DNA of 64,000 nucleotides. It comes from Halorubrum californiense DSM 19288. Its GTDB lineage: Archaea; Halobacteriota; Halobacteria; Halobacteriales; Haloferacaceae. Position 1 is the stretch's first letter; every line of letters begins with the position of its first letter. The DNA lies in NCBI RefSeq assembly GCF_000336875.1, contig NZ_AOJK01000064.1, positions 67,159 to 131,158 on the forward strand. The letters run 5' to 3'. The notes beneath the pieces are model-generated. The model did not search any database. It was not told the DNA's origin and worked only from the letters and a program-made list of their open reading frames with translations. The position numbers and the translations under genes are program-made. This document shows positions 1 through 64,000 of the stretch, piece after piece.

Positions 1-897
1 GGAGATCCACTCCATGCGCCCGCCCTTCTCGGCGATGGCGCGCTTGGTGTTCAGGTTGTACGTGTTCTTCGACCAGTTCTGGACGGTCGAGTACTGGACG
101 TGAGCGTCCTCATCGACGAACACTTCCACGCCGCCACAGTGAAGATTGAACGCCGAGTACTTCGGCGCGGAACAGCCCTCGATGTAGTGGACCTCGGCAC
201 CCTCCTCGGCGATGATGAGCGTGTGCTCGAACTGACCCATCCCCTCGGAGTTCATCCGGAAGTACGCCTGGACCGGCATCTCCACGGTGGTGTTCTCCGG
301 CACGTAGACGAACGAGCCGCCCGACCAGATGGCGCCGTGAAGCGCCGCGAACTTGTTGTCGCTCGGGGGGACGCACTTCGTCATGAAGTGCTCGCGGACG
401 ATCTCTTCGTGCTCTTGGACCGCCTTGTCCATGTCACAGAAGATGACGCCCTTCTCCTCCCACCGCTCCTGCATGTTCTGGTAGACGATCTCGGACTCGT
501 ATTGCGCGCCGACGCCCGAGAGCGCGTTCTTTTCGGCCTCCGGAATGCCGAGCTTGTCGAAGGTGTCCTGGATCTCCTCCGGGAGGTCCTCCCAGCTGTC
601 GGCGCCGCCGCGCTTGTCGATGTCCGGTCGGATGTACGGAACGATCTCGTTGATGTCGACCTCCGAAAGGTCCGGCTGCCCGGGCCAGTCGGTCGGCATC
701 GGCATCTCTTGGAACTGCTCGAGCGCGCGCAGGCGCCGCTCCAGCATCCACTCCGGTTCGTCTTTGTCCTCCGAGATGACGCGGACCGTCTCCTCGGTGA
801 GCCCCTTTTCGCTTTTGAAGGCGGAGTTCTCCTCCTTCTTGAACTCGAAGCGGGCTTCGGTGTCTGTCTCCTTGAGGTCGTCCTGTTGTGAACTCAT
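1..897 (-). CDS. sufB: SufB, Fe-S cluster scaffold subunit (3' end outside window)
   Basis: This is the N-terminal 299 residues of SufB, the scaffold subunit of the cytosolic SUF iron-sulfur cluster assembly complex (SufBC2D). The frame is open from the start codon to the window edge. Family hallmarks are visible, including the region SGGSFVYVPENTTVEMPVQ and a following beta-helix segment with histidine- and glutamate-rich strands. The family is about 470-480 residues long, so roughly 175 residues lie outside. The start is the ATG beginning MSSQQDDLKETD, 52 bases after the sufC stop, so the two are probably cotranscribed. No oddities are seen in the visible part. Confidence 0.95.
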   Translation of the reverse strand, partial: MSSQQDDLKETDTEARFEFKKEENSAFKSEKGLTEETVRVISEDKDEPEWMLERRLRALEQFQEMPMPTDWPGQPDLSEVDINEIVPYIRPDIDKRGGADSWEDLPEEIQDTFDKLGIPEAEKNALSGVGAQYESEIVYQNMQERWEEKGVIFCDMDKAVQEHEEIVREHFMTKCVPPSDNKFAALHGAIWSGGSFVYVPENTTVEMPVQAYFRMNSEGMGQFEHTLIIAEEGAEVHYIEGCSAPKYSAFNLHCGGVEVFVDEDAHVQYSTVQNWSKNTYNLNTKRAIAEKGGRMEWIS

Positions 898-949
898 AGT
901 GTGTTGTTACGGATTCCCGTGTTTACGTGTGTCGCGTGCCCGCATTCGG

Positions 950-1870
950 TTACGCCGCCTCGAAGGCGTCCTCGCGGACCCAGTCGTAGCCCTCGTCTTC
1001 CAGCTTCTCGGCGAGTTCCGCGCCGCCGCTCTTGACGACTTCGCCGTCGAGCATCACGTGAACGTGGTCGGGCTCGACGTAGTCGAGGATGCGCTGGTAG
1101 TGGGTGATCTGGAGGATGCCCGTGCCCTGCTCGTCGCGGAGCGCGTTGATCCCCTTCGAGACGTCCTTCAGGCGGTCGATGTCGAGCCCGGAGTCGATCT
1201 CGTCGAGCACGGCGACGCTCGGCTCCAGCATCGCGGCCTGGAGGACCTCGTTCTGCTTCTTCTCGCCGCCGGAGAAGCCGGCGTTGAGGTAGCGCTGCAT
1301 GAACTTCTCGTCCATGTCGAGCAGCTCCATCTTCTCGGAGAGGATCTCCTGGAACTCGGCGACGCCGATCTCGCCGTCGTCCGCGGGCCCCTCCATCGGG
1401 GAGGTCTCGTACCCCTCGTCGTCGTCGGCCTCGGCAGCCTCCTCCTCGTCCTCGTCTTCGAACAGCTCCTCGCGCTCGTCGGCCTTCGCGTTGAGGGCCT
1501 GTCGGAGGAAGTTCGTCATGGTGACGCCCTCGATCTCGGCGGGGTACTGGAAGCCGAGGAAGATCCCGAGCGCGGCGCGCTCGTTCGGCTCTAGGTCGAG
1601 CAGCTCCCAGCTGTAGTCGTCCTCGTCGAGGTCGGCGTCGATGTCGTCGACATCCGACTCCTCGAGGTGGAGCGTGATCGACCCGTCGGTCACCTCGTAG
1701 GCCGGATGGCCGGCGATAACCTTCGCCAGCGTCGACTTCCCCGAGCCGTTGGGACCCATCAGCGCGTGGATGTCCCCGGACTCGACGGTCAGATCGACCC
1801 CGCGAAGGATGCGTTCGCCGCCCTCTTCCGCCACTCGTGCGTGAAGATCGTTGATTTCGAGAGTAGCCAT
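950..1870 (-). CDS. sufC: SufC, Fe-S assembly ABC-type ATPase
   Basis: SufC is the ABC ATPase that powers Fe-S cluster assembly on the SufB/SufD scaffold. Walker A is GPNGSGKST at residues 39-47. A Q-loop lies in GIFLGFQYPAEIEG, the signature motif is GFSGGEKKQNE and Walker B is VAVLDEIDSGLD. At 306 residues it is about 55 longer than bacterial SufC. The extra length is an acidic insertion of roughly 35-40 residues (about 131-167, rich in D/E) between the Q-loop and the signature motif. This insertion fits halophilic adaptation. It is first in the operon, ahead of sufB, and starts at the ATG after a weak TATA-like box. Confidence 0.96.
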   Translation of the reverse strand: MATLEINDLHARVAEEGGERILRGVDLTVESGDIHALMGPNGSGKSTLAKVIAGHPAYEVTDGSITLHLEESDVDDIDADLDEDDYSWELLDLEPNERAALGIFLGFQYPAEIEGVTMTNFLRQALNAKADEREELFEDEDEEEAAEADDDEGYETSPMEGPADDGEIGVAEFQEILSEKMELLDMDEKFMQRYLNAGFSGGEKKQNEVLQAAMLEPSVAVLDEIDSGLDIDRLKDVSKGINALRDEQGTGILQITHYQRILDYVEPDHVHVMLDGEVVKSGGAELAEKLEDEGYDWVREDAFEAA

Positions 1871-1894
1871 GTGTATTCTCGTGCCTCGTGTGCG

Positions 1895-1902
1895 TATAGT
1901 AG
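1895..1902 (-). promoter_or_regulatory. TATA-like box of the suf operon
   Basis: On the minus strand the stretch TACTATAC lies about 28 bases before the sufC ATG, the usual distance of a haloarchaeal TATA box from the first base of a leaderless transcript. The 145-base gap to the polB stop holds nothing else that looks coding. Confidence 0.4.
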
Positions 1903-2016
1903 GTGTTGTTGGGGTTAATGCTTACGCATTTCCCCGTCAAAAATCGCAGATCGACCAAGAAATTTTCTTCCGATCGAAAACTGCTTTCGATAGACTGCGT
2001 TTCCGCCCGCCGTCGG

Positions 2017-5000
2017 TCACATGAACGAGCCGAGTCCGGTCTGTTCTTGGCCGGTCTTGACCTCCTCCCACGACATTCCGAGCGCCTCTATCACGCGCTC
2101 GATGGGGCCCTTCAGGGTCTTGTCCAGCATCTTCTCCCAGTCGACCTCGAACTCGTCGGGGACCTGATCGGCGTACTCGAAGCAGATCACGTCCGGGTCG
2201 CGCTTGAACTCCCCGTACAGGTGATCTCGCTGCGGGTCGAGTCCCTCCTCGTCTTCCATCCGCGCCCAGAAGTCGGGGTGGACCTTCTCGATGTACAGCC
2301 GCTTCGGCTTCGACCCGCTCCCGAAGTTCGTCCCGAGCATGAGGTTCGCGTACTTCGCCCCGCGGACCTGTGCGGTCGGCGTGTCGTAGGCGTCGAGCTT
2401 CTTGCCGATCCCGCCGGGGATCCCGATCTCGTCGAGGTCCATGTTGCCGTCGAGCACGCGCGCGATGACGTCCACGAGGTACGCCTTCACCTCCTCCATG
2501 TCGTCGTCGATGTCGTCGCCCGTCACGATTGTCTCGATGACGTTCTGCTGGACCTCCTTCGTGATCCCGGCGATGTCCGAGCGCTTGTACTCGAAGCCGG
2601 TGATGTCGATGTCGTCGACGTCTTTCCCCTCTTTCCAGATGATGTGCCCGGCGTAGCGTTTCTTCTTGCCCGCTTGGAAGAACCGCCGGTAGAGCTTCTC
2701 GAACTCGATCTGGAAGCGGTGGTCGTCGGCGTTGAGCTCCTCGCGCGCGAAGTCGTCGTAGCGCTCGTTGATGTGGTCCTCTATCTCGAAGGAGGTCTCG
2801 ATCGCCTCCTCCTTGTCCACGTCTTGGCCGAGAGATAACATGACTGAATCGGTATTATGGAGGACGACACCCCCGACACCGTCGACGAAGTTCTCGTTCT
2901 CGGCGACGCTGAGATCGTACACGTACCCGTCGTGATCCACCTCTTCGACCACCGGGTCCCGTCCGCTCCGGTAGTAATCACACGTTCGAATCGTGTAGCT
3001 CCCCTTGCTCTCCCTGTACTTCAGCGAGTGCTTCTCCCCGCGCTGCGTGAGAAGCGTAGAGAGCCCCGCCGCGAGTTCTCGGCTCGTCGTCTCGAAGTCG
3101 AAGTTTCGCTCGCAGTACTCGGTCGAGTACCGCGGGAATTCGCGTGAGCCGTCGCCCTCGACGAGTACGTCGACGAAGAGCTGTTGGAGGTCTTCGGGGA
3201 GGTTGAATACGGACCCCGGAATACGCTTCCCACGCGACGTTTGCCCGGCGAACTCGCGGAAGAACACCGCCGAGAGTTCGTTCATCATCTGGAGTTTGTG
3301 GGTGCCGTCGTCGTACGTCACCGACTGGTCTCCGTCCTCGGTTCCGTACTCGACGGTCCGCCTATCGGACGCGTCCGACGCAATGACACTCGCCGTCGCT
3401 CCGTCGAATAGACGCTGGTAGTCCTCTCGAAGCCCTTCCAGCCACTCCGTTCTGGATTCGGCGATGCTCGCGCCGAACCGGGAGTCGGTCGTTTCGATCG
3501 TCGAGGCACTCCCTTCGGTGACGTACGCGGCGAGCAACCGTACGAGCGCCCGTCCGTCTTCGGAGTCCAAGTCGACGTATCGCTGTACCTTGATGCTCCG
3601 CTCTATCGCGTTGTGATGCTTGTGGCCGAACCAGACCCACTCGTCGTTCGCGTGGACTCGCTTGACCTTCGTCTCCGCGTTCTCGCTGCCGACGCTTCGG
3701 CCGTCCTCGTACTCGCGCGTGTACCCCTCCAACACGTCGTATACGTCGATCTTCTCCACCGTTTCGACCTCGGGAAGACCGGGAACCCGAAGTGGCTCTT
3801 CGACGTCTTCCGGCTTCGTTTCCACCAGCTGTCCGTCTTCTTCGACGACGTACGAGTGGTCTCTGGTCGTCGTCGACTCGCCGAACTTGTGCTGTAGATT
3901 GACGACCGATTTGTCGGTCTCGTGTCTGATCACCTGCTCGATCGGCTGCCACTCCGGCTCGCCGTCCTCGGTCACCGAAAGCGCCTCCCAGCCGCCCGCG
4001 CGGCGCCGTTCCTTGTCGATCGACACCGAAGCGACAGGCCCGCCGTCGGCGGTAACAATCAGATCCTCGCTCGCAGTCGCGTCCGAGCGTTCGAAGAGAT
4101 CGGCAATCGGCAAGATCCGAACGATACCCTCGGGATCGCGCACGACGACGGGTCTGCCGCCCGTGACGCTGTCCCCGTACGCGACGTCGTGGCCGAGTTC
4201 TTCCGCCGCCTCTTCCGTGAAGTCGATGACTTCGCGTCCCGTCGCCGTGACGGCCGCTGCGCCCTCTTTGTCGTAGAGACGGAACCGATCCCATCCCGTC
4301 ACGCCGTACAGCGACTGCCCGACGAACTGGAACTTCCCGTTCCGCCCCGCGAGCAGCGTGTGGTTGTCCTCGACGGTCACGCAGTAGACCCCGTCCTCGG
4401 CCTCGCTCCGAGACCCGCTCCGATTCATCCGGAGGGTGTTCTTCCCGCCTTCCGTGACGTAAATCCGCCAACTTCCGCTGTCGCGATTGTAATTCGCGGT
4501 GAGCCCGAGATGGGCACACAGCCGGAGCACGTCGTCCCGCAACTCCTCGCTCGACGTCGTGTACCGCCACGACCCCGTCTGACGGTCCCCGTCACCGTCG
4601 ATCAGGGTCTCCAAGAACGCGCGTTTCTGCGCCCTCGCCGCCTTGAAGATGCGGTCCGGGATCCGCTTCTCGAAGCTGCCGTCGCCGCAGCGGTCTCGGA
4701 GGAGGTCCCCGAGCAGCTCAGAGGTGAACTGATAGCTGCGGTCGTCGACGTAGTAGTCCAGTTCCATCCGATCGAGGAGCTGACCGATCGTCTCGTGATC
4801 GGAGTCGCCGCCGTCCGGCACGGCGTCCTGCGCAATCTTCACCGTCGTCGCGGAGCCGCGAAGGTTGTCGCCGAACCGCTTCTCGGTCGACGTGTACACG
4901 TTCCCTTCCGTGACGTACCACGCGAGCAGTTCGAGGAAGTCGTCGCCGTCGAACGTCCGCGGGATCCACTTCCGACCGGATTCGCGGTGGACGAAGCTCG

Positions 5001-7365
5001 TCTCGCACACTGACTCGATGTATTCGCGGTGTTCCTCGAACTCCGAGGCGGTGAACACGTACCCGGTCTGACCCACGTCCGCCTTCGGAACGCGTCGCGG
5101 CGTCCAGCCGAGCTCGGCGGTGAACGTGTGGCCGTGGACGCTCGGTCGGACCCACACCTCGTACTCGCCGTCGACGAGTTCAGTCAGATCGACCTCGTCG
5201 ATCCGCTCCCCGTCCGGGCCGTCCCAATCGTGGGGGAGTTCGTAGTTGGTCGCCCGATCGAGGTCGCCGGCCTCGACGAAACTATACCCGTCTTCGGTGA
5301 TCCCGTTCGTCTCGTTCTTCCGAACGAGCATCCGGTGGTTCGGCGTCACGCGGAAGTCGATCTTCGAGGTCTCGACGTCGACGAGTTCGCCCCGGTAGTC
5401 GGGGTACGCGTGGGTCTCCTCGACGGTCTTGACCGCCATCTCCTCCGTGTCGGGGTTGAGTGAATACACGGCGTCGCCGACCTCCAGCTCCGTGATCGGC
5501 CGAACGCCGTCGGGAGTCACGACCTCGGTGTCCGGCGTGAAGCAGTTCATAATAACTTTGACAGAAGCTTGCTGTCGGTCGTACTGCTCGTACGGCTCGG
5601 TGCCGGGGTCGTGGTCGTTCCGGAGCGCCTTCTTCTCCTCGCGCTCGGTGAGCAGCTCGTCGACCATCTCGCGCATGATCCCGTCCGGCTGCTTCCGGAA
5701 GTGTGTCCCGTTGGGCGCGACGTACGTCTCGCCGTCGTACCGGTCAGGGTCGACCTTCGTCTCGGGACCGGCGTTGATCGTCACCATACACATCGGGTAG
5801 AGGCTCTTCAGGTCCTGGACCGTCACCATCTCCTTGACCCCGGTGATCGGGTCGAAGACGGCGCCGCCCTCGAAATCCTCCGACTCCTGTTGGCCCTTCG
5901 TGGGGAGTGCGAACTTCCCGAACGCCTTATGGAGGACGTACATGTCGACGGTGTCGCCGGGCGTCGGCGCGTCCTCGATCTTACAGCCGACGAAGGTGCG
6001 CACCTCGTCCCAGAACGCGATCACGTCTTGTTTCCGGTCGATCTCGACGCACAGCTCCACGTCGCGGATGCTGTACTCCAACAGGCGCTCGGGGTCCTGT
6101 TCCCAGAGATCGCCGATGTCGCCCGTGTAGCGCTCCTTGCCGACGCCCAGTTCGCGCTCGCCGACCGCGTCGAGGCGGTACGACTCCAGTTCGGTGAACA
6201 TCGTGCGCTTGTAGGCGTACAGCAGGTCGAAGACGACTCGGCCCTTCACGTCCGGGCCGCCCCAGCCCGAACGCCACACCTCACCGATCCGGGAGAGTCG
6301 GTCGACGTCGAGGTTGTACTGGCTCCCGTCGTCGAGCACCTCCAGCCGGTCGAGGAGGTACGGCGCGTCGAAATCTTCGAAATTCCACCCCGTCATAAGA
6401 TCTACGTCGGTTTTATTTATATACTCGACGAACGCGTCGAGCATCGCGGCCTCCTCCTCGAAGGTGCGGACCTCAAAATCGACCTCGCCGCCGTCCCCGA
6501 CGATCCCCTCGTAGTCGGGGAGGTCTTCGGGCGGGGGGATCTCCGCTTCCGGCGCGTCGTACAGCCAGACGACGTACTCGTCGTCGTAGGAGTCGTGGCT
6601 GGTGAGACAGATGATCGGCTCCTCCCCGTCCTCGGGGAACCCGCGTCGGTCGTCCACCTCGATGTCGAAGGTGTTCACGCGCAGGTTGGCGTCGACCTCG
6701 GCCGGTTCGAGGTGGCCCTCGTGGACCTGAATCGTCCCCTCCCCGTCGTCGAGCCGCCGCTCCTCGACCCTGATCCCGCCGTTGATCCCGTTGTCGATCA
6801 GAAAGCGGTTCGGGAAGAGGATGTCAGCCTCGAAGCTGGTCGCGAAGTCGTCGCGGATGTTCCCCACGTCGCGGGGCGTCCGGGTGACGATCCGGGTGAG
6901 CTGCTCGCCGCGGATGCTCTCGTACGGCTCCCCGTCGGGATTCTCCTCTCTGGTCCCGATCACCACGTCGTACTCCTCGACGGGGTCGCGGTCGAGGTCG
7001 GCCGTCGGGACGTAGAAGTACGGCTCTACCCCCAGTACGCGGAGGTGTTCGACGACGTCGTGATCCGCGTCCTCGACGTGTTCCGCCGGTCGCCGGCCGA
7101 ACACGTGGACCACCGGGTACTCGTCGCTGCCGTACCCCTCGACGGCGTAGTCGATCTGGGTGATCATCAGCTCGACGGTCCCGGTCGACTCCGGGAACTT
7201 CGCCTCGTCGACGTCGACGACGTCGCTGACGTGGCCCCGCCCGCCGCCGGCGACGGCGGCCGCCTCCTGCGCGGCCAGCTCCTCCCGTTCGGTGTCCGTG
7301 TCGCCGTCGGCCTCGTCGCCCGCGTCTCCGGTCGACGAGAAGTCCGACAGCCCCGACTGAGTCAT
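2017..7365 (-). CDS. polB: Family B DNA polymerase with two inteins
   Basis: This is a replicative/repair DNA polymerase of family B. The 1,782-residue precursor carries two inteins (residues 608-1017 and 1066-1504), leaving a spliced polymerase of about 933 residues. Visible motifs are Exo I (FDIEVDD), Exo II (MTGWNFEDFDAPYL), Exo III (YSIRDVELC), polymerase motif A (DLKSLYPMCM), motif B (SVKVIMN joined to SLYG) and motif C (YGD joined to TDS). The inteins interrupt motifs B and C exactly, so the enzyme cannot be active until both are spliced. Only 48 extein residues separate the inteins. The start ATG is about 28 bases from a TATA box, consistent with a leaderless mRNA. Confidence 0.96.
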   Translation of the reverse strand: MTQSGLSDFSSTGDAGDEADGDTDTEREELAAQEAAAVAGGGRGHVSDVVDVDEAKFPESTGTVELMITQIDYAVEGYGSDEYPVVHVFGRRPAEHVEDADHDVVEHLRVLGVEPYFYVPTADLDRDPVEEYDVVIGTREENPDGEPYESIRGEQLTRIVTRTPRDVGNIRDDFATSFEADILFPNRFLIDNGINGGIRVEERRLDDGEGTIQVHEGHLEPAEVDANLRVNTFDIEVDDRRGFPEDGEEPIICLTSHDSYDDEYVVWLYDAPEAEIPPPEDLPDYEGIVGDGGEVDFEVRTFEEEAAMLDAFVEYINKTDVDLMTGWNFEDFDAPYLLDRLEVLDDGSQYNLDVDRLSRIGEVWRSGWGGPDVKGRVVFDLLYAYKRTMFTELESYRLDAVGERELGVGKERYTGDIGDLWEQDPERLLEYSIRDVELCVEIDRKQDVIAFWDEVRTFVGCKIEDAPTPGDTVDMYVLHKAFGKFALPTKGQQESEDFEGGAVFDPITGVKEMVTVQDLKSLYPMCMVTINAGPETKVDPDRYDGETYVAPNGTHFRKQPDGIMREMVDELLTEREEKKALRNDHDPGTEPYEQYDRQQASVKVIMNCFTPDTEVVTPDGVRPITELEVGDAVYSLNPDTEEMAVKTVEETHAYPDYRGELVDVETSKIDFRVTPNHRMLVRKNETNGITEDGYSFVEAGDLDRATNYELPHDWDGPDGERIDEVDLTELVDGEYEVWVRPSVHGHTFTAELGWTPRRVPKADVGQTGYVFTASEFEEHREYIESVCETSFVHRESGRKWIPRTFDGDDFLELLAWYVTEGNVYTSTEKRFGDNLRGSATTVKIAQDAVPDGGDSDHETIGQLLDRMELDYYVDDRSYQFTSELLGDLLRDRCGDGSFEKRIPDRIFKAARAQKRAFLETLIDGDGDRQTGSWRYTTSSEELRDDVLRLCAHLGLTANYNRDSGSWRIYVTEGGKNTLRMNRSGSRSEAEDGVYCVTVEDNHTLLAGRNGKFQFVGQSLYGVTGWDRFRLYDKEGAAAVTATGREVIDFTEEAAEELGHDVAYGDSVTGGRPVVVRDPEGIVRILPIADLFERSDATASEDLIVTADGGPVASVSIDKERRRAGGWEALSVTEDGEPEWQPIEQVIRHETDKSVVNLQHKFGESTTTRDHSYVVEEDGQLVETKPEDVEEPLRVPGLPEVETVEKIDVYDVLEGYTREYEDGRSVGSENAETKVKRVHANDEWVWFGHKHHNAIERSIKVQRYVDLDSEDGRALVRLLAAYVTEGSASTIETTDSRFGASIAESRTEWLEGLREDYQRLFDGATASVIASDASDRRTVEYGTEDGDQSVTYDDGTHKLQMMNELSAVFFREFAGQTSRGKRIPGSVFNLPEDLQQLFVDVLVEGDGSREFPRYSTEYCERNFDFETTSRELAAGLSTLLTQRGEKHSLKYRESKGSYTIRTCDYYRSGRDPVVEEVDHDGYVYDLSVAENENFVDGVGGVVLHNTDSVMLSLGQDVDKEEAIETSFEIEDHINERYDDFAREELNADDHRFQIEFEKLYRRFFQAGKKKRYAGHIIWKEGKDVDDIDITGFEYKRSDIAGITKEVQQNVIETIVTGDDIDDDMEEVKAYLVDVIARVLDGNMDLDEIGIPGGIGKKLDAYDTPTAQVRGAKYANLMLGTNFGSGSKPKRLYIEKVHPDFWARMEDEEGLDPQRDHLYGEFKRDPDVICFEYADQVPDEFEVDWEKMLDKTLKGPIERVIEALGMSWEEVKTGQEQTGLGSFM
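2854..4170 (-). other. PolB intein 2 (motif C site), with LAGLIDADG endonuclease
   Basis: This is a 439-residue in-frame intein inserted between YGD and TDS of polymerase motif C. The first residue is Ser (SVTGGRPVVVRDPEG) and the last two are His-Asn (VVLHN); the +1 extein residue is Thr. This is a canonical splice-junction set for a Ser1 intein. Two LAGLIDADG-type segments are visible (LLAAYVTEGS and DVLVEGDGS), so a homing endonuclease domain appears intact. The C-terminal block reads YVYDLSVAENENFVDGVGG. It starts in the same way as the known Ser1 inteins at the equivalent site of Thermococcales polymerases. Base composition looks less GC-rich than the flanking exteins. Confidence 0.93.
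4315..5544 (-). other. PolB intein 1 (motif B site), Gln-ending, with LAGLIDADG endonuclease
   Basis: This is a 410-residue in-frame intein between KVIMN and SLYG of polymerase motif B. It begins with Cys (CFTPDTEVVTPDG), carries the block B TxxH motif in VTPNHRML, and has two LAGLIDADG-type segments (LLAWYVTEGN and TLIDGDG). The C-terminus is unusual: it reads NGKFQFVGQ, so the last residue is Gln rather than Asn and the penultimate residue is Gly rather than His. The +1 extein residue is Ser. Gln-ending inteins are known, but they depart from the standard Asn-cyclisation chemistry. Confidence 0.92.
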
Positions 7366-7388
7366 ATCCGTGCTTCGGCGTCACCCGG

Positions 7389-7397
7389 CTAAAAAAC
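7389..7397 (-). promoter_or_regulatory. TATA box of polB
   Basis: The minus-strand sequence GTTTTTTAG is centred about 28 bases before the polB ATG, the expected distance for a leaderless transcript. It lies in a 102-base divergent promoter region shared with the small gene to its right. Confidence 0.6.
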
Positions 7398-7437
7398 TCG
7401 GCTTTCGGGTGCGGCGAGCTACCCCGCCACGGAAAGG

Positions 7438-7446
7438 CATATATTG
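7438..7446 (+). promoter_or_regulatory. TATA box of small haloarchaeal gene
   Basis: CATATATTG is centred 26 bases before the ATG of the following 57-residue gene. This supports that start codon over an in-frame ATG 24 bases further upstream. Confidence 0.6.
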
Positions 7447-7467
7447 TGTGATGACTTACCACGGTCT

Positions 7468-7641
7468 ATGTCTTCGGACCCACGTTCCGAACCCCAGGTG
7501 GCTCGTCCGGCCGATTCCGACGCGGTCGACGCCGAGGTGGAGGCGTACGAGGACGACGGGAACGTGGTGCTTTTCGACGCCACGAACCCCCTCGCGTGGG
7601 TCGAAGCGAGCCGAACGGTACGGCTCGCCGACGCGCTCTGA
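7468..7641 (+). CDS. Small conserved haloarchaeal protein (DUF7331-like)
   Basis: This is a 57-residue acidic protein ending in GNVVLFDATNPLAWVEASRTV and a short tail. That motif resembles, from memory, the haloarchaeal family DUF7331, whose function is unknown. The start was chosen because a TATA box lies 26 bases upstream. An alternative ATG eight codons earlier would fall inside the predicted non-transcribed spacer. No membrane segment or metal-binding residues are seen. It is divergent from polB and probably monocistronic. Confidence 0.7.
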   Translation: MSSDPRSEPQVARPADSDAVDAEVEAYEDDGNVVLFDATNPLAWVEASRTVRLADAL

Positions 7642-7742
7642 CCGGACTGCCGAGTCCGTGCGCTCTCCGTCCACTTCCTCCAGTAGCCGCGGCGCCGCGG
7701 GCGGACGGAACCCCTTTGCCCCGGCGCGGCGTACGCCTCGGC

Positions 7743-8165
7743 GTGTTCAGCCTCGACGAGGACGACGAGGGCGAGATCTCCGTCGGCGAGAGTTCCGACG
7801 CCGAGCGGGAGATGACGCCCGACATCCCCGAGGCGCCGTCGGTGAAGTCGTTCGACGACGGCGGCGACTTCGAGGGCGCGAGCGACGTGGACGAGCGGAC
7901 GCTCCGCGCGTTCGTCGTCGCCGTCATCTACGCCAACGCCGCCGTCCTCCTCGTCTCCCTCGGCCCGATGGTGTGGTTCTTCGAGGGGTTGTCCAGAATC
8001 GGTCCGGCGCTGTTCGTCGTCGGCCTCCTCGCCGGGGTCCGCACGTACCAGACGTACCGGTCTTGGAACCGTTCGCGGGACGAGGCGGACGAATCGGCGT
8101 CGGATCCCTCCGCCGAGGCCGACGACACTGATGCCGACCCTACTGCCGAGCGCCCGGAAGCGTAA
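7743..8165 (+). CDS. Membrane protein with acidic tails (DUF7322-like)
   Basis: This is a 140-residue protein with an acidic N-terminal segment, two predicted membrane helices (about residues 58-78, AFVVAVIYANAAVLLVSLG, and 88-105, IGPALFVVGLLAGV) and a highly acidic C-terminal tail. The architecture matches the uncharacterised haloarchaeal family DUF7322 as I recall it. The GTG beginning MFSLDEDDEG was chosen as start; an in-frame ATG 69 bases later (MTPDIPEAP) is the alternative. The stop overlaps the next gene start (TAATG), so the two genes are translationally coupled. Confidence 0.65.
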   Translation: MFSLDEDDEGEISVGESSDAEREMTPDIPEAPSVKSFDDGGDFEGASDVDERTLRAFVVAVIYANAAVLLVSLGPMVWFFEGLSRIGPALFVVGLLAGVRTYQTYRSWNRSRDEADESASDPSAEADDTDADPTAERPEA

Positions 8166-8632
8166 TGTCCGACGAGCGCGCTCCTCCGACCATGCAGACG
8201 GTCCGCGACGGCGACGGCGAGACGTACCTCCTCGTGAAGCGCTCCGCCGAGTCGAGCCGCGTGCGCGACCCGGCCACCGGCGCGGAGCGATACGTCGACA
8301 ACGACGACATCAGCGTCGTCGACGGCGAGTCGCCGCTCGCGACCGCCGCCTCCGGCGTGCCGGAATCGGTTCGCCGGACGCTCGGCGCGGTCCGCGACGA
8401 CCGGTCGCTCGGCCTGCTCGCGGTGGTCGTCGACGAGGGACCGATCGCGGCGATCGACCTCCTCGACGCCGCCGACATGTGCGAGTCCGACCTCCACGGT
8501 TCGATCACGGAGTTCCGCGCGGCCGGACTCGTCGAAGAGAGCGAGGTCGCGGGCCGACGCGGCTACGAGGCGACGGCGGTCGCGGTCGAGGCGATAGAGT
8601 TCCTCCGCGACGAGCCGAACGGAGACGCGTAG
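8165..8632 (+). CDS. Conserved haloarchaeal protein with C-terminal winged helix (DUF7346-like)
   Basis: This is a 155-residue protein with an N-terminal beta-rich segment (TVRDGDGETYLLVKRSAES, followed by RDPATGAERYVDNDDI) and a C-terminal region that reads as a winged helix (about 85-150, including DLLDAADMCESDLHGSITEF and GYEATAVAVEAIEFL). This layout matches my memory of the haloarchaeal family DUF7346. A DNA-binding role is an inference. It overlaps the preceding membrane-protein gene by one base and converges on rad50 with a 28-base gap. Confidence 0.65.
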   Translation: MSDERAPPTMQTVRDGDGETYLLVKRSAESSRVRDPATGAERYVDNDDISVVDGESPLATAASGVPESVRRTLGAVRDDRSLGLLAVVVDEGPIAAIDLLDAADMCESDLHGSITEFRAAGLVEESEVAGRRGYEATAVAVEAIEFLRDEPNGDA

Positions 8633-8660
8633 CCTCTGCGATCCGGGGCGCTACGCCCGA

Positions 8661-11354
8661 TCAGTCGTCCGCGAGCGAGGCGATGTCGAGTTCGGCGGCG
8701 TCCTTCCGGCGGACGGTCGAGCGGTTCGAGCGCGGGTCCTTCTCCACCGTGACCAGCTCGTCGGCCGCGCCCACCAGCTCGTCGTCGTGGCTCACGATGA
8801 CGATCTGGGCCACACCGAAACCGCGCATCTCCTCGACCAGCCGGACGAGCCGCGAGACGTGCCCGGAGTCGAGGAACACCGTCGGCTCGTCGAGGATGAG
8901 CGGCGGGGTCGGCGCCGCGCCCTCGATCCCCTCCGAGAGCAGCCGGTAGATCGCACAGCGTAAGGAGAGGTTGAAGAGGGCGCGCTCGCCGCCGGAGAGC
9001 TGCTCGGGGTCGAGCGGCTCGCCGTCCTTCTGGTAGACGGTGAGGACGTACTCGCCGTCGAGTTCGATGTGCGAGTAGGCGTCGTTCCCGTAGACGAGCT
9101 CGAACGTCTCGTTGAGGGTGCGCTCCAGTTCGCTGACGTTGCGCTGTCGGAGCTCCGCGCGCAGATCGCCGTACATCGTCTCCAGCTCGCTCGTCTCCTC
9201 GTGGAGCGCTTCGAGCGCTTCGACCCGCTCGCCGAGCGCCTCGCGCTCCTCGCGGAGCGCCTCCAGCTCGGCGAGCTCGCCTTTCACTCCGCCGATCGCG
9301 TTCTGGAGCTCCTCCTGACGGTCGTCGAGCGCGTCGAGCTCCTCGGCGACCTGTTCGAGGTACCGCTCGGCCTCCTCCTTCCGATCTTTCGCCGTTTCGA
9401 CGGCGTCCTCGTCGACGGCGTCCGCCAGTTCGTCGCGCCGCTCGCGCCTGTCCGCGAGCCGGTCGCGCCGCTCGTCGTTCACCTCCGTCAGGTTCTCCCG
9501 CTTCTCGCGGCGGCGCTCGATATCGTCTTCCGCGTCCGCGATCGCGGACAGGCGCTCCTCGACCGCCGTCACCGCCTCGCGGGCGGCGTCGACCGCCGAC
9601 AGCGACGCCTCCAGCTCCTCGACGCGCTCCGCGGCTTCCGCCGCCTCCTCGCGCTTCTGCGCGGCGACCTCGCGGGTCTCTTCGGCCTCCTCGCGGAGTT
9701 CCGCGGCACGCTCGCGCTTCTCCGCGGCCGACTCTCGCTTCCGCTCCGCCTCCGCGCGCTTCTCCTCGACCCGTTCCTCGAGGGTCTCGATCCGCTCGTC
9801 GATCTCGTCGAGCCGGTCCGCAGCGCTCGCGAGCTCGTCCAGCTCCGCGACCCGCTCGTCCAAGTCGCCCTCGCGCTCGCGGGCAGCCTCCAACTCGGCT
9901 TCGAGTTCTTCCACTCGCTCGCGATCCTCGTCGATCCCGCTGGCGTGCGGGGAGTCCTCGATCGGCTGGCCGCACTCGGGGCACTTCCCGGCCGCCAGCA
10001 GCGCCTCGGCCTCGTCGACGCGCTCGCGGGCGTTCTTCAGCTCCGCCGACAGCTCGGCGATCCGCTCGCGGACCTCGCCGCGCTCGTCGCGGAGCGCGTC
10101 GCGCTCGTCGGCGACCCCCTCGCGGCCGACGTCGGCGTCGGCGTCCGCGAACCGCTCGCGGAGCCTGGCGGCCTCCTCGCGCAGCTCCTCGATTGATGCC
10201 TCGCGCTCGTCGACCTCCCCGGCCGCCGTCTCCGCCTCATCCGCGAGGTCGTCGGCCTCGGACTCGATCTCGGCGGCGCGCTCGGCGCGGTCGTCGGCCT
10301 TCCCGGCGAGGTTCGTCGCCTGATTACGGAGCGCCTCGGCGCTCACCCGCTCGTCGTCGAGTTCCTCGCGGACCGCTTCCTCCCGACCGTCGAGCTTCGT
10401 GCGGCGGTCGGCGATCGCCGCCTCGCTCGCCGCGTCGAGGCCGGCGTCGTCGAGCCGGTCGTCGATCGCGGCCTCGATCTCGTCGATCCGCTCGCGGGCC
10501 GCCCGAATCTTCTCCCGGTGGTCGTCGCGCTCGCGCTCGGCCGCCCGGATCGCGGCCTCGATCTCGTCGATTTCGTCCTCGACCGCCTCCAGCTCCTCCC
10601 GCTTTTCGGCGTGGGTCGACAGCGTCTCCGCGGCCGCGTCGCGGGTCTCCTTCGCCTGCTCCCGCTGGGACTCGTACCGATCGATCTCGTCGGTGACCTC
10701 GCCGAGTTCGCCCTCCAGCTCGTTGAGCCGCCCGTGGAGATCGCGGTCCTCCTTCGATTCGATCTGCTCGTCGAGCTGGTCGAGCCGGCCGCGCCTGTTT
10801 TCCAGCACGTCCTCGACGCCGAGCCGGGCGTCGCCGGCGCGCTCGCGGTACTCCTCCAGCTTCCCCAGCTGGAGGAGGTCGTCGATCGTGTCCTGCCGCT
10901 CTCGCGGGGTGGCGTTGATGAGCTTGTTCACCTCGCCCTGCCGCACGTACGCGCAGTTGACGAACGCCTCGGCGTCCATCCGTAACAGCTCCGTGACGAA
11001 CTCGCGGACCGCTCGCGCGCCGTCGCGAGTCACGTCGCTCCCGTCGGTCGATTCGAGCGTACACTGGTGGTCGATCCGGTCGTCGTAGGCCCTGAGCCGC
11101 CGCTCGACTCGGTAGGAGACGCCGTCGTGAGTGAACCACAGTTCGACCTCCGTCTCCGCCTCGCCGTTCGTGATGACGTCTTCGAGGGTCCCGTCGAGCG
11201 CCTTCGACCCGTACAGCGCGAAGAAGCAGGCCTCCAAGAGCGACGACTTCCCGCTGCCGTTGAGCCCGTGGATGACGGTGACGCCCTCCGTCAGGCGCAG
11301 GTCGGCGTCGCCGTACGGCTTGAAGTTCGCGAGGCGGACGCGGTCGAACTTCAC
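8661..11354 (-). CDS. rad50: Rad50, DNA double-strand break repair ATPase
   Basis: Rad50 is the SMC-like ATPase that partners Mre11 in sensing and tethering DNA ends. The protein has 897 residues. Walker A is GLNGSGKSS at residues 30-38. A long coiled coil rich in E/R/A follows on both sides of the zinc hook CPECGQP (Cys458, Cys461). The C-terminal lobe carries the signature LSGGERALFNLSLR and Walker B LILDEPTVFLD. It overlaps the end of mre11 by four bases (ATGA), so production of both is coupled. The composition is extremely Glu/Arg/Ala-rich across the coiled coil, which creates long meaningless open frames on the other strand. Confidence 0.97.
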   Translation of the reverse strand: MKFDRVRLANFKPYGDADLRLTEGVTVIHGLNGSGKSSLLEACFFALYGSKALDGTLEDVITNGEAETEVELWFTHDGVSYRVERRLRAYDDRIDHQCTLESTDGSDVTRDGARAVREFVTELLRMDAEAFVNCAYVRQGEVNKLINATPRERQDTIDDLLQLGKLEEYRERAGDARLGVEDVLENRRGRLDQLDEQIESKEDRDLHGRLNELEGELGEVTDEIDRYESQREQAKETRDAAAETLSTHAEKREELEAVEDEIDEIEAAIRAAERERDDHREKIRAARERIDEIEAAIDDRLDDAGLDAASEAAIADRRTKLDGREEAVREELDDERVSAEALRNQATNLAGKADDRAERAAEIESEADDLADEAETAAGEVDEREASIEELREEAARLRERFADADADVGREGVADERDALRDERGEVRERIAELSAELKNARERVDEAEALLAAGKCPECGQPIEDSPHASGIDEDRERVEELEAELEAAREREGDLDERVAELDELASAADRLDEIDERIETLEERVEEKRAEAERKRESAAEKRERAAELREEAEETREVAAQKREEAAEAAERVEELEASLSAVDAAREAVTAVEERLSAIADAEDDIERRREKRENLTEVNDERRDRLADRRERRDELADAVDEDAVETAKDRKEEAERYLEQVAEELDALDDRQEELQNAIGGVKGELAELEALREEREALGERVEALEALHEETSELETMYGDLRAELRQRNVSELERTLNETFELVYGNDAYSHIELDGEYVLTVYQKDGEPLDPEQLSGGERALFNLSLRCAIYRLLSEGIEGAAPTPPLILDEPTVFLDSGHVSRLVRLVEEMRGFGVAQIVIVSHDDELVGAADELVTVEKDPRSNRSTVRRKDAAELDIASLADD

Positions 11355-12718
11355 AGGTAGTCCTCCATGGAGACCTGCCCGTCGTTCGCCGCCGGATCGG
11401 CATCTGTCGCCTCCGCGGGGTCGGACTCGGGCTCCGGTTCGTCGTCCGATTCGTCGCTACTGCCGTCCGCGGTCTCGTCCTCCGGTTCGTCACTACCGCC
11501 ATCGACGGCCTCGTCATCCGGTTCGTCACCATCGCCGTCGCCGTCGTCCTCGTCCGTCTCGACCGTCTCCGCGTCCCCCTCGACCGGCTCGAACGCGTCG
11601 AGGTCCTCCTCCTCGTCGAGCCGCTCCTCCACTCTGCGCTTCACCGTCTCACGGACGTTGGCGTCGGGGACGGTGTCTTCCCGGACCGCGCGCTCGACGT
11701 CGCGAGCGGCGGTCGAGAGGGCCATCTCGTCGAGCCGGTCGCGGACGGCGTCCTCGGGGTCGGCGAAGCTCACGTCCACCTCGCCGTCGGCGTCGACCTC
11801 GCGCCGGTCCGTGACGCGCGCGATGAGCGCGCCCTCGTCGGTCGCGAACTCCTCGACGGCCGCCGGCGTCACCGGGTCGCCCTCGCCGGTGATCTCGACG
11901 TGGACGACCGCCTTGGAGAGGTCGTACTCGCGGACGCGCTCGCGGACTCGGGGTTCGCCTTCCCTCTCGCGCAGTTCGACGGAGACGAAGACGAAGGGGC
12001 GCGTGTCGAGCGCGCGGCGCCGGATCTCGACGCGGTCGTCGCCGCCCGCGGCGTCGGCGTCGAAGACGACGAGGTTGTAGCCGCGCCCTTCGCGCTCGCT
12101 CGCGCTCGCGCGCTCCGTCGACCCGGGGTACGTCACCCACGTGTCGGCGACCTCGGCGGTGTCCGGGGTGTGGTTGTCGCCGAGGAGCATCGCGTCGAAG
12201 GCGACGTCGCTCTCCGTCAGCACGGTCTCCGTGTCCCAGTCCGCGTAGCCGAACGGCTCGAAGAGACCGTGCGCCACGAGCGCCGCGTACTCGGCGTCGT
12301 GGTCGGCGAACGCGTAGTCGAGGTCGTCGCGCCGCGAGACGGGGACGTGGTCGAGCCCGTAGAAGGCGGTGTCGCCCACGACGACCGGCTCGTCGCCGAG
12401 TCGGGTGGCGAGGCCGAGGCGCTCGAAGAGGTCGAGCCACTGTCCGCCCCGCGTCGACTCGTGGTTGCCGACGACCGCGAGGAAGGGAATCCCGGCGTCG
12501 TCGAGCCGGCGGAGGACGGAGATGGTCCCCATCAGGTCTTGGAGGTCGGGCCGGCGGTCGTGGAAGAGGTCGCCCGCGTGGACGACGGCGTCGACGCCGC
12601 CGTCGACCGCGTCGTCGACCACGGCCTCGAACGCGTCGAGGAAGTCCTGGCGTCTGACCGGCGAGTGGTACTGCGAGTACCCGATGTGGGTGTCGCCGGT
12701 GTGGATCACCCGTGTCAT
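11351..12718 (-). CDS. mre11: Mre11, DNA repair nuclease
   Basis: Mre11 is the Mn-dependent exo/endonuclease of the Mre11-Rad50 complex. All phosphoesterase motifs are visible: GDTHIGYSQ, HAGDLFHDRRP, VVGNHES, LVAHGLF and LLGDNHTPD. The protein is 455 residues. The core spans about 1-330, followed by a Rad50-binding region and a highly acidic, low-complexity C-terminal tail (about 370-445) with repeated DE-rich units such as EPDDEAVDGGSDEPEDETADG split by short variations. It overlaps rad50 by four bases downstream and the small upstream gene by four bases, giving a three-gene operon. Confidence 0.97.
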   Translation of the reverse strand: MTRVIHTGDTHIGYSQYHSPVRRQDFLDAFEAVVDDAVDGGVDAVVHAGDLFHDRRPDLQDLMGTISVLRRLDDAGIPFLAVVGNHESTRGGQWLDLFERLGLATRLGDEPVVVGDTAFYGLDHVPVSRRDDLDYAFADHDAEYAALVAHGLFEPFGYADWDTETVLTESDVAFDAMLLGDNHTPDTAEVADTWVTYPGSTERASASEREGRGYNLVVFDADAAGGDDRVEIRRRALDTRPFVFVSVELREREGEPRVRERVREYDLSKAVVHVEITGEGDPVTPAAVEEFATDEGALIARVTDRREVDADGEVDVSFADPEDAVRDRLDEMALSTAARDVERAVREDTVPDANVRETVKRRVEERLDEEEDLDAFEPVEGDAETVETDEDDGDGDGDEPDDEAVDGGSDEPEDETADGSSDESDDEPEPESDPAEATDADPAANDGQVSMEDYL

Positions 12719-13092
12719 CTGTCCGGGCCTTGGCCGCTGTCCGGCTTAGGGATTCCGGGGCCGGAGCGGAAGTGGTCGCGGTCGTCGCGGCCCGCATCCG
12801 GCCCTCCGTCGGCGCCCTCGTTGCGTCCGTCCGCCGCCCGCCGAAACGACCGGTACGCGGCGAGCGCGTCGCGTCCGCGCTCGGCGGCGGACTCGTCGCC
12901 CGCGCGCTCAGCGGCGTCGACCGCGTCCGCCAGCCGGTCCATGCCGACGGCGTCGACGAACCCTGCCGCGCGCCGCACGTCGGACCGCGCCGCGTCCGCC
13001 TCGTCGATCACGGCCACGTACGGGCGTCTCGCGGTGTCGGTGCGCGTCGCGAGCGCGGCCAGTGCGCGCTTGACGGCGGTAGTCGAGACCAC
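12715..13092 (-). CDS. Conserved hypothetical protein, first gene of the mre11-rad50 operon
   Basis: This is a 125-residue protein I do not recognise. The N-terminal 90 residues look helical (TTAVKRALAALATRTDTA, DRLADAVDAAERAGDES), and the C-terminal 35 residues are Asp/Gly/Arg-rich and probably disordered. Its stop overlaps the mre11 start (ATGA), so it is cotranscribed with the break-repair genes. That placement hints at a link to repair, but nothing in the sequence shows an activity. The start ATG (MVSTTAVKRA) is the only well-placed one. Confidence 0.7.
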   Translation of the reverse strand: MVSTTAVKRALAALATRTDTARRPYVAVIDEADAARSDVRRAAGFVDAVGMDRLADAVDAAERAGDESAAERGRDALAAYRSFRRAADGRNEGADGGPDAGRDDRDHFRSGPGIPKPDSGQGPDR

Positions 13093-13178
13093 GGGCGGAC
13101 TGGCGCGGTATCGGATATAAACCGTCGCGGACGCCGGCCCGCATCGGGGCGGGTAGCGACACCCGCACGGTCCCGCGC

Positions 13179-13442
13179 TCAGATCCCCAGTGAGTACAGC
13201 CGCTTGCGGGCGTCGGTGAAGGAGAACCGCGAGTCGACGACGTCCTCCTCTTCGAGCCGAGACAGCGCGTAGCGGACGGTCCGCGGCGGGAGGAGCGTCT
13301 CCTCGGCGAGTTCGCTCTGGGTCAGCGTGTCGTTGTAGTCCAGCACCTTCGCGACCAGCTTGGCGCTCGGCGGCAGGTCGCGGACGGCCGCCCAGCGGTC
13401 CGCGGCTCCGTCGTCAGCGGTGACGGCGTCGGTCGTACTCAT
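13179..13442 (-). CDS. Winged-helix transcriptional regulator (MarR-like)
   Basis: This is an 87-residue winged-helix protein. The helix-turn-helix core is LTQSELAEETLLPPRTVRYAL, followed by the wing (SRLEEEDVVDSRFSFTDARKRLYSL). The family of single-domain wHTH proteins is common in haloarchaea and most are of unknown specificity. I chose the ATG giving MSTTDAVTA. A start seven codons upstream is possible but lies within the likely promoter. It is divergent from pan across a 184-base AT-rich spacer, so it could act on itself or on pan. Confidence 0.8.
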   Translation of the reverse strand: MSTTDAVTADDGAADRWAAVRDLPPSAKLVAKVLDYNDTLTQSELAEETLLPPRTVRYALSRLEEEDVVDSRFSFTDARKRLYSLGI

Positions 13443-13626
13443 TCGTGTTCCGATCATTGGCATGCCGGATGATAATATTTACTATCAGCTCTAATTACTG
13501 CTGGAAATCAAACAGCGCCTATATCGCGAACTCGGACGGCGGCCGTCCGTCGTCGAGGCCGGCGAAACTGGCCACGTCGTTCCCCCACCCGAAGCCTCTT
13601 ATCCGCGAGACGCCTTAATAAACACA
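13443..13626. promoter_or_regulatory. Divergent promoter region between the wHTH gene and pan
   Basis: This spacer is notably AT-rich for this DNA. The minus-strand AAATATTATC (13471-13480) is about 33 bases before the wHTH start. The plus-strand CCTCTTATCC (13595-13604) is centred about 27 bases before the pan ATG. No coding sequence is seen here. Confidence 0.5.
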
Positions 13627-14844
13627 ATGAGCGACACGGTCGACGACGTCGATATGCCCTACGACGAGGGCTCGGCGTCGAAACAGGAGAAGATCGACTC
13701 CCTTCAGGAGCGGCTCGACGTCCTCGAGTCCCAGAACGAGGAGATGCGCGACAAGCTCCTCGACGCCAACGCGGAGAACAACAAGTACCAGCAGAAGCTC
13801 GAACGGCTCACCCACGAGAACAAGAAGCTGAAGCAGTCCCCGCTGTTCGTGGCGACGGTCCAAGAGATCACGCCCGACGGGGCCGTGATCAAACAGCACG
13901 GGAACAACCAGGAGGCGCTCACCGAGATCACCGACGAGCTGCGCGAGGATCTCGACCCCGATGACCGCGTCGCGGTCAACAACTCCCTGTCGGTGGTCAA
14001 GAAGCTCGAGAAGGAGACCGATGTCCGCGCCCGCGTGATGCAGGTCGAGCACTCCCCGGACGTCACCTACGCCGACATCGGCGGCCTCGAAGACCAGATG
14101 CAGGAGGTCCGCGAGACCGTCGAGATGCCGCTCGAACATCCCGACATGTTCGAGGACGTCGGCATCCAGCCCCCGAGCGGCGTGCTCCTGTACGGCCCGC
14201 CGGGAACGGGCAAGACGATGCTCGCGAAGGCCGTCGCCAACGAGACGGACGCGACGTTCATCAAGATGGCCGGCTCCGAACTCGTCCACAAGTTCATCGG
14301 CGAGGGCGCGAAGCTGGTCCGGGATCTGTTCGAGGTCGCCCGGGAGAACCAGCCCGCCGTCCTGTTCATCGACGAGATCGACGCGATCGCCTCGAAGCGG
14401 ACGGACTCGAAGACCTCAGGTGACGCCGAGGTCCAGCGGACGATGATGCAGCTGCTCTCCGAAATGGACGGCTTCGACGAGCGCGGCGAGGTCCGTATCA
14501 TCGCCGCGACCAACCGCTTCGACATGCTCGACCCCGCGATCCTCCGTCCCGGCCGCTTCGACCGCCTCATCGAGGTCCCCAAGCCGGAGACCGAGGGCCG
14601 CGAGATCATCTTCCAGATCCACACCCGCAATATGAACCTCGCCGACGGCGTCGACTTCGCCGAGCTGGCCGAGCTGACCCCCGACGCCTCCGGCGCCGAC
14701 ATCAAGGCGATCTGTACGGAGGCCGGGATGTTCGCCATCCGCGACGACCGCACCGAGGTCACGCTCGACGACTTCCTTGAGGCCCACGAAAAGCTCCGGC
14801 AGGACGAGGAGACGAGCGTCGACGACTCGCTGGCGTTCGCCTGA
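13627..14844 (+). CDS. pan: Proteasome-activating nucleotidase (PAN)
   Basis: PAN is the hexameric AAA+ unfoldase that feeds proteins to the archaeal 20S proteasome. The 405-residue protein has an N-terminal coiled coil (about 18-70), an OB domain (about 75-135) and the AAA+ domain, with Walker A GPPGTGKT at 190-197 and Walker B LFIDEID with Asp249/Glu250. The SRH is RIIAATNRFDMLDPAILRPG. The last residues are LAFA. The usual C-terminal HbYX (hydrophobic-Tyr-any) gate-opening motif therefore has Phe in place of Tyr. It is monocistronic with a TATA-like box about 27 bases upstream. Confidence 0.97.
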   Translation: MSDTVDDVDMPYDEGSASKQEKIDSLQERLDVLESQNEEMRDKLLDANAENNKYQQKLERLTHENKKLKQSPLFVATVQEITPDGAVIKQHGNNQEALTEITDELREDLDPDDRVAVNNSLSVVKKLEKETDVRARVMQVEHSPDVTYADIGGLEDQMQEVRETVEMPLEHPDMFEDVGIQPPSGVLLYGPPGTGKTMLAKAVANETDATFIKMAGSELVHKFIGEGAKLVRDLFEVARENQPAVLFIDEIDAIASKRTDSKTSGDAEVQRTMMQLLSEMDGFDERGEVRIIAATNRFDMLDPAILRPGRFDRLIEVPKPETEGREIIFQIHTRNMNLADGVDFAELAELTPDASGADIKAICTEAGMFAIRDDRTEVTLDDFLEAHEKLRQDEETSVDDSLAFA

Positions 14845-14900
14845 GCGGACCGTTCTCCGATTCGGAGCCGCCGTCGACTCGCTTTTTCGCTTAACTGTCC

Positions 14901-15032
14901 TTACAGCGCCGCGACCGTGAGGTACGGGAGGACGAAGAACAGCAGGAACACCAGTCCGACCGCGAGGGCGTAGCCGGCGCCGACGCCGGCAAGCGCGAGC
15001 CACCCGTCGTCGAGCGCGTCAGCGACATCCAT
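14901..15032 (-). CDS. Single-span small membrane protein, 43 residues
   Basis: This short gene begins MDVADALDDGWLAL, contains one long hydrophobic stretch (about residues 16-43, including GYALAVGLVFLLFFVLPYL) and stops with TAA. The acidic N-terminus, immediately followed by a membrane helix, is typical of small haloarchaeal membrane proteins. It sits between pan and the DHH phosphoesterase gene and reads on the minus strand. Its function is unknown. The regular codon pattern and good stop/start placement support it despite its size. Confidence 0.65.
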   Translation of the reverse strand: MDVADALDDGWLALAGVGAGYALAVGLVFLLFFVLPYLTVAAL

Positions 15033-15120
15033 GTCGGAGGAACCGCGGCTCGGAACTTAAATCCGGGCGCTCGCGTCCGACGTGACCGCTCGGTTCCTCG
15101 TCCCGCCGCGCCGGTCCCGG

Positions 15121-16296
15121 TCACACATCGCCCGCCATCGCCCGGAACAGCCCGTCGGCGAGGGCGTCGCGGTCGACGGTCTCCGTCTCTTCCTCCCCGG
15201 TGGGGTCGACCTCCGGCTGGATCGTTCCGCCGCCCATCCGGGAGTGGCCCCCGCCGTTCCCGTTGTCGACGTCGTCCAGCACTGCCGCGATCGCGTTGCC
15301 CATGTGGACCCGGTCGTCGCGCGACCGCCCCGACAGGTGGACGGTCCCGTCCCGCTCGCCGATCACCACGACGGCGCTGACCCCCTCGAGCTGGATCAGT
15401 TCGTCCGCCGCCTGCGGGATCGCGTCGACGTTGTTCACGCCGCCGACGTCGGCGACTCCGAACGACCCCTCGATGCGGCGTCCCGCGATCGCCCGGGCCT
15501 TCACCTCCAGCACCTCCGCGTCGACCGCCGGGTTCGCGATCCGGTCAAGCCGGTCCTGATCGACACCGGGATAGAGGTAGGCGGCCGCCGCAAAGTCGGG
15601 CTCGCTGGCGCCGACGGTGAGGTGTTTCGTATCGGCCAAGATCCCGTACAGCAGCCCGGTCGCCGTGTCGGTCGACAGCGTCAGGGCGCTCGCCGTCTCG
15701 CTCGCGTGCTTGTCGGGGGGCACGGGGACGGCGTCGTTGTCCTGAAAGTACTCGGCGACGACCGACGCGGTCGCGCCGTAGTCGGTCCGCACGTCGGTGA
15801 ACGACCCGCCGGCACCGTCTCCCGGGTGGTGATCGACGACCGCCATCGGCAACACGCCGTCCGCGCCGGCGAACCCCCGCGGCTCGTTGTGATCGACCAG
15901 CACGACGGACTCCGCGGCGAGGTCGCTCACGTGTTCGATCGGCTCCAGTTCGAGGTCGAGGACGGTCCGGAACGCACGGTTCTCTTGGTGACGGATCTGG
16001 CCGGGGTACTGGACGGTCGCCTCGACGTCCACCTGGTCGGCGAGCGAGGCGACCCCGACCGCGGCCGACATCGCGTCGGGGTCCGGGTTCGGGTGCATCA
16101 ACACCGTTATTTCGTCTTCGTCGGCCAGCAGTCGACGGAACCGCACCCCGGGCGTCCGCCGGGACCGCAGCACCACCACCACGGTCGCGACGGCGATCAG
16201 GACGGCGAGCGCCACGGCGACGGCGAGTTCGGGATTCTCCCGGGCCATGGCCTCCGCCTGCGAGAACCGGTCGCCGGCCGCGCTCATCGCTCGCAT
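15121..16296 (-). CDS. Membrane-anchored DHH-family phosphoesterase
   Basis: This is a 391-residue DHH-superfamily (subfamily 1) phosphoesterase. An N-terminal membrane helix (about 24-43, LAVAVALAVLIAVATVVVVL) precedes the catalytic domain. Metal-binding motifs are visible: HPNPDPDAMS, VDHNEPRG, and the signature DHH in VVDHHPGDG, then the C-terminal DHHA1-type GGGHSRMGGG. Related enzymes hydrolyse nano-RNA or cyclic dinucleotide products such as pApA. The exact substrate cannot be told from the sequence. A second start (MSAAGDRF) lies three codons downstream. The membrane anchor suggests the active site faces the cytosol near the membrane. Confidence 0.88.
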   Translation of the reverse strand: MRAMSAAGDRFSQAEAMARENPELAVAVALAVLIAVATVVVVLRSRRTPGVRFRRLLADEDEITVLMHPNPDPDAMSAAVGVASLADQVDVEATVQYPGQIRHQENRAFRTVLDLELEPIEHVSDLAAESVVLVDHNEPRGFAGADGVLPMAVVDHHPGDGAGGSFTDVRTDYGATASVVAEYFQDNDAVPVPPDKHASETASALTLSTDTATGLLYGILADTKHLTVGASEPDFAAAAYLYPGVDQDRLDRIANPAVDAEVLEVKARAIAGRRIEGSFGVADVGGVNNVDAIPQAADELIQLEGVSAVVVIGERDGTVHLSGRSRDDRVHMGNAIAAVLDDVDNGNGGGHSRMGGGTIQPEVDPTGEEETETVDRDALADGLFRAMAGDV

Positions 16297-16420
16297 GGCT
16301 TGTGGCGAGTCACTCCCGACACATGAAGGTTCGTTACCGTTCCGACGGACTGGAACCGACGGAAATCGGCCGTTGTCGGGCGACTACGAACCGAACCGGC
16401 TGCCGTCCGGTCGGGACGCG

Positions 16421-17323
16421 CTACTCGGTCCGTGCCCGGTGCGCGCGCACGGCGTCGCGGTACCCCGACCGGAACGTCGGGTGGACGAACTCGTAGCCGA
16501 GATCGCGGAGCAGCGCGTTCGAACACCGCTTGCTCGTTCGGATCCGACGCTCGGCGGCCGCGGAGAGGTCGCCGGCCGCGATCCGCTCGTCCTTCGATAG
16601 CTTCTCCGGGCGCGGGACGCCGCAGGCGTCGGCGAGCCAGTCGGCGAACGCGTGCTTGTCGACCGGCTCGTCGTCGACGACGAGGACGACGCGATCGCGT
16701 GCGCGGTCCGTCTCCAGCAGGTGTCGGATCGACCCCGCGGCGTCAGCACGGTGGACCATGTTCAGGTAGCCGGCCGTCACCGGCCCCTCCACGTACCGCT
16801 CAAGTCGGTACCGGTCCGGGCCGTACAGCCCTGCGAACCGGACGACGGTCCCGTCGATCCCGGCGTCACCCGCGCGTTCGGTCGCGATCCGCTCGGCCTC
16901 GGCGAGGACGCGCGTCTTCTCAGTGGTCGGCTGCACCGGCGTCTCTTCGTCGACCCACCCGCCGTCGTGGTCGCCGTACACGCCCGTCGAGGAGGTGTAC
17001 ACCAGCCGGTCCGGCGGCGCGGGCCGCGACTCGTACTCGTCGACGACGTTCGCCAGTCCGTCGACGTACACCTCCCGCGCCGCGTCGGCGCCCCGCCCGC
17101 CGGAACTGGCCGCGAAGACGACCGCGTCCGCGTCCGGGAGCGCCGAGAGCGACTCGGGGTCGGTCGCGTCCGCGCGGACGGCCTCGACGTCGGGACCGAC
17201 GGCGTCGACCGCGTCGAGCCCGGTATCCGACCGACGGACGCCGGTCACCGCGTGACCGCGGGCGTGGAGCTGCTCCGCCAGCGCCAGCCCGACGTAGCCG
17301 CAGCCGACGACGACGGCCCTCAT
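16421..17323 (-). CDS. NAD(P)-dependent SDR-family epimerase/dehydratase-like protein
   Basis: This is a 300-residue extended/atypical short-chain dehydrogenase. The Rossmann nucleotide-binding motif is GCGYVGLALAEQL near the N-terminus, and the catalytic-type segment is YTSSTGVYGDHDGGW. The pattern resembles YeeZ-like proteins. The substrate is unknown. The start overlaps the stop of the upstream gene by four bases (ATGA), so the pair forms an operon. Confidence 0.85.
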   Translation of the reverse strand: MRAVVVGCGYVGLALAEQLHARGHAVTGVRRSDTGLDAVDAVGPDVEAVRADATDPESLSALPDADAVVFAASSGGRGADAAREVYVDGLANVVDEYESRPAPPDRLVYTSSTGVYGDHDGGWVDEETPVQPTTEKTRVLAEAERIATERAGDAGIDGTVVRFAGLYGPDRYRLERYVEGPVTAGYLNMVHRADAAGSIRHLLETDRARDRVVLVVDDEPVDKHAFADWLADACGVPRPEKLSKDERIAAGDLSAAAERRIRTSKRCSNALLRDLGYEFVHPTFRSGYRDAVRAHRARTE

Positions 17324-17772
17324 GGCTTCCGGCGCTCGATGACCGCGAGGATCTCGGCGAGCTGTCCGAGCGTCATCGCGGTCCGCCCCTCCAGCGCCTG
17401 CTGGACCTCCTGACCGGTGAGGTCGGCGTCGATCTTCGCCGCGATCGCGTCGACGTCGAGGACGGCGGTCGCCATCCCCATCAGCAGGTGGTCGCGCACC
17501 TCCGCCACCATGGCGTCGGCCTCGCGGTCCGGGTTCGCCGCCGCGAGGACGGCCGCTCCGTCGGCGAGCGAGAGCGCCGCGACCTCCCCGTCGCGGACGG
17601 CGGTCGCGTCCGCCGCGGACAGTCCGATCTCGTCGACGAGCCCGTCGGGCTCGACGCTCGCTGCCGCCTCCGACACCAGTGCTTCGAACGCGGCGAGCAA
17701 GTCCCCCGCTGCCGGCTCGTCGGCGTCGACGTCGGGTCCGGATCCGCGGCCGTCGACGACCTCGTGGAACAT
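17320..17772 (-). CDS. Conserved haloarchaeal protein (DUF5791-like)
   Basis: This is a 150-residue protein whose C-terminal half, with AMVAEVRDHLLMGMATAVLD and LTGQEVQQALEGRTAMTLGQL, matches my memory of haloarchaeal DUF5791. It looks wholly helical and cytosolic. The middle segment GLSAADATAVRDGEVAALSL reads like a degenerate helix-turn-helix. Its function is not known. It is the first gene of a two-gene operon with the SDR gene and lies 79 bases after the stop of the large pilus-locus gene. Confidence 0.8.
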   Translation of the reverse strand: MFHEVVDGRGSGPDVDADEPAAGDLLAAFEALVSEAAASVEPDGLVDEIGLSAADATAVRDGEVAALSLADGAAVLAAANPDREADAMVAEVRDHLLMGMATAVLDVDAIAAKIDADLTGQEVQQALEGRTAMTLGQLAEILAVIERRKP

Positions 17773-17851
17773 ACCGCCACTCGGTCGCCGTGTCTCAAAA
17801 CGGCTGCGGTCGGACGCGTCCCGTCCGCTCGCCGCTCGGTCGGCGAGCCTC

Positions 17852-20800
17852 TCACGACTCCGTACAGTCGTCTCCCTCTCCCGGAGTCGGACTCAGGGGT
17901 CCCGGACATGGCCAGCCGCCGGAGGTCTCGTCGCGGGTCCCGTCGACGTCGCCGACGCCCGGCGGCCCGGCGGGGACGGCGACGACGACGACCGTCCGCG
18001 TCTCGAAGGCGACCGGTTCCGTCGCCCCGAGCGCGACCGACTCGCCGTCCACGTCGACGCTGACCGCGCCGGGCTCCCGGACGTACTCGAACGGGTGGTC
18101 GGGGGTCCCGACGTTCGCGCGGAGGGCGAACCGGGGGTACTCGCCGCGCACCCGGACCTTCCACGCGTTGACCGTCGCCACCCAGTACCCGGGCACGGGC
18201 GCGACCGGAAGTCCCGCCCCGACGGTCCGAACCGGCTTCGGAACGCGCTCGTCCGGCACCGACGCGACCGCCTTCTGGGCGCGGGACTCGATCGCCGATT
18301 CGACCTTCTTCCGGCGAATCTGCCGGGCCGCGGCCGTCGTTTCGTCGATGAACCGCGCCGGAACGCGGACCGCGTCTCGCCCCGCCTCCTCGCGCGTCTC
18401 GACGCGGAGGTGCGCGGCGAGCCCGAGCCGCTCGGCAGTCGACAGCGACCCGACCCGCGCGGCCTCGCTCGCGATGCGATCCGGATACTCGCCCTCGCCG
18501 ACCGCGACGGCCCTCTCGCCGAGCGAGTCGTACTCGCTCGCGGCGTTCTCCAACACCGCGCTCCGCTGTTCGCGCGAGAGGTCGGTCCGCTCCGCGAGGC
18601 GCTCCGCCAGCGCGTCGTCGAGACGTTCCAAGGACGCGTCGACCCGGCCGGCGAGCGCGCGTCGGTCGGCGCGCAGGTCCTCGTCGTCGGCCGCCGCGAG
18701 GGCCTCTCCGGCCGCGAGGAGCGACCGCCCGGCGACGCCGAGGCGGACCGTGTCGTCGGTGCCGAGGATCCGGTCGGCGATCCCGCCGGAGACGTCGCTG
18801 TACGGGAGCGTGACGTAGTTCACGTTCCGGGTCGCGAGCGGTCGCGTGGTCGTGCCGTCGACGCCCTCGACGCGCTCCCCGTCGACCGCCGTCCGCGGGA
18901 GGTACCCCGGCGACCCTTCCGGGGCGAACGTGACGGCGCCCCCCGGCCCCCTGTCGCCGACGGTGTACGTCCCCGGGTCGCGTGCGGCCTCGCGGCTGGC
19001 GATCACCTCGCCCACGGGCGGTCCGCCGAACGCGTCGTTCACGCGGTCGAGAACGCCGTCGGTCGCGGACTTCCTGTCCTCGGCAGCCGATTCGAGTTCG
19101 GCGATCACGGCGTCGAGGTACGCGACGCGCGCGGCGATCCGGCCGCGGTCGACCACGCCGTCGTACCTCGCCGGGGCGTCGCGCAGCGCGTCGCGCCGGT
19201 CACGCACGGTCGCGGCGAGGTCGCGGTACGGCGTCGCCTCGCCGACCGCGGCGTCGGCCATCGACGCCTCGGTCTCGAACTCGCGGACGCGCTCCGACAT
19301 CGACAAGACGTCCCTCGCGATCCGGTCCAGATCCGCGTCCGACCGGTCGCCGTACACGACCGTCGAGCGCGTCTCGTCGCCACGTTCGACGGCGTCGCGC
19401 GCCAGCCGGTCGACGTCGCCGTCCGTCTCGACGTTCAGATCCGCCCTCGCGGCCGCCGGGGTGTCGGCGAGATCCGCCCCCTCGACGTCGCCGCCCTCGG
19501 CGGCGCCGAACGTCGCCGTCGGTCTGTCGGGAGCGCCGTCGCGCGGCGCGTACGTCCCGGTCACCGAGACGCGGACGCGGTACCGGTCCGTCGCCTCGTC
19601 GCTCGTCACGGCGCGGTCGACGCGCACGTTCTGTACCGTCCCGTTCGGCCCCCGCTCGACGACCCGCCGCTCCCACGTCGTGGTCGCGGCGCGCTCGACG
19701 GCGACCTCCCGGGTCGCGCCGCCGAAAGACACCGAGTCGCCGGCCGACACGGTCTCGCCGTCGGTCCCCGTTCGCAGGTCGCTCCCGCCGCCCACGCGGA
19801 CCCGCTCCGTCCGCGACGTGTCGACCCGCCGCCACGGTTCGTCGAGCAGCGACCGGGGGCGATCCGGCGTCACGGGGCCCCCGTCGACGACTCGCGTCGC
19901 CTCCGTCTCCAAGGTCGCCTCGACCCGGTGGCTCGCCCGCACGATCGAGTCGAGGTCGTCGTGGACGCGGGTCGCGGCGCGGTCGGCCGCGTGCCCGACC
20001 TCGACCGACGCGGTCTCGCTCGTCGCGTCCCCGGCCGGGTCGAAGGCGGCGTCCTCGCTCGCGGTCGCGTCACCGTTCGCGTCCCTCGCCGATTCCTCCG
20101 TCGAATCCGCATTCGTTCCCCCACCGTCCCCCGTCGGCGTCGGGGCTCCGAGGACGGCGTCCGTCCAGGAGGCCTCGTGGACGCCGGTCGGCGACAGCAG
20201 GTCGGTCACGCCCGTCCGAGCCGTCGCGCGGGCGACGCCGCCGCGCGCGTCGGGGTCGCTGGTCCCGAACACGTCCCGCTGGACGCGGACGATCCCGGCG
20301 TTCGTCGACAGTTCGACGTGGCGGTTCGCGATGACGTTCTCGACGGGCGCGCCGGCGTACTGCCCGTACCCCCGAGCCCACGCCATCGCGTAGAGGCTGG
20401 CGGTGACCTGCCGGCCGAGCCCGGGCCCCTCGACGGGGCCGCGGTTGAGTCGCCGCTCGAACCGCTCGGTCCGCTCGTGGGCGGCCAGCGTCGGCACGGC
20501 GACCGTCACCGTCCGCGATCGCGTCCGGTTCACGACGGTCCGGCCGTCCCGCGTCGCGGTCGTCGCGACGCCCTCGAAGGTGACCCGCGTCGCGGTCCCA
20601 TTCGCGGCCGGTTCGATGCCGACCCGCTCGCGCGCCGCGACGAGGTCGTCGGCCGAGTCGACCGCCGGGAGCGAGACGTTCGCCTCGACGCCGCCGACGT
20701 CGCTCTCGACCGCGCGCAACGCCTCCGCCCCGGCGATCGCGAGCCGGACCCGGAACGCGTCCTCGAAGGCGGATCCCTCCCGGACCACTTCGGCGCCGGG

Positions 20801-21097
20801 TCCGTCTCCCGCCGGCGCGCGCGTCACCGGCTCCGCCGCCGCGTCGTGGGCGGCCTCGCGCGCGGCGCTCCTGAGTGCGGCGGTGGCGTCGGCCTCGACG
20901 CGCTCGACGGCGCGCTCGACGCGACGGTCCTCGCCGACCAGTCCCTGCTCGGCGAGCCCCGCGGCGTACGCCGAACTCGTCACGAGCAACAGCACGCCGA
21001 CGAGCGCGAAGGGAACCCGTGCCCGTTCGTCAACGGTGAACGTCCGAGCGCGACCCGCGTCCGCAGACCGACCGCGGCCTCGGTTCCCCACGCTCAC
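17852..21097 (-). CDS. Very large membrane-anchored pilus-locus protein (DUF7286-like)
   Basis: This 1,081-residue protein is the last gene of the pilus-like locus. The N-terminus has a basic segment followed by ERARVPFALVGVLLLVTSSA, a membrane helix that resembles an archaeal type IV pilin signal (charged residues, then a long hydrophobic stretch). The rest is predicted to be extracytoplasmic, Thr/Arg/Asp-rich and without recognised enzymatic motifs. The C-terminus has a proline-rich segment. The family resembles DUF7286 in my memory. I chose the GTG start because it overlaps the preceding stop (GTGA) and has a GGAGG ribosome-binding sequence just upstream. It may be a tip or scaffold component; that is an inference. 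Confidence 0.8.
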   Translation of the reverse strand: MSVGNRGRGRSADAGRARTFTVDERARVPFALVGVLLLVTSSAYAAGLAEQGLVGEDRRVERAVERVEADATAALRSAAREAAHDAAAEPVTRAPAGDGPGAEVVREGSAFEDAFRVRLAIAGAEALRAVESDVGGVEANVSLPAVDSADDLVAARERVGIEPAANGTATRVTFEGVATTATRDGRTVVNRTRSRTVTVAVPTLAAHERTERFERRLNRGPVEGPGLGRQVTASLYAMAWARGYGQYAGAPVENVIANRHVELSTNAGIVRVQRDVFGTSDPDARGGVARATARTGVTDLLSPTGVHEASWTDAVLGAPTPTGDGGGTNADSTEESARDANGDATASEDAAFDPAGDATSETASVEVGHAADRAATRVHDDLDSIVRASHRVEATLETEATRVVDGGPVTPDRPRSLLDEPWRRVDTSRTERVRVGGGSDLRTGTDGETVSAGDSVSFGGATREVAVERAATTTWERRVVERGPNGTVQNVRVDRAVTSDEATDRYRVRVSVTGTYAPRDGAPDRPTATFGAAEGGDVEGADLADTPAAARADLNVETDGDVDRLARDAVERGDETRSTVVYGDRSDADLDRIARDVLSMSERVREFETEASMADAAVGEATPYRDLAATVRDRRDALRDAPARYDGVVDRGRIAARVAYLDAVIAELESAAEDRKSATDGVLDRVNDAFGGPPVGEVIASREAARDPGTYTVGDRGPGGAVTFAPEGSPGYLPRTAVDGERVEGVDGTTTRPLATRNVNYVTLPYSDVSGGIADRILGTDDTVRLGVAGRSLLAAGEALAAADDEDLRADRRALAGRVDASLERLDDALAERLAERTDLSREQRSAVLENAASEYDSLGERAVAVGEGEYPDRIASEAARVGSLSTAERLGLAAHLRVETREEAGRDAVRVPARFIDETTAAARQIRRKKVESAIESRAQKAVASVPDERVPKPVRTVGAGLPVAPVPGYWVATVNAWKVRVRGEYPRFALRANVGTPDHPFEYVREPGAVSVDVDGESVALGATEPVAFETRTVVVVAVPAGPPGVGDVDGTRDETSGGWPCPGPLSPTPGEGDDCTES

Positions 21098-21747
21098 CAC
21101 CTCCGGACGATGACCCGAACGAAGTTGACCGACGATCGACGCTCGCCCCCCTCGCCGTCGAACCGGTCCGGAACCGGGTGTCGGACCACGGCGACGGCGA
21201 TGTCGGCGTTCCGCGGCGGTTCGGGGCCGATGGCGAAGGACTTTCTGGTATCGCTCGGCCCGTCCGCTCGGCCTCGGTCGCCAATCTCCGGCGCCGGAAC
21301 CGCCCCGCCGGCGACCGAGGCCGGACGCGACGCCGCCCCGCCCCGTACAGCCGGCGGGCTCGGGAGCCTCCACGTGCCGCCGTCCGTCTCGGTGCCGATG
21401 GCGTCGTTCCGGTCGGTCTCGGCGACGGCTTTCACCGTCGCGTCGACCCGCGTCCGCGGACCGACTCCCGCGCGGACGGACTCGACGGCCCTGCGGTCGA
21501 ACGCGGTCTCCGCGTCGCGGGCCGCGAGCAGCGCGAGCAACTCGGCGCGGGTCGCGTGGATGCGACGCGTCTCGTTCGGCGCGCCCTCGTCGGGATAGCT
21601 CACCGTCGTAGTCTCGGTGACGAGCCGGTCGGCGGCGTCGGTCGCGGTCGGGCCGTCGGGACCGACGGCGTCGCTCGCGCCGAGCGCGACGACGCTCGCC
21701 GAGACGCAAAGCAGCAGCACGGTCACGTCGAGCACGGTGCTGGTCAC
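21094..21747 (-). CDS. Membrane-anchored pilus-locus protein (DUF7284-like)
   Basis: This is a 217-residue protein with an N-terminal membrane helix directly after the start (STVLDVTVLLLCVSASVVAL), followed by an exported domain of about 190 residues with no recognised motif. It ends VNFVRVIVRRW. The arrangement, short cytosolic N-terminus plus hydrophobic stalk plus soluble domain, is that of a pseudopilin or TadE-like protein. The GTG start overlaps the previous stop (GTGA) and its own stop overlaps the next start (GTGA). The family assignment to DUF7284 is from memory. Confidence 0.75.
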   Translation of the reverse strand: MTSTVLDVTVLLLCVSASVVALGASDAVGPDGPTATDAADRLVTETTTVSYPDEGAPNETRRIHATRAELLALLAARDAETAFDRRAVESVRAGVGPRTRVDATVKAVAETDRNDAIGTETDGGTWRLPSPPAVRGGAASRPASVAGGAVPAPEIGDRGRADGPSDTRKSFAIGPEPPRNADIAVAVVRHPVPDRFDGEGGERRSSVNFVRVIVRRW

Positions 21748-22208
21748 CGCCACACCACCGCCCGGAGCGTCCCGCGCACGTTCCGGCCCGGCGCCACGCG
21801 GACCGTCACCCGACGCTCGGCGACCGCGACCGCGTCCGGCGACCGGACTCCCGGCGGTCCCGGCGCGTCCGGGCCCGACGCGGCCAGCCACCGCTCGTCG
21901 CCCGCCTCCAGTTCGATCGCGGTCGCGGTCCCGGGCGCTTCGACCCGCCGCATCCGGTCCGGGTCGACGACGCCGCCGACGGTGACCATCCCCTCGATCC
22001 GGTCGAGCGCCGCCCTCGCGGCCGATCGGTCATCGTCGGGTGCCGCGTCCGCGAACGCGCCGGCGTACAGCCCCAGCGCGAGCCCGACGATCACCACCGC
22101 GACGAGCGCGGCAGTCGGTTCGACGGCGGCGCGGTCGGCTGTCGAGAACGCCGGGGCCGGTCGCCTCGAAGCTCCCGACGCGTCCGACCTCGCGGGATCT
22201 GGTGACAC
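21744..22208 (-). CDS. Membrane-anchored pilus-locus protein (DUF7285-like)
   Basis: This is a 154-residue protein. A polar N-terminal leader of about 28 residues ends in DRAAVEPTAALVAVVIVGLA. This resembles a class III (prepilin peptidase) signal: a basic residue, a short small-residue motif, an acidic residue at mature position 2-3, then a hydrophobic helix. An exported domain of about 100 residues with conserved basic residues at the C-terminus follows. The start is GTG, six bases after the preceding stop. The family resembles DUF7285 from memory. Whether the leader is actually cleaved cannot be seen. Confidence 0.75.
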   Translation of the reverse strand: MSPDPARSDASGASRRPAPAFSTADRAAVEPTAALVAVVIVGLALGLYAGAFADAAPDDDRSAARAALDRIEGMVTVGGVVDPDRMRRVEAPGTATAIELEAGDERWLAASGPDAPGPPGVRSPDAVAVAERRVTVRVAPGRNVRGTLRAVVWR

Positions 22209-22214
22209 GCGAGA

Positions 22215-22715
22215 TCACCCCACGAGCGTGACGTGGACGTCGCCGTAGTGGACCCGACGAACCGTGATCCGCTCCGGTGCGGGCGTCCACGTCGCGTCCG
22301 CCGCTCGCGCACGCTCGGCCGCCGCCGCGAACGCCGCCGGATCGTCGAACGCGGCGCCCGGCGGAGCGCCGGCGAGGACGCGCCGAAGCCGCGCATCCGT
22401 CGTCGCCTCGGGGCTCGCCCCCGCAGAGGGCCGGATCACCGGGGTGATCCGCGGGGCGTCGAGCGTCGCCCGCGCCGTCACCCGATCGTCGCCGAGCGAG
22501 ACGGATCCCTCTGAGAGCCGGAGCCTCTCCGCGGCGATTCCGTGTTCGGCCGTCGCCGGATACTCCCCGTCCGCGACCGAGTCGACCGTGCGCGCGACGC
22601 CGTCGGCGTCCGGCGGCGGCGAGGCCGGGAACGATGCGGCCACGCCGACGGCCGCGACGCTCACGACGGCCAGACCGAGCCACGCGTACGTGGCGTCGAG
22701 GTGCGTCTCGAACAT
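22215..22715 (-). CDS. Membrane-anchored pilus-locus protein (DUF7283-like)
   Basis: This is a 166-residue protein with a short N-terminus (MFETHLDATYAW) leading into a membrane helix (LGLAVVSVAAVGVAASFP) and an exported domain. It is the first gene of the DUF7283-7285-7284-7286 group and has its own promoter, a TATA box 18 bases before the ATG. This gives a leaderless mRNA and fixes the start codon. The family resembles DUF7283 from memory. It may be a minor pilin-like subunit. Confidence 0.75.
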   Translation of the reverse strand: MFETHLDATYAWLGLAVVSVAAVGVAASFPASPPPDADGVARTVDSVADGEYPATAEHGIAAERLRLSEGSVSLGDDRVTARATLDAPRITPVIRPSAGASPEATTDARLRRVLAGAPPGAAFDDPAAFAAAAERARAADATWTPAPERITVRRVHYGDVHVTLVG

Positions 22716-22733
22716 GGCGCGGCTGGCCCCGGC

Positions 22734-22746
22734 TTGGTATATAAAC
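22734..22746 (-). promoter_or_regulatory. Promoter of the pilus-locus membrane-protein genes
   Basis: On the minus strand the box reads GTTTATATACCAA and ends 18 bases before the start codon. The identical 13 bases with identical 18-base spacing stand before the ATPase gene at 26583-26595, so the two transcription units are likely co-regulated. Confidence 0.75.
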
Positions 22747-22800
22747 TATCGGCGCCGCGGGTCGGGTCCACTCTCGGCTCCGTTCCCCCGGCTCCCGGTC

Positions 22801-24627
22801 TCAAAAGAGGAGCCCGGCGCCGGCGAACGCGACGAGGAACGTCGCGGTGGCCGTCGGCAGCGCGATGCCGATCCGATACGCCACCAGCGTCCGGTCGAAC
22901 CCCCGCTCCAACCCGGTCGCGAGTCCCGTGAGGAGCGCGGCGAGCAGCAGCACGTACGCCCCGACGATCCGTCCGAGAATCGGCACAGATAGCGTCCCCG
23001 CACCGCCACCCACCCCGGCCGCGCCGCTCCCGCCGACCGCACTACCGCCGGTCGCTCCGCTTCCGGTGCTCAGGCCGCCCCCGCTGAGCGCGTCGGCGCC
23101 AGCGGCCGCCCCGGCGCCGAGACTACCGATGTCGACCGCGTCGATCCCCGTCGCGAGCGCGACGGTCGCCCCGCCGACGAGCGGCGCGAACACCGCGGCG
23201 GTGTTCGAGAGCGTCCCCGTGACGGTCGCCAGCTGGCGCCGCGCGTCGCGTTCGAGGTCGCGCAGGGACTCCAGCTGGTCCGCGAGCTCCAGCAGGACGT
23301 CGCCGGCCGGCCGGCCCTCGCGCGCGGCGACGGCGAGGAGCGCGATCGCGCCCCGGAGCCGGGGCGACGGGACGGCGGCCGCCGGTCCGCCCTGCCCCAG
23401 GAACGCCTCGCGGACGCCGACCCGCAACGTGTCGCTGCGTCGCCCGGCGCGCTCGAACAGCTCGCCGGTCGCGCCGTCCAAGCGCTCGCCGGCGTTCGCG
23501 ACCGCGGTCTCGACCGCGACCCCCTCCGCCACGTCCCCGCCGATCACGGTCATCGCGTCCGGGAGCCCGCGCTCGACGTCGCGCACGTCAGATAACACCG
23601 CCCGGCGGGGACGCGCGAGGACGAACAGCGCGCTCCCGACGCCGACGCCGACCCCCCCGACCGGCCACGCCCACGGCGCGACTGCCCGCGCGGCGACGAC
23701 GGCCGCCGCCGCCCCGAGGGCGCACCCGACGACGAGCGCGTGGCCGCGCCGCTCCGGCACGTCCGGGTGGTCACCGCTGATCTCCGGCGGTGGGAACGCG
23801 ACCGGTCGGCGGAAGAGCAGCCACGCCGAGGCGGCTATCAGCCCTGCGGGGAGCGCGACGAGGTACAGGCCGGCGACGAGTCCGGGCCTGATCGCGACCC
23901 CGGCGGCGGCGCCCGCGGGAAGCAGCGCGATGAGCGCCAGCGGGAGCAGCACGCCGAACGCGTACAGCGCGGAGACCGGTCCCCGCACCGCGCCGACGAA
24001 CGACGCGAGCCTGTCGGTCGTCCCCGAGAGCGTCGCGTCGAGCGCGCGGTCGAGACACCGCCCCCGGCGTTCCGGCGGCGCGGTCGCCGCCGTCCGGACC
24101 AGCGCCGCGGCGCGGTCGATCGCCGGGAACCACGGTCGCCACTCGCGAGCGAACGCCCGAAGCCCGCTCGTCGGTCCGTCCGCGCTCCCCCGCTCGTGGC
24201 GAGCGAGCGCCGCGGCCAGCGGCCCGTCGCCGGTCCGACCGGCGAACCGTACCGCCCGCTCGGTGGAGGGGTCCAGCCGCATCCGCAACACGAGTCGCCC
24301 GACGAGCCCCGGCGCCGCGCCGAGCGCCCGCGTCCGCCGGAGCGACGCGAGCCACACCGGCGCCCGGTGGACCGCGTGAACCCCGCCGACGAAGGCGGCC
24401 AACCCCGCCGGTGCGGCGGCGACCGCGCCGGCGACGAGCGCCGCGACGGCGGTGACGACCGCGCCGGCGACGGCGCCGACCCGATACCCGACGGCCACGA
24501 CGCGCTCGGCGGAGGCGTCCCACCCGAGGAACGCGACGGCCCGCCGTAGCTCATCCGAAGCCGTCGACCCGTCCTCGCCGACAGAACGGAGCGATCCGCC
24601 GGACCGACTCGACCCGCCGTCTCTCAT
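22801..24627 (-). CDS. TadC/GspF-type pilus membrane platform protein
   Basis: This is a 608-residue inner-membrane platform protein of the GspF/TadC/PilC family. Several membrane helices are grouped in two halves (about 50-95, 200-270 and a C-terminal group around 520-600), and cytosolic T2SSF-like domains are rich in Arg and Glu. A Gly/Ser/Ala-rich linker of about 45 residues (around 480-530) precedes the last helices. The start overlaps the ATPase stop by four bases (ATGA), so motor and platform are made together, as in other archaeal type IV filament systems. Confidence 0.88.
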   Translation of the reverse strand: MRDGGSSRSGGSLRSVGEDGSTASDELRRAVAFLGWDASAERVVAVGYRVGAVAGAVVTAVAALVAGAVAAAPAGLAAFVGGVHAVHRAPVWLASLRRTRALGAAPGLVGRLVLRMRLDPSTERAVRFAGRTGDGPLAAALARHERGSADGPTSGLRAFAREWRPWFPAIDRAAALVRTAATAPPERRGRCLDRALDATLSGTTDRLASFVGAVRGPVSALYAFGVLLPLALIALLPAGAAAGVAIRPGLVAGLYLVALPAGLIAASAWLLFRRPVAFPPPEISGDHPDVPERRGHALVVGCALGAAAAVVAARAVAPWAWPVGGVGVGVGSALFVLARPRRAVLSDVRDVERGLPDAMTVIGGDVAEGVAVETAVANAGERLDGATGELFERAGRRSDTLRVGVREAFLGQGGPAAAVPSPRLRGAIALLAVAAREGRPAGDVLLELADQLESLRDLERDARRQLATVTGTLSNTAAVFAPLVGGATVALATGIDAVDIGSLGAGAAAGADALSGGGLSTGSGATGGSAVGGSGAAGVGGGAGTLSVPILGRIVGAYVLLLAALLTGLATGLERGFDRTLVAYRIGIALPTATATFLVAFAGAGLLF

Positions 24628-26564
24628 CGGTCGCCTCCGGCGTACCGCGTCGGCGCGATCCGTCCCGTTCGAACCGCCTCGCGGACTCGGTCGCTCCGCC
24701 GGTCGACGGCTTCCCGAACCGCGGCGTACGACTCGTCCGACGCGGCGAGGTCCTCGATCAGTCGGCTCTCGCCGCGGTCGATCCGCCCCGTCGCGACGAG
24801 TCCTCGCTCGGTCCGCTCGAAGAGGGGATCGAAGCTCACCCCCTCGTCGTGGTCGCCGACTTCGACGATCGATTCGACGCGGTGGTCGTCGAGGACCGCG
24901 ATCAGGTCGGTCGCGGCGAACGACGACCGGGTGACCCCGAGGTCGGTGACGACGCGCTCCTCGACGGCCGCCGGGTCCTCGCCGTGAATCGTCCCGAGGA
25001 CCGTCTCGCCGGCGGCCCCGACGCGCATCGCCTCGTACAGCGCTCGCGCCTCCTCGCCGCGCACCTCGCCGACGCTTATCGCGCCGCCGCCCATGCGGAG
25101 CGCGGTTCGCACGGCGTCCGCCGGCGCGAGTTCGGCGCCGTCTCCGACGCGGAGTCGCTGGGCGTCCCGCCCGGCGTCGGCGAGCGCGTCAACCGGGAGT
25201 TCCGGCGTGTCCTCGATGACTATCGTGCGGGTTTCGGCGCCCAGTTCCCACAGCAGCGCCCCGAGCGCGGTCGTCTTCCCGGCCGCTCGGCCGCCCGCGA
25301 CCAGTCCGGTCACGCCGCGCTCGACGGCGACCGACAACAGGCCGGCCGCCGCGGGCGTGAGCGTGTCGACGGACACCAGCCGAGCGAGCGTCCACGCCTC
25401 CGGGTCCCCGCGACGGAAAGTGAAGGAGAGGCCGTCGCTCGCCGGGGCCGTGGCCGCGGCGACCCTGACGCGACCGGTTTCGGACTCGATGGTCGCGTCG
25501 AGCGTCGGCGTCGCCCGCGAGAACGCCCGTCCGCTCTCTCGCCGGAGCCGCGACGCGAGGGTGGCGGCCCCCTCCGGCGGGAGCCGCACGTTCGTCCGGC
25601 AGCGCTCGCCGTCGAGGACCACGCGGAGCGGGTTCTCCGCGACCGGCGCCGTCACCGTCGCGTCGCTCACCCGGTCGTCCGCGAAGACGTGTTCGAACGC
25701 GCCGTAGCCGTGCGTGTGTCGCCGCAGGACCTCGGTCAGGTCCGCGACCGGGTCGTCGTCGTTCGCCACCGCCCGCACCGCCCGGCCGGGCGCCCTGTCC
25801 CCGCCGCGGGGGTCGTCGAGCAGTCGGTCCCGCGCGGCGGCCAGCGTCGCCACGCTCTCGACGTCCAAGTCGGCGCTCGGCGGCGTGAGGTGGTAGGTCC
25901 TGAGAGAGTCGTCGCCCTCGTAGAGCCGGACGGTCGCCCCGGTCAAGACCGTCCAGCGGTCGATCAGCGTCGCGCCCGGCGGCGGCGCGGCCGCGACGCG
26001 CGCGGTGGCGGCCGTCGGCCCGACGTGCGCCCGAAGGCGCTCGCGCAGGTCGCGGTCGCTCTCGGCTCCGTCCGCGTCTCCCGCGAGGTCCTCGGCGGCC
26101 GACAGCAGCCCCGTCTCGGTCGCGATCCGCCTTGCGGGACCCGCGCGTCCGGCCGCCTCCGACGCCGCACCGAGCGGGTCGCTGGCGACCCGGTCGGCGA
26201 GCCGCTCCTCGTGGAATCCGATCCGCTCCCGGAACCGTCCCGCGGCGATCAGGAGTTCGGCGGCGCAGTCGGCGTAGGACCGCTCCCGCCCGCGGTGTCG
26301 AGTCCGGATCACGCCCGCGTCCCGGTCGGTGAGCGCCGCGACGACGGTCGCCAGACAGTCCGGGCTCGCGGCGAGGTCACCGCGTCCGGGACAGCCATCG
26401 GCGTCGACGTCGAGGACGACCCGATTCTCGACACCCGTCCCCACGGGCTCGCGGAACGTCGGATCGCACCGGCATCCGCCGTCGTCGCCGTCGATCCACG
26501 GAAGCCGTCTGAGCGGCGTCTCGCCGTCGTCGCCGGCCATCCGCTCGGTGAGGCCGAGATTCAT
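24624..26564 (-). CDS. GspE/PilB-type secretion ATPase of the pilus-like locus
   Basis: This 646-residue hexameric ATPase powers filament assembly. The C-terminal motor has Walker A GGRAAGKTT (424-432), an Asp box VIEDTPELPV, a Walker B region AISVGEVRGEE and a His box GTIHGED. The N-terminal domain carries four cysteines (31, 33, 58, 70) that could bind zinc. I chose the ATG (MNLGLTERM) because a strong TATA box lies 18 bases upstream. An extended open frame further upstream is not coding. The downstream TadC-type gene overlaps by four bases. Confidence 0.9.
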   Translation of the reverse strand: MNLGLTERMAGDDGETPLRRLPWIDGDDGGCRCDPTFREPVGTGVENRVVLDVDADGCPGRGDLAASPDCLATVVAALTDRDAGVIRTRHRGRERSYADCAAELLIAAGRFRERIGFHEERLADRVASDPLGAASEAAGRAGPARRIATETGLLSAAEDLAGDADGAESDRDLRERLRAHVGPTAATARVAAAPPPGATLIDRWTVLTGATVRLYEGDDSLRTYHLTPPSADLDVESVATLAAARDRLLDDPRGGDRAPGRAVRAVANDDDPVADLTEVLRRHTHGYGAFEHVFADDRVSDATVTAPVAENPLRVVLDGERCRTNVRLPPEGAATLASRLRRESGRAFSRATPTLDATIESETGRVRVAAATAPASDGLSFTFRRGDPEAWTLARLVSVDTLTPAAAGLLSVAVERGVTGLVAGGRAAGKTTALGALLWELGAETRTIVIEDTPELPVDALADAGRDAQRLRVGDGAELAPADAVRTALRMGGGAISVGEVRGEEARALYEAMRVGAAGETVLGTIHGEDPAAVEERVVTDLGVTRSSFAATDLIAVLDDHRVESIVEVGDHDEGVSFDPLFERTERGLVATGRIDRGESRLIEDLAASDESYAAVREAVDRRSDRVREAVRTGRIAPTRYAGGDR

Positions 26565-26582
26565 GGCGGACGTGGCCGCGGT

Positions 26583-26595
26583 TTGGTATATAAAC
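26583..26595 (-). promoter_or_regulatory. Promoter of the pilus-locus ATPase gene
   Basis: The box GTTTATATACCAA ends 18 bases before the ATPase ATG and is the twin of the box at 22734-22746. The following leader also matches that of the other promoter at 12 of 18 positions. Confidence 0.75.
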
Positions 26596-26637
26596 GATCG
26601 CCCGCCGTCCGCTCCCGGTTCCTCCGGTCGGTCGGAG

Positions 26638-27102
26638 CTATCCGACACGACGGATCCGGACCGTCGGCCCGTCGTCGTCGACGTACCGGACCCGAATCCG
26701 GCTCGGTCCGTCGGTCCGAAGTTCGATCGGTCCCCCGACGAGGTCGACGGCCGTCTCCGCCGGGCCCGTGCCGACGCGGAGCGTGCGCTCCGGTCGGCCG
26801 TCGATCCGGTACGCGAGCGAGACGCCGCCCGGTCTGTCCGGCGACTCGACGAGCGCGACGCGGTCGAGGTCCGACGCGGCAAACCCGGTCGGAACCCGGA
26901 GGAGGACCGTCGTCTGCGCCGCCATCGCCGGATCGCTCACGGGAGTCGAGTCCGCGACGACGCCGCCGATCGCTCGCTCCAGCCGGTCCGCCCCCGCGCC
27001 GATCCGCTCCGCCGTCGTCGCGGCCCGGGCCGTCTCGACCGCGGGCATCGACGCCGCCAGCAGCGCGACCGCCACGAGGACGGTGAGCACCACGCGGATC
27101 AC
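26638..27102 (-). CDS. Membrane-anchored pilus-locus protein (DUF7311-like)
   Basis: This is a 154-residue protein with an N-terminal membrane helix immediately after the start (VLTVLVAVALLAASMPAVE), followed by a helical segment with small residues and an exported beta-rich domain ending VRIRRVG. The N-terminal design resembles pseudopilins or TadE-like subunits. The start is a GTG seven bases after the upstream stop. The family resembles DUF7311 from memory. It is cotranscribed with the coiled-coil protein gene and ends 43 bases before the ATPase promoter box. Confidence 0.75.
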   Translation of the reverse strand: MIRVVLTVLVAVALLAASMPAVETARAATTAERIGAGADRLERAIGGVVADSTPVSDPAMAAQTTVLLRVPTGFAASDLDRVALVESPDRPGGVSLAYRIDGRPERTLRVGTGPAETAVDLVGGPIELRTDGPSRIRVRYVDDDGPTVRIRRVG

Positions 27103-27109
27103 GGCGCGC

Positions 27110-27754
27110 TCACAGCGACTCCCGGAGTCGGTCCAGCGCGTCCGTCGCCCACGCTCCGTCGTCGTCCCCGCCGTCCCCGTCGCTCTCGCCGTTGCCGGTG
27201 CGCTGGCCGGACGTCGGCCGATCGCCCGGCAGGGCGGCGTCGAGGGCGCTCTCCGACGGGACCGCACCGCCGGGGCCGTCCCCGTCTCTCGCGACTCGAT
27301 CGGGTGCCCCACTCCGGCCGTCTCGATCGGGTGCGCCGCTCCGGCCGGCTCGCCCGCCCCCGTCGATATCGCCGTCCCGACCGGACTCTCGTCCAGCCTC
27401 GGTCGCCCGCGCCAGCGCGAGGTCGGCCCGCCGCTCGACCTCGCGGTTGACGGCCCTGACCGCCCCCGCGTAGCCGCGGACCGCCTGCGTCGCCGCCTCC
27501 AGCTCCGCGACGCGCTCCTCGATGTCGTCGAGGCGCGACTCGATCCGCTCGCGCTCGGCCGTCGCCTCCGCCTCCGCGGCGGCGTCCGCCGGGCGCGCGT
27601 CGCTTCCAGTTACCGCGCGCTCGACCGCGCTGAGCCGGGCCTCGATCCGCTCGTCCGCTTCGTCCGCTCCGGTCGACGCCTCGGTCTCCGCCTCCGTCGG
27701 CGTCGCCTCCGTTCCCCTCCTCGACGGCTCGGCGCCCCGCGCGTGGTCGGTCAT
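27110..27754 (-). CDS. Coiled-coil pilus-locus protein (DUF7310-like)
   Basis: This is a 214-residue cytosolic protein. An acidic N-terminal tail leads to a coiled coil (about 45-130) with heptad-like segments such as RIESRLDDIEERVAELEAAT and a central RGYAGAVRAVNREVERRADL. After this comes a low-complexity Gly/Asp/Arg linker with a near-perfect repeat (GRSGAPDR twice) and a C-terminal helix (DALDRLRESL). It resembles haloarchaeal DUF7310 from memory. It is the first gene of the pilus-like locus. A TATA-like sequence (GTTTAAGA) lies about 30 bases before the ATG, in a divergent region shared with the CetZ-like gene. Confidence 0.78.
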   Translation of the reverse strand: MTDHARGAEPSRRGTEATPTEAETEASTGADEADERIEARLSAVERAVTGSDARPADAAAEAEATAERERIESRLDDIEERVAELEAATQAVRGYAGAVRAVNREVERRADLALARATEAGRESGRDGDIDGGGRAGRSGAPDRDGRSGAPDRVARDGDGPGGAVPSESALDAALPGDRPTSGQRTGNGESDGDGGDDDGAWATDALDRLRESL

Positions 27755-27828
27755 GCGACCCGTTGCCCGCGGTTTCACTCTTAAACCTCGGGGAAAGGGT
27801 ATTGTCGCGGGGGACGGTACGTCCTCGC

Positions 27829-28908
27829 ATGAAGGCAGTCCTCCTCGGCGTCGGACAGGCGGGCGGCAAGCTGGCGACCGCCCTCGCGGAGTTCGACGCC
27901 GACGCCGGCTACGGCGCGGTCCTCGACGCGATCGCCGTCAACACGGCCGCGGCCGACCTCGACCCGCTCCCGCTCGAAACGGTCCTCGTCGGACAGTCGC
28001 GCGTCAACGGTCACGGCGTCGGCGGCGACAACGAACTCGGCGCGGAAGTGATGGACGAAGACACCGTCGAGGTGTTGGACGCGCTGGCGCCGAAGGTCAC
28101 CGCGGAGGCGGAGGCCGTCTTCGTCGTCGCCGGCCTCGGCGGCGGGACGGGCTCCGGCGGCGCGCCGATCCTCGTCCGGGAGCTGAACCGGGTGTACGAC
28201 GTTCCGGTGTACGCGATCGGAATCCTCCCCGGCCGCGACGAGGGGACGATGTACCAGGTGAACGCCGGGCGGTCGCTGAAGACGCTGGTCCGCGAGGCGG
28301 ACGCGACGATCCTGCTCGACAACGACGCGTGGCGCTCCGCGGGCGAGTCCGTTGAGGGCGGCTACGAGGCGATCAACGCCTCGATGGCGAAGCGGATCGG
28401 CCTCCTCTTGGCCGCCGGCGAGGCGGTCGAGGGGGTCGCCGAGTCCGTCGTCGACACGAGCGAGGTGATAAACACGCTCCGGGCGGGCGGGATGGCCGCG
28501 GTCGGGTTCGCGTCCGCGCCCGCGGCCGAGGACCCGCAGGAGAACGTCAACACGGTGACGAGCGCGGTCCGCAGCGCGGTGATGACCGGGCTCTCGCTGC
28601 CGAGCGCCACCGACGCCGACGCCGCTCTCGTCGCGGTCGCGGGCGACCCGGATCGGATCTCTCGGAAGGGCGCGGAGAAGGCGCGCAAGTGGCTTCAAGA
28701 GGAGACGGGCTCGATGCAGGTCCGCGGCGGCGACTTCCCGCTCGACTCCGACCGGATCGCCGCCTTGGTCCTCCTCGCTGGCGTCGAGCGCTCCCAACGC
28801 GTGGAGGCGTTCTTGGAGCGCGCGAGGCAGGCGGTCCGCGACGAGCGCGAGGAGAAACCGGACCCGGCGGCCGCGTTCGAGAACGACGAACTCGACGACC
28901 TGCTCTGA
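27829..28908 (+). CDS. CetZ-family tubulin-like protein
   Basis: This is a 359-residue GTPase of the tubulin/FtsZ superfamily, CetZ group. It has the N-terminal nucleotide-binding segment ([12 protein letters not shown]), the tubulin signature GGGTGSG at 104-110, and a C-terminal acidic tail ending DELDDLL. CetZ proteins in haloarchaea influence cell shape and motility. The start ATG (MKAVLLGVG) lies 28 bases after a GC-rich box and matches the family N-terminus. It is divergent from the pilus-like locus across 74 bases. Confidence 0.9.
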
Positions 28909-28999
28909 AGGGGTCGGGCGGACCCACCGGTACCGCCGCCGTCCGGCCGGCGAGACAGCTTCCGCACCTTTTTACTCTCGCCCGGAAGACTCTCGGCCG

Positions 29000-29707
29000 A
29001 TGACTAATCCGTGGGACGACTGGGACCACGTGCTGAAGGTCGACCCCGACAAGGACCTCCGCTCGGGCGAGACCTTCGAGGACGTCTGCCGGACCGGGAC
29101 GGACGCGATCGAGATCGGCGGCACCCTCGACGTCACCGCGGAGAAGATGACCCGCGTCGTCGACGCCGCCGCGGAGTACGACGTGCCGCTGTATCAGGAG
29201 CCGTCGAATCCCGGGGTCGTGATCGACTCGCCGGCCCTCGACGGCTACCTGATCCCGACCGTGTTCAACGCCGGCGGCCCCTTCTGGATCACCGGCGCCC
29301 ACAAGGAGTGGGTCCGGATCGACGACCTCGACTGGAGCCGGACCCACACCGAGGCGTACATCGTGTTGAACCCCGAGGCGTCGGTCGCCCAGCTGACCGA
29401 GGCAGACTGCGACCTCACCGCCGACGACGTGGGGGCCTACGCGAAGGTCGCGGAGCGCATGTTCGGCCAGGAGATCGTCTACGTCGAGTATTCGGGCACC
29501 TTCGGCGACACGGAGAAGGTCGCGGCCGCCCACGACGCGCTCGACGACGCCACGCTGTTCTACGGCGGCGGCATCCACGACTACGAGTCGGCCAACGAGA
29601 TGGCCGCCCACAGCGACGTGATCGTCGTCGGCGACCTGCTCCACGACGAGGGCGTCGACGCCGTCCGCGAGACGGTGGAGGGCGCGAAGGACGCGCACGA
29701 GGACTGA
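29000..29707 (+). CDS. Geranylgeranylglyceryl phosphate synthase (group I)
   Basis: This enzyme joins glycerol-1-phosphate to geranylgeranyl diphosphate, the first ether-bond step of archaeal membrane lipid synthesis. The 235-residue TIM-barrel protein shows the family phosphate-binding and substrate segments ([62 protein letters not shown]). A TATA box (CTTTTTACTC) lies about 27 bases before the ATG, giving a leaderless mRNA. The CDP-archaeol synthase gene sits further right in the same window. Confidence 0.94.
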
Positions 29708-29738
29708 CGCCTCCGTTCCCGCGAGACGGGATGGGTCC

Positions 29739-30389
29739 TCAGTCCCCTCCCGCGTACCCGTCCAGCATGTTCTCGACGTACTTCGCGATCACGTCCACCT
29801 CTATGTGGACCGGGTCGCCGACCGACTTCTCCGAGAGCGTCGTCAGGTCGTAGGTGGTCGGGATGATCGCGACGTCGAACTCCCGGTCACGCTTCTCGGC
29901 GACCGTCAGCGAGATGCCGTCGAGCGTCACGGAGCCCTTGTCGACGAGGTAGTCGCCGTGGCCCTCGGGGATCGCGAACGTGAACCGCCAGTCCTCGCCC
30001 ACGCGCTCGATCCCCGTCACCTCGGCGACGGTGTCGACGTGGCCTTGGACGACGTGGCCGTCGAAGCGCCCGTCGGCGGGCATCGCGCGCTCGACGTTGA
30101 CGGCGTCGCTCTCCCCGATCTCGCCGAGGTACGTCTTCGCGACCGTCTCGCTCGCGAGGAACACCGAGAACCAGTCGGTCTCGTCGCCCGCCGTGTCGCC
30201 GTCGCTCGCCTCGTCTGCCCCGTCGTCGCTCCCGTACTCCTCGACGGTCAGGCAGACGCCGCTCACGCTTATCGACTGGCCGTGGTGGAGGTCGTCGAAC
30301 CCGCCGACGCCGATCCGCAGCCGGAGTCCGTCGTCCGTTTCGGTCCGCTCGCGGACCGTCCCGGTGCTCTCGACGATGCCGGTGAACAT
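29739..30389 (-). CDS. ribE: Riboflavin synthase
   Basis: This enzyme dismutates lumazine to riboflavin. It has 216 residues with two lumazine-binding repeats: MFTGIVESTGTV at the N-terminus and FDGHVVQGHVDTVAEV in the second half. An insertion of about 25 acidic residues (around 65-90) in the first repeat fits halophile adaptation. It is of the bacterial (trimeric) type rather than the archaeal RibC type. An inverted, TATA-overlapping sequence (GGTTATCG on the plus strand, 30412-30419) stands 23-30 bases upstream. Confidence 0.95.
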   Translation of the reverse strand: MFTGIVESTGTVRERTETDDGLRLRIGVGGFDDLHHGQSISVSGVCLTVEEYGSDDGADEASDGDTAGDETDWFSVFLASETVAKTYLGEIGESDAVNVERAMPADGRFDGHVVQGHVDTVAEVTGIERVGEDWRFTFAIPEGHGDYLVDKGSVTLDGISLTVAEKRDREFDVAIIPTTYDLTTLSEKSVGDPVHIEVDVIAKYVENMLDGYAGGD

Positions 30390-30539
30390 ACCGGAACTGG
30401 GGGCGGGCGACGGTTATCGGTTCTGGGTCGACGCGCCGAGCGCAGACCGACGTTCGGGTGCGTACGCGCCGCGCACACCGCAACCGCCGCTGCCGGCACG
30501 CCGCGTTCCTTTTGACCCTTGGCAGCCAACGGGTCACCA

Positions 30540-30839
30540 ATGCGACTCGGACTGCTCGATATGATCGGGCTGGCGGCCTCGCTGATCTTCGCCATCCCGG
30601 TGGGGAACTACGCCGTATTCCGGCTACTCGCCGGCGAGGTCGCGCTCGGCGGCGGCCTGCTGGTCGTCGCCGTCGCGATGGTGGTCCTCCCGCAGTACTT
30701 CCTCGATCCCGCGCAGATACTCCGGCGGCTGCTCTCCGGACTCCTCCCGTCCCAGCTGCGGGGAGACGACGCGGCGGCTACCGAGACGGAAGACGACTCG
30801 CCGTCCGCCGCGGTCGGGAGCGACTCGGACGACCGCTGA
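30540..30839 (+). CDS. Small membrane protein (DUF7533-like)
   Basis: This is a 99-residue protein with two membrane helices (about 5-25, MIGLASLIFAIPVGNYAVF-type, and 35-55, GGGLLVVAVAMVVLPQYF) and an acidic cytosolic tail. It matches my memory of haloarchaeal DUF7533. A TATA-like stretch (CCTTTTGACC) lies about 28 bases upstream of the ATG that gives MRLGLLDM, which decides the start. It is monocistronic and its function is unknown. Confidence 0.72.
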   Translation: MRLGLLDMIGLAASLIFAIPVGNYAVFRLLAGEVALGGGLLVVAVAMVVLPQYFLDPAQILRRLLSGLLPSQLRGDDAAATETEDDSPSAAVGSDSDDR

Positions 30840-30921
30840 CCGCGGGCCGTTTTCGGGCCCGCGGCGACCGAAGGCGGAGGTCCGGGCTCGACTGAGGGCA
30901 GCCGTGGGCGTCGTCGCGTCG

Positions 30922-31875
30922 TCACCCCCGAACTCGGGCGACGAGCGCGGCACCGAGAACTCCCAGTCCGGCGGCGACGAAGCCGAATCCGGGAGCCTCG
31001 CCGCCGGTATCTCCCGTCTCGGGCGAATCGACGTCGTCGACCACGAGTACGTCCCGCGTCACGGGCTCGCCGAGCTCCTCGTTCCCGCGGACCGTCAGCG
31101 TCGCCCGCTCCCCGGGCTCGGCGACGCTCGCGTTGATCGTCGCCGTCGCCTCCCCGTCGGTCACCGTCGCATCTCGGGTCTTGATGTAATTCGTGCTGGC
31201 GTTGCCGGCCGACCGAAGCCGAACCTCGACGGCCGCTCCGTCGTCGAGTTCGACGGGTACCGTGACGACGGTCGCGCGCGGCTCGACGAGGAGGTCCACG
31301 TCCTCGACGTCCGTATCGCGGACTGCTTCGACCGCGTTCCCGTCACCGCGATCGCCGCTCTCGCCGCCGGTGTCGACCGTCAGCGTACCGACGTCGGCCG
31401 GTTCGCTCCCGTCGCCGATGAACAGATTCACCTCGTAGGCCCCGGGAGCGGGGGACTCGCCCAGATCGGTCTCCTCATCGAGTTCGACTTCGGCGCCGGT
31501 GGCGGTCAGCGGGTCACCGCCGACCCCCGCCTCGCCGTGGTCGTAGGTGAGCGCGGTCCCGCCGTCGCCGTCAGGCGTCACGGTCGCCCGTAGTCCGTAG
31601 CCGACCTCGTCTTCGTCGCCGATCACGACCTCGAACGACTCGACGCCGTCGGACTCGACGACGATAGCGCCGGCCCCGCCGTCGTTCACCGTGATGGTCG
31701 ACTCGTTGAGCCCGACCCGTTCGTCGGCGGCGACGGTGCCGGCGCCGGCGAGAGCGATGACTCCGACGGCGGCGAGAGCGACCACGAACGCCCTCGTTCC
31801 GACGTGGCGTAGTCGGTTCGCGACGCGTTCGATCCGTTCGGGTTCGTCTGCCGAGGTGGAGGGTCTGAATCGCAT
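30922..31875 (-). CDS. Cell-surface protein with PGF-CTERM-like anchor
   Basis: This is a 317-residue secreted protein. The N-terminal signal is an Ala/Val-rich helix (about 27-48, FVVALAAVGVIALAGAGTVAA). The exported part is Asp/Glu/Thr-rich and beta-structured with two similar halves, resembling the BGTF surface domain of haloarchaeal S-layer-associated proteins. The C-terminus has a TGGEAPGFGFVAAGLGVLGA segment, that is a PGF-type motif plus a hydrophobic helix and basic tail, which in haloarchaea is processed by archaeosortase and lipid-anchored. The ATG giving MRFRPSTSADE was chosen; an earlier ATG 16 codons upstream is less likely. Confidence 0.78.
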   Translation of the reverse strand: MRFRPSTSADEPERIERVANRLRHVGTRAFVVALAAVGVIALAGAGTVAADERVGLNESTITVNDGGAGAIVVESDGVESFEVVIGDEDEVGYGLRATVTPDGDGGTALTYDHGEAGVGGDPLTATGAEVELDEETDLGESPAPGAYEVNLFIGDGSEPADVGTLTVDTGGESGDRGDGNAVEAVRDTDVEDVDLLVEPRATVVTVPVELDDGAAVEVRLRSAGNASTNYIKTRDATVTDGEATATINASVAEPGERATLTVRGNEELGEPVTRDVLVVDDVDSPETGDTGGEAPGFGFVAAGLGVLGAALVARVRG

Positions 31876-32006
31876 GCGCGTCAACGGTCTCGCCGTCTGA
31901 TCAAAGTAACGCCGATACCTCAAACGGTTCTTGTAGTCATCGGCAAAACCGACTCCCCGATTCGATCGCCCGTCCGCCTCCTGGCTCTCCCGCTCCGATC
32001 GCCGAC

Positions 32007-33389
32007 TCAGTCGCGTTCGCTCGGCGCGATGTCGAACGGGTACTCCGCTACGATCTCGTAGCCGTCCTCGGTGACGAGGATCAGGTCCTCCAGCCTGACG
32101 CCGCCGACCGCGGGGTCGTAGACGCCGGGTTCGACGGTCACGACGTGGCCCGGCCGGAGTTCGCCCGCGCCCGACAGCGACGGCCCCTCGTGGAGGCTCA
32201 CGCCGACCCCGTGCCCGGTGCCGTGGGTGAAGCCCGTCTCGCCCTCGCCCGCGTTCGGGTCGAAGCCGTAGGCGGCCAGTTCCGCGGCCGCCTCGCCGTG
32301 GACCGTCTTCGCCGGCACGCCGGGTTCGACCTCGTCGAGTGCGGCCTCGCGGGCGGCCTCGACCGCGACGTACGCGCGACGCTCCCAGCCGCCGTCGCCG
32401 TCGGCGACGAACGTCCGCGTCACGTCGCCGTAGTAGCCGTCCGGACCGCGCGGCGAGATATCGAGCAACACCGTCTCGCCGGGCCGGATCGGGTCGTCGC
32501 CGACGTAGTGGAGGTCGGCCGCGGACGGGCCGGCGCCGATCACCGTGTTACCGGCGTCACGGACCCCGCGGGCGGCGAGGACCCGGTTTACCTCCCGGCG
32601 GAGCCGCTCCGTCGTCAGCGGCTCGCCCGCCCAGCGGAGCGGAGGCCGGCGGCCGTCGCCGCGTCCGTCGGCTCCCGCCTCCTCGTCAGCGGCCTCGACG
32701 ACCTCGCTCTCAGCGAGCACCGCCTCGGCGCGGTCCATTCCGGCGACCGCTGCCCGTTGAACCCTTCGGAGCCGGTCGACCTCCGCCGGCGTCTTGCGTG
32801 CTCGGGCGTTCGCGACTGCGTCGGTCGACGCAAGACTGTTGCCCGCGCGCTCCACGTACACCGCGGCGTCGTGGGGGATCGACGCAGGGGTGAGGACCGT
32901 TCGCTCGGCGGGTTCCGGACCGCTCCCGTTCTCTCCGCCGCCGAGTTTGTTCACGATCGCGGCCGCGCGCTCCCCGGCGTGGTCGCCGACGGCCTCGGTC
33001 CGGACCTCGCGGACGACGCCGTCGTGGAACCCCGCGCCCGCGTCGTCGGTCGGCTCCGCGGTCGGGTCGCGGGCGGCCGCGACGAACTCCCGCTCCGCCT
33101 GCTCGCGGAACAGCGCGGGGGCACAGAGGACGGCGCGTCCGACGGGCACCTCGGGGTTCGGGCCGTCTTCGGCGGCCGCTCCGTCGTCCGGAACGACGAC
33201 CAGCGCGGACGGTCGGTCGGGCCCCGAAAAGCGCGTGAGGTAGCGCAGGTCGTCGTCGAAGCGGTCGCCGACGGCGACGAACGCGGCCGCGTCTGCCTCG
33301 CGGACCGCCTCGACGACCGGGCGGAGGTCGGTCCGGAGCGGGGCGGTCGGTTCCTCGGCGGCTCCCGGCACCGCGTCGTCCCCGCTCAC
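32007..33389 (-). CDS. M24-family metallopeptidase (Xaa-Pro peptidase-like)
   Basis: This is a 460-residue pita-bread-fold peptidase. The C-terminal catalytic domain shows the dimetal ligands in VLLDISPRGPDGYYGDVTRTF-type sequence (two Asp), THGTGHGVGVSLHEGP (His) and VVTVEPGVYDPAVGGVRLED (two Glu). The N-terminal 150 residues form a creatinase-like domain. The substrate is probably Xaa-Pro peptides. The gene overlaps the helicase gene upstream by four bases (ATGA), an operon link with no obvious functional reason. Confidence 0.9.
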   Translation of the reverse strand: MSGDDAVPGAAEEPTAPLRTDLRPVVEAVREADAAAFVAVGDRFDDDLRYLTRFSGPDRPSALVVVPDDGAAAEDGPNPEVPVGRAVLCAPALFREQAEREFVAAARDPTAEPTDDAGAGFHDGVVREVRTEAVGDHAGERAAAIVNKLGGGENGSGPEPAERTVLTPASIPHDAAVYVERAGNSLASTDAVANARARKTPAEVDRLRRVQRAAVAGMDRAEAVLAESEVVEAADEEAGADGRGDGRRPPLRWAGEPLTTERLRREVNRVLAARGVRDAGNTVIGAGPSAADLHYVGDDPIRPGETVLLDISPRGPDGYYGDVTRTFVADGDGGWERRAYVAVEAAREAALDEVEPGVPAKTVHGEAAAELAAYGFDPNAGEGETGFTHGTGHGVGVSLHEGPSLSGAGELRPGHVVTVEPGVYDPAVGGVRLEDLILVTEDGYEIVAEYPFDIAPSERD

Positions 33390-35230
33390 GGCTCGGGCTC
33401 GGGCACCGCCAGCTCCGCTTGGACCTCCTCGACGAGCTCTTGGGCCGGCTCTTCGCGGAGTTCGTTGAACAGGAGGACGCTGATCGGGAGCGTCGGCGCG
33501 CCGCTGATGAGGCTCTCCATGATCACGAGCCGTTCGCGGGCGCGGGACATCCCGACGTAGAAGACGCGGCGCTCGTTGTCGGTGAGGACCGGGACGGGGC
33601 TCGTCGACTTGGTGAACTCCTCGACCCCGTCGACGTCGGTCGGGTCGTCGATGGAGGCGGCCATCTGCTCGACCACCTTCTCCGTGAGGTCGGTGGCGAC
33701 GAACACGTGGTCCGCCTCGCGGCCCTTCGCGGAGTGGATGGTGCCGACGCGGACGCGAGTCGGCTCGGTGCCCCGATAGTCCCCCTCGAAGTACGCCCCC
33801 ATCGATTTGCGCTGGAAGCTCGTCACCTTCCGGACCATGTCGTCCGCGCTGGCGGTGTCCGGCATGAACGGGATGTACTCGTCGAGCGTGTCGGCCGCGA
33901 TGTCGATGTCGGCCACGTCGTCGCTGTCGGCCGCCTCCTCGCGGTCGTCGAGGAAGTCGTAGAACTCCTCGCGGTCGTGGGTGCCGAACGCCGACTCTTG
34001 GAGCATGTCGGCCAGCCGGCGCGCCTCCAGCCCGGTGACCGGGTCACCGGCCTCGGCCTTCTCGATGGCGCTGACGTAGTCTTGGACCCGGTCGGTCCAC
34101 ATCCGCCCGTCGGTGAGCATCGAGAACGGGATGCCGTGGTCGATGAACTCGTCGATGAAGTCGAACATCTGGTAGCGGGCGCGGAACAGACACATGATGT
34201 CGCCCTCGTCGTCCTCGACGGTGTACCGGACGTTCCGGACGAGTTCGATCATCGACGGCGACTCGATCGCCTCGACGGTGCCGCCCTCCGTGCGCGGGTG
34301 GAGGTCCTTCTCCTGTCGCTTATCGATGTGGCGGATCTCCGCGTTGACGACGTTGAGGATCTCCGACGGAAGTCGGTAGGAGTTCGGGAGGACCACGTCC
34401 TCGTCGACGTCGGTGTCGAGGAGGAGGTCGGGGTCGGCCCCCTGCCACGCGTAGACGACCTGGTCGTCGTCGCCGGCGATCAGCACCTTCTCCATGTGCG
34501 GGCGCCACTCCTCGAAGACGTTGTACTGGAGCGTCGTGATGTCCTGGAACTCGTCGATGATCAGGTAGTCGACGCTGGGGACGAGCGAGCGCTGCGCGAC
34601 GCGTTCGAGCATGTCCGCGAAGCCGACGAGGTCGTTCTCCCCCTTGTACGTCCGCCACGCGCGGATCGTCTCCGGGATGTCGATCCGGTCGTCGTCGGAG
34701 GGCCACGTCGGCGTGTACTTGTTCCCCTGCTGGGCGTTGGGGTCCTCCTCGGGCGGGAGCCGGACCTCCTCGACGTTCCACTGGAAGGGCACGTCGTACC
34801 AGTCGGCCACGTCGCGCTCGGTGCGCTGGAGCCACTGCGAGGTAGCGATGATCTTGTTGCCGATGGTCGTCGACCGCGCGGTCCGGCGGCCGGCCCCGCC
34901 GTGCTGGTCCTCGAACTCGATGCCGAACTCCTCGCAGAAGGCCTCCTTGTCGTCCTCGCCGACCACGTCGCCTCGCGACAGGTCGAGGAGTTCGTACGCC
35001 TTCGCGTGCATCGTGCTCACGTTCCCTTGGAGGCTGCGCGGGGAGATATCGAGCCGTTCGGCGAGCCGCTCGCGGATCTCCGCGGCGGCCGCGCGCGTGT
35101 ACGAGACGACGAGCACGTCGCGGACCTCGGCGTCCTCCGCCTCGAGAATCTCCTCGACGCGGTCCAGGAGCGCGGTCGTCTTCCCGCTCCCGGGCCCCCC
35201 GAACAGCCGCGTCACCGTGGTATCGGTCAT
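33386..35230 (-). CDS. UvrD/Rep-family superfamily 1 DNA helicase
   Basis: This is a 614-residue ATP-dependent 3'-5' helicase. Walker A is GGPGSGKTT near the N-terminus, followed by helicase motif Ia-like segments (VSYTRAAAAEIRERL), Walker B (LIIDEFQDITTLQ), motif III (AGDDDQVVYAWQGAD), motif V (VGTIHSAKGREADHVFVA) and motif VI (FYVGMSRARERL). It is a compact family member of haloarchaeal type. It is the first gene of a two-gene operon with the M24 peptidase. Role: repair or replication fork maintenance, by family. Confidence 0.93.
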   Translation of the reverse strand: MTDTTVTRLFGGPGSGKTTALLDRVEEILEAEDAEVRDVLVVSYTRAAAAEIRERLAERLDISPRSLQGNVSTMHAKAYELLDLSRGDVVGEDDKEAFCEEFGIEFEDQHGGAGRRTARSTTIGNKIIATSQWLQRTERDVADWYDVPFQWNVEEVRLPPEEDPNAQQGNKYTPTWPSDDDRIDIPETIRAWRTYKGENDLVGFADMLERVAQRSLVPSVDYLIIDEFQDITTLQYNVFEEWRPHMEKVLIAGDDDQVVYAWQGADPDLLLDTDVDEDVVLPNSYRLPSEILNVVNAEIRHIDKRQEKDLHPRTEGGTVEAIESPSMIELVRNVRYTVEDDEGDIMCLFRARYQMFDFIDEFIDHGIPFSMLTDGRMWTDRVQDYVSAIEKAEAGDPVTGLEARRLADMLQESAFGTHDREEFYDFLDDREEAADSDDVADIDIAADTLDEYIPFMPDTASADDMVRKVTSFQRKSMGAYFEGDYRGTEPTRVRVGTIHSAKGREADHVFVATDLTEKVVEQMAASIDDPTDVDGVEEFTKSTSPVPVLTDNERRVFYVGMSRARERLVIMESLISGAPTLPISVLLFNELREEPAQELVEEVQAELAVPEPEP

Positions 35231-35336
35231 TGTTACTCCCAGATCCCGACTCTCCTTAAACGCCGTGGCTCGGCGGTCCTCGACCCGGTCCCGGTTCGGT
35301 CCCGGCGGATCGGTGTCTCATCGCCCGTTCGGCTCG

Positions 35337-35495
35337 TCAGCTGCTCCGCGTCGCGCGCGCCTCGCGGACGTCGGCGCCGTCCCGGACCATGTCCTCGCAG
35401 GCCGGGCAGACGCGGGGCCGATCGACCTCGTTCGGCGTGAACACCCGAACGTAATCTGTCGTCACGAACGAACCGCAGTTCTGACAGGTCGGCAT
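35337..35495 (-). CDS. Small zinc-ribbon protein (DUF7563-like)
   Basis: This is a 52-residue protein with two Cys pairs, MPTCQNCGSFVTTDYVRV and RVCPACEDMV, typical of a zinc ribbon. The pattern matches my memory of haloarchaeal DUF7563. The ATG was chosen as the family N-terminus; the open frame extends further upstream without a plausible start. Its function is unknown; small zinc ribbons like this often bind nucleic acid or protein partners. Confidence 0.75.
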   Translation of the reverse strand: MPTCQNCGSFVTTDYVRVFTPNEVDRPRVCPACEDMVRDGADVREARATRSS

Positions 35496-35581
35496 GGTAT
35501 CCACTATCGAGTAATTCCACATAATACTACCGGGGAGTATGACGGAAAGAAAATTCCCGGAACGCGGCGTCGCCGCGGGCG

Positions 35582-35764
35582 TCAGTTTGGCCGCCAGTCG
35601 CAGACGGAACACCGCGCGCTTCCTTCCTCGTGGAGCGCACCGCACTCGGGACACTGAAGCTTGTTATAGGATCGCTCCCAGTCGACGATCTCTGTCTCGT
35701 GGCCGTGGTCGGAGAGGAACTCGTCGAACACGTCGTCGTCCGAGCTGGGTGCACTACTAGACAT
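35582..35764 (-). CDS. Small zinc-finger protein (HVO_0416-like)
   Basis: This is a 60-residue protein: an acidic N-terminal half (DDDVFDEFLSDHGHETE), then WERSYNKLQCPECGALH and CSVCDWRPN, a CxxC-x(n)-CxxC zinc finger. It resembles the HVO_0416 family of Haloferax as I recall it. The start is the ATG giving MSSSAPSSDD. It lies beside another small zinc ribbon gene, both on the minus strand, but with 86 bases and no overlap between them. Confidence 0.75.
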   Translation of the reverse strand: MSSSAPSSDDDVFDEFLSDHGHETEIVDWERSYNKLQCPECGALHEEGSARCSVCDWRPN

Positions 35765-35936
35765 GCGTGACACGGTATGCCACACCAGCATATATATCTT
35801 TCTGCCGTTCTCGTCGCTGCGAATTACGCGATCGATCGATCAGCTTCTGCGAAAAATGAGTTCGATACACAACTTTTCAACGAGGTACTCGCCGGGGAGC
35901 GGACTCCCGTCTCCGCCCACTACGGCTCGTTCTTCA

Positions 35937-36479
35937 TCACCACGGTTCGTTCTTGACGCCGAGCGCGTACGCGCCGACGTTCGTGACGACGTGGAGGACG
36001 GGCGTCATCACGAGGACGACCGCGAGGACGCGCGGCGTGAAAACCCGGAGCGCCCAGTCGGCGTCGACGAGGAAGGCGAGGCCCAGCGCGCCGACGACGA
36101 AGTCCAACTGGTCGAGCCCCGGGAACGCGGCGCCGCGCTCGCGCCCGGACCGGCGCTTGAGGAACGAGGCGCCGATGTCGCCGCACATCGCGCCGAAGGC
36201 GAGCGCGAACGCCGCCGGAAGCGCGAACGTCGGCAGGTCGGCGCCGAGCGCCGCGCTCGCGGGGTCGGCGAGCGCGTTGAGCGCGAGCGCGAGGAGGACG
36301 CCGACGAGGGTCCCGACCGCGGTGCCGCGCCACGTCTTCCCGTCGCCGAGCAGCCGCGCGCCGCGCCACTCGCGGCCGCCGTCGATGGGGCGTCCCCCGC
36401 CGGCCAACACCGCGGCGTTGTTCGGGACGTAGGCCGGGAGCATCGCCCAGAACGCGGTCGCAACGAGCGTGCCGATCAT
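35937..36479 (-). CDS. carS: CDP-archaeol synthase
   Basis: CarS activates the archaeal lipid 2,3-bis-O-geranylgeranylglyceryl phosphate with CTP, preparing it for polar head-group attachment. This is a 180-residue membrane protein with about five helices and family motifs [38 protein letters not shown] and [12 protein letters not shown]. The start ATG ([10 protein letters not shown]) matches the family. A lipid-synthesis partner, GGGP synthase, lies about 6 kb to the left. It is divergent from the proline dehydrogenase gene. Confidence 0.93.
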
Positions 36480-36608
36480 GTCCCCACGGGCGGCGCGCGG
36501 CGTGTTATAAACCCCGGTTCCGTCGTCGCCGATCGTCACCCGGACGCAATTGCGGTCGTCGCCGCCGACTCGGCAAAGGTAAAGTTCGCTCCGGCCGGAA
36601 CGCTCAGT

Positions 36609-37448
36609 ATGATCCCCCCGATCGCCAGCCGGTTCGTCGCCGGCGAGAGCGTCCCGGCGGCCCTCGACCACACGCGCGCCGCGAACGAGGACGGCGTCGC
36701 GGTCATCCTGAACCTGCTCGGCGAGCATTACGACGACCCCGCGGACGCCCGCGCGGACACCGACGCGTACCTCCAGCTGCTCGACGACATCGCCGACAGC
36801 GGCCTCGACGCCTGCGTCTCGGTGAAACCCTCCCAGATCGGGATGGACGTCTCGGCCGACCTGTTCGAGGAGCACTACCGAGCGATCGTCGCCCGCGCCG
36901 ACGAGGTCGACGCGTTCGTCTGGTGCGACATGGAGGACGCCGACACCACCGACGACACCCTCGACGCCTTCGAGTCGATCGCCGCGGACTACCCGTGGAG
37001 CGTCGGCCAGTGTATCCAGTCGAACCTGAAACGCACCGCGGACGACCTCGAACGCCTCGTCGACGTTCCCGGCAAGCTTCGGCTCGTGAAGGGCGCGTAC
37101 GACGAGCCGTCGTCGATCGCGTACACGGACAAGGCGGACGTCGACGAGGCGTACCGCGATGACCTCCAGTTCCTCTTCGAACGGCGCGACCGCGGGATCG
37201 CGGTCGGCAGCCACGACCCCGAGATGATCTCGCTGGCGGATCGGCTCGCGCGCGAGTACGAGGCCGACTACGAGGTCCAGATGCTGATGGGAGTGCGCGA
37301 GGACGCGCAGCGCGACCTCGCGGCGCAGGGGGTCGACGTGTACCAGTACGCGCCGTACGGCGACAAGTGGCTCTCGTACTTCTACCGGCGCGTCCGCGAG
37401 CGCAAGGAGAACCTGACGTTCGCGGCGCGGGCGGTGCTGGGCCGGTAG
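36609..37448 (+). CDS. Proline dehydrogenase
   Basis: This flavoenzyme oxidises proline to pyrroline-5-carboxylate, the first step of proline degradation. The 279-residue TIM-barrel protein has the family segments [47 protein letters not shown] and [14 protein letters not shown], and ends with [12 protein letters not shown]-like sequence carrying the substrate-binding arginines ([12 protein letters not shown]). No pyrroline-5-carboxylate dehydrogenase is adjacent. The start ATG (MIPPIASRF) follows a TATA-like stretch GGTAAAGTTC about 27 bases upstream. Confidence 0.9.
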
Positions 37449-37550
37449 GCGGGACGGGACAGCGAACCGGAGCCGGACCCGATCGCCGTCGCCCGCGCGC
37501 CGCCGCGTGGAAGCTCTCTTAAGTATTGCCGACACATACCGATCCGATAG

Positions 37551-38279
37551 ATGTCCACGTGGAAACGCGACTTCGCCAGCGGGCTCATCGTGCTGGCGCC
37601 GCTCCTCGTTCTACTGCTCGTCCTCCGCTGGATCTACCAGTACATCGCGTCGATCCCGCTGATCGAGGGGCTCCAACCCGAGATCATCCCGGCGCCGCTG
37701 GAGCCCGTCTCCCGCGTGATAATCGCCTTTGCGGTGTTCGCGACCGTCGTCCTCGCGGTCGGCTACTTCATGCGGACCACGCTCGGCCGCTTGGCGGAGT
37801 CGGCCGTGGACGACACGATCAACCGAATCCCGGCGCTCCGGGTCGTGTACAACGCCTCGAAGCTCGCGATCGAGACGGCGATCTCCGGCACCGACGAACT
37901 TCAGAGCCCGGTGTACATCGAGACGTGGCCGGGGATTCGGATGACCGCCTTCCGGACCGGGAAGAAGACCCGCGACGGCAAGATCGTCTTGTTCATGCCG
38001 ACCGCGCCGAACATCACCACCGGCTTCGTCATCGAGGTCGAGCCGGACCGCATCGAGGAGACCGGCGAGACGGTCGAGGAGGGGATGACGCGGGTCCTCT
38101 CGGCCGGGTTCGCGGAGTCGGCCCATCAGGTCCCCGTCCACGAGGAGAGCCCGGCCGACGGCGACGGCGCGGACACGCCGGACGGCTACGGACACGTCCG
38201 GACCGACGGCACCCCCGGCGACGGCGAGGGGTCGGCCGCCGAGGGGCGCGGCTCGGCGAGCGGCGGTTCGAGCGAGTGA
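37551..38279 (+). CDS. DUF502-family membrane protein
   Basis: This is a 242-residue protein with two N-terminal membrane helices (about 10-30, [17 protein letters not shown], and 60-82, [17 protein letters not shown]), then the DUF502 cytosolic domain ([49 protein letters not shown]) and a disordered Gly/Asp-rich tail. The function of DUF502 is not known. A TATA box (TCTTAAGTA) lies 28 bases before the ATG, so the mRNA is leaderless. Confidence 0.88.
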
Positions 38280-38368
38280 CCCGCTCCCGTCGGGTCTGAC
38301 GCCGACGGCGCTGTCCGGAAGAAGATAGGTCCGCCCGAATTCGGGCGGTCGCGGTCAGGCCACCGCGC

Positions 38369-39298
38369 TCAGAGGTAGGTGAACCACTCGTCGTGGTCGC
38401 CCGTCCGCCGTTCGACCAGGTCGAAGAAGGCGCTCTGGAGCTCCTCGGTAACCGGGCCGCGGGTGCCCGCACCGATCTCGGTGTCGTCGACCGAGCGGAT
38501 CGGCGTGACCTCGGCCGCGGAGCCGGTGAAGAACAGCTCGTCGGCGGTGTACAGCTGCCCGCGAGAGATGACGGCCTCGTCGTGGACCTCGTAGCCGCGC
38601 TCCTCGGCGAGCGTGATCACGGTGTCGCGGGTGATCCCTTCGAGGATGGACTGCGCCGGCCCGGTGGTGTAGATCTCGCCGTCGTTGACCATGAAGATGT
38701 TCTCGCCGGGGCCCTCCGCGACGTTGCCCTCCTTGTTGAGGACGATGGCCTCGACGTAGCCGTTCCGGCGCGCCTCCTCGCCCGCCAGCATGGAGTTGAC
38801 GTAGAGGCCGGTCGTCTTCACGTTCGTCGGCACCTGCGAGGAGGCGTGCTTCCGCCACGAGGAGACCATCACGTCGACGCCGTCTTCGAGGGCCTCCTCG
38901 CCGAGGTACGCGCCCCACGGCCACGCGGCGAGGACGAGGTCGGTCGGGCAGCCCTCCGGCGAGACGCCGAGCGAGTCGTACCCGTAGTAGGCGATCGGCC
39001 GGATGTAACAGGACTCGAGGTCCTGCCGGTCGAGGAGTTCGAGCGTCGCCTCGGTGATCTCCTCGCGGGAGTGTTCGATGTCCATGTCGTACATCTTCGC
39101 GGAGTCGAACAGTCGGTCGAGGTGCTCCTCCCACCGGAACACCGCCGGCCCTCGATCCGTGTCGTAACAGCGGACACCCTCGAACACGCCGCTCCCGTAG
39201 TGGAGCGCGTGGGTCAGAACGTGGGTCGTCGCGTCCTCCCAGTCGAGGAACTCCCCGTTCTTCCAGATCGTGTCGACGTCCATCTCGTCGAATCCCAT
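38369..39298 (-). CDS. ilvE: Branched-chain amino acid aminotransferase
   Basis: This is a PLP-dependent transaminase for the last step of Leu/Ile/Val synthesis. It has 309 residues, the family length. Visible features are FEGVRCYDT, the PLP-binding lysine in SSQVPTNVKTTGLYVNS (Lys161), LNKEGNVAEGPGENIF and the C-terminal substrate segment (FFTGSAAEVTPIRSVD). The start is the ATG giving MGFDEMDVD; an in-frame ATG five codons later is possible. It is monocistronic. Confidence 0.93.
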   Translation of the reverse strand: MGFDEMDVDTIWKNGEFLDWEDATTHVLTHALHYGSGVFEGVRCYDTDRGPAVFRWEEHLDRLFDSAKMYDMDIEHSREEITEATLELLDRQDLESCYIRPIAYYGYDSLGVSPEGCPTDLVLAAWPWGAYLGEEALEDGVDVMVSSWRKHASSQVPTNVKTTGLYVNSMLAGEEARRNGYVEAIVLNKEGNVAEGPGENIFMVNDGEIYTTGPAQSILEGITRDTVITLAEERGYEVHDEAVISRGQLYTADELFFTGSAAEVTPIRSVDDTEIGAGTRGPVTEELQSAFFDLVERRTGDHDEWFTYL

Positions 39299-39404
39299 AC
39301 TCGCTCGTTGCGGGCGGCGGGCTTAAAACTGTGACAACCGGTCGGGGGCTGCCGCGAGGCGATGCCCTCGTCCGCGTCCGCGCGTCGACGGCGAGCGGGG
39401 CTCG

Positions 39405-40112
39405 CTACGTCAGCGCCTCGACGAGCGCCGCGCCCTCCACGTACGGGATGTCGCGCTGGGCCGCGTACGCGGCGGCGTCCGCGGGCGCGAGCGCCTCGCC
39501 CGTCTCGTCGTCGAGCATCTCGCAGCCGACGACCGCCGGCGGCCGCTCCGCCACCCCGGCCAGCGCCAGCCCCAGCTCCGTGTGGCCCTCCCGCTCTGCC
39601 AGCAGCCCGGGAGCGCCACGCAGCAGGTGGACGTGACCGGGCGCGCGGAACTCGCCGGCGAAGTCGAACGACTCCGGGTCGCTCGCGGCGTCGGCCAGCG
39701 TCCGCACCGTGAGCGCGCGGTCCTCGTCGGTGATGCCGGTGTACGTCTCCCGGTGGTTCACCGTCAGCGAGAACGACGGCCGGACGTCGTAGCCGAGGCC
39801 GTCGAACCGGGCGGCGGGGTGGTCGATCAGGTCGTGGAGGAACGGGAGGTCGAACGCCTCGGCGACGGCGTCTGACAGCGCCACGAACACCAGCCCTCCG
39901 CCGTCGTTGCGCAGCCGCGCGAGGTCGGCGGGGGTCACCGCACCCGCGGGGTAGAGGATGTCCGTCTCGCCTTCGCGGTCGTCGGCGTCGTGAACCAACA
40001 CCGGTTCGCCCTGACGGAAGGCGTCGATCGCGCGCTCGACGGCTTCGGTCGAGTCAGCGGACGCCCCGGCCTCGCCGGCGACTTCCCCGTCGGCGTCGGC
40101 ATCGACCCGCAT
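39405..40112 (-). CDS. ribB: 3,4-dihydroxy-2-butanone-4-phosphate synthase
   Basis: RibB converts ribulose-5-phosphate to the four-carbon riboflavin precursor. The 235-residue protein carries the metal-binding motif DDREGETDILYPAG, the family segment VNHRETYTGITDEDRALT and the C-terminal GHVHLLRGAPGLLAEREGHTE with catalytic His and Glu. It starts with an ATG overlapping the stop of the regulator/kinase gene (ATGA), so it is translated from the same mRNA. The N-terminal 25 residues are acidic and variable. Confidence 0.95.
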   Translation of the reverse strand: MRVDADADGEVAGEAGASADSTEAVERAIDAFRQGEPVLVHDADDREGETDILYPAGAVTPADLARLRNDGGGLVFVALSDAVAEAFDLPFLHDLIDHPAARFDGLGYDVRPSFSLTVNHRETYTGITDEDRALTVRTLADAASDPESFDFAGEFRAPGHVHLLRGAPGLLAEREGHTELGLALAGVAERPPAVVGCEMLDDETGEALAPADAAAYAAQRDIPYVEGAALVEALT

Positions 40113-40900
40113 CAGGCCACCTCCGTCTCGCCGACGTCGTTCCCGTCTGCGTCGCCCTCGCGGGCCTCGCCGTCCGGGCCGTCCGCCCGGCTCGTCGGCT
40201 CGACGCGGACCTCCACCTGATCGTCGTCGTCGAGGTCGAGCGCGTCGCGCAGCCGGTCCGGCGCGATCAGTTCGAGCTGGTCGTCGTCGTGGTGGGTGCG
40301 GTCGGGGACGATGGCGTGGACCTCCTCGTAGCGCTCGTCGCCCGCGACGAGGGTGACGCCGTAGCAGGTGGCCGCGCCGTACGTGCGGTCCTCGCCCTCC
40401 CACGCGTCGATTGGGACGGCGTCGATGCCGGCCATCTCGCTGCGCCGGCGGACGCTCTCCTCGGTGAGGTCGACGTTCAGCGTGCCCGGGAACGGGTCGT
40501 AGCCGAGCCGCTCGCGGAACTGTTCGGCGTACCCCGGGAGCGTGATGTAGTGGCGCCCCTCGCCCATACCGCCGGTGACCGACCCGCGGAGGGAGATTTC
40601 GACGTCCGACTCGAACAGGCGGCGGTAGTCGGCGTACTCCGCGCGGAGCGCGGCCTCGCCCGCGTCCGTCACGCGGACCCACTGCCCGTCGCTGACCACG
40701 TCGCGCTCGACGTAGCCCGCCGATTCGAGCGTCTGGAGGCGTCGGGAGGCGGTCTGCGTGGAGGCGTCGAGCCGGTCGCCGAGCGCCGCGCACGACACCT
40801 TCGTCTCGGAGAGGCCGCCGACGAGCCCGACGTGTTTGAGGGCCGCGAGCGCGGCCGGGTCCACGTCGGTGTCCGCGTTCGTCGCCGTCGCGTCTGACAT
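40112..40900 (-). CDS. rbkR: RbkR: winged-helix regulator fused to CTP-dependent riboflavin kinase
   Basis: This is a 262-residue two-domain protein. The N-terminal domain (about 12-100) is a winged helix ([20 protein letters not shown]). The C-terminal domain is the archaeal CTP-dependent riboflavin kinase (DUF120), with [28 protein letters not shown] and [16 protein letters not shown]. RbkR proteins of this design are known to be both FMN-making enzymes and repressors of riboflavin genes. The gene overlaps ribB by four bases downstream. The ATG giving [10 protein letters not shown] was chosen; a TATA-like CCTTTT lies about 28 bases upstream. Confidence 0.93.
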
Positions 40901-40930
40901 ACGAGATGCTCGGTCGCCCGCGGGCAAAAG

Positions 40931-40967
40931 GGTAACGAATATGGAATGCGTCTCAGAAACGTTAACC
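40931..40967. promoter_or_regulatory. Candidate regulatory repeat upstream of rbkR-ribB
   Basis: An imperfect inverted repeat, GGTAACG (40931-40937) and CGTTAACC (40960-40967), lies just upstream of the TATA-like box of the rbkR-ribB operon. A similar sequence, GGTTATCG, occurs at the promoter of the riboflavin synthase gene. It may be a binding site of RbkR. The rest of the 258-base gap to the tRNA gene holds only the tRNA promoter. Confidence 0.3.
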
Positions 40968-41126
40968 AGTCGGCGGAACCGACCGGAGACTGCCGGGAAT
41001 ACAGGTTCCGGCGCTGGATATGTAATCCCGTCGGTGCCGGTTGCCTTCGTGGCGTCTCCGGTAATTCTCCGACTCAGTTCGGTTCCCGGATGTGAGCGTC
41101 TCCCGCACCGGTCAGCGAAAGGTAAG

Positions 41127-41136
41127 GTACAAATAC
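41127..41136 (+). promoter_or_regulatory. TATA box of tRNA-Ala
   Basis: GTACAAATAC stands about 28 bases before the first base of the mature tRNA, preceded by a purine-rich BRE-like CGAAAGGTA. Confidence 0.6.
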
Positions 41137-41159
41137 GAACGGGGATTGAATCGTGATGA

Positions 41160-41231
41160 GGGCTCGTAGATCAGTGGCAGATCGCTTCCTTCGCAAGGAA
41201 GAGGCCCGGGGTTCAAATCCCCGCGAGTCCA
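41160..41231 (+). tRNA. tRNA-Ala (anticodon CGC)
   Basis: A full cloverleaf of 72 bases folds. The acceptor stem GGGCTCG pairs with CGAGTCC (one G-U), the D stem is GATC/GATC, the anticodon stem is CTTCC/GGAAG with loop TTCGCAA (anticodon CGC, reading GCG), and the T stem is CGGGG/CCCCG with loop TTCAAAT. The discriminator base is A, and CCA is not encoded. There is no intron. Its last 13 bases are repeated 87 bases downstream. Confidence 0.97.
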
Positions 41232-41318
41232 CTTCTTCGCTCACTTCGTTCGCTCAGTCGTTTCCTCGCGTAGTCCCACTCGCTCGCTTCGCTCGCTCGC
41301 GGGACCCCCGCGAGTCCA
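41219..41318 (+). repeat. Direct repeat of the tRNA-Ala 3' end
   Basis: The last 13 bases of the tRNA (CCCCGCGAGTCCA, 41219-41231) recur exactly at 41306-41318. The 74 bases between are low-complexity, made of CGCTC/TTCGCTC units. Such a copy of a tRNA 3' end is the usual scar of site-specific integration, but the interval here is too short to hold an element. It may be the relic of one or a product of local slippage. Confidence 0.7.
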
Positions 41319-41320
41319 TG

Positions 41321-41326
41321 TTTTTT
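41321..41326 (+). terminator. T-run terminator after tRNA-Ala
   Basis: Six T residues follow the second copy of the tRNA 3' end. Runs of this kind terminate archaeal transcription. No stable hairpin precedes it. Confidence 0.45.
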
Positions 41327-41343
41327 GCGCCGCGCGCGGCGTC

Positions 41344-41736
41344 TCAGTACTCGCGAACTTCCACGTCCGGGATCCGATCGAAATCAGCCGGATCGCCGGT
41401 GATAACGGGTTCGTCGTGACGGATCGCAGCCGCAGCGATTTTGATGCCGCCCTGTCCGGTTCGACTCCCCTCCCGACGGAGTCGCCCGTCGATCCGTCCG
41501 GCGTGTTTCGCGACGTCCTCGGTGAGATCGATGATAGGACGCGACTCCAGCACGGACTGGATGGTCTCGACCTCCCGGGACGCGCTCTCCGAGTAGCCGA
41601 CCCCGACGTACAGTTCGTACACGACTTGCGCCGGTACTCTCTGCGGGACGCTACGCTCCTCGATTTCGCGCGCGGCCTCCATCGCCGCGTCGTCGCCGTT
41701 CATCAGGTCGATGAGAAACGACGAGTCAAGTATCAT
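41344..41736 (-). CDS. vapC: VapC-type PIN-domain toxin
   Basis: This is a 130-residue PIN-domain ribonuclease toxin. The first acidic active-site residue is in MILDSSFLIDL (Asp4), the second is the Glu of the VVYELYVG segment, and the last acidic residues are in VITGDPADFDRI. It follows and overlaps the antitoxin gene by 11 bases, the classic vapBC order. VapC toxins cut tRNA or rRNA to slow growth. The location next to a tRNA gene with a duplicated end suggests arrival by integration. Confidence 0.9.
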   Translation of the reverse strand: MILDSSFLIDLMNGDDAAMEAAREIEERSVPQRVPAQVVYELYVGVGYSESASREVETIQSVLESRPIIDLTEDVAKHAGRIDGRLRREGSRTGQGGIKIAAAAIRHDEPVITGDPADFDRIPDVEVREY

Positions 41737-41974
41737 CGTCACCGCCGAACCGGTCGACCAGCTCGTCGACCTCCCGCGTGCCGGCCCCGTCGGACTCATC
41801 GATGGCGCGCCGGAACTCGTCGGCCTTCTCGTCGCTCAAGATCTCGGCCAGATCGAGCAACGACGCCCCGCCGATCAGCCGTTCTACGGTCTCGGAGAAC
41901 GTCTCGTTCGGCCGCTTTTCGCTTTTTATCCGTTCGTAGACGTCCTCGTCGAGCCGAACGTTACGAGTACTCAT
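41726..41974 (-). CDS. vapB: VapB-type antitoxin
   Basis: This is an 82-residue antitoxin with an N-terminal ribbon-helix-helix DNA-binding segment (STRNVRLDEDVYERIKSEKR, then NETFSETVERLI) and a helical C-terminal part that should bind the VapC toxin. The start ATG is next to a 17-base palindromic site, which suggests autoregulation by VapB or VapBC. The mRNA would be leaderless, with the TATA-like TTCAAAAAC about 27 bases upstream. Confidence 0.88.
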   Translation of the reverse strand: MSTRNVRLDEDVYERIKSEKRPNETFSETVERLIGGASLLDLAEILSDEKADEFRRAIDESDGAGTREVDELVDRFGGDDDT

Positions 41975-41975
41975 A

Positions 41976-41992
41976 CGTATACGTCGTATACG
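41976..41992 (-). promoter_or_regulatory. Palindromic operator of vapBC
   Basis: Two copies of the self-complementary octamer CGTATACG are separated by one base, giving a 17-base palindrome. It lies between the TATA-like box and the vapB ATG, directly over the expected transcription start, so a bound repressor would block initiation. Confidence 0.75.
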
Positions 41993-42092
41993 AACGTTTT
42001 TGAATCTTTCTCCGAGGCCGGAAAGCCGAACGCCGCACCCCGGACATCGGTTCCTTCCCGGTCTTCCGACCGACTTCTCCCGACCCAGACCG

Positions 42093-42101
42093 CTTATATA
42101 C
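42093..42101 (+). promoter_or_regulatory. TATA box of the 42-residue membrane protein gene
   Basis: CTTATATAC is centred 26 bases before the ATG of the following small gene, giving a leaderless mRNA. Confidence 0.65.
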
Positions 42102-42122
42102 TCCGAGTAAGTTGAGCCACCT

Positions 42123-42251
42123 ATGGGCGTTTCCGAGATACTCGAGGGCACGAACCTCACGCACTGGCAGATGGGGGCCATCATGGTCGGGTGGATCCTG
42201 TTGGTCTCGCTCGTTGCCGTCGGTCTGCTGCTGTACACGTCGTCGTTGTAG
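42123..42251 (+). CDS. Single-span small membrane protein, 42 residues
   Basis: This small gene begins MGVSEILEGTNLTHWQMG and has one membrane helix (about 18-38, AIMVGWILLVSLVAVGLLLY), ending TSSL before a TAG stop. A strong TATA box at the right distance supports expression and the start codon. I do not recognise the family. It is followed by 95 bases that carry the promoter of the MaoC gene. It could be a subunit or modulator of a membrane complex; nothing in the sequence decides this. Confidence 0.7.
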   Translation: MGVSEILEGTNLTHWQMGAIMVGWILLVSLVAVGLLLYTSSL

Positions 42252-42346
42252 GTCCCCGCGCGATCGGATTCGGTCGCGCCGAGACCGATCCGGCGGACGG
42301 GGCCGCGAGCGCAACCCTCTTTTACTCGTTCGTTGTCGGGGTCGGT

Positions 42347-43003
42347 ATGGCACGCGACAGCGACGCACACGACGGGGAACCGGCGCGAGTGGACGGCGAC
42401 GGGGACGCGGCGACCGCCGGAGGGGTGGCGGCCGACGGAGCGGCGGCGACCGACGGGGGCGCCGACCGCCGGCTCGTCGGCGGCTGGGAGGGGCGCTACT
42501 ACGAGGACTTCGAGGTGGGGGACGTGTACAAACACCCCTACGGGCGGACGGTGACCGAGACGGACAACGTCTGGTTCACCAACCTCTCGATGAACCTCAA
42601 TCCGATGCACTTCAACGAGGCGTACGCCGCCGAGACGGAGTTCGGCGAGCGCCTCGTCGACGGCACCTTCGTCATCGCGCTCGCGGTCGGGATGAGCGTC
42701 ATCGACGTGAGCGCGAACGCCACCGCGAACCTCGGCTACGACGAGATCCGCCACCACGCGCCCGTCTTCCACGGCGACACGCTGTTCGCGGAGTCGGAGG
42801 TCCTCGAGAAGCGGGAGTCCGCCTCCCGGGACCACGTCGGCATCGTCACCACGGAGCTGCGCGCGTACAACCAGAACGACGAACTGGTCCTCTCTCTGGA
42901 GCGCACGCCGATGGTGCTGAAGCGCTCGCACGCCCAGCCGAGCGCCGCGCAGCCGACGGGCTGGCCCGAGGGGATCGGCACCCAGCCGGAGGACCTGGAG
43001 TGA
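42347..43003 (+). CDS. MaoC-family dehydratase
   Basis: This is a 218-residue hot-dog-fold protein. The N-terminal 40 residues are acidic and variable. The core reads YYEDFEVGDVYKHPYGRTVTE, then LSMNLNPMHFNEAYA (the MaoC hydratase segment with the catalytic Asn/His), FGERLVDGTFVIALAVGMS, and DTLFAESEVLEKRES. It probably hydrates or dehydrates a CoA-linked enoyl compound. It overlaps the CoA-transferase start by four bases (GTGA). A TATA box TCTTTTACTC lies about 25 bases upstream of the ATG. Confidence 0.87.
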   Translation: MARDSDAHDGEPARVDGDGDAATAGGVAADGAAATDGGADRRLVGGWEGRYYEDFEVGDVYKHPYGRTVTETDNVWFTNLSMNLNPMHFNEAYAAETEFGERLVDGTFVIALAVGMSVIDVSANATANLGYDEIRHHAPVFHGDTLFAESEVLEKRESASRDHVGIVTTELRAYNQNDELVLSLERTPMVLKRSHAQPSAAQPTGWPEGIGTQPEDLE

Positions 43004-44514
43004 CGCCCGCGCCTTCCGGCCCCGCGGCGCCGACGCTCGACGACCCGGTACCGGCGACGCGGCTCGGCGGCGACCTGCCCTTCGCCAGCCCCGCGGAGGC
43101 GGCCGCGCTCGTCCCCGAGACCGCGACGCTGCTCGTCTCCGGGTTCGGCGGCGTCGGCTACCCGAAGCTCGTCCCCGAGGCCGTCGCCGCGGCCGACGAG
43201 GAGCGCGAACTCACGGTGATCTCCGGCGGCGGCGTCGGCGACGAGATCGACCGCGACCTCGTCGAGTCCGGCGACATGGCCCGGCGCTACCCGTTCGTCC
43301 CCAACGAGACCTCCCGCGAGGCGGCCAACGAGGGCCGGATCCAGTTCCACGACCGCCACATCTCGCGGCTCGCCGACGAGGTGCGGTTCGGCGGGCTCCG
43401 CGCGGGCATGCGCGGCAAGACGATAGCGGTGGTCGAGGCGGTCGCGGTCGGTCCCGACTGGCTCGTCCCCTCCACGTCAATCGGACACACGCCGGCGTAC
43501 GTGGGCGCGGCCGACCGGATCGTCGTCGAGGTCAACCGCGCGCAGCCGCTCGACCTCGCCCGTGTCCACGACGTCCACGTCCGCGAGGACCCGCCGAATC
43601 GGTCGCCGATCCCCCTCGACGATCCCCTCGGCGAGACGGACGGGCCGGCGGTCCGGTTCGATCCCGAGAAGCTCGCCGCCGTCGTCGAGACGGACCGGGC
43701 GGACGACCCCTACGAGTTCCGCGAGGTGTCCGCCACCGACGAGGCCATCGCGGCGAACCTCGGCGAGTTCTTGGAGGCCGAACTCGACCGCAACCCGCTG
43801 CTCTCCGACGCGGTGAACCTCCAGTTCGGGGTCGGTAGCCTCGGCAACGCGCTGATGGGCGCGCTCGCGGACGTCGACTTCGGCGACCGCGACGTGGCGT
43901 ACGTCGGCGAGGTCGTCCAGGACGGCCTCCTCGACATGCTCGATGCGGGCGACCTCCGCGGCGCGAGCGCCACCTCGCTGGCGCTGTCGAGCGAGGGCCA
44001 AGCGCGCCTGTTCGCGGACGTCGAGCGCTACGCCGAGGACGTGGTGTTGCGGCCGGCGGACGTCTCGAACGCCCCCGAACTGATCGACCGGTTCGGCGTT
44101 GTCGGCGTCAACAGCGCCGTCGAAGTCGACCTGTACGGCAACGTGAACGCGACCCACATCGGCGGCACTCGCGTCGTCAACGGCATCGGCGGCGGCGGCG
44201 ACTTCGCGCGCAACTGCCGGCTCGGCGTCGTCGCGCTCCCCTCGACGGCGGTCGGCGGCGACGTCTCCCGAATCGTCCCGCTGACGCCGCACGTCGACCA
44301 CTCCGAACACGACGCGAGCGTGGTCGTCACCGAACACGGCGTCGCCGACCTCCGGGGACTCTCGCCTCGCGAGCGCGCCGCGGAACTGATCGCGGTGGCC
44401 GACCCCTCGTTCCGCGGGGACCTCGAAGCGTACCGCGCGCGAGCGGACGACGGTGGCGGCAACACCCCGCACCACCTCCCCTCGGCGTTTTCGTGGGATT
44501 CGACTGACACGTGA
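43000..44514 (+). CDS. Acetyl-CoA hydrolase/transferase-family protein
   Basis: This is a 504-residue family I CoA-transferase of the acetyl-CoA hydrolase/4-hydroxybutyrate CoA-transferase group. An N-terminal CoA-transferase half (LLVSGFGGVGYPKLV, ISGGGVGDEIDRDL) precedes a C-terminal half with VNLQFGVGSLGNALM, AYVGEVVQDGLLDML (the Glu that forms the CoA thioester), and VVVTEHGVADLRGLSPRERA. It starts with GTG overlapping the MaoC stop, so the two act on linked CoA compounds. The substrate is unknown. Confidence 0.88.
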   Translation: MTPAPSGPAAPTLDDPVPATRLGGDLPFASPAEAAALVPETATLLVSGFGGVGYPKLVPEAVAAADEERELTVISGGGVGDEIDRDLVESGDMARRYPFVPNETSREAANEGRIQFHDRHISRLADEVRFGGLRAGMRGKTIAVVEAVAVGPDWLVPSTSIGHTPAYVGAADRIVVEVNRAQPLDLARVHDVHVREDPPNRSPIPLDDPLGETDGPAVRFDPEKLAAVVETDRADDPYEFREVSATDEAIAANLGEFLEAELDRNPLLSDAVNLQFGVGSLGNALMGALADVDFGDRDVAYVGEVVQDGLLDMLDAGDLRGASATSLALSSEGQARLFADVERYAEDVVLRPADVSNAPELIDRFGVVGVNSAVEVDLYGNVNATHIGGTRVVNGIGGGGDFARNCRLGVVALPSTAVGGDVSRIVPLTPHVDHSEHDASVVVTEHGVADLRGLSPRERAAELIAVADPSFRGDLEAYRARADDGGGNTPHHLPSAFSWDSTDT

Positions 44515-44668
44515 TCGAGGCCGATCTGTTTTTCCAACTCGTAAACAGTGAAAAAACCCGGAAAGTAACTCGCACCGTAGTATCGTTTCCCGAGCGATCC
44601 CTTCGCTCTCCGTCAATTCTCGGATGCGACGATACCCTTTTACCAATCCACGATATGCCTGAATCTAC

Positions 44669-45748
44669 ATGGTTGATAGTGATGAGACGACTCGACGCGA
44701 CGTTGTGAAGGGCGCGGCCGCGATGGGCGCGGTCGGACTCGCCGGCTGTTCCGGCGGCGGCGACGGTGGCGACGGTGGCGACGGTGGCGATGGAGGGAGC
44801 GGCGGCGATGTGACGGTCACCATCGGCGGGACGTCGACCGGCAGTTCGACGCAGGCCGCCGGGCAGGCGCTCGCCCGGGCCGCCTCCCAGCACAGCGACT
44901 TCCTCAACATTTCCGTTCAGGAGACGCAGGGCTGGACGGCGAACCTCTACGCATACGACAACGGCGACATCCCGGCGATGGGCGTCGACAACAACTCGCT
45001 CGCGAAGGCGCTCAGCGAGGGGGGTCCGTTCGCGGACGACCCGGTCGACACCCTCCCCAACCAGGGGTTCCTGTTCACGTCGCTACAGATCCACTGGGTC
45101 GGCCTCGACGGCAGCGGCGTCGAGTCCGTCTCCGACCTCCGCGAGGGCGGCTACACGATCTACCCGATCCAGCCCGGTTTCGGGACGCGCCTGCTCACCG
45201 AGGAGATCCTCAAGGAGGCCGGCATGTGGGAGCCCAACGACATTCTCAACGTCAACACCGGCGACATTCCGGGCGCCGTTGAGGAGGGCCGCGTCGACGC
45301 GCTCTGTCTGTACGGCGCCAACGGCGTCAACCTCTCCGGCTGGTGTCAGAACGTCGATGTCCGGAGTGGCGGCGGCCTGAACCTGCTGGAGGTCGACGAC
45401 GAGTTCCGCTCCGTCATCGAGAACAACCCCGGCGCGCTCTTAGAGGAGGTCGAGCCGTACGGGTACGAGCAGGACGTGACGGCGTACACCGACACGATGA
45501 CGACCTGGTCGCTCGCCGGCCAATGGGCGTTCAGCCCCGACATCTCGGCCCGCGCGACCGAGGAGATCTGCCGGCTCGCGATCGAACACGAGGACACGCT
45601 CCGCGAGTCCGACCCGACGACGCTGGAGTACTCGCCCGAGGCGATGACCCAGACCGTCATCCCGGAGATCGACATCCACGCCGGCGTGGCAAACTTCTTC
45701 GAGGACAACGACGTCTGGGAGGACTCCTGGAGTCGCGGCGACGAGTAA
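44669..45748 (+). CDS. TAXI-family TRAP transporter solute-binding lipoprotein
   Basis: This is a 359-residue substrate-binding protein of a TRAP transporter. The N-terminus has a twin-arginine signal (TTRRDVVKGAAAMGAVGLAG) and a lipobox, LAGC, with Cys27 as the likely lipid-anchored residue. A Gly/Asp linker from a repeated nine-base unit (GGCGACGGT) follows. The core shows TAXI features (GGTSTGSSTQAAGQALARAA, GVDNNSLAKAL, IYPIQPGFGTRLLTEEILKE). The mRNA is leaderless from a TATA box CCTTTTACC about 28 bases upstream. The permease gene follows 50 bases later. Confidence 0.93.
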   Translation: MVDSDETTRRDVVKGAAAMGAVGLAGCSGGGDGGDGGDGGDGGSGGDVTVTIGGTSTGSSTQAAGQALARAASQHSDFLNISVQETQGWTANLYAYDNGDIPAMGVDNNSLAKALSEGGPFADDPVDTLPNQGFLFTSLQIHWVGLDGSGVESVSDLREGGYTIYPIQPGFGTRLLTEEILKEAGMWEPNDILNVNTGDIPGAVEEGRVDALCLYGANGVNLSGWCQNVDVRSGGGLNLLEVDDEFRSVIENNPGALLEEVEPYGYEQDVTAYTDTMTTWSLAGQWAFSPDISARATEEICRLAIEHEDTLRESDPTTLEYSPEAMTQTVIPEIDIHAGVANFFEDNDVWEDSWSRGDE

Positions 45749-45798
45749 CTCGCACGACAGCAGCGAACCAACCAACCACCCCCTTTCACCTTTGACGG

Positions 45799-48069
45799 AT
45801 GGCCACTAACCCCGACACTCCACCCGATCCGACCGACCCCCCGACCGACCCCGAGACAGCAGAGGACGGCCTGCTCGGCGACGAAGAGTCGCTCGACCTC
45901 GCCGAAGGCAACCGCGGGAGGAAACAGCTCCTGCTGTACCTCCTCTCGCTACCGTTCTGGGCCGCCGTCGTCTTCGGCCCCACGGTGATCGCGCCCGCGC
46001 TCCTCGGGGTCAGCGAAATCGATGGGTCGGCGACCATCCTCGGCGTCGGCGGTGTCGTCGGCGTTATCGGCGTGGCGGCGGCCGTCCTCTGGCTCGGATC
46101 GGGTATCGAAGAGCGGCTCCGCATGGCGCTCGTCTCCTACTCGATCCCGTTCTGGATGATCGTCATGTGGTACGCGCGCACCCAGCAGATGCCGCGGGGG
46201 CGGTACGCGGTCGCCTTCCTCGGCGGCATCTTGGGCCTGTACGTCCTCTCCGAACTGGACGAGCCGCTGATCGAGGGTAACTGGGTCGAGACGGCGCTGC
46301 TCGTCGTCTCCGGACTGATCACGCTCGGGACGAGCGGCTACCTCTTCTTGAACTACCAGCAGGTCGCGATCGACACGGTCGGTCGCGCGACCGAGCCGCA
46401 GATACTGATGGCGTTCGTGTTCACGCTCGCCCTCATCTACCTGACGTGGCGCTCCTTCGGGATCACGTTCCTCGCGGTCGTGCTGGTCGGTATCGGCTAC
46501 GGACTGGCCGGCCCGCAGATGCCCGGTCCGCTGGCCCACGGCGGCCTGAGCCCATCGCGGATCCTCCGGATCCTCGTGGTGAGCGTCGACGGGTTCTACG
46601 GGTTCCTCACCCGGCTCGTCGCCGCGTGGATCGCCCTGTTCCTGCTGTACGCTGGCCTGCTGAAGGCGTACGGCGCGTTCGACCTCATCCTCCGGCTGGC
46701 GGTCCGCTCGGCGAAGTACGTCGACTCGGGGATCGCACAGACCGCGGTCATCTCGAGTGCGGTCATCGGTTCGGTAAACGGGAGCCAGACCGCGAACGCG
46801 GGGATGACCGGCTCGTTCACCATCCCGCTGATGAAGAAGAACGGGATCAAACCGGAGACCGCCGGCGGGATCGAGGCGGTCGCCTCGACCGCCGGGCAGG
46901 TGCTGCCGCCCGTGATGGGCGCCGGCGCGTTCATCATGGCGCAGCTCATCAGCGGCGCCACCTACGTCGACGTGATCATCTCGGGGCTGATCCCGGCGGC
47001 CGTCCTCGTGGTCTCGATCGCGATGGCGGTCCACTACGTGGCGGCCCCGCAGATCGACGACCCCGAGATGGACGGCCTCATCGGCGACGCGATGGAGACG
47101 CGAACGGTGGTGCTGGAGGCGGTGAAGTACGGCGTCCCGCTCGCCATCCTGATCTACGTGCTCGGGGTGCTCCAGTACACGGTGATGACGGCCGCGCTGT
47201 ACACAGTCATCTCGATGATCGCCTTCGGGATCGGCATCCCGCAGATTCAGGCGCTCCTCGACGGCGAGAGCAACCGCGAGGCGCTCGTCGGCACGCTCGA
47301 ACAGACGGTCGACGGCTTCCGGGAGGGGATCCTCGTCGTCGCGCCGGTGACGATCATCCTCGCGGCGATCAACGGCGTCGTCGACATCCTGATGGCGACT
47401 GGCGTCCCGACCGCCATCTCGCTCACGCTGCTTGACCTCTCGGGCGGCATCGCGATCATCGCGTTCATGCTGGCGATGATCATCTGTATCATCCTCGGCC
47501 TCGGCATGCCGACGACCGCCGCGTACACCGTCGTGGCGCTGCTCGTCGCCCCGACGCTGATCAACCAGTTCGCGGTGCCCGAGTTCGCGGGCCACTTCTT
47601 CGTGTTTTACGCCGCCATCTTGGCGGGGCTGACGCCGCCGATCGCGACCTGCGTCGCGGTCACCTGCGGCATCTCCGGCGGCGGGTTCTGGGGGAGCTGT
47701 AAGGAGGCGCTGCGTATCTCCGCGCCGCTGTTCGTCCTCCCGTTCGCGTTCGCCTACCACCCCGAACTCGTCTCCGGGACGTTCGACTACGCCTCGCTGT
47801 CCGCGGGCGTGCTCGCGATGCTCGGCTCGCTCGCGATCATCCACGGGATCAACTATCGGTTCGTCTTCGGCCGCGGACAGACGTACGGGCTGCGGGTCGC
47901 GTTCTTCGTCGCCGGCGTGGTGGCGATGGTCCATCCGAGCCAGATGGTCCAGTTCGGCGCCTTGGCGGCCGTCCTCGCGCTGTACGGCCTCCAGACCGTG
48001 ATCGGCCGGCCGAACCCGCTGGGCACCCTGCGCGGCGCGGCGGGCGTCTTCTCCGGCCGGAAGCGGTAG
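45799..48069 (+). CDS. TRAP transporter fused permease (4TM-12TM)
   Basis: This is a 756-residue membrane protein with about 18 helices. It fuses the small and large TRAP permease domains, the form that partners TAXI binding proteins. Motifs include the conserved permease segments GSVNGSQTANAGMTGSFTIP, EAVASTAGQVLPPVMGAGAF and LGLGMPTTAAYTVVALL. The acidic N-terminal 45 residues are cytosolic. The substrate cannot be inferred from sequence. The adjacent CoA-transferase and MaoC genes suggest an organic acid, which is an inference. Confidence 0.94.
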   Translation: MATNPDTPPDPTDPPTDPETAEDGLLGDEESLDLAEGNRGRKQLLLYLLSLPFWAAVVFGPTVIAPALLGVSEIDGSATILGVGGVVGVIGVAAAVLWLGSGIEERLRMALVSYSIPFWMIVMWYARTQQMPRGRYAVAFLGGILGLYVLSELDEPLIEGNWVETALLVVSGLITLGTSGYLFLNYQQVAIDTVGRATEPQILMAFVFTLALIYLTWRSFGITFLAVVLVGIGYGLAGPQMPGPLAHGGLSPSRILRILVVSVDGFYGFLTRLVAAWIALFLLYAGLLKAYGAFDLILRLAVRSAKYVDSGIAQTAVISSAVIGSVNGSQTANAGMTGSFTIPLMKKNGIKPETAGGIEAVASTAGQVLPPVMGAGAFIMAQLISGATYVDVIISGLIPAAVLVVSIAMAVHYVAAPQIDDPEMDGLIGDAMETRTVVLEAVKYGVPLAILIYVLGVLQYTVMTAALYTVISMIAFGIGIPQIQALLDGESNREALVGTLEQTVDGFREGILVVAPVTIILAAINGVVDILMATGVPTAISLTLLDLSGGIAIIAFMLAMIICIILGLGMPTTAAYTVVALLVAPTLINQFAVPEFAGHFFVFYAAILAGLTPPIATCVAVTCGISGGGFWGSCKEALRISAPLFVLPFAFAYHPELVSGTFDYASLSAGVLAMLGSLAIIHGINYRFVFGRGQTYGLRVAFFVAGVVAMVHPSQMVQFGALAAVLALYGLQTVIGRPNPLGTLRGAAGVFSGRKR

Positions 48070-48256
48070 GGGACGGCGATTCGCTGGCGGATTCTTTTCT
48101 CAATCGGCTGACGCGGCAATTTCGACTCGTCCAGTCCGCTTCTTGCGACGTGTTTCGAGACTCCCGACCGACCGTGTTGCGGTGAACACGGCTAAGCCCC
48201 TGCCGCTCACTTGTAAGCTGTCACCGGCGGATCGACGGCAAACACCTCCAAAGCCC
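48070..48256. other. Gene-free stretch before the structured element
   Basis: After the permease stop the sequence holds no plausible start and regular codon pattern on either strand. The only notable item is a T-rich stretch shortly after the stop (ATTCTTTTCT) that could terminate the transporter transcript. Confidence 0.5.
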
Positions 48257-48412
48257 CAGCCGGGAGGGCGCCGTACGCTCGCTGTCGTTCGAAAGGCGCG
48301 GAGCGCCTTTCGTGATGACGAGACGCCGAAGGCGTCTCGAACCATGCTCCTCGGTCGTTCGCTCCGCTCACTCTCTGCGGTGCTTGCGTCGCCTACGGCG
48401 CCCTCCCGGCTG
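48257..48412. repeat. Structured inverted-repeat element
   Basis: Perfect 19-base arms (CAGCCGGGAGGGCGCCGTA and its complement) at 48257-48275 and 48394-48412 enclose 118 bases. Inside are two tight hairpins: CGAAAGGCGC, loop GGA, complement (48290-48312) and CGAGACGCC, loop GAA, complement (48319-48339), which together can close with GTTCG/CGAAC. The result is a cruciform or four-way RNA fold. No protein is encoded. It could be a MITE-like repeat, a structured RNA or a DNA signal; the sequence alone does not decide. Confidence 0.7.
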
Positions 48413-48580
48413 CCCCTTTGAGTCCCACCCCGCACAGCACCTCACGCCTCCCCAGCCTCGTCGCTCGCTACGCTCGCGACTCCCTCGCACGCGCTCCTCG
48501 CGGCCGCCGGTGGCGACCGCTCGGAGGCGCGCGCCGAGGTGAACAGTTGGAGAAACGCGTCGAGTCCTTCCCGAGTCTTT
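48413..48580. other. Low-complexity spacer before hemB
   Basis: This stretch continues the element with CTC/CCTC-rich sequence (CAGCACCTCACGCCTCCCC) and CGCTCGC units, then a run of T (TCTTTTTATAAG) next to the hemB stop that may end the hemB transcript. No gene is seen. The CTC-rich part could belong to a larger dispersed repeat together with the inverted-repeat element. Confidence 0.5.
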
Positions 48581-49561
48581 TTATAAGTGGTCGGCCACGT
48601 CCTCGGCGAAGTACGTGATGATGAGGTCCGCGCCCGCGCGTTTGAGCGCCGTGAGCGACTCCAGCGCGGTCGTCTCCAAGTCGAGCCAACCCTTCTCCGC
48701 GGCGGCGTGGAGCATCGCGTACTCACCCGAGACGTTGTACGCCGCGATGGGGCAGTCGAACTCCCGCCGGAGGTCGCCGACGATATCGAGGTACGGGAGC
48801 CCGGGTTTCACCATCAGCACGTCGGCGCCCTGCTCGGCGTCGAGCCGCGCCTCTCGAAGCGCCTCGCGGCGGTTCGCGGGGTCCATCTGGTAGTGGCGGC
48901 GGTCGCCGAACGCGGGCGCGCCGTCGGCCGCGTCGCGGAACGGGCCGTAAAAGGCGGACTCGTACTTCGCGGCGTAGCTCAGGATCGCGACCTCCTCGTG
49001 GCCCGCGTCGTCGAGCGCCTCGCGGATCGCCCCGACCTGCCCGTCGGTCATCGCCGAGGGAGCGACGACGTCCGCGCCCGCGTCGGCCTGCGAGACGGCG
49101 GTACGCGCGAGCAGGTCGAGCGTCTCGTCGTTCTTGACGGTGAGGGTCGGGTCCGACTCGGCCGACTCCTCGATGACGCCGCAGTGGCCGTGGTCGGTGT
49201 ACTCGCAGAGGCAGACGTCCCCGATGACGGTGACGTCGGTCTCGGCGTCGATCCGGCGGATCGCGCGCTGGACGACGCCGTCGTCGGCGTACGCCCGGCT
49301 CCCGGAGGCGTCCTTCGACTCGGGGACCCCGAAGAGGATCACGGCCTCGACGCCGGTCTCCCGGATCTCGGCGACGCGGTCGACCGCCTCGTCGACCGGG
49401 ACGCGCTCGTGGCCGGGCATCGTCTCGATGGGGACGCGCTCGTCGGTCGTGGCGTCGACGAAGACGGGCGCGACGAGGTCCGACGCCGAGAGGTCGGTCT
49501 CGGCGACGAGCGGGCGAACGCCGTCGGTCCGGAGGCGGCGGGGCCGGTCCGTGAGGTCCAT
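48581..49561 (-). CDS. hemB: Delta-aminolevulinic acid dehydratase (porphobilinogen synthase)
   Basis: HemB condenses two 5-aminolevulinate molecules to porphobilinogen for heme and cobalamin synthesis. The 326-residue TIM-barrel enzyme has the catalytic lysines in LSYAAKYESAFYGPF and DVLMVKPGLPYL and a zinc-type metal motif DVCLCEYTDHGHCG (three Cys). The start is the ATG giving MDLTDRPRRL. A TATA-like GGTAAAAGG lies about 28 bases upstream. It is monocistronic, with a small gene ending 84 bases upstream on the same strand. Confidence 0.96.
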   Translation of the reverse strand: MDLTDRPRRLRTDGVRPLVAETDLSASDLVAPVFVDATTDERVPIETMPGHERVPVDEAVDRVAEIRETGVEAVILFGVPESKDASGSRAYADDGVVQRAIRRIDAETDVTVIGDVCLCEYTDHGHCGVIEESAESDPTLTVKNDETLDLLARTAVSQADAGADVVAPSAMTDGQVGAIREALDDAGHEEVAILSYAAKYESAFYGPFRDAADGAPAFGDRRHYQMDPANRREALREARLDAEQGADVLMVKPGLPYLDIVGDLRREFDCPIAAYNVSGEYAMLHAAAEKGWLDLETTALESLTALKRAGADLIITYFAEDVADHL

Positions 49562-49645
49562 ACCGGGGGTTGGCCCCCCGCGGCCTTTTACCGTTCGTCT
49601 CGGCGCGGCGATCGCCCGGTGGAGAGCGGAGTTCGGACGGGGAAG

Positions 49646-49810
49646 CTACTCCGAGGACTCGATGTCGATCCGGTCGCGGAGCTCCGCGAGCTCGTCCGAC
49701 TCGGCGAGCTCCTCGACGCGCTGTTTGAAGTGGGACTCGCAGAGGCCGACGACCACGCCGCGCTGCTCCGCCTCGTACGTGGCCTCCCGGTCGCAGTAGT
49801 GACACCGCAT
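49646..49810 (-). CDS. Small Cys-containing protein (DUF6757-like)
   Basis: This is a 54-residue protein with two Cys near the N-terminus (MRCHYCDREATYEA), a third in VGLCESHFKQRVEEL and an acidic helical C-terminus (DELAELRDRIDIESSE). The CxxC-x(n)-CxxH pattern suggests a treble-clef zinc site. It resembles haloarchaeal DUF6757 from memory. The reading frame is clear despite the small size. It is on the same strand as hemB but the 84-base gap argues for separate transcription. Confidence 0.75.
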   Translation of the reverse strand: MRCHYCDREATYEAEQRGVVVGLCESHFKQRVEELAESDELAELRDRIDIESSE

Positions 49811-49835
49811 ACGTGCCACTCCGGTCGGCGCGGGC

Positions 49836-50735
49836 TTAATCTTGTTCGTCGGGGGCGGCGACGGGGGCGTCCCCGGCCGCGAACGCCTCGACCGAGACCG
49901 GATCGGGCAGCCGCTCGCGGACGGGTTCGAACGCCGATTCCGTCAGCCCGGCGACGCCGAGCGTCCGCTCGTGCGCGTCCGTCCCGCCCGTTCTGAGGAG
50001 GTCGTTCTCGGCGGCGAAACGATCGATTCGCTCGTCGTCGACGGCACGGCCGTACGGGTAGAAGCGTTCGATCGCGTCGATTTCGGCCGACTCGCGGGCG
50101 ACGTCGAGCGCCTCGTCGACGCTCCCGTACCGGAACGGGTGCGCGAGGCCGACGAGCGCGCAGGCGTCCGCGAGCAGGGCGAGCCCCTCGTCGAGTGCCG
50201 TCACGTCGCGCGCGACGTAGCAGGGCCCGTCGTTCCCGATCAGCTCGTCGAACGCCCCGGCGTAGTCGTAGGGCGCGTCCGACTCGTCGATGGCGCGAGC
50301 GATGTGCGGACGCCCCAGTCCGGCGCGCGGCTCCACGTCGAGGTCGACGCCCAGTCGCTCCTCGACCGCGTCGAGGATGGCGGCGCCGCGCTCGCGGCGG
50401 TCGCGCTGGAGGCGGTCGATCTCCGCGTCGAGCGCGTCCGTGTGTTCGACGCCGTAGCCGAGGAGGTCGAGCCGTTCGAAGCCGGCGTCGACACGGAGTT
50501 CGATCCCGCGGACGATCCGGACGCCGTCGCGTTCGACGACGGGCGCGTCGAGACCCGGGTGGATCCGGTCGTGATCGGTGACGGCGACCCAGTCGACGCC
50601 TGCCTCGCGGGCGGCCGCGGGCACCTCGTCGAGCGTCAGCGTGCCGTCGGAGACGTCCGTGTGCGCGTGGAGGTCGGCAACGATGGGATCGGTGGGGGTG
50701 GCGGATTCGGCGGACTCTGCGGAATCGGCGGTCAT
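49836..50735 (-). CDS. PHP-domain phosphoesterase-like protein
   Basis: This is a 299-residue PHP-domain protein with metal-binding motifs VADLHAHTDVSDGTLTLDE near the N-terminus, VAVTDHDRIHPGLD, and the C-terminal GGTDAHERTLG. The family includes nucleotide and trinucleotide phosphodiesterases and histidinol phosphatase relatives. The substrate is not clear here. The start is the ATG giving MTADSAESAE. Confidence 0.9.
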   Translation of the reverse strand: MTADSAESAESATPTDPIVADLHAHTDVSDGTLTLDEVPAAAREAGVDWVAVTDHDRIHPGLDAPVVERDGVRIVRGIELRVDAGFERLDLLGYGVEHTDALDAEIDRLQRDRRERGAAILDAVEERLGVDLDVEPRAGLGRPHIARAIDESDAPYDYAGAFDELIGNDGPCYVARDVTALDEGLALLADACALVGLAHPFRYGSVDEALDVARESAEIDAIERFYPYGRAVDDERIDRFAAENDLLRTGGTDAHERTLGVAGLTESAFEPVRERLPDPVSVEAFAAGDAPVAAPDEQD

Positions 50736-50882
50736 GAGGCATGATAGCCGCGCCCGACACTAAGCGGCGGCGGTCCGTCGCGTCTCCGAGTAGAAGCGGG
50801 TATAAGGTCGTATAAGGTATCCCCTCCGACTAAGGTCGTACATGGACAATCATTAACAACCATCGGCGGTTTCCATCTGTCG

Positions 50883-51167
50883 ATGCGCTTGAACGGCGTC
50901 GACGACCGACTCGAACGGCACCAGTACCCGACCACCTCTGAGGAGATCATCGCGGCTCACGGCAACGCGACCGTAGAGCTCGCGAACGGGTCCGAGCGGC
51001 TCGGCGACGTCTTGGAGCGGTTCGGCGACCAGACGTTCGAGGACGCGGAGGACGTGTTCACCACGCTCCGAGCCGGCGTCTGTCACCGCGGCGTCGGTCG
51101 TCGGTTCTACTCGGACCGCGACCCGACCACCGACGCGGAAGAGGGGCCCTCGCCGGTCTCGTTCTGA
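50883..51167 (+). CDS. Conserved haloarchaeal protein (DUF5789-like)
   Basis: This is a 94-residue protein with the pattern MRLNGVDDRLERHQYPTTSE, then LANGSERLGDVLERF and CHRGVGRRFYSDRDPT. It matches my memory of DUF5789, a family that often sits near replication proteins, but its function is not established. Upstream of it is a 147-base spacer with two TATAAGG-type repeats (GTATAAGGTCGTATAAGGT) whose role is unclear. Confidence 0.78.
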   Translation: MRLNGVDDRLERHQYPTTSEEIIAAHGNATVELANGSERLGDVLERFGDQTFEDAEDVFTTLRAGVCHRGVGRRFYSDRDPTTDAEEGPSPVSF

Positions 51168-51274
51168 CGCGTCGAACCGCGCGGAGTCCGTACCCGTTTT
51201 TTCCAAGCCCGACCGAAGAGTGCCGGATATCGGTCGGTGACGAGGGCGTCCGCGTCGTCCCGGGAGCGACGCGA

Positions 51275-52324
51275 CTACGAGACGCCGTCGACGATGCCGG
51301 AGAGGTCGAGCGGGACCGACCCCTTCCGATACCCCTCGATGGAGCCGTCGGGCTCGGCGCGGTAGACGACCGCGGGCTTGTGCCGGACCGCGGGTTCGGC
51401 CTCGCGCACGGCGGCCCACTCGTCGGCGGGGAACGACGAGCAGTCGACGAACAGCGTGACGCCGCCGGCGTGGGCCGCGAGCTGACCGCTCGTCTTCGTC
51501 TCGGCGGTGTCGCGGACGGCCGCGACGGGATCGTTCGCGGAGCGGCCGGCGGTCGGCTGCGGGCGCGTCACCTCGACGAGGTGTCCGTCGCCCGTCGCCG
51601 GGTCCGTCGCGCGGAAGTCGAGCGAGTGTCCCGTCGTCACCTCGATCTCGGGGGTGACCTCGTACCCCGCGTCGGTGAGGAGCCGGGCGGCGGTGAACTC
51701 GGCTATCGCCGCGCTCATGCGCACGAGGTCCCGCGAGGCGGAGGTGCCGAGCTTCCCCGCCATCGTCTCGCGGTAGTCGTCGAGGACGCCGGATCGGAGG
51801 GACTCCTCGACGAACCCGGTCCCCGGGTCTCGGGTCGCGTCCGGGAACCCGGCCCCGTGGTCGCGGAAGAACGCCCGGCTGGTCGCCGCGCCGTCCTTCG
51901 AGCAGAAGACGGGGAGGAAGAACCACGAGACGTGCGGGTAGTCGGCCAGCCACGGCTCGTCGTCGTGGAGTCCGGCGAGCAACTCCCGCTGGGCCCACCG
52001 CGAGACCGGGTACGGCGCCTCGTCGAACCCGTACTTGTCCGTCCGCCAGAGCTCGCTCGGCGTCTCCGTGTTGCCCAGCCAGTACCCGGCCGGGCCGCCG
52101 TCGGCGCCGGACGGCGGGTCAGGGTCGTCGTCGGTCCAGCAGAACAGCGCGAAGGAGCCGTCGTCCATGTCGAAGCGACGCGCCTCGTAGCCGGGCGGCG
52201 GCGCGAACCACGGGTCGCCGGCCGTCGCTCCGAGGTTCTCGTCGAGGGGGCGGCCGATCTGCGACCGGACTCGGTCGGCCGTCCACCGACCGGGCGAGCG
52301 CCTGAAGCGGAGCGGTTGTGCCAC
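51275..52324 (-). CDS. Conserved haloarchaeal protein (DUF5784-like)
   Basis: This is a 349-residue protein matching my memory of DUF5784: MAQPLRFRRSPGRWTADRVR at the N-terminus, GYWLGNTETPSELWRTDKYG in the middle, and VTPEIEVTTGHSLDFRATD with VEVTRPQP near the C-terminus. The last part has the flavour of a PD-(D/E)xK-type nuclease fold (E, D, E/V-E-V), which is an inference. It is monocistronic and faces the small gene at 52444. Confidence 0.82.
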   Translation of the reverse strand: MAQPLRFRRSPGRWTADRVRSQIGRPLDENLGATAGDPWFAPPPGYEARRFDMDDGSFALFCWTDDDPDPPSGADGGPAGYWLGNTETPSELWRTDKYGFDEAPYPVSRWAQRELLAGLHDDEPWLADYPHVSWFFLPVFCSKDGAATSRAFFRDHGAGFPDATRDPGTGFVEESLRSGVLDDYRETMAGKLGTSASRDLVRMSAAIAEFTAARLLTDAGYEVTPEIEVTTGHSLDFRATDPATGDGHLVEVTRPQPTAGRSANDPVAAVRDTAETKTSGQLAAHAGGVTLFVDCSSFPADEWAAVREAEPAVRHKPAVVYRAEPDGSIEGYRKGSVPLDLSGIVDGVS

Positions 52325-52443
52325 GCGCGCTTGGTATCACGCCGCGGGGTTAATCGATTCCGGTGAGCCGAGGAGAACTTTCATGATCTATGATACATTT
52401 ATCGACAGGTATATTACAGGAAACGGCCAAGTGTAGGCGTACC

Positions 52444-52617
52444 ATGTCAATGGGTGCCTATGACGAGGCCGAACACGAGCGTCGCGAGAAGAAGACCAGC
52501 GAAGTCGACGCCGACTTCGACGCGGAGCGGCCCGAGTACTCCGGTTCCCTGACCTACGACTCGGGCGACTCGACGGAGGCACTCCTCGACAAGTTCGAAG
52601 AGCTTCAGGGCGAGTGA
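52444..52617 (+). CDS. Small acidic haloarchaeal protein (DUF5786-like)
   Basis: This is a 57-residue protein, MSMGAYDEAEHERREKK, an acidic middle, and a C-terminal helix (TEALLDKFEELQGE). It resembles DUF5786 from memory. The ATG was chosen because a TATA-like GGTATATTAC lies about 32 bases upstream; a longer open frame upstream lacks a promoter. Confidence 0.75.
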   Translation: MSMGAYDEAEHERREKKTSEVDADFDAERPEYSGSLTYDSGDSTEALLDKFEELQGE

Positions 52618-52733
52618 CGCGGCCGCGACGACGCCGCGTCGACTGACTCCGTTCTCGAAACACCGATAGCGACAGCGCCGCGCCGACAGCGACGATACCG
52701 CCCGACAGCGACAGTACTCGCGAGCGACGGCGC

Positions 52734-53414
52734 TCAGGTGAACAGGATCGCCGCGCCGCAGACGACCGCGACCGCGATTACGTGTCCGACGACCGCGCCG
52801 AGCAGGATGGGCTCGGTCAGGATGAACGGCACGAGCGCGAGCTGAATCACCGAGAAGCCGATGTTCTCGGCGTCGAGCCGCCGGACGGTCGCGCGCTCGT
52901 CGGGCGAGAGATCGACGTGAACCGCGCGCCACAGCGCGACGACGGCGCTCCACCAGGAGGTGCCGATGCGATACGTCAGGTCCCAGAGGACGAGCAGCGT
53001 GAGGTAGACGACCGGGAGCGGTGGCTCCGAGCCGAAGAGGCGGTCGATGAGCGTCGGTCCTGCGGTCCCCTCCCACGCGAACAGGTACGTGATCAGCGCG
53101 ATGAACGCGAGCACGCCCAACACGATCTCGATGCTCGACCCGAACAGCAGCCGCTTGTGCTCGGGCGGCGTCCCGAGCAGTCGGTTCTTCGCGCCCAGAC
53201 GGTGCATCTCGACGCTGCCGATCGCCGCGACGAGGACGGCGACCGTCCCGGCGGCCACGGCGTTCCACGTCCCGTAGTACCAGCCGAGGCCCAACACGCC
53301 GACCTCGAAGATGACGAACTGGAGCGCGACCGCCAGCGACCGGGAGATCCCGAGCCCGGGGATGCCGCCGACGAGGCTCTCGTACACCCACGTCTCGCCG
53401 TACTCTCGGCTCAC
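52734..53414 (-). CDS. Membrane protein (DUF7530-like)
   Basis: This is a 226-residue protein with about five membrane helices (for example LAVALQFVIFEVGVLGLGW, VAAGTVAVLVAAIGSVE, IVLGVLAFIALITYLFAW and a C-terminal VVGHVIAVAVVCGAAIL). The N-terminus YGETWVYESLVGGIPGLG is a conserved feature. It resembles DUF7530 from memory. The GTG start overlaps the stop of the upstream gene (GTGA). Its function is unknown. Confidence 0.75.
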   Translation of the reverse strand: MSREYGETWVYESLVGGIPGLGISRSLAVALQFVIFEVGVLGLGWYYGTWNAVAAGTVAVLVAAIGSVEMHRLGAKNRLLGTPPEHKRLLFGSSIEIVLGVLAFIALITYLFAWEGTAGPTLIDRLFGSEPPLPVVYLTLLVLWDLTYRIGTSWWSAVVALWRAVHVDLSPDERATVRRLDAENIGFSVIQLALVPFILTEPILLGAVVGHVIAVAVVCGAAILFT

Positions 53415-54355
53415 GAGGAGACCCCCGGGATCGCCGCCAGTCGCGACGCCTCGGCGTTTCGCGACTCGGTCAGCGCCCGCGCGACCGCCAGTTCGAACGA
53501 CGTACACTCGATCGGGACGAACTCGCCGATCCGGTCGTCCTCGACGATGACGGTGTTACGGAGCCCCTCGACGAGCGACTGAGCGAGGTACGGGTTCACG
53601 TCGGTGACCAGTCGGAGCCACCGCGCCGACAGCCCGGGGCTCAACACGGGCACCCGGACGATCCGGAGGCCGCCGCCCAGCTGTCGCCTGGTCCGACGGA
53701 GGATCTCGGCGTACGTGAGAACCTCCGGTCCGCCGATCTCGAACGTCTCGCCGGCCGTGTCCGGCGCCTCCAGGACGCCGGCGAGGTACGTGACCACGTC
53801 GCTAACCGCGATCGGCTGACAGAGCGTGTCGACCCACTTCGGGGTGATCATCACCGGGAGGCGTCGCGCGAGCCCGGCGATCACCTCGAAACTCGCGCTG
53901 CCGGCCCCGATGATGATCGCGGCCCGGAGCGTCGTGAGGGCCGGGTCAGCGTCGCCGAGGATATGCTCCACCTCGCGTCGCGACTGGAGGTGTTCAGAGA
54001 GGTCGTCGCGGTCCTCGCCGAGCCCGCCGAGGTAGAGGATGCGGTCGACGTCCGCGGCCGAAGCCGCCTCGGCGAAGTTCCGGGCGCAGTTGCGGTCGCG
54101 CTCCTCGTACCCCGGGCCGCCGTCCATCGAGTGGACGAGGTAGTACGCGGCGTCGACGGTCTCGCCGTCGAGTTCGAACGCCGGCGGGAGCGTCTCCGGT
54201 TCCAAGAGGTCGCCCTCGACGACCGAGACGCCGTCGGGCGCGTCGTAGCCGTCGGCGTCGCGGACGAGCGCGACCACGTCGTGGCCGCGCTCGAGAAGCG
54301 TCGGGATGAGCCGGCTCCCGACGAACCCGGTCGCGCCGGTGACGAGCACTCGCAT
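53411..54355 (-). CDS. NDUFA9-like NAD(P)-binding SDR protein
   Basis: This is a 314-residue atypical SDR protein with the Rossmann motif VTGATGFVGSRLIPTLLERG and the family segment YLVHSMDGGPGYEERDRNCA typical of the complex I NDUFA9-like group. Such proteins bind NADPH; the role in haloarchaea is not known. It is upstream of and overlaps a membrane protein gene. Confidence 0.87.
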   Translation of the reverse strand: MRVLVTGATGFVGSRLIPTLLERGHDVVALVRDADGYDAPDGVSVVEGDLLEPETLPPAFELDGETVDAAYYLVHSMDGGPGYEERDRNCARNFAEAASAADVDRILYLGGLGEDRDDLSEHLQSRREVEHILGDADPALTTLRAAIIIGAGSASFEVIAGLARRLPVMITPKWVDTLCQPIAVSDVVTYLAGVLEAPDTAGETFEIGGPEVLTYAEILRRTRRQLGGGLRIVRVPVLSPGLSARWLRLVTDVNPYLAQSLVEGLRNTVIVEDDRIGEFVPIECTSFELAVARALTESRNAEASRLAAIPGVSS

Positions 54356-54447
54356 ACCGTTCCCTCGGGCGGAGTGACCATAAGCCCGGCCCCGCGGATC
54401 GGCCCGCGGACCGATCGCTAGAAGTGCCCCCGCGTCCCTCGTCCGGT

Positions 54448-55353
54448 ATGCGCGCAGGCGAGTTCGAACCGGTCCGCGGGGTCGAGGACCTGTACGTCCA
54501 CGACACCGGCATGTTCGACACCGACGAGTACGGCGCCGTCTACGTGTACGACGCCGAGCGGCCGATCGTGATCGACACCGGGACGGGAGCGAACCGGGAA
54601 GCGCTCTTCGAGACGGTCGAGGCGATCGGGATCGGCCGCGAAGAACTCGCGTGGATCCTCCCGACCCACGCCCACCTCGACCACGCCGGCGGGGCGGGCT
54701 ACCTCGCGGAGCGCTACCCGAACGCCGAGGTTCGGGTGCCCGAGAAGGGCGTCCGCCATCTCGCCGACCCCGAAGCGCTCGTCGCCGGCACCAAGTCGGC
54801 GGTCGAGGAGCAGTGGGAGTACTACGCGGAGCCGAGACCGGTACCGGACGACCGCATCGACGGCGTCAGCGAGGGCGACCGGATCGACCTCGGCGACCGC
54901 GAACTCGTCGTCCGCGACGCCCCCGGTCACGCGCCCCACCACGCGGTGTACCACGACCCCGACGCGGACGTCGTGTTCGCCGCCGACGCCGCCGGCATCT
55001 ACGTCCCCGAGATCGACGCCGTGACCCCGACGACGCCGCCGCCGCAGTTCGACTTCGAGCAGTGCCTCGACGACATCCGACTGATCGAGGGTCTCGACCC
55101 CTACACGGTCTGTTTCGGCCACTTCGGCCCGCGCGACTGCGACGCGGACCTGCTCGGCGAGGCGAAGCGGGCGTACGTCGAGTGGGTCGAGCGGGTCCGG
55201 CGGAAGCGCGCCGAACTCGGCGACGACGAGGCGGTCGTCGACCACTTGGAGGCGGCGAGCCGCGACATCGACTACTGGAACCCGGAGCGCGCCGAGGCGA
55301 ACACGAGCCTGAACGCGCGCGGCGTGTTGGCGTACCTCGACCGCGGGGAGTGA
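54448..55353 (+). CDS. Metallo-beta-lactamase-fold hydrolase
   Basis: This is a 301-residue MBL-fold protein with the metal-binding motif LPTHAHLDHAGG, a second ligand region APGHAPHHAVYH, and a third in VFAADAAGIY. The N-terminal segment FDTDEYGAVYVYDAERP resembles the glyoxalase II/quinone-linked group but the substrate is not known. The start is the ATG giving MRAGEFEPVR. Confidence 0.9.
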   Translation: MRAGEFEPVRGVEDLYVHDTGMFDTDEYGAVYVYDAERPIVIDTGTGANREALFETVEAIGIGREELAWILPTHAHLDHAGGAGYLAERYPNAEVRVPEKGVRHLADPEALVAGTKSAVEEQWEYYAEPRPVPDDRIDGVSEGDRIDLGDRELVVRDAPGHAPHHAVYHDPDADVVFAADAAGIYVPEIDAVTPTTPPPQFDFEQCLDDIRLIEGLDPYTVCFGHFGPRDCDADLLGEAKRAYVEWVERVRRKRAELGDDEAVVDHLEAASRDIDYWNPERAEANTSLNARGVLAYLDRGE

Positions 55354-55416
55354 GGCCGACGCGGCGGGGGCACCGAGAGAAACGCCCTAAACCCCGCCGC
55401 CCGTAGGTCCGACCAG

Positions 55417-56022
55417 ATGGGCATCTTCGACACGATCCGGGCCGTGCTCGGGACGAGCGCCGAGACCGACGCGACCCGCGACGCGGACCCCGAGGACCTC
55501 TTCGGGATGTCGACCGCGTACATGACGATGGAGGCGGACCTCCGCTACGACCACTGCGGCGAGGCCGCGCTCTGCTTCTCCGGCATGGACAGCACCCGCT
55601 TCGACGAGGCGGTCGAGACCGTCGAGGCCATCCTGGAGGCCGGCGAGATAGACACCGGCACCGGCTTCCACCGCCACGAGGACGACCACGGCTACCAGTG
55701 GTTCGTCTTGGAGGACGACGACCCCGAGGACCTGGTGACGAGCGTCCACTTCGCGGCCGACCAGTTCATCGAGGAGGGGTTCGGCTCGCGGCTGCTCGCG
55801 GCCGTGTTCGGCTTCGAGAACGACGACGGGCCGGTGTACTGGATCTACTCGTTCCGGCGCGGCGCGTACTACCCGTTCGCGCCCCGCGGGACGAGCGACC
55901 GCAACCAGCGGATCGAGTTCAAGCTCCAGTCGGTCCTCGACGGCGAACTCGGCTTGGAGGACGACGAGTCCTACTGGTACCCGCTGTGGCCCGACGCGCG
56001 CGGGAAGCACCCGTGGGAATGA
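55417..56022 (+). CDS. PspAB-like protein
   Basis: This is a 201-residue soluble protein with the conserved sequence FGMSTAYMTMEADLRYDHCG, FHRHEDDHGYQWFVLEDDD, and SFRRGAYYPFAPRGTSDR, ending WPDARGKHPWE. It matches PspA-associated protein PspAB, as named in haloarchaea and actinobacteria. It is probably linked to envelope stress response. No pspA gene is adjacent. Confidence 0.83.
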   Translation: MGIFDTIRAVLGTSAETDATRDADPEDLFGMSTAYMTMEADLRYDHCGEAALCFSGMDSTRFDEAVETVEAILEAGEIDTGTGFHRHEDDHGYQWFVLEDDDPEDLVTSVHFAADQFIEEGFGSRLLAAVFGFENDDGPVYWIYSFRRGAYYPFAPRGTSDRNQRIEFKLQSVLDGELGLEDDESYWYPLWPDARGKHPWE

Positions 56023-56034
56023 GAGGTCGCAGGA

Positions 56035-56529
56035 ATGAACGGTGAGCGGACGACGGAGGCGGCCGCGGGACGGAACACCCTGAAAAAGCGACTGCTGCGA
56101 GCGATCGCCGTCCAGACGACGGCCGTCGCGGCCGCGGTCCACCTGCTGTGGGCGTGGCCGCGGCTCGGGTCGCCGCCGGACGCGCGGCCCTACTTCTTCG
56201 TCGCCGGGAGCGCGCTCGCGGTCGCCGTCGCCGTCGCGACGCTCCGGGGCGGCGAGTACCGCCGGCTGTACGCGCTCGGTGCGGGGACCCTCGGGACGTT
56301 CCTCGGCGGGTTCCTCGCGTGGCACGGGGGCGACGCGGCCGCGTCGCTGGCGGCGGAGCCGCTGGCGGTCGTGGCGGTGATCGTCGAGGTCGCCGGCGTC
56401 GTCGCCTTCCTCGCGCTGTTCCGCCTCGCGCCGCCGACGAGCGTCGTCCTCGAGCGCCGGCACGAGGGGAAATCGGACGGAGAAGAAGGCGGGGACGGAG
56501 GCGGGGAAGGGGAGGACCGAACGCCGTGA
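56035..56529 (+). CDS. Four-helix membrane protein of unknown function
   Basis: This is a 164-residue protein with about four membrane helices (VQTTAVAAAVHLLWAW, FVAGSALAVAVAVATL, LGTFLGGFLAWHGG and VVAVIVEVAGVVAFLALF) and an acidic Gly-rich tail. I do not recognise the family. Its stop overlaps the start of the YigZ-family gene (GTGA), so they are cotranslated. It begins 13 bases after the PspAB-like gene stop. Confidence 0.72.
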   Translation: MNGERTTEAAAGRNTLKKRLLRAIAVQTTAVAAAVHLLWAWPRLGSPPDARPYFFVAGSALAVAVAVATLRGGEYRRLYALGAGTLGTFLGGFLAWHGGDAAASLAAEPLAVVAVIVEVAGVVAFLALFRLAPPTSVVLERRHEGKSDGEEGGDGGGEGEDRTP

Positions 56530-57158
56530 CCGAGGCGTACCGGACGGTCGGCGAGCGCGCGACGGCGCGGTTCGAGGTCCAAGGCTCCGAGTTCCTCGGC
56601 CACGTCGCGCCCGTCGACACGGTCGAGGCGGCGGAGGCGTTCGTCGAGGAAGTCCGGGACGAGTACGCGGACGCGACCCACAACGTGCCGGCGTACCGGG
56701 TTCCCGCGGGCGAGCCCTCCGAGCGCACGCCGGGCTCGGAGCCGATGCTCAGAGAGTACTCGTCGGACGACGGCGAACCGACCGGCTCCGCGGGCAAGCC
56801 GGCGCTAAACGTCCTCCAGCAGCGCGAGGTCCGGAACGTCGCCGCAGTTGTGACGCGGTACTACGGCGGGACCAACCTCGGGGTCGGAGGGCTCGCGCGC
56901 GCTTACTCGCGCGCGATGAAAGAGGGGGTCGACGCGGCGGGCGTGGTCGAGGAGCGCCCGCACCGCAGCCTCGTCGTCGAGACCGAGTACGATGACTCCG
57001 GGACGGTCCGGGGCGTGATCGAGTCGACGGGCGTCGAGTTCGAGGCCGACTACGGCGAGCGGGTCCGGTTCGACCTCCGCGTGCCGGTCGCGGAGGTCGA
57101 GGAACTCCGCGAGCGGCTCAACGACGCGACGAGCGGGCGAGTGGAGATCGACCGGTAA
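56526..57158 (+). CDS. YigZ/IMPACT-family protein
   Basis: This is a 210-residue protein. The UPF0029 N-terminal domain reads RFEVQGSEFLGHVAPV and YADATHNVPAYRV, followed by YSSDDGEPTGSAGKPAL and VTRYYGGTNLGVGGLARAY, then the C-terminal ferredoxin-like domain (VRGVIESTGVEFEADYGERV). Members may act on translation stress or RNA binding. The GTG start overlaps the previous stop. Confidence 0.93.
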   Translation: MTEAYRTVGERATARFEVQGSEFLGHVAPVDTVEAAEAFVEEVRDEYADATHNVPAYRVPAGEPSERTPGSEPMLREYSSDDGEPTGSAGKPALNVLQQREVRNVAAVVTRYYGGTNLGVGGLARAYSRAMKEGVDAAGVVEERPHRSLVVETEYDDSGTVRGVIESTGVEFEADYGERVRFDLRVPVAEVEELRERLNDATSGRVEIDR

Positions 57159-57176
57159 GGGACCGCGTCGGTCGGG

Positions 57177-58883
57177 TTACGAGAACTTGCGGACCGTCAT
57201 TTCGAGGGAGTCGAGGTCGAGGATAGGCGCGTAGCCGGCGTCGGGGTCGATGTTGACGGACTTCTGGAAGTCGGTCTGGGCCTGCCAGCAGCCGGAGTTG
57301 ACCGCGAGCACGTTGTGGTACTTCCCCCAGCCGAGCTTGTGGACGTGGCCGGTGTGGAACACGTCAGGGACATCCTCCATGACGAGGTAGTCGCGCTCCT
57401 CCGGCGCAACGCGGGTGTGGCCGCCGAACTGCGGCGCGACGTGGCGCTTCTTCAGTAGCTGGTACATCGCCTTGTGCGGCTCGTCGTAGCTCGCCTTCTC
57501 CTCCGGGAGCTCCGCGATCACCTCGTCGAGCGAGACGCCGTGGTACATCAGCACCTCGACGCCCTCGACGGAGACCGTGGCCGGGTTCGAGACGATCTTC
57601 GCGTCGTGGACGTCCATGATCTCGCGGATCTCGTCGTCGAATCCCGGCTGCGGCTCCGCGAGCCGGACCGCGTCGTGGTTGCCCGGGATCATCACGATCT
57701 CGGTGTCCGCGGGCACCTCCTTGAGGTGTTCCGCGAAGGTCTCGTACTGCTCGTAGATGTCGACGATATCCAGCTCCTCGTCCTGATCGGGGTAGACGCC
57801 GACGCCCTCGACCATGTCGCCGGCGAGCAGCAGGTACTCCACGGGGTCCGCCTCGGGCGTGTGGAGCCAGTCGGTGAAGCTGTGCCACGCGTCGGCCATG
57901 AACTCGTCGCTGCCGACGTGGACGTCGGAGATCAGCGCGGCCTGAACGTGACGGTCGGCCCCGCCGGGGCGGTGGGTGCGGGGGACGTCCGGGAAGTGAA
58001 GCGAGTCCGCGAAGAGGATGCCGGCGTCGTCGGCGAGCGTTCCCTCCACCGCGATACACTCGTCCAACAGGATCTCGTCGACGACGTCGGCGAGGCCCTT
58101 GTCTTTCATTACGAGGGCTGGGAAGGTCCCGGTCGTGTCCTCCAGTTCGACCAGCCAGTGACCCGATTTCGTGGAGCGCACGTCGTTGACGAGGCCGATC
58201 ATCGCGGCGTCGCTGCCGCCCGGCATGTTCGCGATCGCCTCGGCGGGCCGGTGGTTGACGCGGCCGCGCAGGATCTTCGAGAGACGCTCGTAGCGGTCCC
58301 GGAACGTCGTGACGAAGTCGCTGTACTCGCCGGTCCCGGTGCTGCGACCGGTCATGTCGTTGCCGACCGCTATGTCGCGCAGGTCGGGGTCGCGGGATGG
58401 GGTGGAATCGGTCGACACGAGATCGGAGTCGTCAACCGGGGACCCGAGATCGGTGTCGGCGGATGCGGGACCGGCGTCGTCAACCGGGGACGCGGGATCG
58501 GTGTCGACGGTCGCGAGACCGGCGTCGTCGACCGCGGACGGGGGATCGGCGTCGTCGACCGCGGACGGGGGATCGGCGTCGTCGACCGCGGTCGCGGAAC
58601 CCGCCTCGGCTGCTCCCGACTCTCGATCGGAGGACCCCTCCGTTTCGACTGGAGATTGTCCGGGTTCGTCCGGGGAAGCGGCCGATCCGTCGGTCTCGTC
58701 GATCGCGTCGCGGACGTGGTCGGCGGTGACCCGGAGGGCGTCGTCCGGGGCGCGGTCGACGGCGGCCGCGACGGCGGCGGTCGGATCGGCCGCGCCCGCG
58801 AGCAGGGTGACCGCCTCGCGCTCGGCGTTGTAGCCGCGCTCGGCGAGGGCTTTCGCGATCCGGGCGTTCGACTCCAGCGGCAC
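57177..58883 (-). CDS. DNA polymerase D small subunit (DP1)
   Basis: DP1 is the exonuclease subunit of archaeal replicative DNA polymerase D. The 568-residue protein has an N-terminal helical domain, an acidic repeat linker (about residues 95-175), an OB-like domain, and the calcineurin-like phosphoesterase domain with ALISDVHVGSDEF, LLAGDMVEGVG, MIPGNHDAVRLAE and GHVHKLGWG. I chose the GTG giving VPLESNARIA because it matches the family N-terminus; the frame opens nine codons further upstream. It converges on the YigZ gene. Confidence 0.93.
   Translation of the reverse strand: MPLESNARIAKALAERGYNAEREAVTLLAGAADPTAAVAAAVDRAPDDALRVTADHVRDAIDETDGSAASPDEPGQSPVETEGSSDRESGAAEAGSATAVDDADPPSAVDDADPPSAVDDAGLATVDTDPASPVDDAGPASADTDLGSPVDDSDLVSTDSTPSRDPDLRDIAVGNDMTGRSTGTGEYSDFVTTFRDRYERLSKILRGRVNHRPAEAIANMPGGSDAAMIGLVNDVRSTKSGHWLVELEDTTGTFPALVMKDKGLADVVDEILLDECIAVEGTLADDAGILFADSLHFPDVPRTHRPGGADRHVQAALISDVHVGSDEFMADAWHSFTDWLHTPEADPVEYLLLAGDMVEGVGVYPDQDEELDIVDIYEQYETFAEHLKEVPADTEIVMIPGNHDAVRLAEPQPGFDDEIREIMDVHDAKIVSNPATVSVEGVEVLMYHGVSLDEVIAELPEEKASYDEPHKAMYQLLKKRHVAPQFGGHTRVAPEERDYLVMEDVPDVFHTGHVHKLGWGKYHNVLAVNSGCWQAQTDFQKSVNIDPDAGYAPILDLDSLEMTVRKFS
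58522..58590 (-). repeat. 27-base tandem repeat inside the DP1 linker
   Basis: Two perfect 27-base copies and a partial third encode VDDADPPSA repeats of the acidic linker. Flanking sequence shows older, diverged copies (VDDAGLATVD, VDDAGPASAD). The unit is in frame, so its copy number can change without breaking the gene. Confidence 0.85.
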
Positions 58884-59015
58884 GATACCCGAAAGGGGGG
58901 TCGCGGGCAAAACCGTTCCGGAGGCGTCGGGCGGGGTCCGCAGGCGGAGACGCGAGCGGGGGCGGATCCCGCGGGACCCGGAAGCTTATGAACGGAACCC
59001 CCCAAAGCCGACGTA

Positions 59016-59990
59016 ATGGACGAAGGGGATCGGCCGACGGACGCCGACGGGTCGGCCGGTCGAGACGAGGCGACCGAAGACGGGTCGGACGGCGTAGCTT
59101 CCGGTGGCTCGGAGGACGAACGGATAAATAACGAGCCCCGGGTCGACCCCAGAGACGAGGCCGGGTCACCTGAGAGAATTGACGAGGCCGGCGGTTCCGA
59201 CGCGTTCGGTGATTCCGACGCCGGGGGCGAGGCACAGGGCGCACCGGAATCGGGAGGAGAGCCGGCGTTCGAGGCGGCAGAGACGGCGGCGGACGAGTCG
59301 CTGCTGTACCGGTTCCGTCACGACCGCGAAGGCGCGCTGATGTGGGTCCGGGAGATGCTGGCGAGCGTCGCCGTCGTCCTCCTCGTCGGACTGCTGCTGT
59401 TCGGCGTCAGCGGCGTGTGGCCGCCCATGGTCGCCGTCGAGTCGGGGAGCATGGAGCCGAACATGCAGGTCGGTGACCTCGTGTTCGTCACCGAGCCCGG
59501 CCGGCTCGCGCCGGACGCCGCCGAAAACGGCGTCGGCGTCGTCACCCACGAGGTGGGTCAGGAGGTCGACTACCGGACGTTCGGCTCCCACGGCTCGGTG
59601 ATGATATACGCGCCTCCGGGTCGGACCGGGTCGCCGATCATCCACCGGGCCATGTTCCATGTCACCGAGGGCGAAAACTGGTACGACCGGGCCGACGAAC
59701 GCTACCACAACGCCGTCGACTGCGAGTCGCTGGCCAACTGCCCCGCGCCGCACGACGGGTACATCACGCTCGGGGACAACAACGGGGCCTACGACCAGGC
59801 CAGCGGGCTCTCGCCGCCCGTCAGGGCCGAGTGGGTGAACGGCGTGGCGCGCCTCCGGGTCCCGTATCTGGGCTACATCCGGCTGATCGCGACGGGACAG
59901 GTGGAGCTGAACGAGGCGATGGCGGAGGCGGTGGGGAGCGGCCTTCCGACGGCGCCGTCAGTCCCCGGGACCGCGACCGCCGCGGCGTGA
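59016..59990 (+). CDS. Type I signal peptidase (archaeal Sec11-type)
   Basis: This membrane protease removes Sec signal peptides. The 324-residue protein has an acidic N-terminal extension of about 100 residues, a membrane helix (about 115-135, ASVAVVLLVGLLLFGVSG) and the catalytic Ser145 in VESGSMEPNMQVGD. The second catalytic residue is His210 in PIIHRAMF, and the Asp-rich motif is TLGDNNGAYDQ. A TATA-like AGCTTATG lies about 28 bases upstream. The neighbourhood with orc1 and DP1 is the same as in other haloarchaeal main origins. Confidence 0.93.
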   Translation: MDEGDRPTDADGSAGRDEATEDGSDGVASGGSEDERINNEPRVDPRDEAGSPERIDEAGGSDAFGDSDAGGEAQGAPESGGEPAFEAAETAADESLLYRFRHDREGALMWVREMLASVAVVLLVGLLLFGVSGVWPPMVAVESGSMEPNMQVGDLVFVTEPGRLAPDAAENGVGVVTHEVGQEVDYRTFGSHGSVMIYAPPGRTGSPIIHRAMFHVTEGENWYDRADERYHNAVDCESLANCPAPHDGYITLGDNNGAYDQASGLSPPVRAEWVNGVARLRVPYLGYIRLIATGQVELNEAMAEAVGSGLPTAPSVPGTATAAA

Positions 59991-60034
59991 GGTCGGTTTG
60001 AGTGACTGGGTAAGGTAGCGTCGGAGAGAAGGCG

Positions 60035-61792
60035 TCAGTTGTCGAACCGCGCTTGGACGAACGGCTGCGCGTTCTCGATGTCACCGAGCCGCGAGTCGGA
60101 CAGCAGGACCGCCTCGGTCTCCTCGACGGGCACGGAGAGGCCCATCTCCTTCGTGCGGCCGTAGCGCCCCTTCGAGACGACGACGGCGTTGACGATCCCG
60201 AGCATGTCGAGCTCGCTGATGAGGTCGGTGACCCGGCGCTGGGTCAGGACGTCGGCGTCGATCTCCTCGCAGAGCCGCTTGTAGATGTTGAACACCTCGC
60301 CGGTGTTGATGTTGTGAACGCCGTTCTTTTCGAGGAGTATCACGGCGAACAGGACGATCTTGCTCTGGGTGGGGAGGGTACGGACGACTTCGACGACGCG
60401 ATCGAGTTCGATCTTGTCTTGCGCCTGCCGGACGTGTTTCTCGGCGACGATCTCGGCCTGCGAGCGCTCGGCGAGTTCGCCGGCGGTGCGGAGGAGGTCG
60501 AGCGCGCGACGCGCGTCGCCGTGTTCCTGCGCGGCGAAGGCGGCACAGAGGGGGATCACGTCGTCGGTGAGCGCGTCGGGTTTGAACGCGGTGTCGGCGC
60601 GGTGCTGGAGGATGTCGCGGAGCTGGTTGGCGTCGTACGGCGGGAAGACGATCTCCTCTTCGCCGAGGCTCGACTTGACGCGGGGGTCGAGGAAGTCGGT
60701 GAACTTCAGGTCGTTCGAGATCCCCATGATCGAGATGCGCGAGCGGTCGAGCTCGGAGTTCATCCGCGAGAGGTTATAGAGGGTGTCGTCGCCGCTCTTC
60801 TCGACGAGCTTGTCGATCTCGTCGAGCATGATCACGACCACGCGCTCGTGGTAGTCGACCGCCTCGAAGAAGGTGGAGTAGACGCGGTCGGTCGGCCACC
60901 CCGTCATCGGAACCTCCTCCATCTCGTCGGCGTCTTCCTCCAGTGTTTCGATGCGGTCGTCGAGTTCTTCGACGGACTCGAACTCGGTGTCTGCGAGGGC
61001 GGCGGCCGCGTTTCGGCCGGCGGTTTCCTCGGCCTCCGTCGCGTCATCGCGGAGGTCTTCGAGGCGCTCCAAGCGGTCGGCGATCACGGCTTGGTTCTCC
61101 TCGATGAACGTGTTCGCGAGCTGTGCGAGGACGCGGTACTGGGTGTCGGTCACCTCGCAGTTGATGTACTCGACCTCGCAGGGGACGTCGTACTTCTGGG
61201 AGGTGGACTCCAGCTCCTGTGAGACGAACTTCGCGGAGGCGGTCTTCCCGGTCCCCGTCTTCCCGTAGATGAGGATATTGGAGGGAGTCTCGCCGCGGAG
61301 CGCGGAGACGAGGATAGTCGCCATCCGGTTGATCTGGTCGTTGCGGTGCGGGAGCTCGTGTGGGGTGTACGAGGGGCGGAGGACCTCCTTGTTCTCGAAT
61401 ATCGGTTCGCCGGAGAGGAGGTCGTCGAACAGCCCTTGATTATCCTCGTCGTCGTCGAGGACGACGCCGTCGAAGTCGACGTCCGGCGACGACCGGTCGC
61501 GACCGCCGTTGTCGATCCCCGTCGTTTCGGGTCGAGCGTCGGTCGAGGGGGGAGCCGTGTCGGCGTCCGAGTTGGTGGCTTCGACATCCGACGTATCGAG
61601 GTCGGAACCGTCGTCGACGTCGCGATCGCCATCGGGGACGGTTTCGGTTGGAGCGTCTGCGTCGAAATTCTCGATATCGGGGTCCTCGGCCTCGGAGGCC
61701 TCGTCCTCGGAGTTGCTACTGTGGCCCGATCTGTCGCCGTCGTCCGGGTCGATGCCGCCGTCGGCCCGCAGTGTGTGATCGCCTTCGTACAT
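60035..61792 (-). CDS. orc1: Orc1/Cdc6-type replication initiator
   Basis: Orc1 is the AAA+ origin-binding initiator of archaeal replication. The 585-residue protein has an acidic N-terminal extension of about 130 residues, an AAA+ domain with Walker A GKTGTGKT at 177-184 and Walker B VVIMLDEIDKLV, a coiled-coil insertion (EENQAVIADRLERLEDLRDD onward), a sensor region and a C-terminal winged-helix DNA-binding domain. An origin recognition box lies directly before the start codon, over the expected transcription start. It is adjacent to the origin and transcribed away from it. Confidence 0.96.
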   Translation of the reverse strand: MYEGDHTLRADGGIDPDDGDRSGHSSNSEDEASEAEDPDIENFDADAPTETVPDGDRDVDDGSDLDTSDVEATNSDADTAPPSTDARPETTGIDNGGRDRSSPDVDFDGVVLDDDEDNQGLFDDLLSGEPIFENKEVLRPSYTPHELPHRNDQINRMATILVSALRGETPSNILIYGKTGTGKTASAKFVSQELESTSQKYDVPCEVEYINCEVTDTQYRVLAQLANTFIEENQAVIADRLERLEDLRDDATEAEETAGRNAAAALADTEFESVEELDDRIETLEEDADEMEEVPMTGWPTDRVYSTFFEAVDYHERVVVIMLDEIDKLVEKSGDDTLYNLSRMNSELDRSRISIMGISNDLKFTDFLDPRVKSSLGEEEIVFPPYDANQLRDILQHRADTAFKPDALTDDVIPLCAAFAAQEHGDARRALDLLRTAGELAERSQAEIVAEKHVRQAQDKIELDRVVEVVRTLPTQSKIVLFAVILLEKNGVHNINTGEVFNIYKRLCEEIDADVLTQRRVTDLISELDMLGIVNAVVVSKGRYGRTKEMGLSVPVEETEAVLLSDSRLGDIENAQPFVQARFDN

Positions 61793-61795
61793 GTG

Positions 61796-61819
61796 AACCC
61801 CTCTGTTTCAGGTGGAGAC
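61796..61819 (-). promoter_or_regulatory. Origin recognition box in the orc1 promoter
   Basis: On the minus strand TCCACCTGAAACAGAGGGGT is a clear match to the boxes at 62251 and 62486. It sits between the TATA-like box (GATATACC, about 61825-61832) and the orc1 start, so Orc1 bound here should block its own transcription. Confidence 0.8.
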
Positions 61820-61824
61820 GGTCG

Positions 61825-61832
61825 GGTATATC
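61825..61832 (-). promoter_or_regulatory. TATA box of orc1
   Basis: The minus-strand GATATACC is about 37 bases before the orc1 ATG. Transcription would start about 25 bases downstream, inside the origin recognition box. Confidence 0.5.
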
Positions 61833-62250
61833 GCTTGAGACGCCGTCTCCCGTCGGAAATACGCATTCGCGGTCGGAATCGAGACCGACCACGTCCAGTT
61901 GATACACTCGAACCAGATGAAGAGACGGTACAAAAGTGTTCCTCTCTGGAGTTGAAACGCCCCCCTTTCACGAGATGTCAGGTAGATCGCGAGGCGATTC
62001 GAACCGATCGACGGGACGGTCGAACAGGTTGAGTAGTCGAGAGGATACGAACGACGAACGTAGAGATATCGTATCCCCTGAGAGATTACCTCGTGTTCTA
62101 ACGGGTTTCAGCCGCTGATATCGTTGATTTACTGATCACGTGGTTGCGGCGTGACTACCCGTATTCGGACTGGCAGTTCGGTTTGTCGGTTTCGCTTTGG
62201 TAACTTCTGCTCCCCACTTCCGGTTCCGTTGGGCCGACTCGATCCGGGAT

Positions 62251-62280
62251 ACCCCCACACCCCTTTGTTTCGGGTGGAAC
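62251..62280 (-). other. Left origin recognition box with G-string
   Basis: On the minus strand the box reads GTTCCACCCGAAACAAAGGG followed by GTGTGGGGGT. The terminal G-rich tail is the halophile-specific extension of origin boxes. It points toward the boundary of the origin, opposite in orientation to the right box. Confidence 0.9.
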
Positions 62281-62312
62281 GCCGATCAGGGTGGGGAGGG
62301 GGTCGTGAGGGG

Positions 62313-62432
62313 CTATCTTAATAGCGGTGGTTTTATAACTCCATATACACAACAGTACCCTTGTTAAACCCCTCTGCTAGATTATTTGTTTTATTGTGGT
62401 TGTTTTATATAGAGATCGGTATAGAATTATCT
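62313..62432. other. AT-rich duplex-unwinding element
   Basis: Between the inverted boxes lies a stretch very poor in G and C for this genome, with runs such as TTATTTGTTTTATTG and TTTTATATAG. It is the expected place of initial strand opening. It also carries a partial box AACCCCTCTG (62367-62376). Confidence 0.8.
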
Positions 62433-62485
62433 GCCGGCAACCGAATCGACCTCGACCACCCGCCCAACCCCCGGCAGGTTGTGGA

Positions 62486-62513
62486 GTTCCACCCGAAACG
62501 AAGGGGTGGGGGG
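62486..62513 (+). other. Right origin recognition box with G-string
   Basis: The box reads GTTCCACCCGAAACGAAGGG followed by GTGGGGGG. It differs from the left box at two positions, one in the core and one in the G-string. Confidence 0.9.
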
Positions 62514-62661
62514 CTCCCGAACAACATCGACAGACCGACGACCGGTAGCGACAGTCGGCACTGGACTGTCGGACCGCTCCGATCGATTTCGGCGGGCCCC
62601 CCGTATATCACGGTCGACGCCGATAGTTTTACCACCCGGTAAACGAACTGTATCCACACCC
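62514..62661. other. Spacer between origin and CoA-transferase leader
   Basis: No gene is seen. A hairpin CGACAGTC/GACTGTCG with a seven-base loop (62549-62571) and a TATA-like AGTTTTACC (62624-62632) are the only recognisable items. Confidence 0.5.
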
Positions 62662-62700
62662 ATGAGACAACTCCGCACGTCGAACGAGGTGGTTCGATGA
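62662..62700 (+). CDS. Possible 12-codon leader peptide before the CoA-transferase
   Basis: ATG to TGA encodes MRQLRTSNEVVR. Its stop overlaps the CoA-transferase start (ATGA), and its ATG is about 30 bases after a TATA-like AGTTTTACC, so it would be the first codon of a leaderless transcript. It could couple or regulate translation of the next gene. It may equally be a chance frame in a 5' leader. Confidence 0.35.
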   Translation: MRQLRTSNEVVR

Positions 62701-64000
62701 CCGATACCGGGGACACCGAAACCGATGACAGCGGGACGCGCGACAGCGAAACCGGAGATACCGGCACGGAAGGCCCCGCGAGCGGCGGACGGATCTTAGA
62801 CGGCGTCACGGTTCTCGACCTTTCGACGTTCGTCACCGGCGGCTTCTGCTCGGCGATGCTCGCGAACCAGGGCGCTGAGGTCGTCAAGATCGAACAGCCG
62901 GACTACGGCGACGCAGTCCGCCACTCCGGTCCGCCGTTCATCGAGGGCGAGTCGCCGTACTACTGGACGCTGAGCTACGGGAAGAAGAGCCTCGAACTCG
63001 ACCTGAAGAACGACGACGCGACGGAGGCGCTGTACGAACTCGCCGAGGAGGCGGACATCTTCATCCAGAACTTCCGTCCGGGCACCGCGGAGCGACTCGA
63101 CGTCGACTACGACACGCTCACCGACCACAACGAGGACCTGATCTACCTCGCCATCTCGGCGTTCGGACAGACCGGACCGTGGCGCGAGCGCTCCGGGTAC
63201 GACCTCCTCATCCAGGGGATGAGCGGGATCATGAGCGTCACCGGCGAGGCGGACCGCCAGCCCGTGAAGGTCGGCCTGCCGATGACGGACCTGATCACGG
63301 CGATGTGGGCCGCTTTCGGCGCGACGACGGCTCTCTACCGCAGAGAGCAGACCGGCCAAGGCGAGTACATCGACCTCGGGATGCTGGAGGCAACCTTGCC
63401 GTGGCTCACCAAGCAGGCCGGGATGGTGTTCGCGGGCGAGGAGACGAAGCGCATGGGGACGAAAGACCCCGTCCTCGCCCCGTACCAGACGTTCGAGACG
63501 AAAGACGGGTTCATCAACATCTGTATCCTCAACGAGAAGCTCTGGGGCGAGCTCTGCGAGGCGCTCGACAGACCCGACCTCCCCGCGGACGACCGCTTCG
63601 AGCAGAACGCCGACCGCGTGGAACACCTCGACGAACTGGAGGCCGAGATCGAGGCCACCCTCGCCGACAAGACGACCGACGAGTGGATCGAGGTCATCGC
63701 CGAGGATGCCGGCGTCCCCGCCGGTCCGGTGTACAGCGTCGAGGAGGCGCTCGAAAGCCCGCAGATCGAAGCCCGCGGCACGATCACCGAGATCGAACAC
63801 CCCGAACTCGGCGAGGTGCCCGTGATCGAACACCCGCTCAAGTTCCGTAACGCCGAGAGCGGCTTCGAACTCCCGCCGCCGCTGCTCGGGGAACACAACC
63901 GCGAGGTGTTCCGCGAGCGCGGCTACTCCGAGGCCGAAGTCGACTGCCTCGCCGAGCTGGGCGTGTTCGGCGACGAGGCGGACGACGGCGACGGCGGAGA
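62697..64000 (+). CDS. CaiB/BaiF-family (type III) CoA-transferase, 3' end outside window
   Basis: At least 434 residues of a family III CoA-transferase are present. The N-terminal 30 residues are an acidic Thr/Asp tail. Family motifs are VLDLSTFVTGGFCSAMLANQ, VVKIEQPDYGDAVR, SYGKKSLELDLKND, the catalytic Asp in GLPMTDLITAMWAAFG, and the C-terminal GEHNREVFRERGYSE. The frame is open to the window edge. It looks like the haloarchaeal succinyl-CoA:mesaconate CoA-transferase group, but that reading is tentative. A GAGGTGG ribosome-binding sequence lies about nine bases before the ATG. Confidence 0.9.
   Translation, partial: MTDTGDTETDDSGTRDSETGDTGTEGPASGGRILDGVTVLDLSTFVTGGFCSAMLANQGAEVVKIEQPDYGDAVRHSGPPFIEGESPYYWTLSYGKKSLELDLKNDDATEALYELAEEADIFIQNFRPGTAERLDVDYDTLTDHNEDLIYLAISAFGQTGPWRERSGYDLLIQGMSGIMSVTGEADRQPVKVGLPMTDLITAMWAAFGATTALYRREQTGQGEYIDLGMLEATLPWLTKQAGMVFAGEETKRMGTKDPVLAPYQTFETKDGFINICILNEKLWGELCEALDRPDLPADDRFEQNADRVEHLDELEAEIEATLADKTTDEWIEVIAEDAGVPAGPVYSVEEALESPQIEARGTITEIEHPELGEVPVIEHPLKFRNAESGFELPPPLLGEHNREVFRERGYSEAEVDCLAELGVFGDEADDGDGG

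Follow-up and report, generated by a model that had tools for sequence, protein, structure and literature searches.

A CetZ-linked type IV pilus-like locus of Halorubrum californiense and its candidate pilin-like subunits

Described pilus loci of haloarchaea and the Halorubrum copy

Haloarchaea harbour several type IV pilus (T4P) machines, one of which, linked to a tubulin-like gene, is considered here. In Halobacterium salinarum R1, the pil-2 locus (OE1347R-OE1332R) is co-transcribed from pilB2 and includes three FlaFind prepilins; pilB2 is upregulated 8.5-fold in adherent cells, pilC2 of strain R1 carries an internal stop, and pilB2 is interrupted in strain NRC-1 (Losensky et al., PMC4292770). 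Like the locus reported here, pil-2 is confined to Haloarchaea and has predicted prepilins downstream of an ATPase-TadC operon; it differs in the internal stop of pilC2 and in that the DUF families were unnamed at that time. The cetZ2-linked pilB2/C2 regulon (Brown and Duggin, 2023; PMC9856176) has the same arrangement, with CetZ, a sugar epimerase, a DHH/exopolyphosphatase-like gene and a conserved hypothetical gene (here DUF5791), and its patchy distribution was interpreted as possibly reflecting a mobile element or acquisition in the recent past. Subclade 4F (Makarova et al., 2016; PMC4858521) shares with our locus a Cys-rich ATPase N-terminus and an FtsZ-family neighbour, and its haloarchaeal coiled-coil partner (arCOG07564) may correspond to the DUF7310 coiled coil preceding the ATPase here; however, its dedicated major pilin of the PilA family is absent from the locus here. 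The PilB3-C3/PilA pili of Haloferax volcanii rely on the same motor and platform superfamily and show class III N-termini as here, but their PilA signature RAVSPVIG is missing from our locus, and the PilB3-C3 operon, unlike ours, contains no pilins.

We analysed a window of 64,000 nucleotides (the whole stretch of DNA under study) from H. californiense DSM 19288. What we find is the Halorubrum version of a T4P regulon that earlier work has predicted in haloarchaea, and by its shared features it probably represents Makarova subclade 4F. Orthology with pil-2 is taken from layout and literature, not from the pil-2 sequence. An earlier note on this DNA had proposed a possibly distinct device made of poorly characterised families. 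There is good support for a T4P-like machine that has pilin-like subunits of its own, but the system itself is not new: the orthologues have been published, and three genes there were already predicted as prepilins. What is new are signs that three uncharacterised proteins, one of more than 1,000 residues, are pilin-like parts; the cluster's DUF names occurred in none of the papers searched. Naming the likely subunits, separating accessory from pilin-like genes and showing loss in several genomes yields targets in the tractable Haloferax volcanii.

The eight minus-strand genes at 27754-17852 had been placed correctly, and each matched its named family in a Pfam profile search. Divergent from them lies a CetZ gene that the first reading overlooked and that is predicted, by synteny, to be the cetZ2 of the literature. 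Genes for DUF5791 and an NAD epimerase lie directly downstream of the cluster (Pfam search). The features are as follows:

27829..28908, plus strand: CetZ (tubulin-like) gene, 359 aa (Pfam CetZ_C 6.9e-64, Tubulin 2.1e-28)
27780..27785, minus strand: TATA-like box TTTAAG ahead of DUF7310 (box in 19/57 loci)
27110..27754, minus strand: DUF7310, 214 aa (PF23991, 7.7e-27)
26638..27102, minus strand: DUF7311, 154 aa, GTG start (PF23993, 4.6e-36)
26587..26594, minus strand: TTTATATA box ahead of the ATPase, about 23-30 nt upstream of its start
24624..26564, minus strand: GspE/VirB11/CpaF-type assembly ATPase, 646 aa (PF00437, T2SSE, 1.1e-17)
22801..24627, minus strand: TadC/PilC-type platform, 608 aa (PF00482, T2SSF, weak)
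22738..22745, minus strand: TTTATATA box ahead of DUF7283, about 23-30 nt upstream
22215..22715, minus strand: DUF7283, 166 aa (PF23954, 1.2e-48)
21744..22208, minus strand: DUF7285, candidate pilin-like protein, 154 aa, GTG start (PF23956, 1.6e-27)
21094..21747, minus strand: DUF7284, candidate pilin-like protein, 217 aa (PF23955, 3.5e-9)
17852..21097, minus strand: DUF7286, candidate giant pilin-like protein, 1081 aa (PF23957, E=0)
17320..17772, minus strand: DUF5791, flanking gene outside the machine (PF19104, 5.2e-39)

Most mapped loci of haloarchaea keep the order 7310-7311-ATPase-TadC-7283-7285-7284-7286, and the DUF7284 gene overlaps each of its two neighbours by 4 nt. The box upstream of the ATPase recurs in 32/60 loci, against 0/60 for a control taken inside genes, and that upstream of DUF7283 in 52/65 (0 in the control). 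Conserved TATA boxes define three predicted transcription units, namely 7310-7311, ATPase-TadC and 7283-7285-7284-7286. A 4-nt overlap joins the platform gene to the stop of the ATPase gene and, together with the promoter-like box, places ATPase and TadC-like platform in one transcription unit; the pil-2 transcript begins at the ATPase, in agreement with the box found here.

Motor, platform and membrane-anchored proteins

The assignment of a GspE-type ATPase is borne out by the PF00437 match, a Walker A motif (GGRAAGKT) and GEVRG, and the CxC...C...C pattern of its N-terminal domain is conserved in 60/62 orthologues. Among solved structures, 2OAP from Archaeoglobus, which carries a type II secretion annotation, is the nearest relative; CpaF scores almost equally, and FlaI is also among the PDB relatives. 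The TadC-type platform, with eight hydrophobic segments, was also correctly named, but in the window copy Pfam T2SSF stays below threshold (E 0.005); 7/16 orthologues match it (best 2.3e-5).

Each of the five proteins described as having an N-terminal membrane helix indeed carries one. The two class III-like signals quoted for them are genuine, and their position is highly conserved: DUF7285 reads RA/AVEPTAALVAVV and DUF7286 reads RA/RVPFALVGVLLL (the slash marks the predicted cleavage site), with [RK][GA] at the exact offset in all 62 anchored DUF7285 sequences and in 68 of the 73 DUF7286 sequences; none of the other offsets tested has it in more than two sequences. DUF7286 has Arg at +1, which falls outside the FlaFind motif, and no acidic residue near +5, as is also the case for GspK. 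With its roughly 1,000 residues, it is to our knowledge far larger than known archaeal pilins and pseudopilins.

DUF7284 of the window begins VTSTVLDV, without a leader. About half of its relatives (29/60 loci) carry the motif R[AG][VI]STVxD, the start of which is close to RAVSPV, and the leader is missing in 33/60 sequences; the N-termini form a series from a full leader through a three-residue one (MRA/ISTVVD) to none (MTSTVLD). A search of the window locus for RAVSPVIG found none, as previously reported, a statement to be qualified by the R[AG][VI]STV of those relatives. DUF7311, whose membrane helix follows immediately after the GTG start, and DUF7283 were searched for a class III signal and have none, and DUF7310 is a coiled coil without a membrane helix. 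The suggestion that the DUF728x/731x proteins at large are the structural subunits is therefore too broad, because DUF7283 and DUF7311 lack prepilin-like N-termini; such N-termini are seen in DUF7285, DUF7286 and, in relatives, DUF7284. These three of the five anchored proteins show signs of being pilin-like parts of the machine.

The proposed machine and structural searches

With a probability of roughly two in three, we consider that the locus encodes a dedicated T4P-like assembly machine with DUF7285, DUF7284 and DUF7286 as its cognate pilin-like subunits. The genome encodes a prepilin peptidase (one Peptidase_A24 match, 41.4 bits), which would cleave the short leaders off DUF7285 and DUF7286, while the Halorubrum DUF7284 would be made without one. 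ATPase and platform would then stack the subunits, held together by their N-terminal helices, to form either a pilus or a short pseudopilus, in which DUF7286, last in the operon, may act as a tip or minor pilin that displays a large domain at the surface. For DUF7283 and DUF7311 we suggest an accessory role, anchored in the membrane but lying outside it; DUF7310 may be a coiled-coil regulator in the cytoplasm and CetZ possibly a positioning scaffold, with surface attachment as the likely use. Several observations count against this reading: the structure searches with DUF7285 and DUF7286, whose models are weak, gave no pilin match, many DUF7284 sequences have no leader, DUF7286 has Arg at +1, one complete genome keeps the three pilin-like genes without the ATPase, and pilC2 or pilB2 is broken in the two Hbt. 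salinarum strains. More tentatively, and less likely than not, the pilus or pseudopilus could be capped by the ~1,000-residue pilin-like DUF7286, and DUF7284, whose leader would have been shed in many haloarchaea, could join the filament with no need of prepilin peptidase. A giant tip pilin in DUF7286 and a leaderless one in DUF7284, if real, would both be relevant to the initiation of pilus assembly and to whether prepilins must be cleaved, as is supposed.

Structure prediction, as the earlier note had suggested, was run on DUF7285 and DUF7286. The AlphaFold model of DUF7285 (pLDDT 70.7) has helices at 31-55 and 59-75 followed by four strands; this modelled layout of a long N-terminal helix and four strands is compatible with a pilin. 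No fold match emerged from either weak model: Foldseek gave no significant pilin match for DUF7285, and the low-confidence DUF7286 model returned nothing above Z 5 and no GspK or pilin match. The structures retrieved for DUF7285 (Foldseek, VIA) were those of sensor domains and of the ribosomal protein uS3, with scores in the middle range, and its match to the Halobacterium archaellum was uninformative given an E of 0.32 and an rmsd near 16 A. Searches found no convincing PDB sequence relatives of DUF7285, DUF7286 or DUF7283, and no TadE or pseudopilin match for DUF7285/7286 in Pfam at E<=1. An apparent homology of DUF7283 with DUF7284 was rejected as a sign of common ancestry, because the hhalign probability of 73% on full profiles (shuffled columns, <=1.5%) fell to 0.3% when the comparison left out the membrane segment; the remaining pairs among the five anchored families gave no convincing homology.

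A type II secretion-like machine, in which a short pseudopilus of DUF7285/7284 with a GspK-like giant DUF7286 tip releases substrates and no long pilus is built, seems distinctly improbable to us. DUF7286, as the last and largest gene and with no acidic residue near +5, does resemble GspK, and 2OAP points the same way; however, CpaF scores almost as high, and neither a substrate nor an exporter partner nor, with the weak DUF7286 model, a GspK fold match was found.

Distribution, co-occurrence and loss

Among 145 Halobacteria, the pilin-like trio and the cognate ATPase occur together in 105 genomes and are both missing from 38, with the trio alone in two and the ATPase alone in none. Outside Halobacteria, 40 genomes have both, one the trio only, three the ATPase only and 187 neither, such that trio and ATPase co-occur, mostly unlinked, in 40 of the 44 genomes with either. 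Frequent separation of these genes from the ATPase/TadC pair, which had been named as evidence against a common machine, is the rule outside Halobacteria, although co-occurrence persists there, whereas linkage is nearly constant within Halobacteria.

These distributions bear on two further alternatives. The main filament could be a PilA-family major pilin encoded elsewhere, with the DUF728x proteins only minor pilins or a cap: stand-alone PilA-family major pilins (arCOG02981, arCOG10216) have been assigned to subclade 4F and ATPase/TadC modules argued to use pilins in trans (Makarova et al., 2016; PMC4858521), the PilB3-C3 operon is an example without pilins, and a genome normally holds one copy of each trio gene. 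We regard this as rather unlikely, since the trio follows its cognate ATPase almost perfectly, unlinked cases included. It is very improbable that the anchored proteins belong to the envelope, have no relation to filament assembly and are co-regulated with a T4P motor; the missing class III signals of DUF7283 and DUF7311, the lack of pilin matches in structure searches and one complete genome that keeps the trio without the ATPase would fit, but prepilin-like motifs at an exact position in three families, and a co-occurrence with the motor that persists outside operon linkage, argue against it.

Of the single families in the 145 Halobacteria, DUF7310 is above cut-off in 110, DUF7283 is present in 107, and DUF7286 is intact in 107 and a remnant in four. 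The flanking control DUF5791 is present in 144/145 genomes, with or without the machine. Four genomes bear deletion scars of the machine, none of which keeps the ATPase orthologue; in contrast to the acquisition reading of Brown and Duggin (2023; PMC9856176), these scars show that absence at the four sites is due to loss.

Gene layout and published counterparts

All eight genes are read from the minus strand and together span 27754-17852; DUF5791 lies on their 3' side, along with an NAD epimerase gene and a DHH-type gene. Their placement and family assignments in the earlier note agree with Pfam, and a divergent CetZ gene, absent from its list, lies upstream.

The eight genes and the divergent neighbour in the window
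27829-28908, plus strand, CetZ, upstream of the eight-gene locus
27754-27110, minus strand, DUF7310 (Pfam family match)
27102-26638, minus strand, DUF7311 (Pfam family match)
26564-24624, minus strand, ATPase (Pfam family match)
24627-22801, minus strand, TadC-like platform (Pfam T2SSF sub-threshold in the window copy)
22715-22215, minus strand, DUF7283 (Pfam family match)
22208-21744, minus strand, DUF7285 (Pfam family match)
21747-21094, minus strand, DUF7284 (Pfam family match)
21097-17852, minus strand, DUF7286 (Pfam family match)

T2SSF is matched by 7 of 16 platform orthologues. For the DUF7286 gene, the nearest named relatives come from Halorubrum, at no more than 91% identity (H. distributum). 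Because the gap between the divergent DUF7310 and CetZ genes is just 74 nt (27755-27828), they probably have a common control region.

The system is an already known, predicted variant of the archaeal type IV pilus (T4P). In many haloarchaea, the pilB2/C2 T4P regulon adjoins cetZ2 and is accompanied by an epimerase gene and a conserved hypothetical gene (Brown and Duggin, PMC9856176). The pil-2 locus of Hbt. salinarum forms a co-transcript of seven ORFs, the first being pilB2 and three carrying FlaFind prepilin signals; pilB2 is up 8.5-fold in adherent cells, pilC2 carries an internal stop, and pil-2 was assigned no filament (Losensky et al., PMC4292770). In T4P subclade 4F, the ATPase has a Cys-rich N-terminus, its partner is a coiled-coil protein and a neighbouring gene belongs to the FtsZ family (Makarova et al., PMC4858521). 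The window locus shows the Cys-rich N-terminus, with a CxC...C...C pattern in 60/62 ATPase orthologues, a CetZ neighbour and, in DUF7310, a putative equivalent of the coiled-coil partner. PilB2 was put in clade 4C, not 4F, by Legerme and Pohlschroder. From layout rather than a tree, we infer that the locus is a pil-2 counterpart and probably belongs to subclade 4F. Our additions to the known system are a smaller pilin set, a module and promoter structure, occurrence beyond haloarchaea and evidence for loss.

Prepilin-like proteins

With sequences anchored on their conserved core and [RK][GA] scored by offset, the motif falls exactly at the prepilin offset in 62/62 DUF7285 (R[GA]xxEP), 68/73 DUF7286 (R[GA]R[VI]PFAL[VI]G) and 29/60 DUF7284 sequences (R[AG][VI]STVxD, near RAVSPV), and at other offsets never in more than five sequences. 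The Halorubrum proteins are among 33 of the 60 DUF7284 sequences that start at or beside the mature-like sequence; in a few relatives the leader is just three residues long (MRA, ahead of ISTVVD). A search of the DUF7283 and DUF7311 N-termini found no prepilin-like signal. The earlier note's proposal of a machine whose structural subunits are the DUF728x/731x proteins is thus mostly right as to pilin-like subunits, but too wide in taking in these two families.

The AlphaFold model of DUF7285 (pLDDT 70.7) has helices at 31-55 and 59-75 followed by four strands; that of DUF7286, of low confidence (pLDDT 60), begins similarly (helices 27-50 and 57-88) and continues into further domains. Fold searches with these models, the latter low-confidence, identified no match. 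The genome encodes one prepilin peptidase gene. The prepilin-like subunits would be cleaved and assembled into a pilus or pseudopilus, with DUF7286 perhaps at the tip and DUF7283, DUF7311 and DUF7310 as putative accessory parts; CetZ may also play some part. The major subunit could be either DUF7285 or a PilA-type pilin brought from elsewhere.

Modules and transcription units

Promoter-like boxes and gene spacing point to three transcription units (DUF7310-7311, ATPase-TadC and DUF7283-7285-7284-7286). A TTTA[AT] box, sought 20-38 nt ahead of the start codon, precedes DUF7283 at 52/65 loci, the ATPase at 32/60 and DUF7310 at 19/57; the remaining genes gave only 0-3 and within-gene controls 0. 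Genes within units overlap by 4 nt or are 6-7 nt apart, and the gaps between units are 73 and 85 nt. The published pil-2 transcript, beginning at pilB2, is consistent with a unit start at the ATPase.

Gene arrangement in other genomes points to two modules. DUF7285, DUF7284 and DUF7286 (the trio) are partly or wholly separated from or opposed to ATPase-TadC in four genomes (G046, G069, G087, G124), two others (G141, G033) carry an ATPase-TadC-DUF7283 copy without the trio, and Methanocella- and Methanosarcina-like loci have the trio with no ATPase nearby. Two loci (L126, L128) are of a second type, DUF7310-ATPase-TadC-DUF7283-DUF5791, in which DUF7283 is divergent and the trio lies elsewhere in the genome. 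In Methanocella/Methanosarcina-like genomes, at least two small single-helix proteins of no Pfam family lie 5' of the trio (or of DUF7286), which suggests a bigger ancestral pilin set.

Extra small single-helix proteins in Methanocella/Methanosarcina-like loci
L114, 5639-6729, plus strand
L113, 14608-15775, plus strand
L119, 11297-12741, minus strand

Co-occurrence and loss

Intact DUF7286 is found in 107/145 Halobacteria (111 matches minus four remnants), as are DUF7285 and DUF7283, each likewise with a count of 107. The cognate ATPase occurs in 105 genomes, every one of which also bears the trio. Flanking DUF5791 is present in 144/145, and the presence/absence pattern is therefore specific to the machine. 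The two genomes with the trio but without the ATPase are G121, where the locus is broken across small contigs, and G045, which is complete; in the latter, DUF7285-7284-7286 adjoins DUF5791 (L135), and no orthologous ATPase, DUF7283 or DUF7310 scored above the cut-off, reflecting either decay under way or the use of another motor. Among 231 genomes sampled from the phylum beyond Halobacteria, 40 have both DUF7286 and the ATPase, 1 DUF7286 only, 3 the ATPase only and 187 neither; in all these counts, genomes of one family are not independent. Since about 20 kb to 1.3 Mb usually separates DUF7286 from the ATPase outside Halobacteria, linkage is not the cause of their co-occurrence. The trio and the ATPase probably form one functional unit.

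DUF7286 remnants persist at the DUF5791-adjoining site in G067, G012, G125 and G056; three of these sites keep DUF7310, intact or truncated, one of them together with a truncated DUF7311. Relative to closely related genomes, each is missing an internal segment of about 7.4-8.4 kb, the flanks of which align at about 80-91% (G056 has an additional small gap), and the ATPase orthologue is absent from all four genomes, the best matches (124-138 bits) being paralogues, whereas true orthologues score 378-984 bits. Remnants, internal gaps with aligned flanks and the missing ATPase together argue against recent acquisition at these sites, where absence reflects loss. As G067 and G012 belong to one genus, at least three independent loss events are implied. 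At the G012 deletion junction (L111, about 8669-8699), the two flanking alignments overlap by 31 bases, hinting at repeat-mediated excision.

Follow-up and report, generated by a model that had tools for sequence, protein, structure and literature searches.

A dispersed intergenic repeat family of Halorubrum and other haloarchaea with a conserved one-strand fold

Among the described systems closest to the repeat reported here, SMR-A of Haloquadratum walsbyi is portrayed as an element of ∼110 bp with prominent inverted ends and up to 54 copies per genome, for which no target duplication was seen and the mode of mobilisation was given as unknown; the same account, as far as it goes, reports no mutual sequence similarity among the SMR families and names PATE/IS605 palindromes as their targets (PMC3119063). 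PATEs are presented there as palindrome-associated, IS605-related elements without long inverted arms (PMC3119063), and bacterial REP/BIME/REPIN sequences are outlined as hairpins of 20–40 bp connected with RAYT (Y1) transposases (PMC2817692, PMC3116915, PMC3733652). Compared by description only, our repeat resembles SMR-A in that its 112-nt short form matches the ∼110 bp with prominent inverted ends and both are haloarchaeal, and it is set apart from the SMR-A so described by spanning several families, by a covarying fold and by a rod that lies inside a larger conserved element. Long inverted arms, which the PATEs of that account lack, mark the main rod, while a 61-nt module nested in some copies, with two near-terminal-type palindromes, can be likened by description to the terminal-only 52-bp forms of PATEs (PMC3119063). 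With REP/BIME/REPIN sequences as outlined in those sources the repeat shares its intergenic location, more than 100 copies per genome, palindromic nature and, in some genomes (G058), inverted pairs, but its rod of 112 nt is no short palindrome of 20–40 bp, and one genome without a Y1 gene (G016) nevertheless carries 128 copies of the core motif. The structured RNAs of Rfam 15 share in kind a covariation-supported fold, and none of its families matched. A description of this family was not found in the open-access literature searched; most subscription journals lay outside that search, so it may be published elsewhere.

The window analysed is a 64,000-nt stretch of the genome of Halorubrum californiense DSM 19288, in which a cluster of hairpins sits between genes for a TRAP-type permease (45799–48069, plus strand) and HemB (48581–49561, minus strand), both named from their translations. 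The preliminary description, made from the letters of the window, had reported at 48257–48412 a non-coding inverted-repeat element with exact 19-nt arms and two perfect tight hairpins, paired far beyond chance. Arms and hairpins proved exact (Table 1), and the pairing exceeded that of shuffled sequences by z −8.1 (DNA, 48240–48430) and z −8.6 (minus-strand RNA, 48249–48420); it moreover continues outward over 30 nt (48249–48278/48391–48420, 87%). Three overlapping ORFs scored −40.7 to −53.1 by codon usage, and these negative scores, together with the lack of any ORF overlap in 58 elements placed in two 400-kb stretches (0/58 overlapped a scored gene), rule out a coding role. A phage origin was likewise rejected, as no phage match was obtained. 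The claim that the gap is the largest without genes outside the origin holds roughly, 48070–48580 ranking third in the window by a crude gene scoring, behind 35231–36608 and 61793–62696. The block itself is real, but it spans only the centre of an element of ∼350 bp (∼48190–48538), of which this locus carries a long-form copy.

Table 1. Features of the long-form copy in the window
Feature	Positions	Strand	Details
Left part, degenerate tandem unit	48190–48248	−	AAGCCCC... at 48194, repeated at 48251; TATA-like TTGTAAG, then GGATCGACGGCAAACACCTC
P3 rod, long form	48249–48420	−	R1 score and covariation; minus is the folded strand; CAAAG/CTTTG helix, GGG/GGG internal loop, 19-bp stem, G.A-rich inner domain
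P3 stem left arm, 19 nt	48257–48275		Exact reverse complement of 48394–48412
P3 stem right arm, 19 nt	48394–48412		Exact reverse complement of 48257–48275
Nested 61-nt two-hairpin module	48285–48345		Hairpins 48290–48312 (48290–48299/48303–48312, 10 bp, loop GGA) and 48319–48339 (48319–48327/48331–48339, 9 bp, loop GAA), linker TGATGA; missing from standard copies
P3 inner hairpin, tandem G.A/A.G motifs	48347–48381	−	Homologous to columns 43–70 of alignment A1
Conserved linker	48421–48460	−	Carries core motif CCTCACGCCTCCCCAGCCTCG (48440–48460)
P2 hairpin	48460–48480		Sequence differs among copies
P1, element right end	48487–48538		GCGCGTGC.../...GCACGCGC-type outer pairing round a variable hairpin; from right-end alignment and fold

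Alignment of the short-form records among 40 collected copies with their flanks showed a conserved block much wider than 48257–48412, in which a left unit ending in GGATCGACGGCGAACACCTC is followed by the rod, a linker with CCTCACRCCTCCCCARCCTCG, the variable hairpin P2 and the compound hairpin P1 ending in GCGCCACCGCA. The left part at this locus is built on a direct repeat, D1, whose tandem copies are also found in locus L045; more generally, the left side of the element consists of tandem units of 51–57 bp, several with their own TATA-like box (L045 599–744; window 48194 and 48251). Between P2 and P1, some copies (e.g. L053, L061 and L062) contain another optional insert of two hairpins (AGCGAG...CTCTGGCAGCCGGCG...GAC), and past the right end unrelated loci such as L139, L173 and L177 share one more module, TTTATAA-about 30 nt-TTTAAATA. 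The rod centre is flipped relative to the element ends in 3 of the 40 collected copies (L038, L057, L060), which look as if recombination between the arms had inverted it.

The two tight hairpins stressed in the preliminary description are present, but the element does not centre on them. Most copies in the same genome align to the query left and right of 48285–48345, with ∼1 nt between both segments; therefore the two hairpins constitute an insert that most copies lack, found at the identical place in the minority of long forms. A close relative of this 61-nt module stands alone on plasmids of Halolamina, Natrinema and Haladaptatus, with no credible rod detected by the covariance model near the stand-alone modules in L333, L334 and L336, hence we regard it as a separate small palindromic module. 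The L333 copy adjoins, by eye, an apparent tnpB remnant. A hammerhead ribozyme, considered for the TGATGA-stem-GAA arrangement of the module, was discarded as no Rfam hammerhead matched up to E 10.

A lack of copies and of covarying stems, named at the outset as grounds for refutation, was not observed; copies are numerous and covariation is strong. The 156-base query gave 48 matches in its own genome, while the 21-nt core motif of the linker occurs 90 times there, 195 times in G065 and 9–195 times per genome in all 52 genomes of the genus searched, against 0 or 1 for a reversed-pattern control. Among the matches listed (80 loci of at least 117 stretches), named records with the exact linker-side pattern belonged to Halorubrum, apart from one MAG, uncultured archaeon A07HR67. 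The reach of the rod is wider: at E 1e-4, R1, a covariance model built from Halorubrum rods, matched 86 of 146 genomes of the order, representing 37 of 56 genera, counts in which many single weak matches may be due to chance and several genomes have many strong ones. Under laxer filters, R1 gave 81 matches in G058, which belongs to another family, 33 in G036, 24 in G115 and 18 in G159. In G106 its matches were at chance level only (19.6 bits). In G058 the element often appears as BIME-like inverted pairs ∼300 bp apart, e.g. G058:C1 1748571 (−) and 1748888 (+). An inverted pair of copies on a Halobaculum plasmid was confirmed by the model, and BLAST matches suggest plasmid-borne relatives in Halorussus, Haloarcula, Natrinema, Halobacterium and others; for Halorussus caseinilyticus (L340) the model gave just a partial match of 20 bits.

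The conserved object within these copies is a 112-nt rod, the short form, on the minus strand. In 27 gap-free rods, picked from 71 short forms for equal length (alignment A1; a second alignment, A2, holds 68 of the 71), 98.9% of 1026 pair cells were paired and both sides changed in a compensatory manner in 22 of 38 pairs. Doubly changed cells numbered 122 versus 32.9 in shuffles, none of 500 shuffles reached the observed values, and slid controls paired at 49.5% or less. RNAalifold recovered a nearly identical structure unaided. Three tandem G.A/A.G motifs are nearly invariant (25–27 of the 27 rods), with covarying pairs between them. The outer 12 pairs are nearly always Watson-Crick in 214 distinct cores, a set that favours paired copies in requiring end motifs like AAGCCCC and CCCCTTTGAGTCC plus at least 7 of 12 outer matches, whereas their letters vary freely (pair 11: CG 73, GC 70, AT 46). 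Rods of other genera paired at 99.0% of 304 cells, and the G.A motifs were retained in 16–17 of 17 rows of alignment A3 (3 Halorubrum rods and 14 from other genera, drawn from the strongest matches); the stems of these other-genus rods differ, the inner core is shared, and compensatory change extends to the outer CAAAG/CTTTG helix.

Like the fold, its strand is established. At pairs 1–12 of the 214 cores, non-Watson-Crick cells on the plus strand were A/C in 71 cases versus G/T in 15, and wobbles are therefore retained on the minus strand; this sum omits pairs 13–18, which include a shifted subfamily with many G/T, so that over all 18 outer pairs both classes are equal, 91 and 91. In the 27 rods the minus strand, summed by hand, shows 24 G/T versus 5 A/C. 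RNA folding energy was lower for the minus than for the plus strand in all 27, and R1 scored the minus strand of the window copy at 77.8 bits and its plus strand at 34.8. This locus belongs, as a long-form copy, to a family of non-coding repeats scattered between genes, and what the family conserves is the folding of one strand, here the minus, into a 112-nt rod that bears three tandem G.A motifs. These patterns also bear on the view that the palindrome is kept symmetrical only by quasi-palindrome correction through template switching, with no selection. Arms that are near-perfect inside copies and different between them are what such correction would produce, but it would also remove the tandem G.A mismatches and would yield no strand bias such as the 71 to 15 observed. 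We consider this explanation largely refuted and very improbable.

Four G-tracts (TGGGGAGG, GGGNGGG, AAGGGG, GGGGCTT) occur together in 44 of 51 copies of G065 and G074; in 24 loci of other genera two of them are near universal (23 and 24), one is frequent (19) and one is present in 10. As a structural guess, they might form a quadruplex junction.

What the folded strand does we can only infer, and the leading possibilities for its function are a mobile repeat resembling REP sequences and a new family of RNAs. According to the latter, the copies would form a gene family for a structured non-coding RNA; each would be transcribed from its minus strand, and the folded product might act in trans or as an RNP. 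The G.U-type wobble bias of that strand, the conservation across families of the tandem G.A motifs and of invariant A residues left unpaired, and a fold backed by compensatory changes and found unaided by RNAalifold all speak for this possibility, which appears nearly as good as a REP- or SMR-like nature and to which we would give about one chance in three. At the hemB site of 30 genomes, however, inspection by eye showed a full rod in 15, a reduced one in 8 and none in 6, with 1 that could not be assessed, and therefore no copy is required there. At Rfam 15 gathering level the 64-kb window gave no match other than a tRNA gene (41160–41231), and weak matches around this copy were at chance level.

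Signals at the element ends bear on the same question. A TTATAA box recurs at a constant distance of 38 nt left of CAAAGCCCC, on the CAAAG side, in 82 left flanks (full-length ones among up to 229), with further boxes 3 nt to either side of that position in 15 and 9 flanks; of up to 107 right ends, 45 are followed by TTATAA at 5–9 nt. Boxes at fixed positions suggest transcription, which counts against a mobile element. By the usual spacing of archaeal promoters, the left box would suit a plus-strand promoter, in conflict with the minus-strand fold and thus with minus-strand RNA genes, and by the same spacing the right box stands too close to the element end to start a full RNA, for which reason a minus-strand promoter was rejected. 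A plus-strand RNA was likewise dismissed; promoter spacing fits it, but wobble bias and energies do not.

The 58 elements are flanked by convergent genes in 18 cases, tandem in 14 (++) and 19 (−−), and divergent in 7, against 37, 58 and 71, and 72 among 238 background gaps longer than 150 bp, so that convergent gaps are over-used and divergent ones under-used, with no orientation preference in tandem contexts. In the genome of the window, 29 of 34 records had both flanks, distributed as 9 convergent, 10 and 8 tandem, and 2 divergent. The enrichment in convergent gaps and scarcity in divergent ones, along with a T-rich stretch that many copies show after P1 (plus strand), could point to a cis-acting DNA or RNA site between genes, such as a transcription terminator, a 3′ end stabiliser or a nucleoid-protein site. 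Nevertheless, the balanced tandem orientations argue against this reading, convergent genes with stops ∼10 nt apart manage without the element (L086, L094), and a simple terminator needs no 112-nt fold with conserved G.A motifs; we therefore hold a cis-acting site to be unlikely.

In G065 the prevailing orientation of the elements changes close to the main replication origin (G065:C1, main orc1/cdc6 at 269553–269831). Within 750 kb of it, 37 plus and 17 minus copies lie on one side and 19 plus and 36 minus on the other (Fisher p 5e-4), in a window picked post hoc, with gene-strand bias not controlled and with p 0.03 for the whole chromosome and 0.51 beyond 750 kb; the test drew on 99 of the 102 plus places and 92 of the 93 minus ones.

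Sites are shared between species, but the copy in a shared site is usually no nearer to its partner there than to copies elsewhere. Of 31 elements compared between G065 and G074, 23 have a counterpart element in the corresponding interval, the rest being empty, ambiguous or unplaced, while the same-site partner is the best match in only 3 of 18 same-site pairs listed by hand from this comparison; the aligned flanking blocks are mostly ∼88–96% identical. At one site occupied in one species (G065 145016–147446 vs G074 147841), the other has, by reading, a tnpB-like gene instead, and elsewhere the element is replaced by unrelated sequence of similar length. This exchange of occupants at fixed sites, together with the loss of rods, the nested modules and the lack of orientation preference, favours a non-autonomous element of REP/BIME or SMR type, recognised as a folded single strand and spreading by copy replacement, a reading to which we assign a probability of roughly 0.45.

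Under such a replacing element, some factor would recognise the folded single strand, either as ssDNA that replication forks expose or in the form of an RNA copy, and spread would proceed mainly by the replacement of resident copies at existing sites through conversion or recombination, with an occasional new insertion. The fold would be kept because only foldable copies spread, and the host would tolerate copies between genes, away from promoters. Several observations count against mobility. The target-site duplications suggested as a check at the outset yielded no clean case, empty sites lacking the whole block of 600–700 bp; recent transposition was not visible, the best pairs within a genome being ∼90% alike; and a mobilising enzyme was not found, nor was an autonomous transposon sharing these ends, as expected for a MITE, noticed among the loci inspected. 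Y1 matches in 5 of 6 genomes do not show association by their presence, and G016, with 0 Y1 matches, lends no support to a Y1 transposase as necessary partner. In addition, the minus-strand bias and the conserved unpaired A residues suit RNA as well as ssDNA. The interpretation first proposed, a structured RNA, a non-autonomous mobile element or a protein-binding DNA structure, is partly supported, and any of the three may hold. In a bolder and rather doubtful formulation, several families of the order would share an RNA or ssDNA family with a fold absent from Rfam, combining three tandem sheared G.A motifs with a G-tract junction able to form a G-quadruplex in the K-rich cytoplasm, whose copies, up to ∼200, would be maintained by homing-like replacement at fixed sites.

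If these interpretations are right, haloarchaea harbour a repeat family, old and abundant, whose strand-specific fold is under strong selection and is missing from Rfam. Its conserved sites with exchanged occupants would offer a natural system for the study of conversion, mobility or a new archaeal RNA, and the family could account for many of the intergenic gaps that look empty in these genomes.
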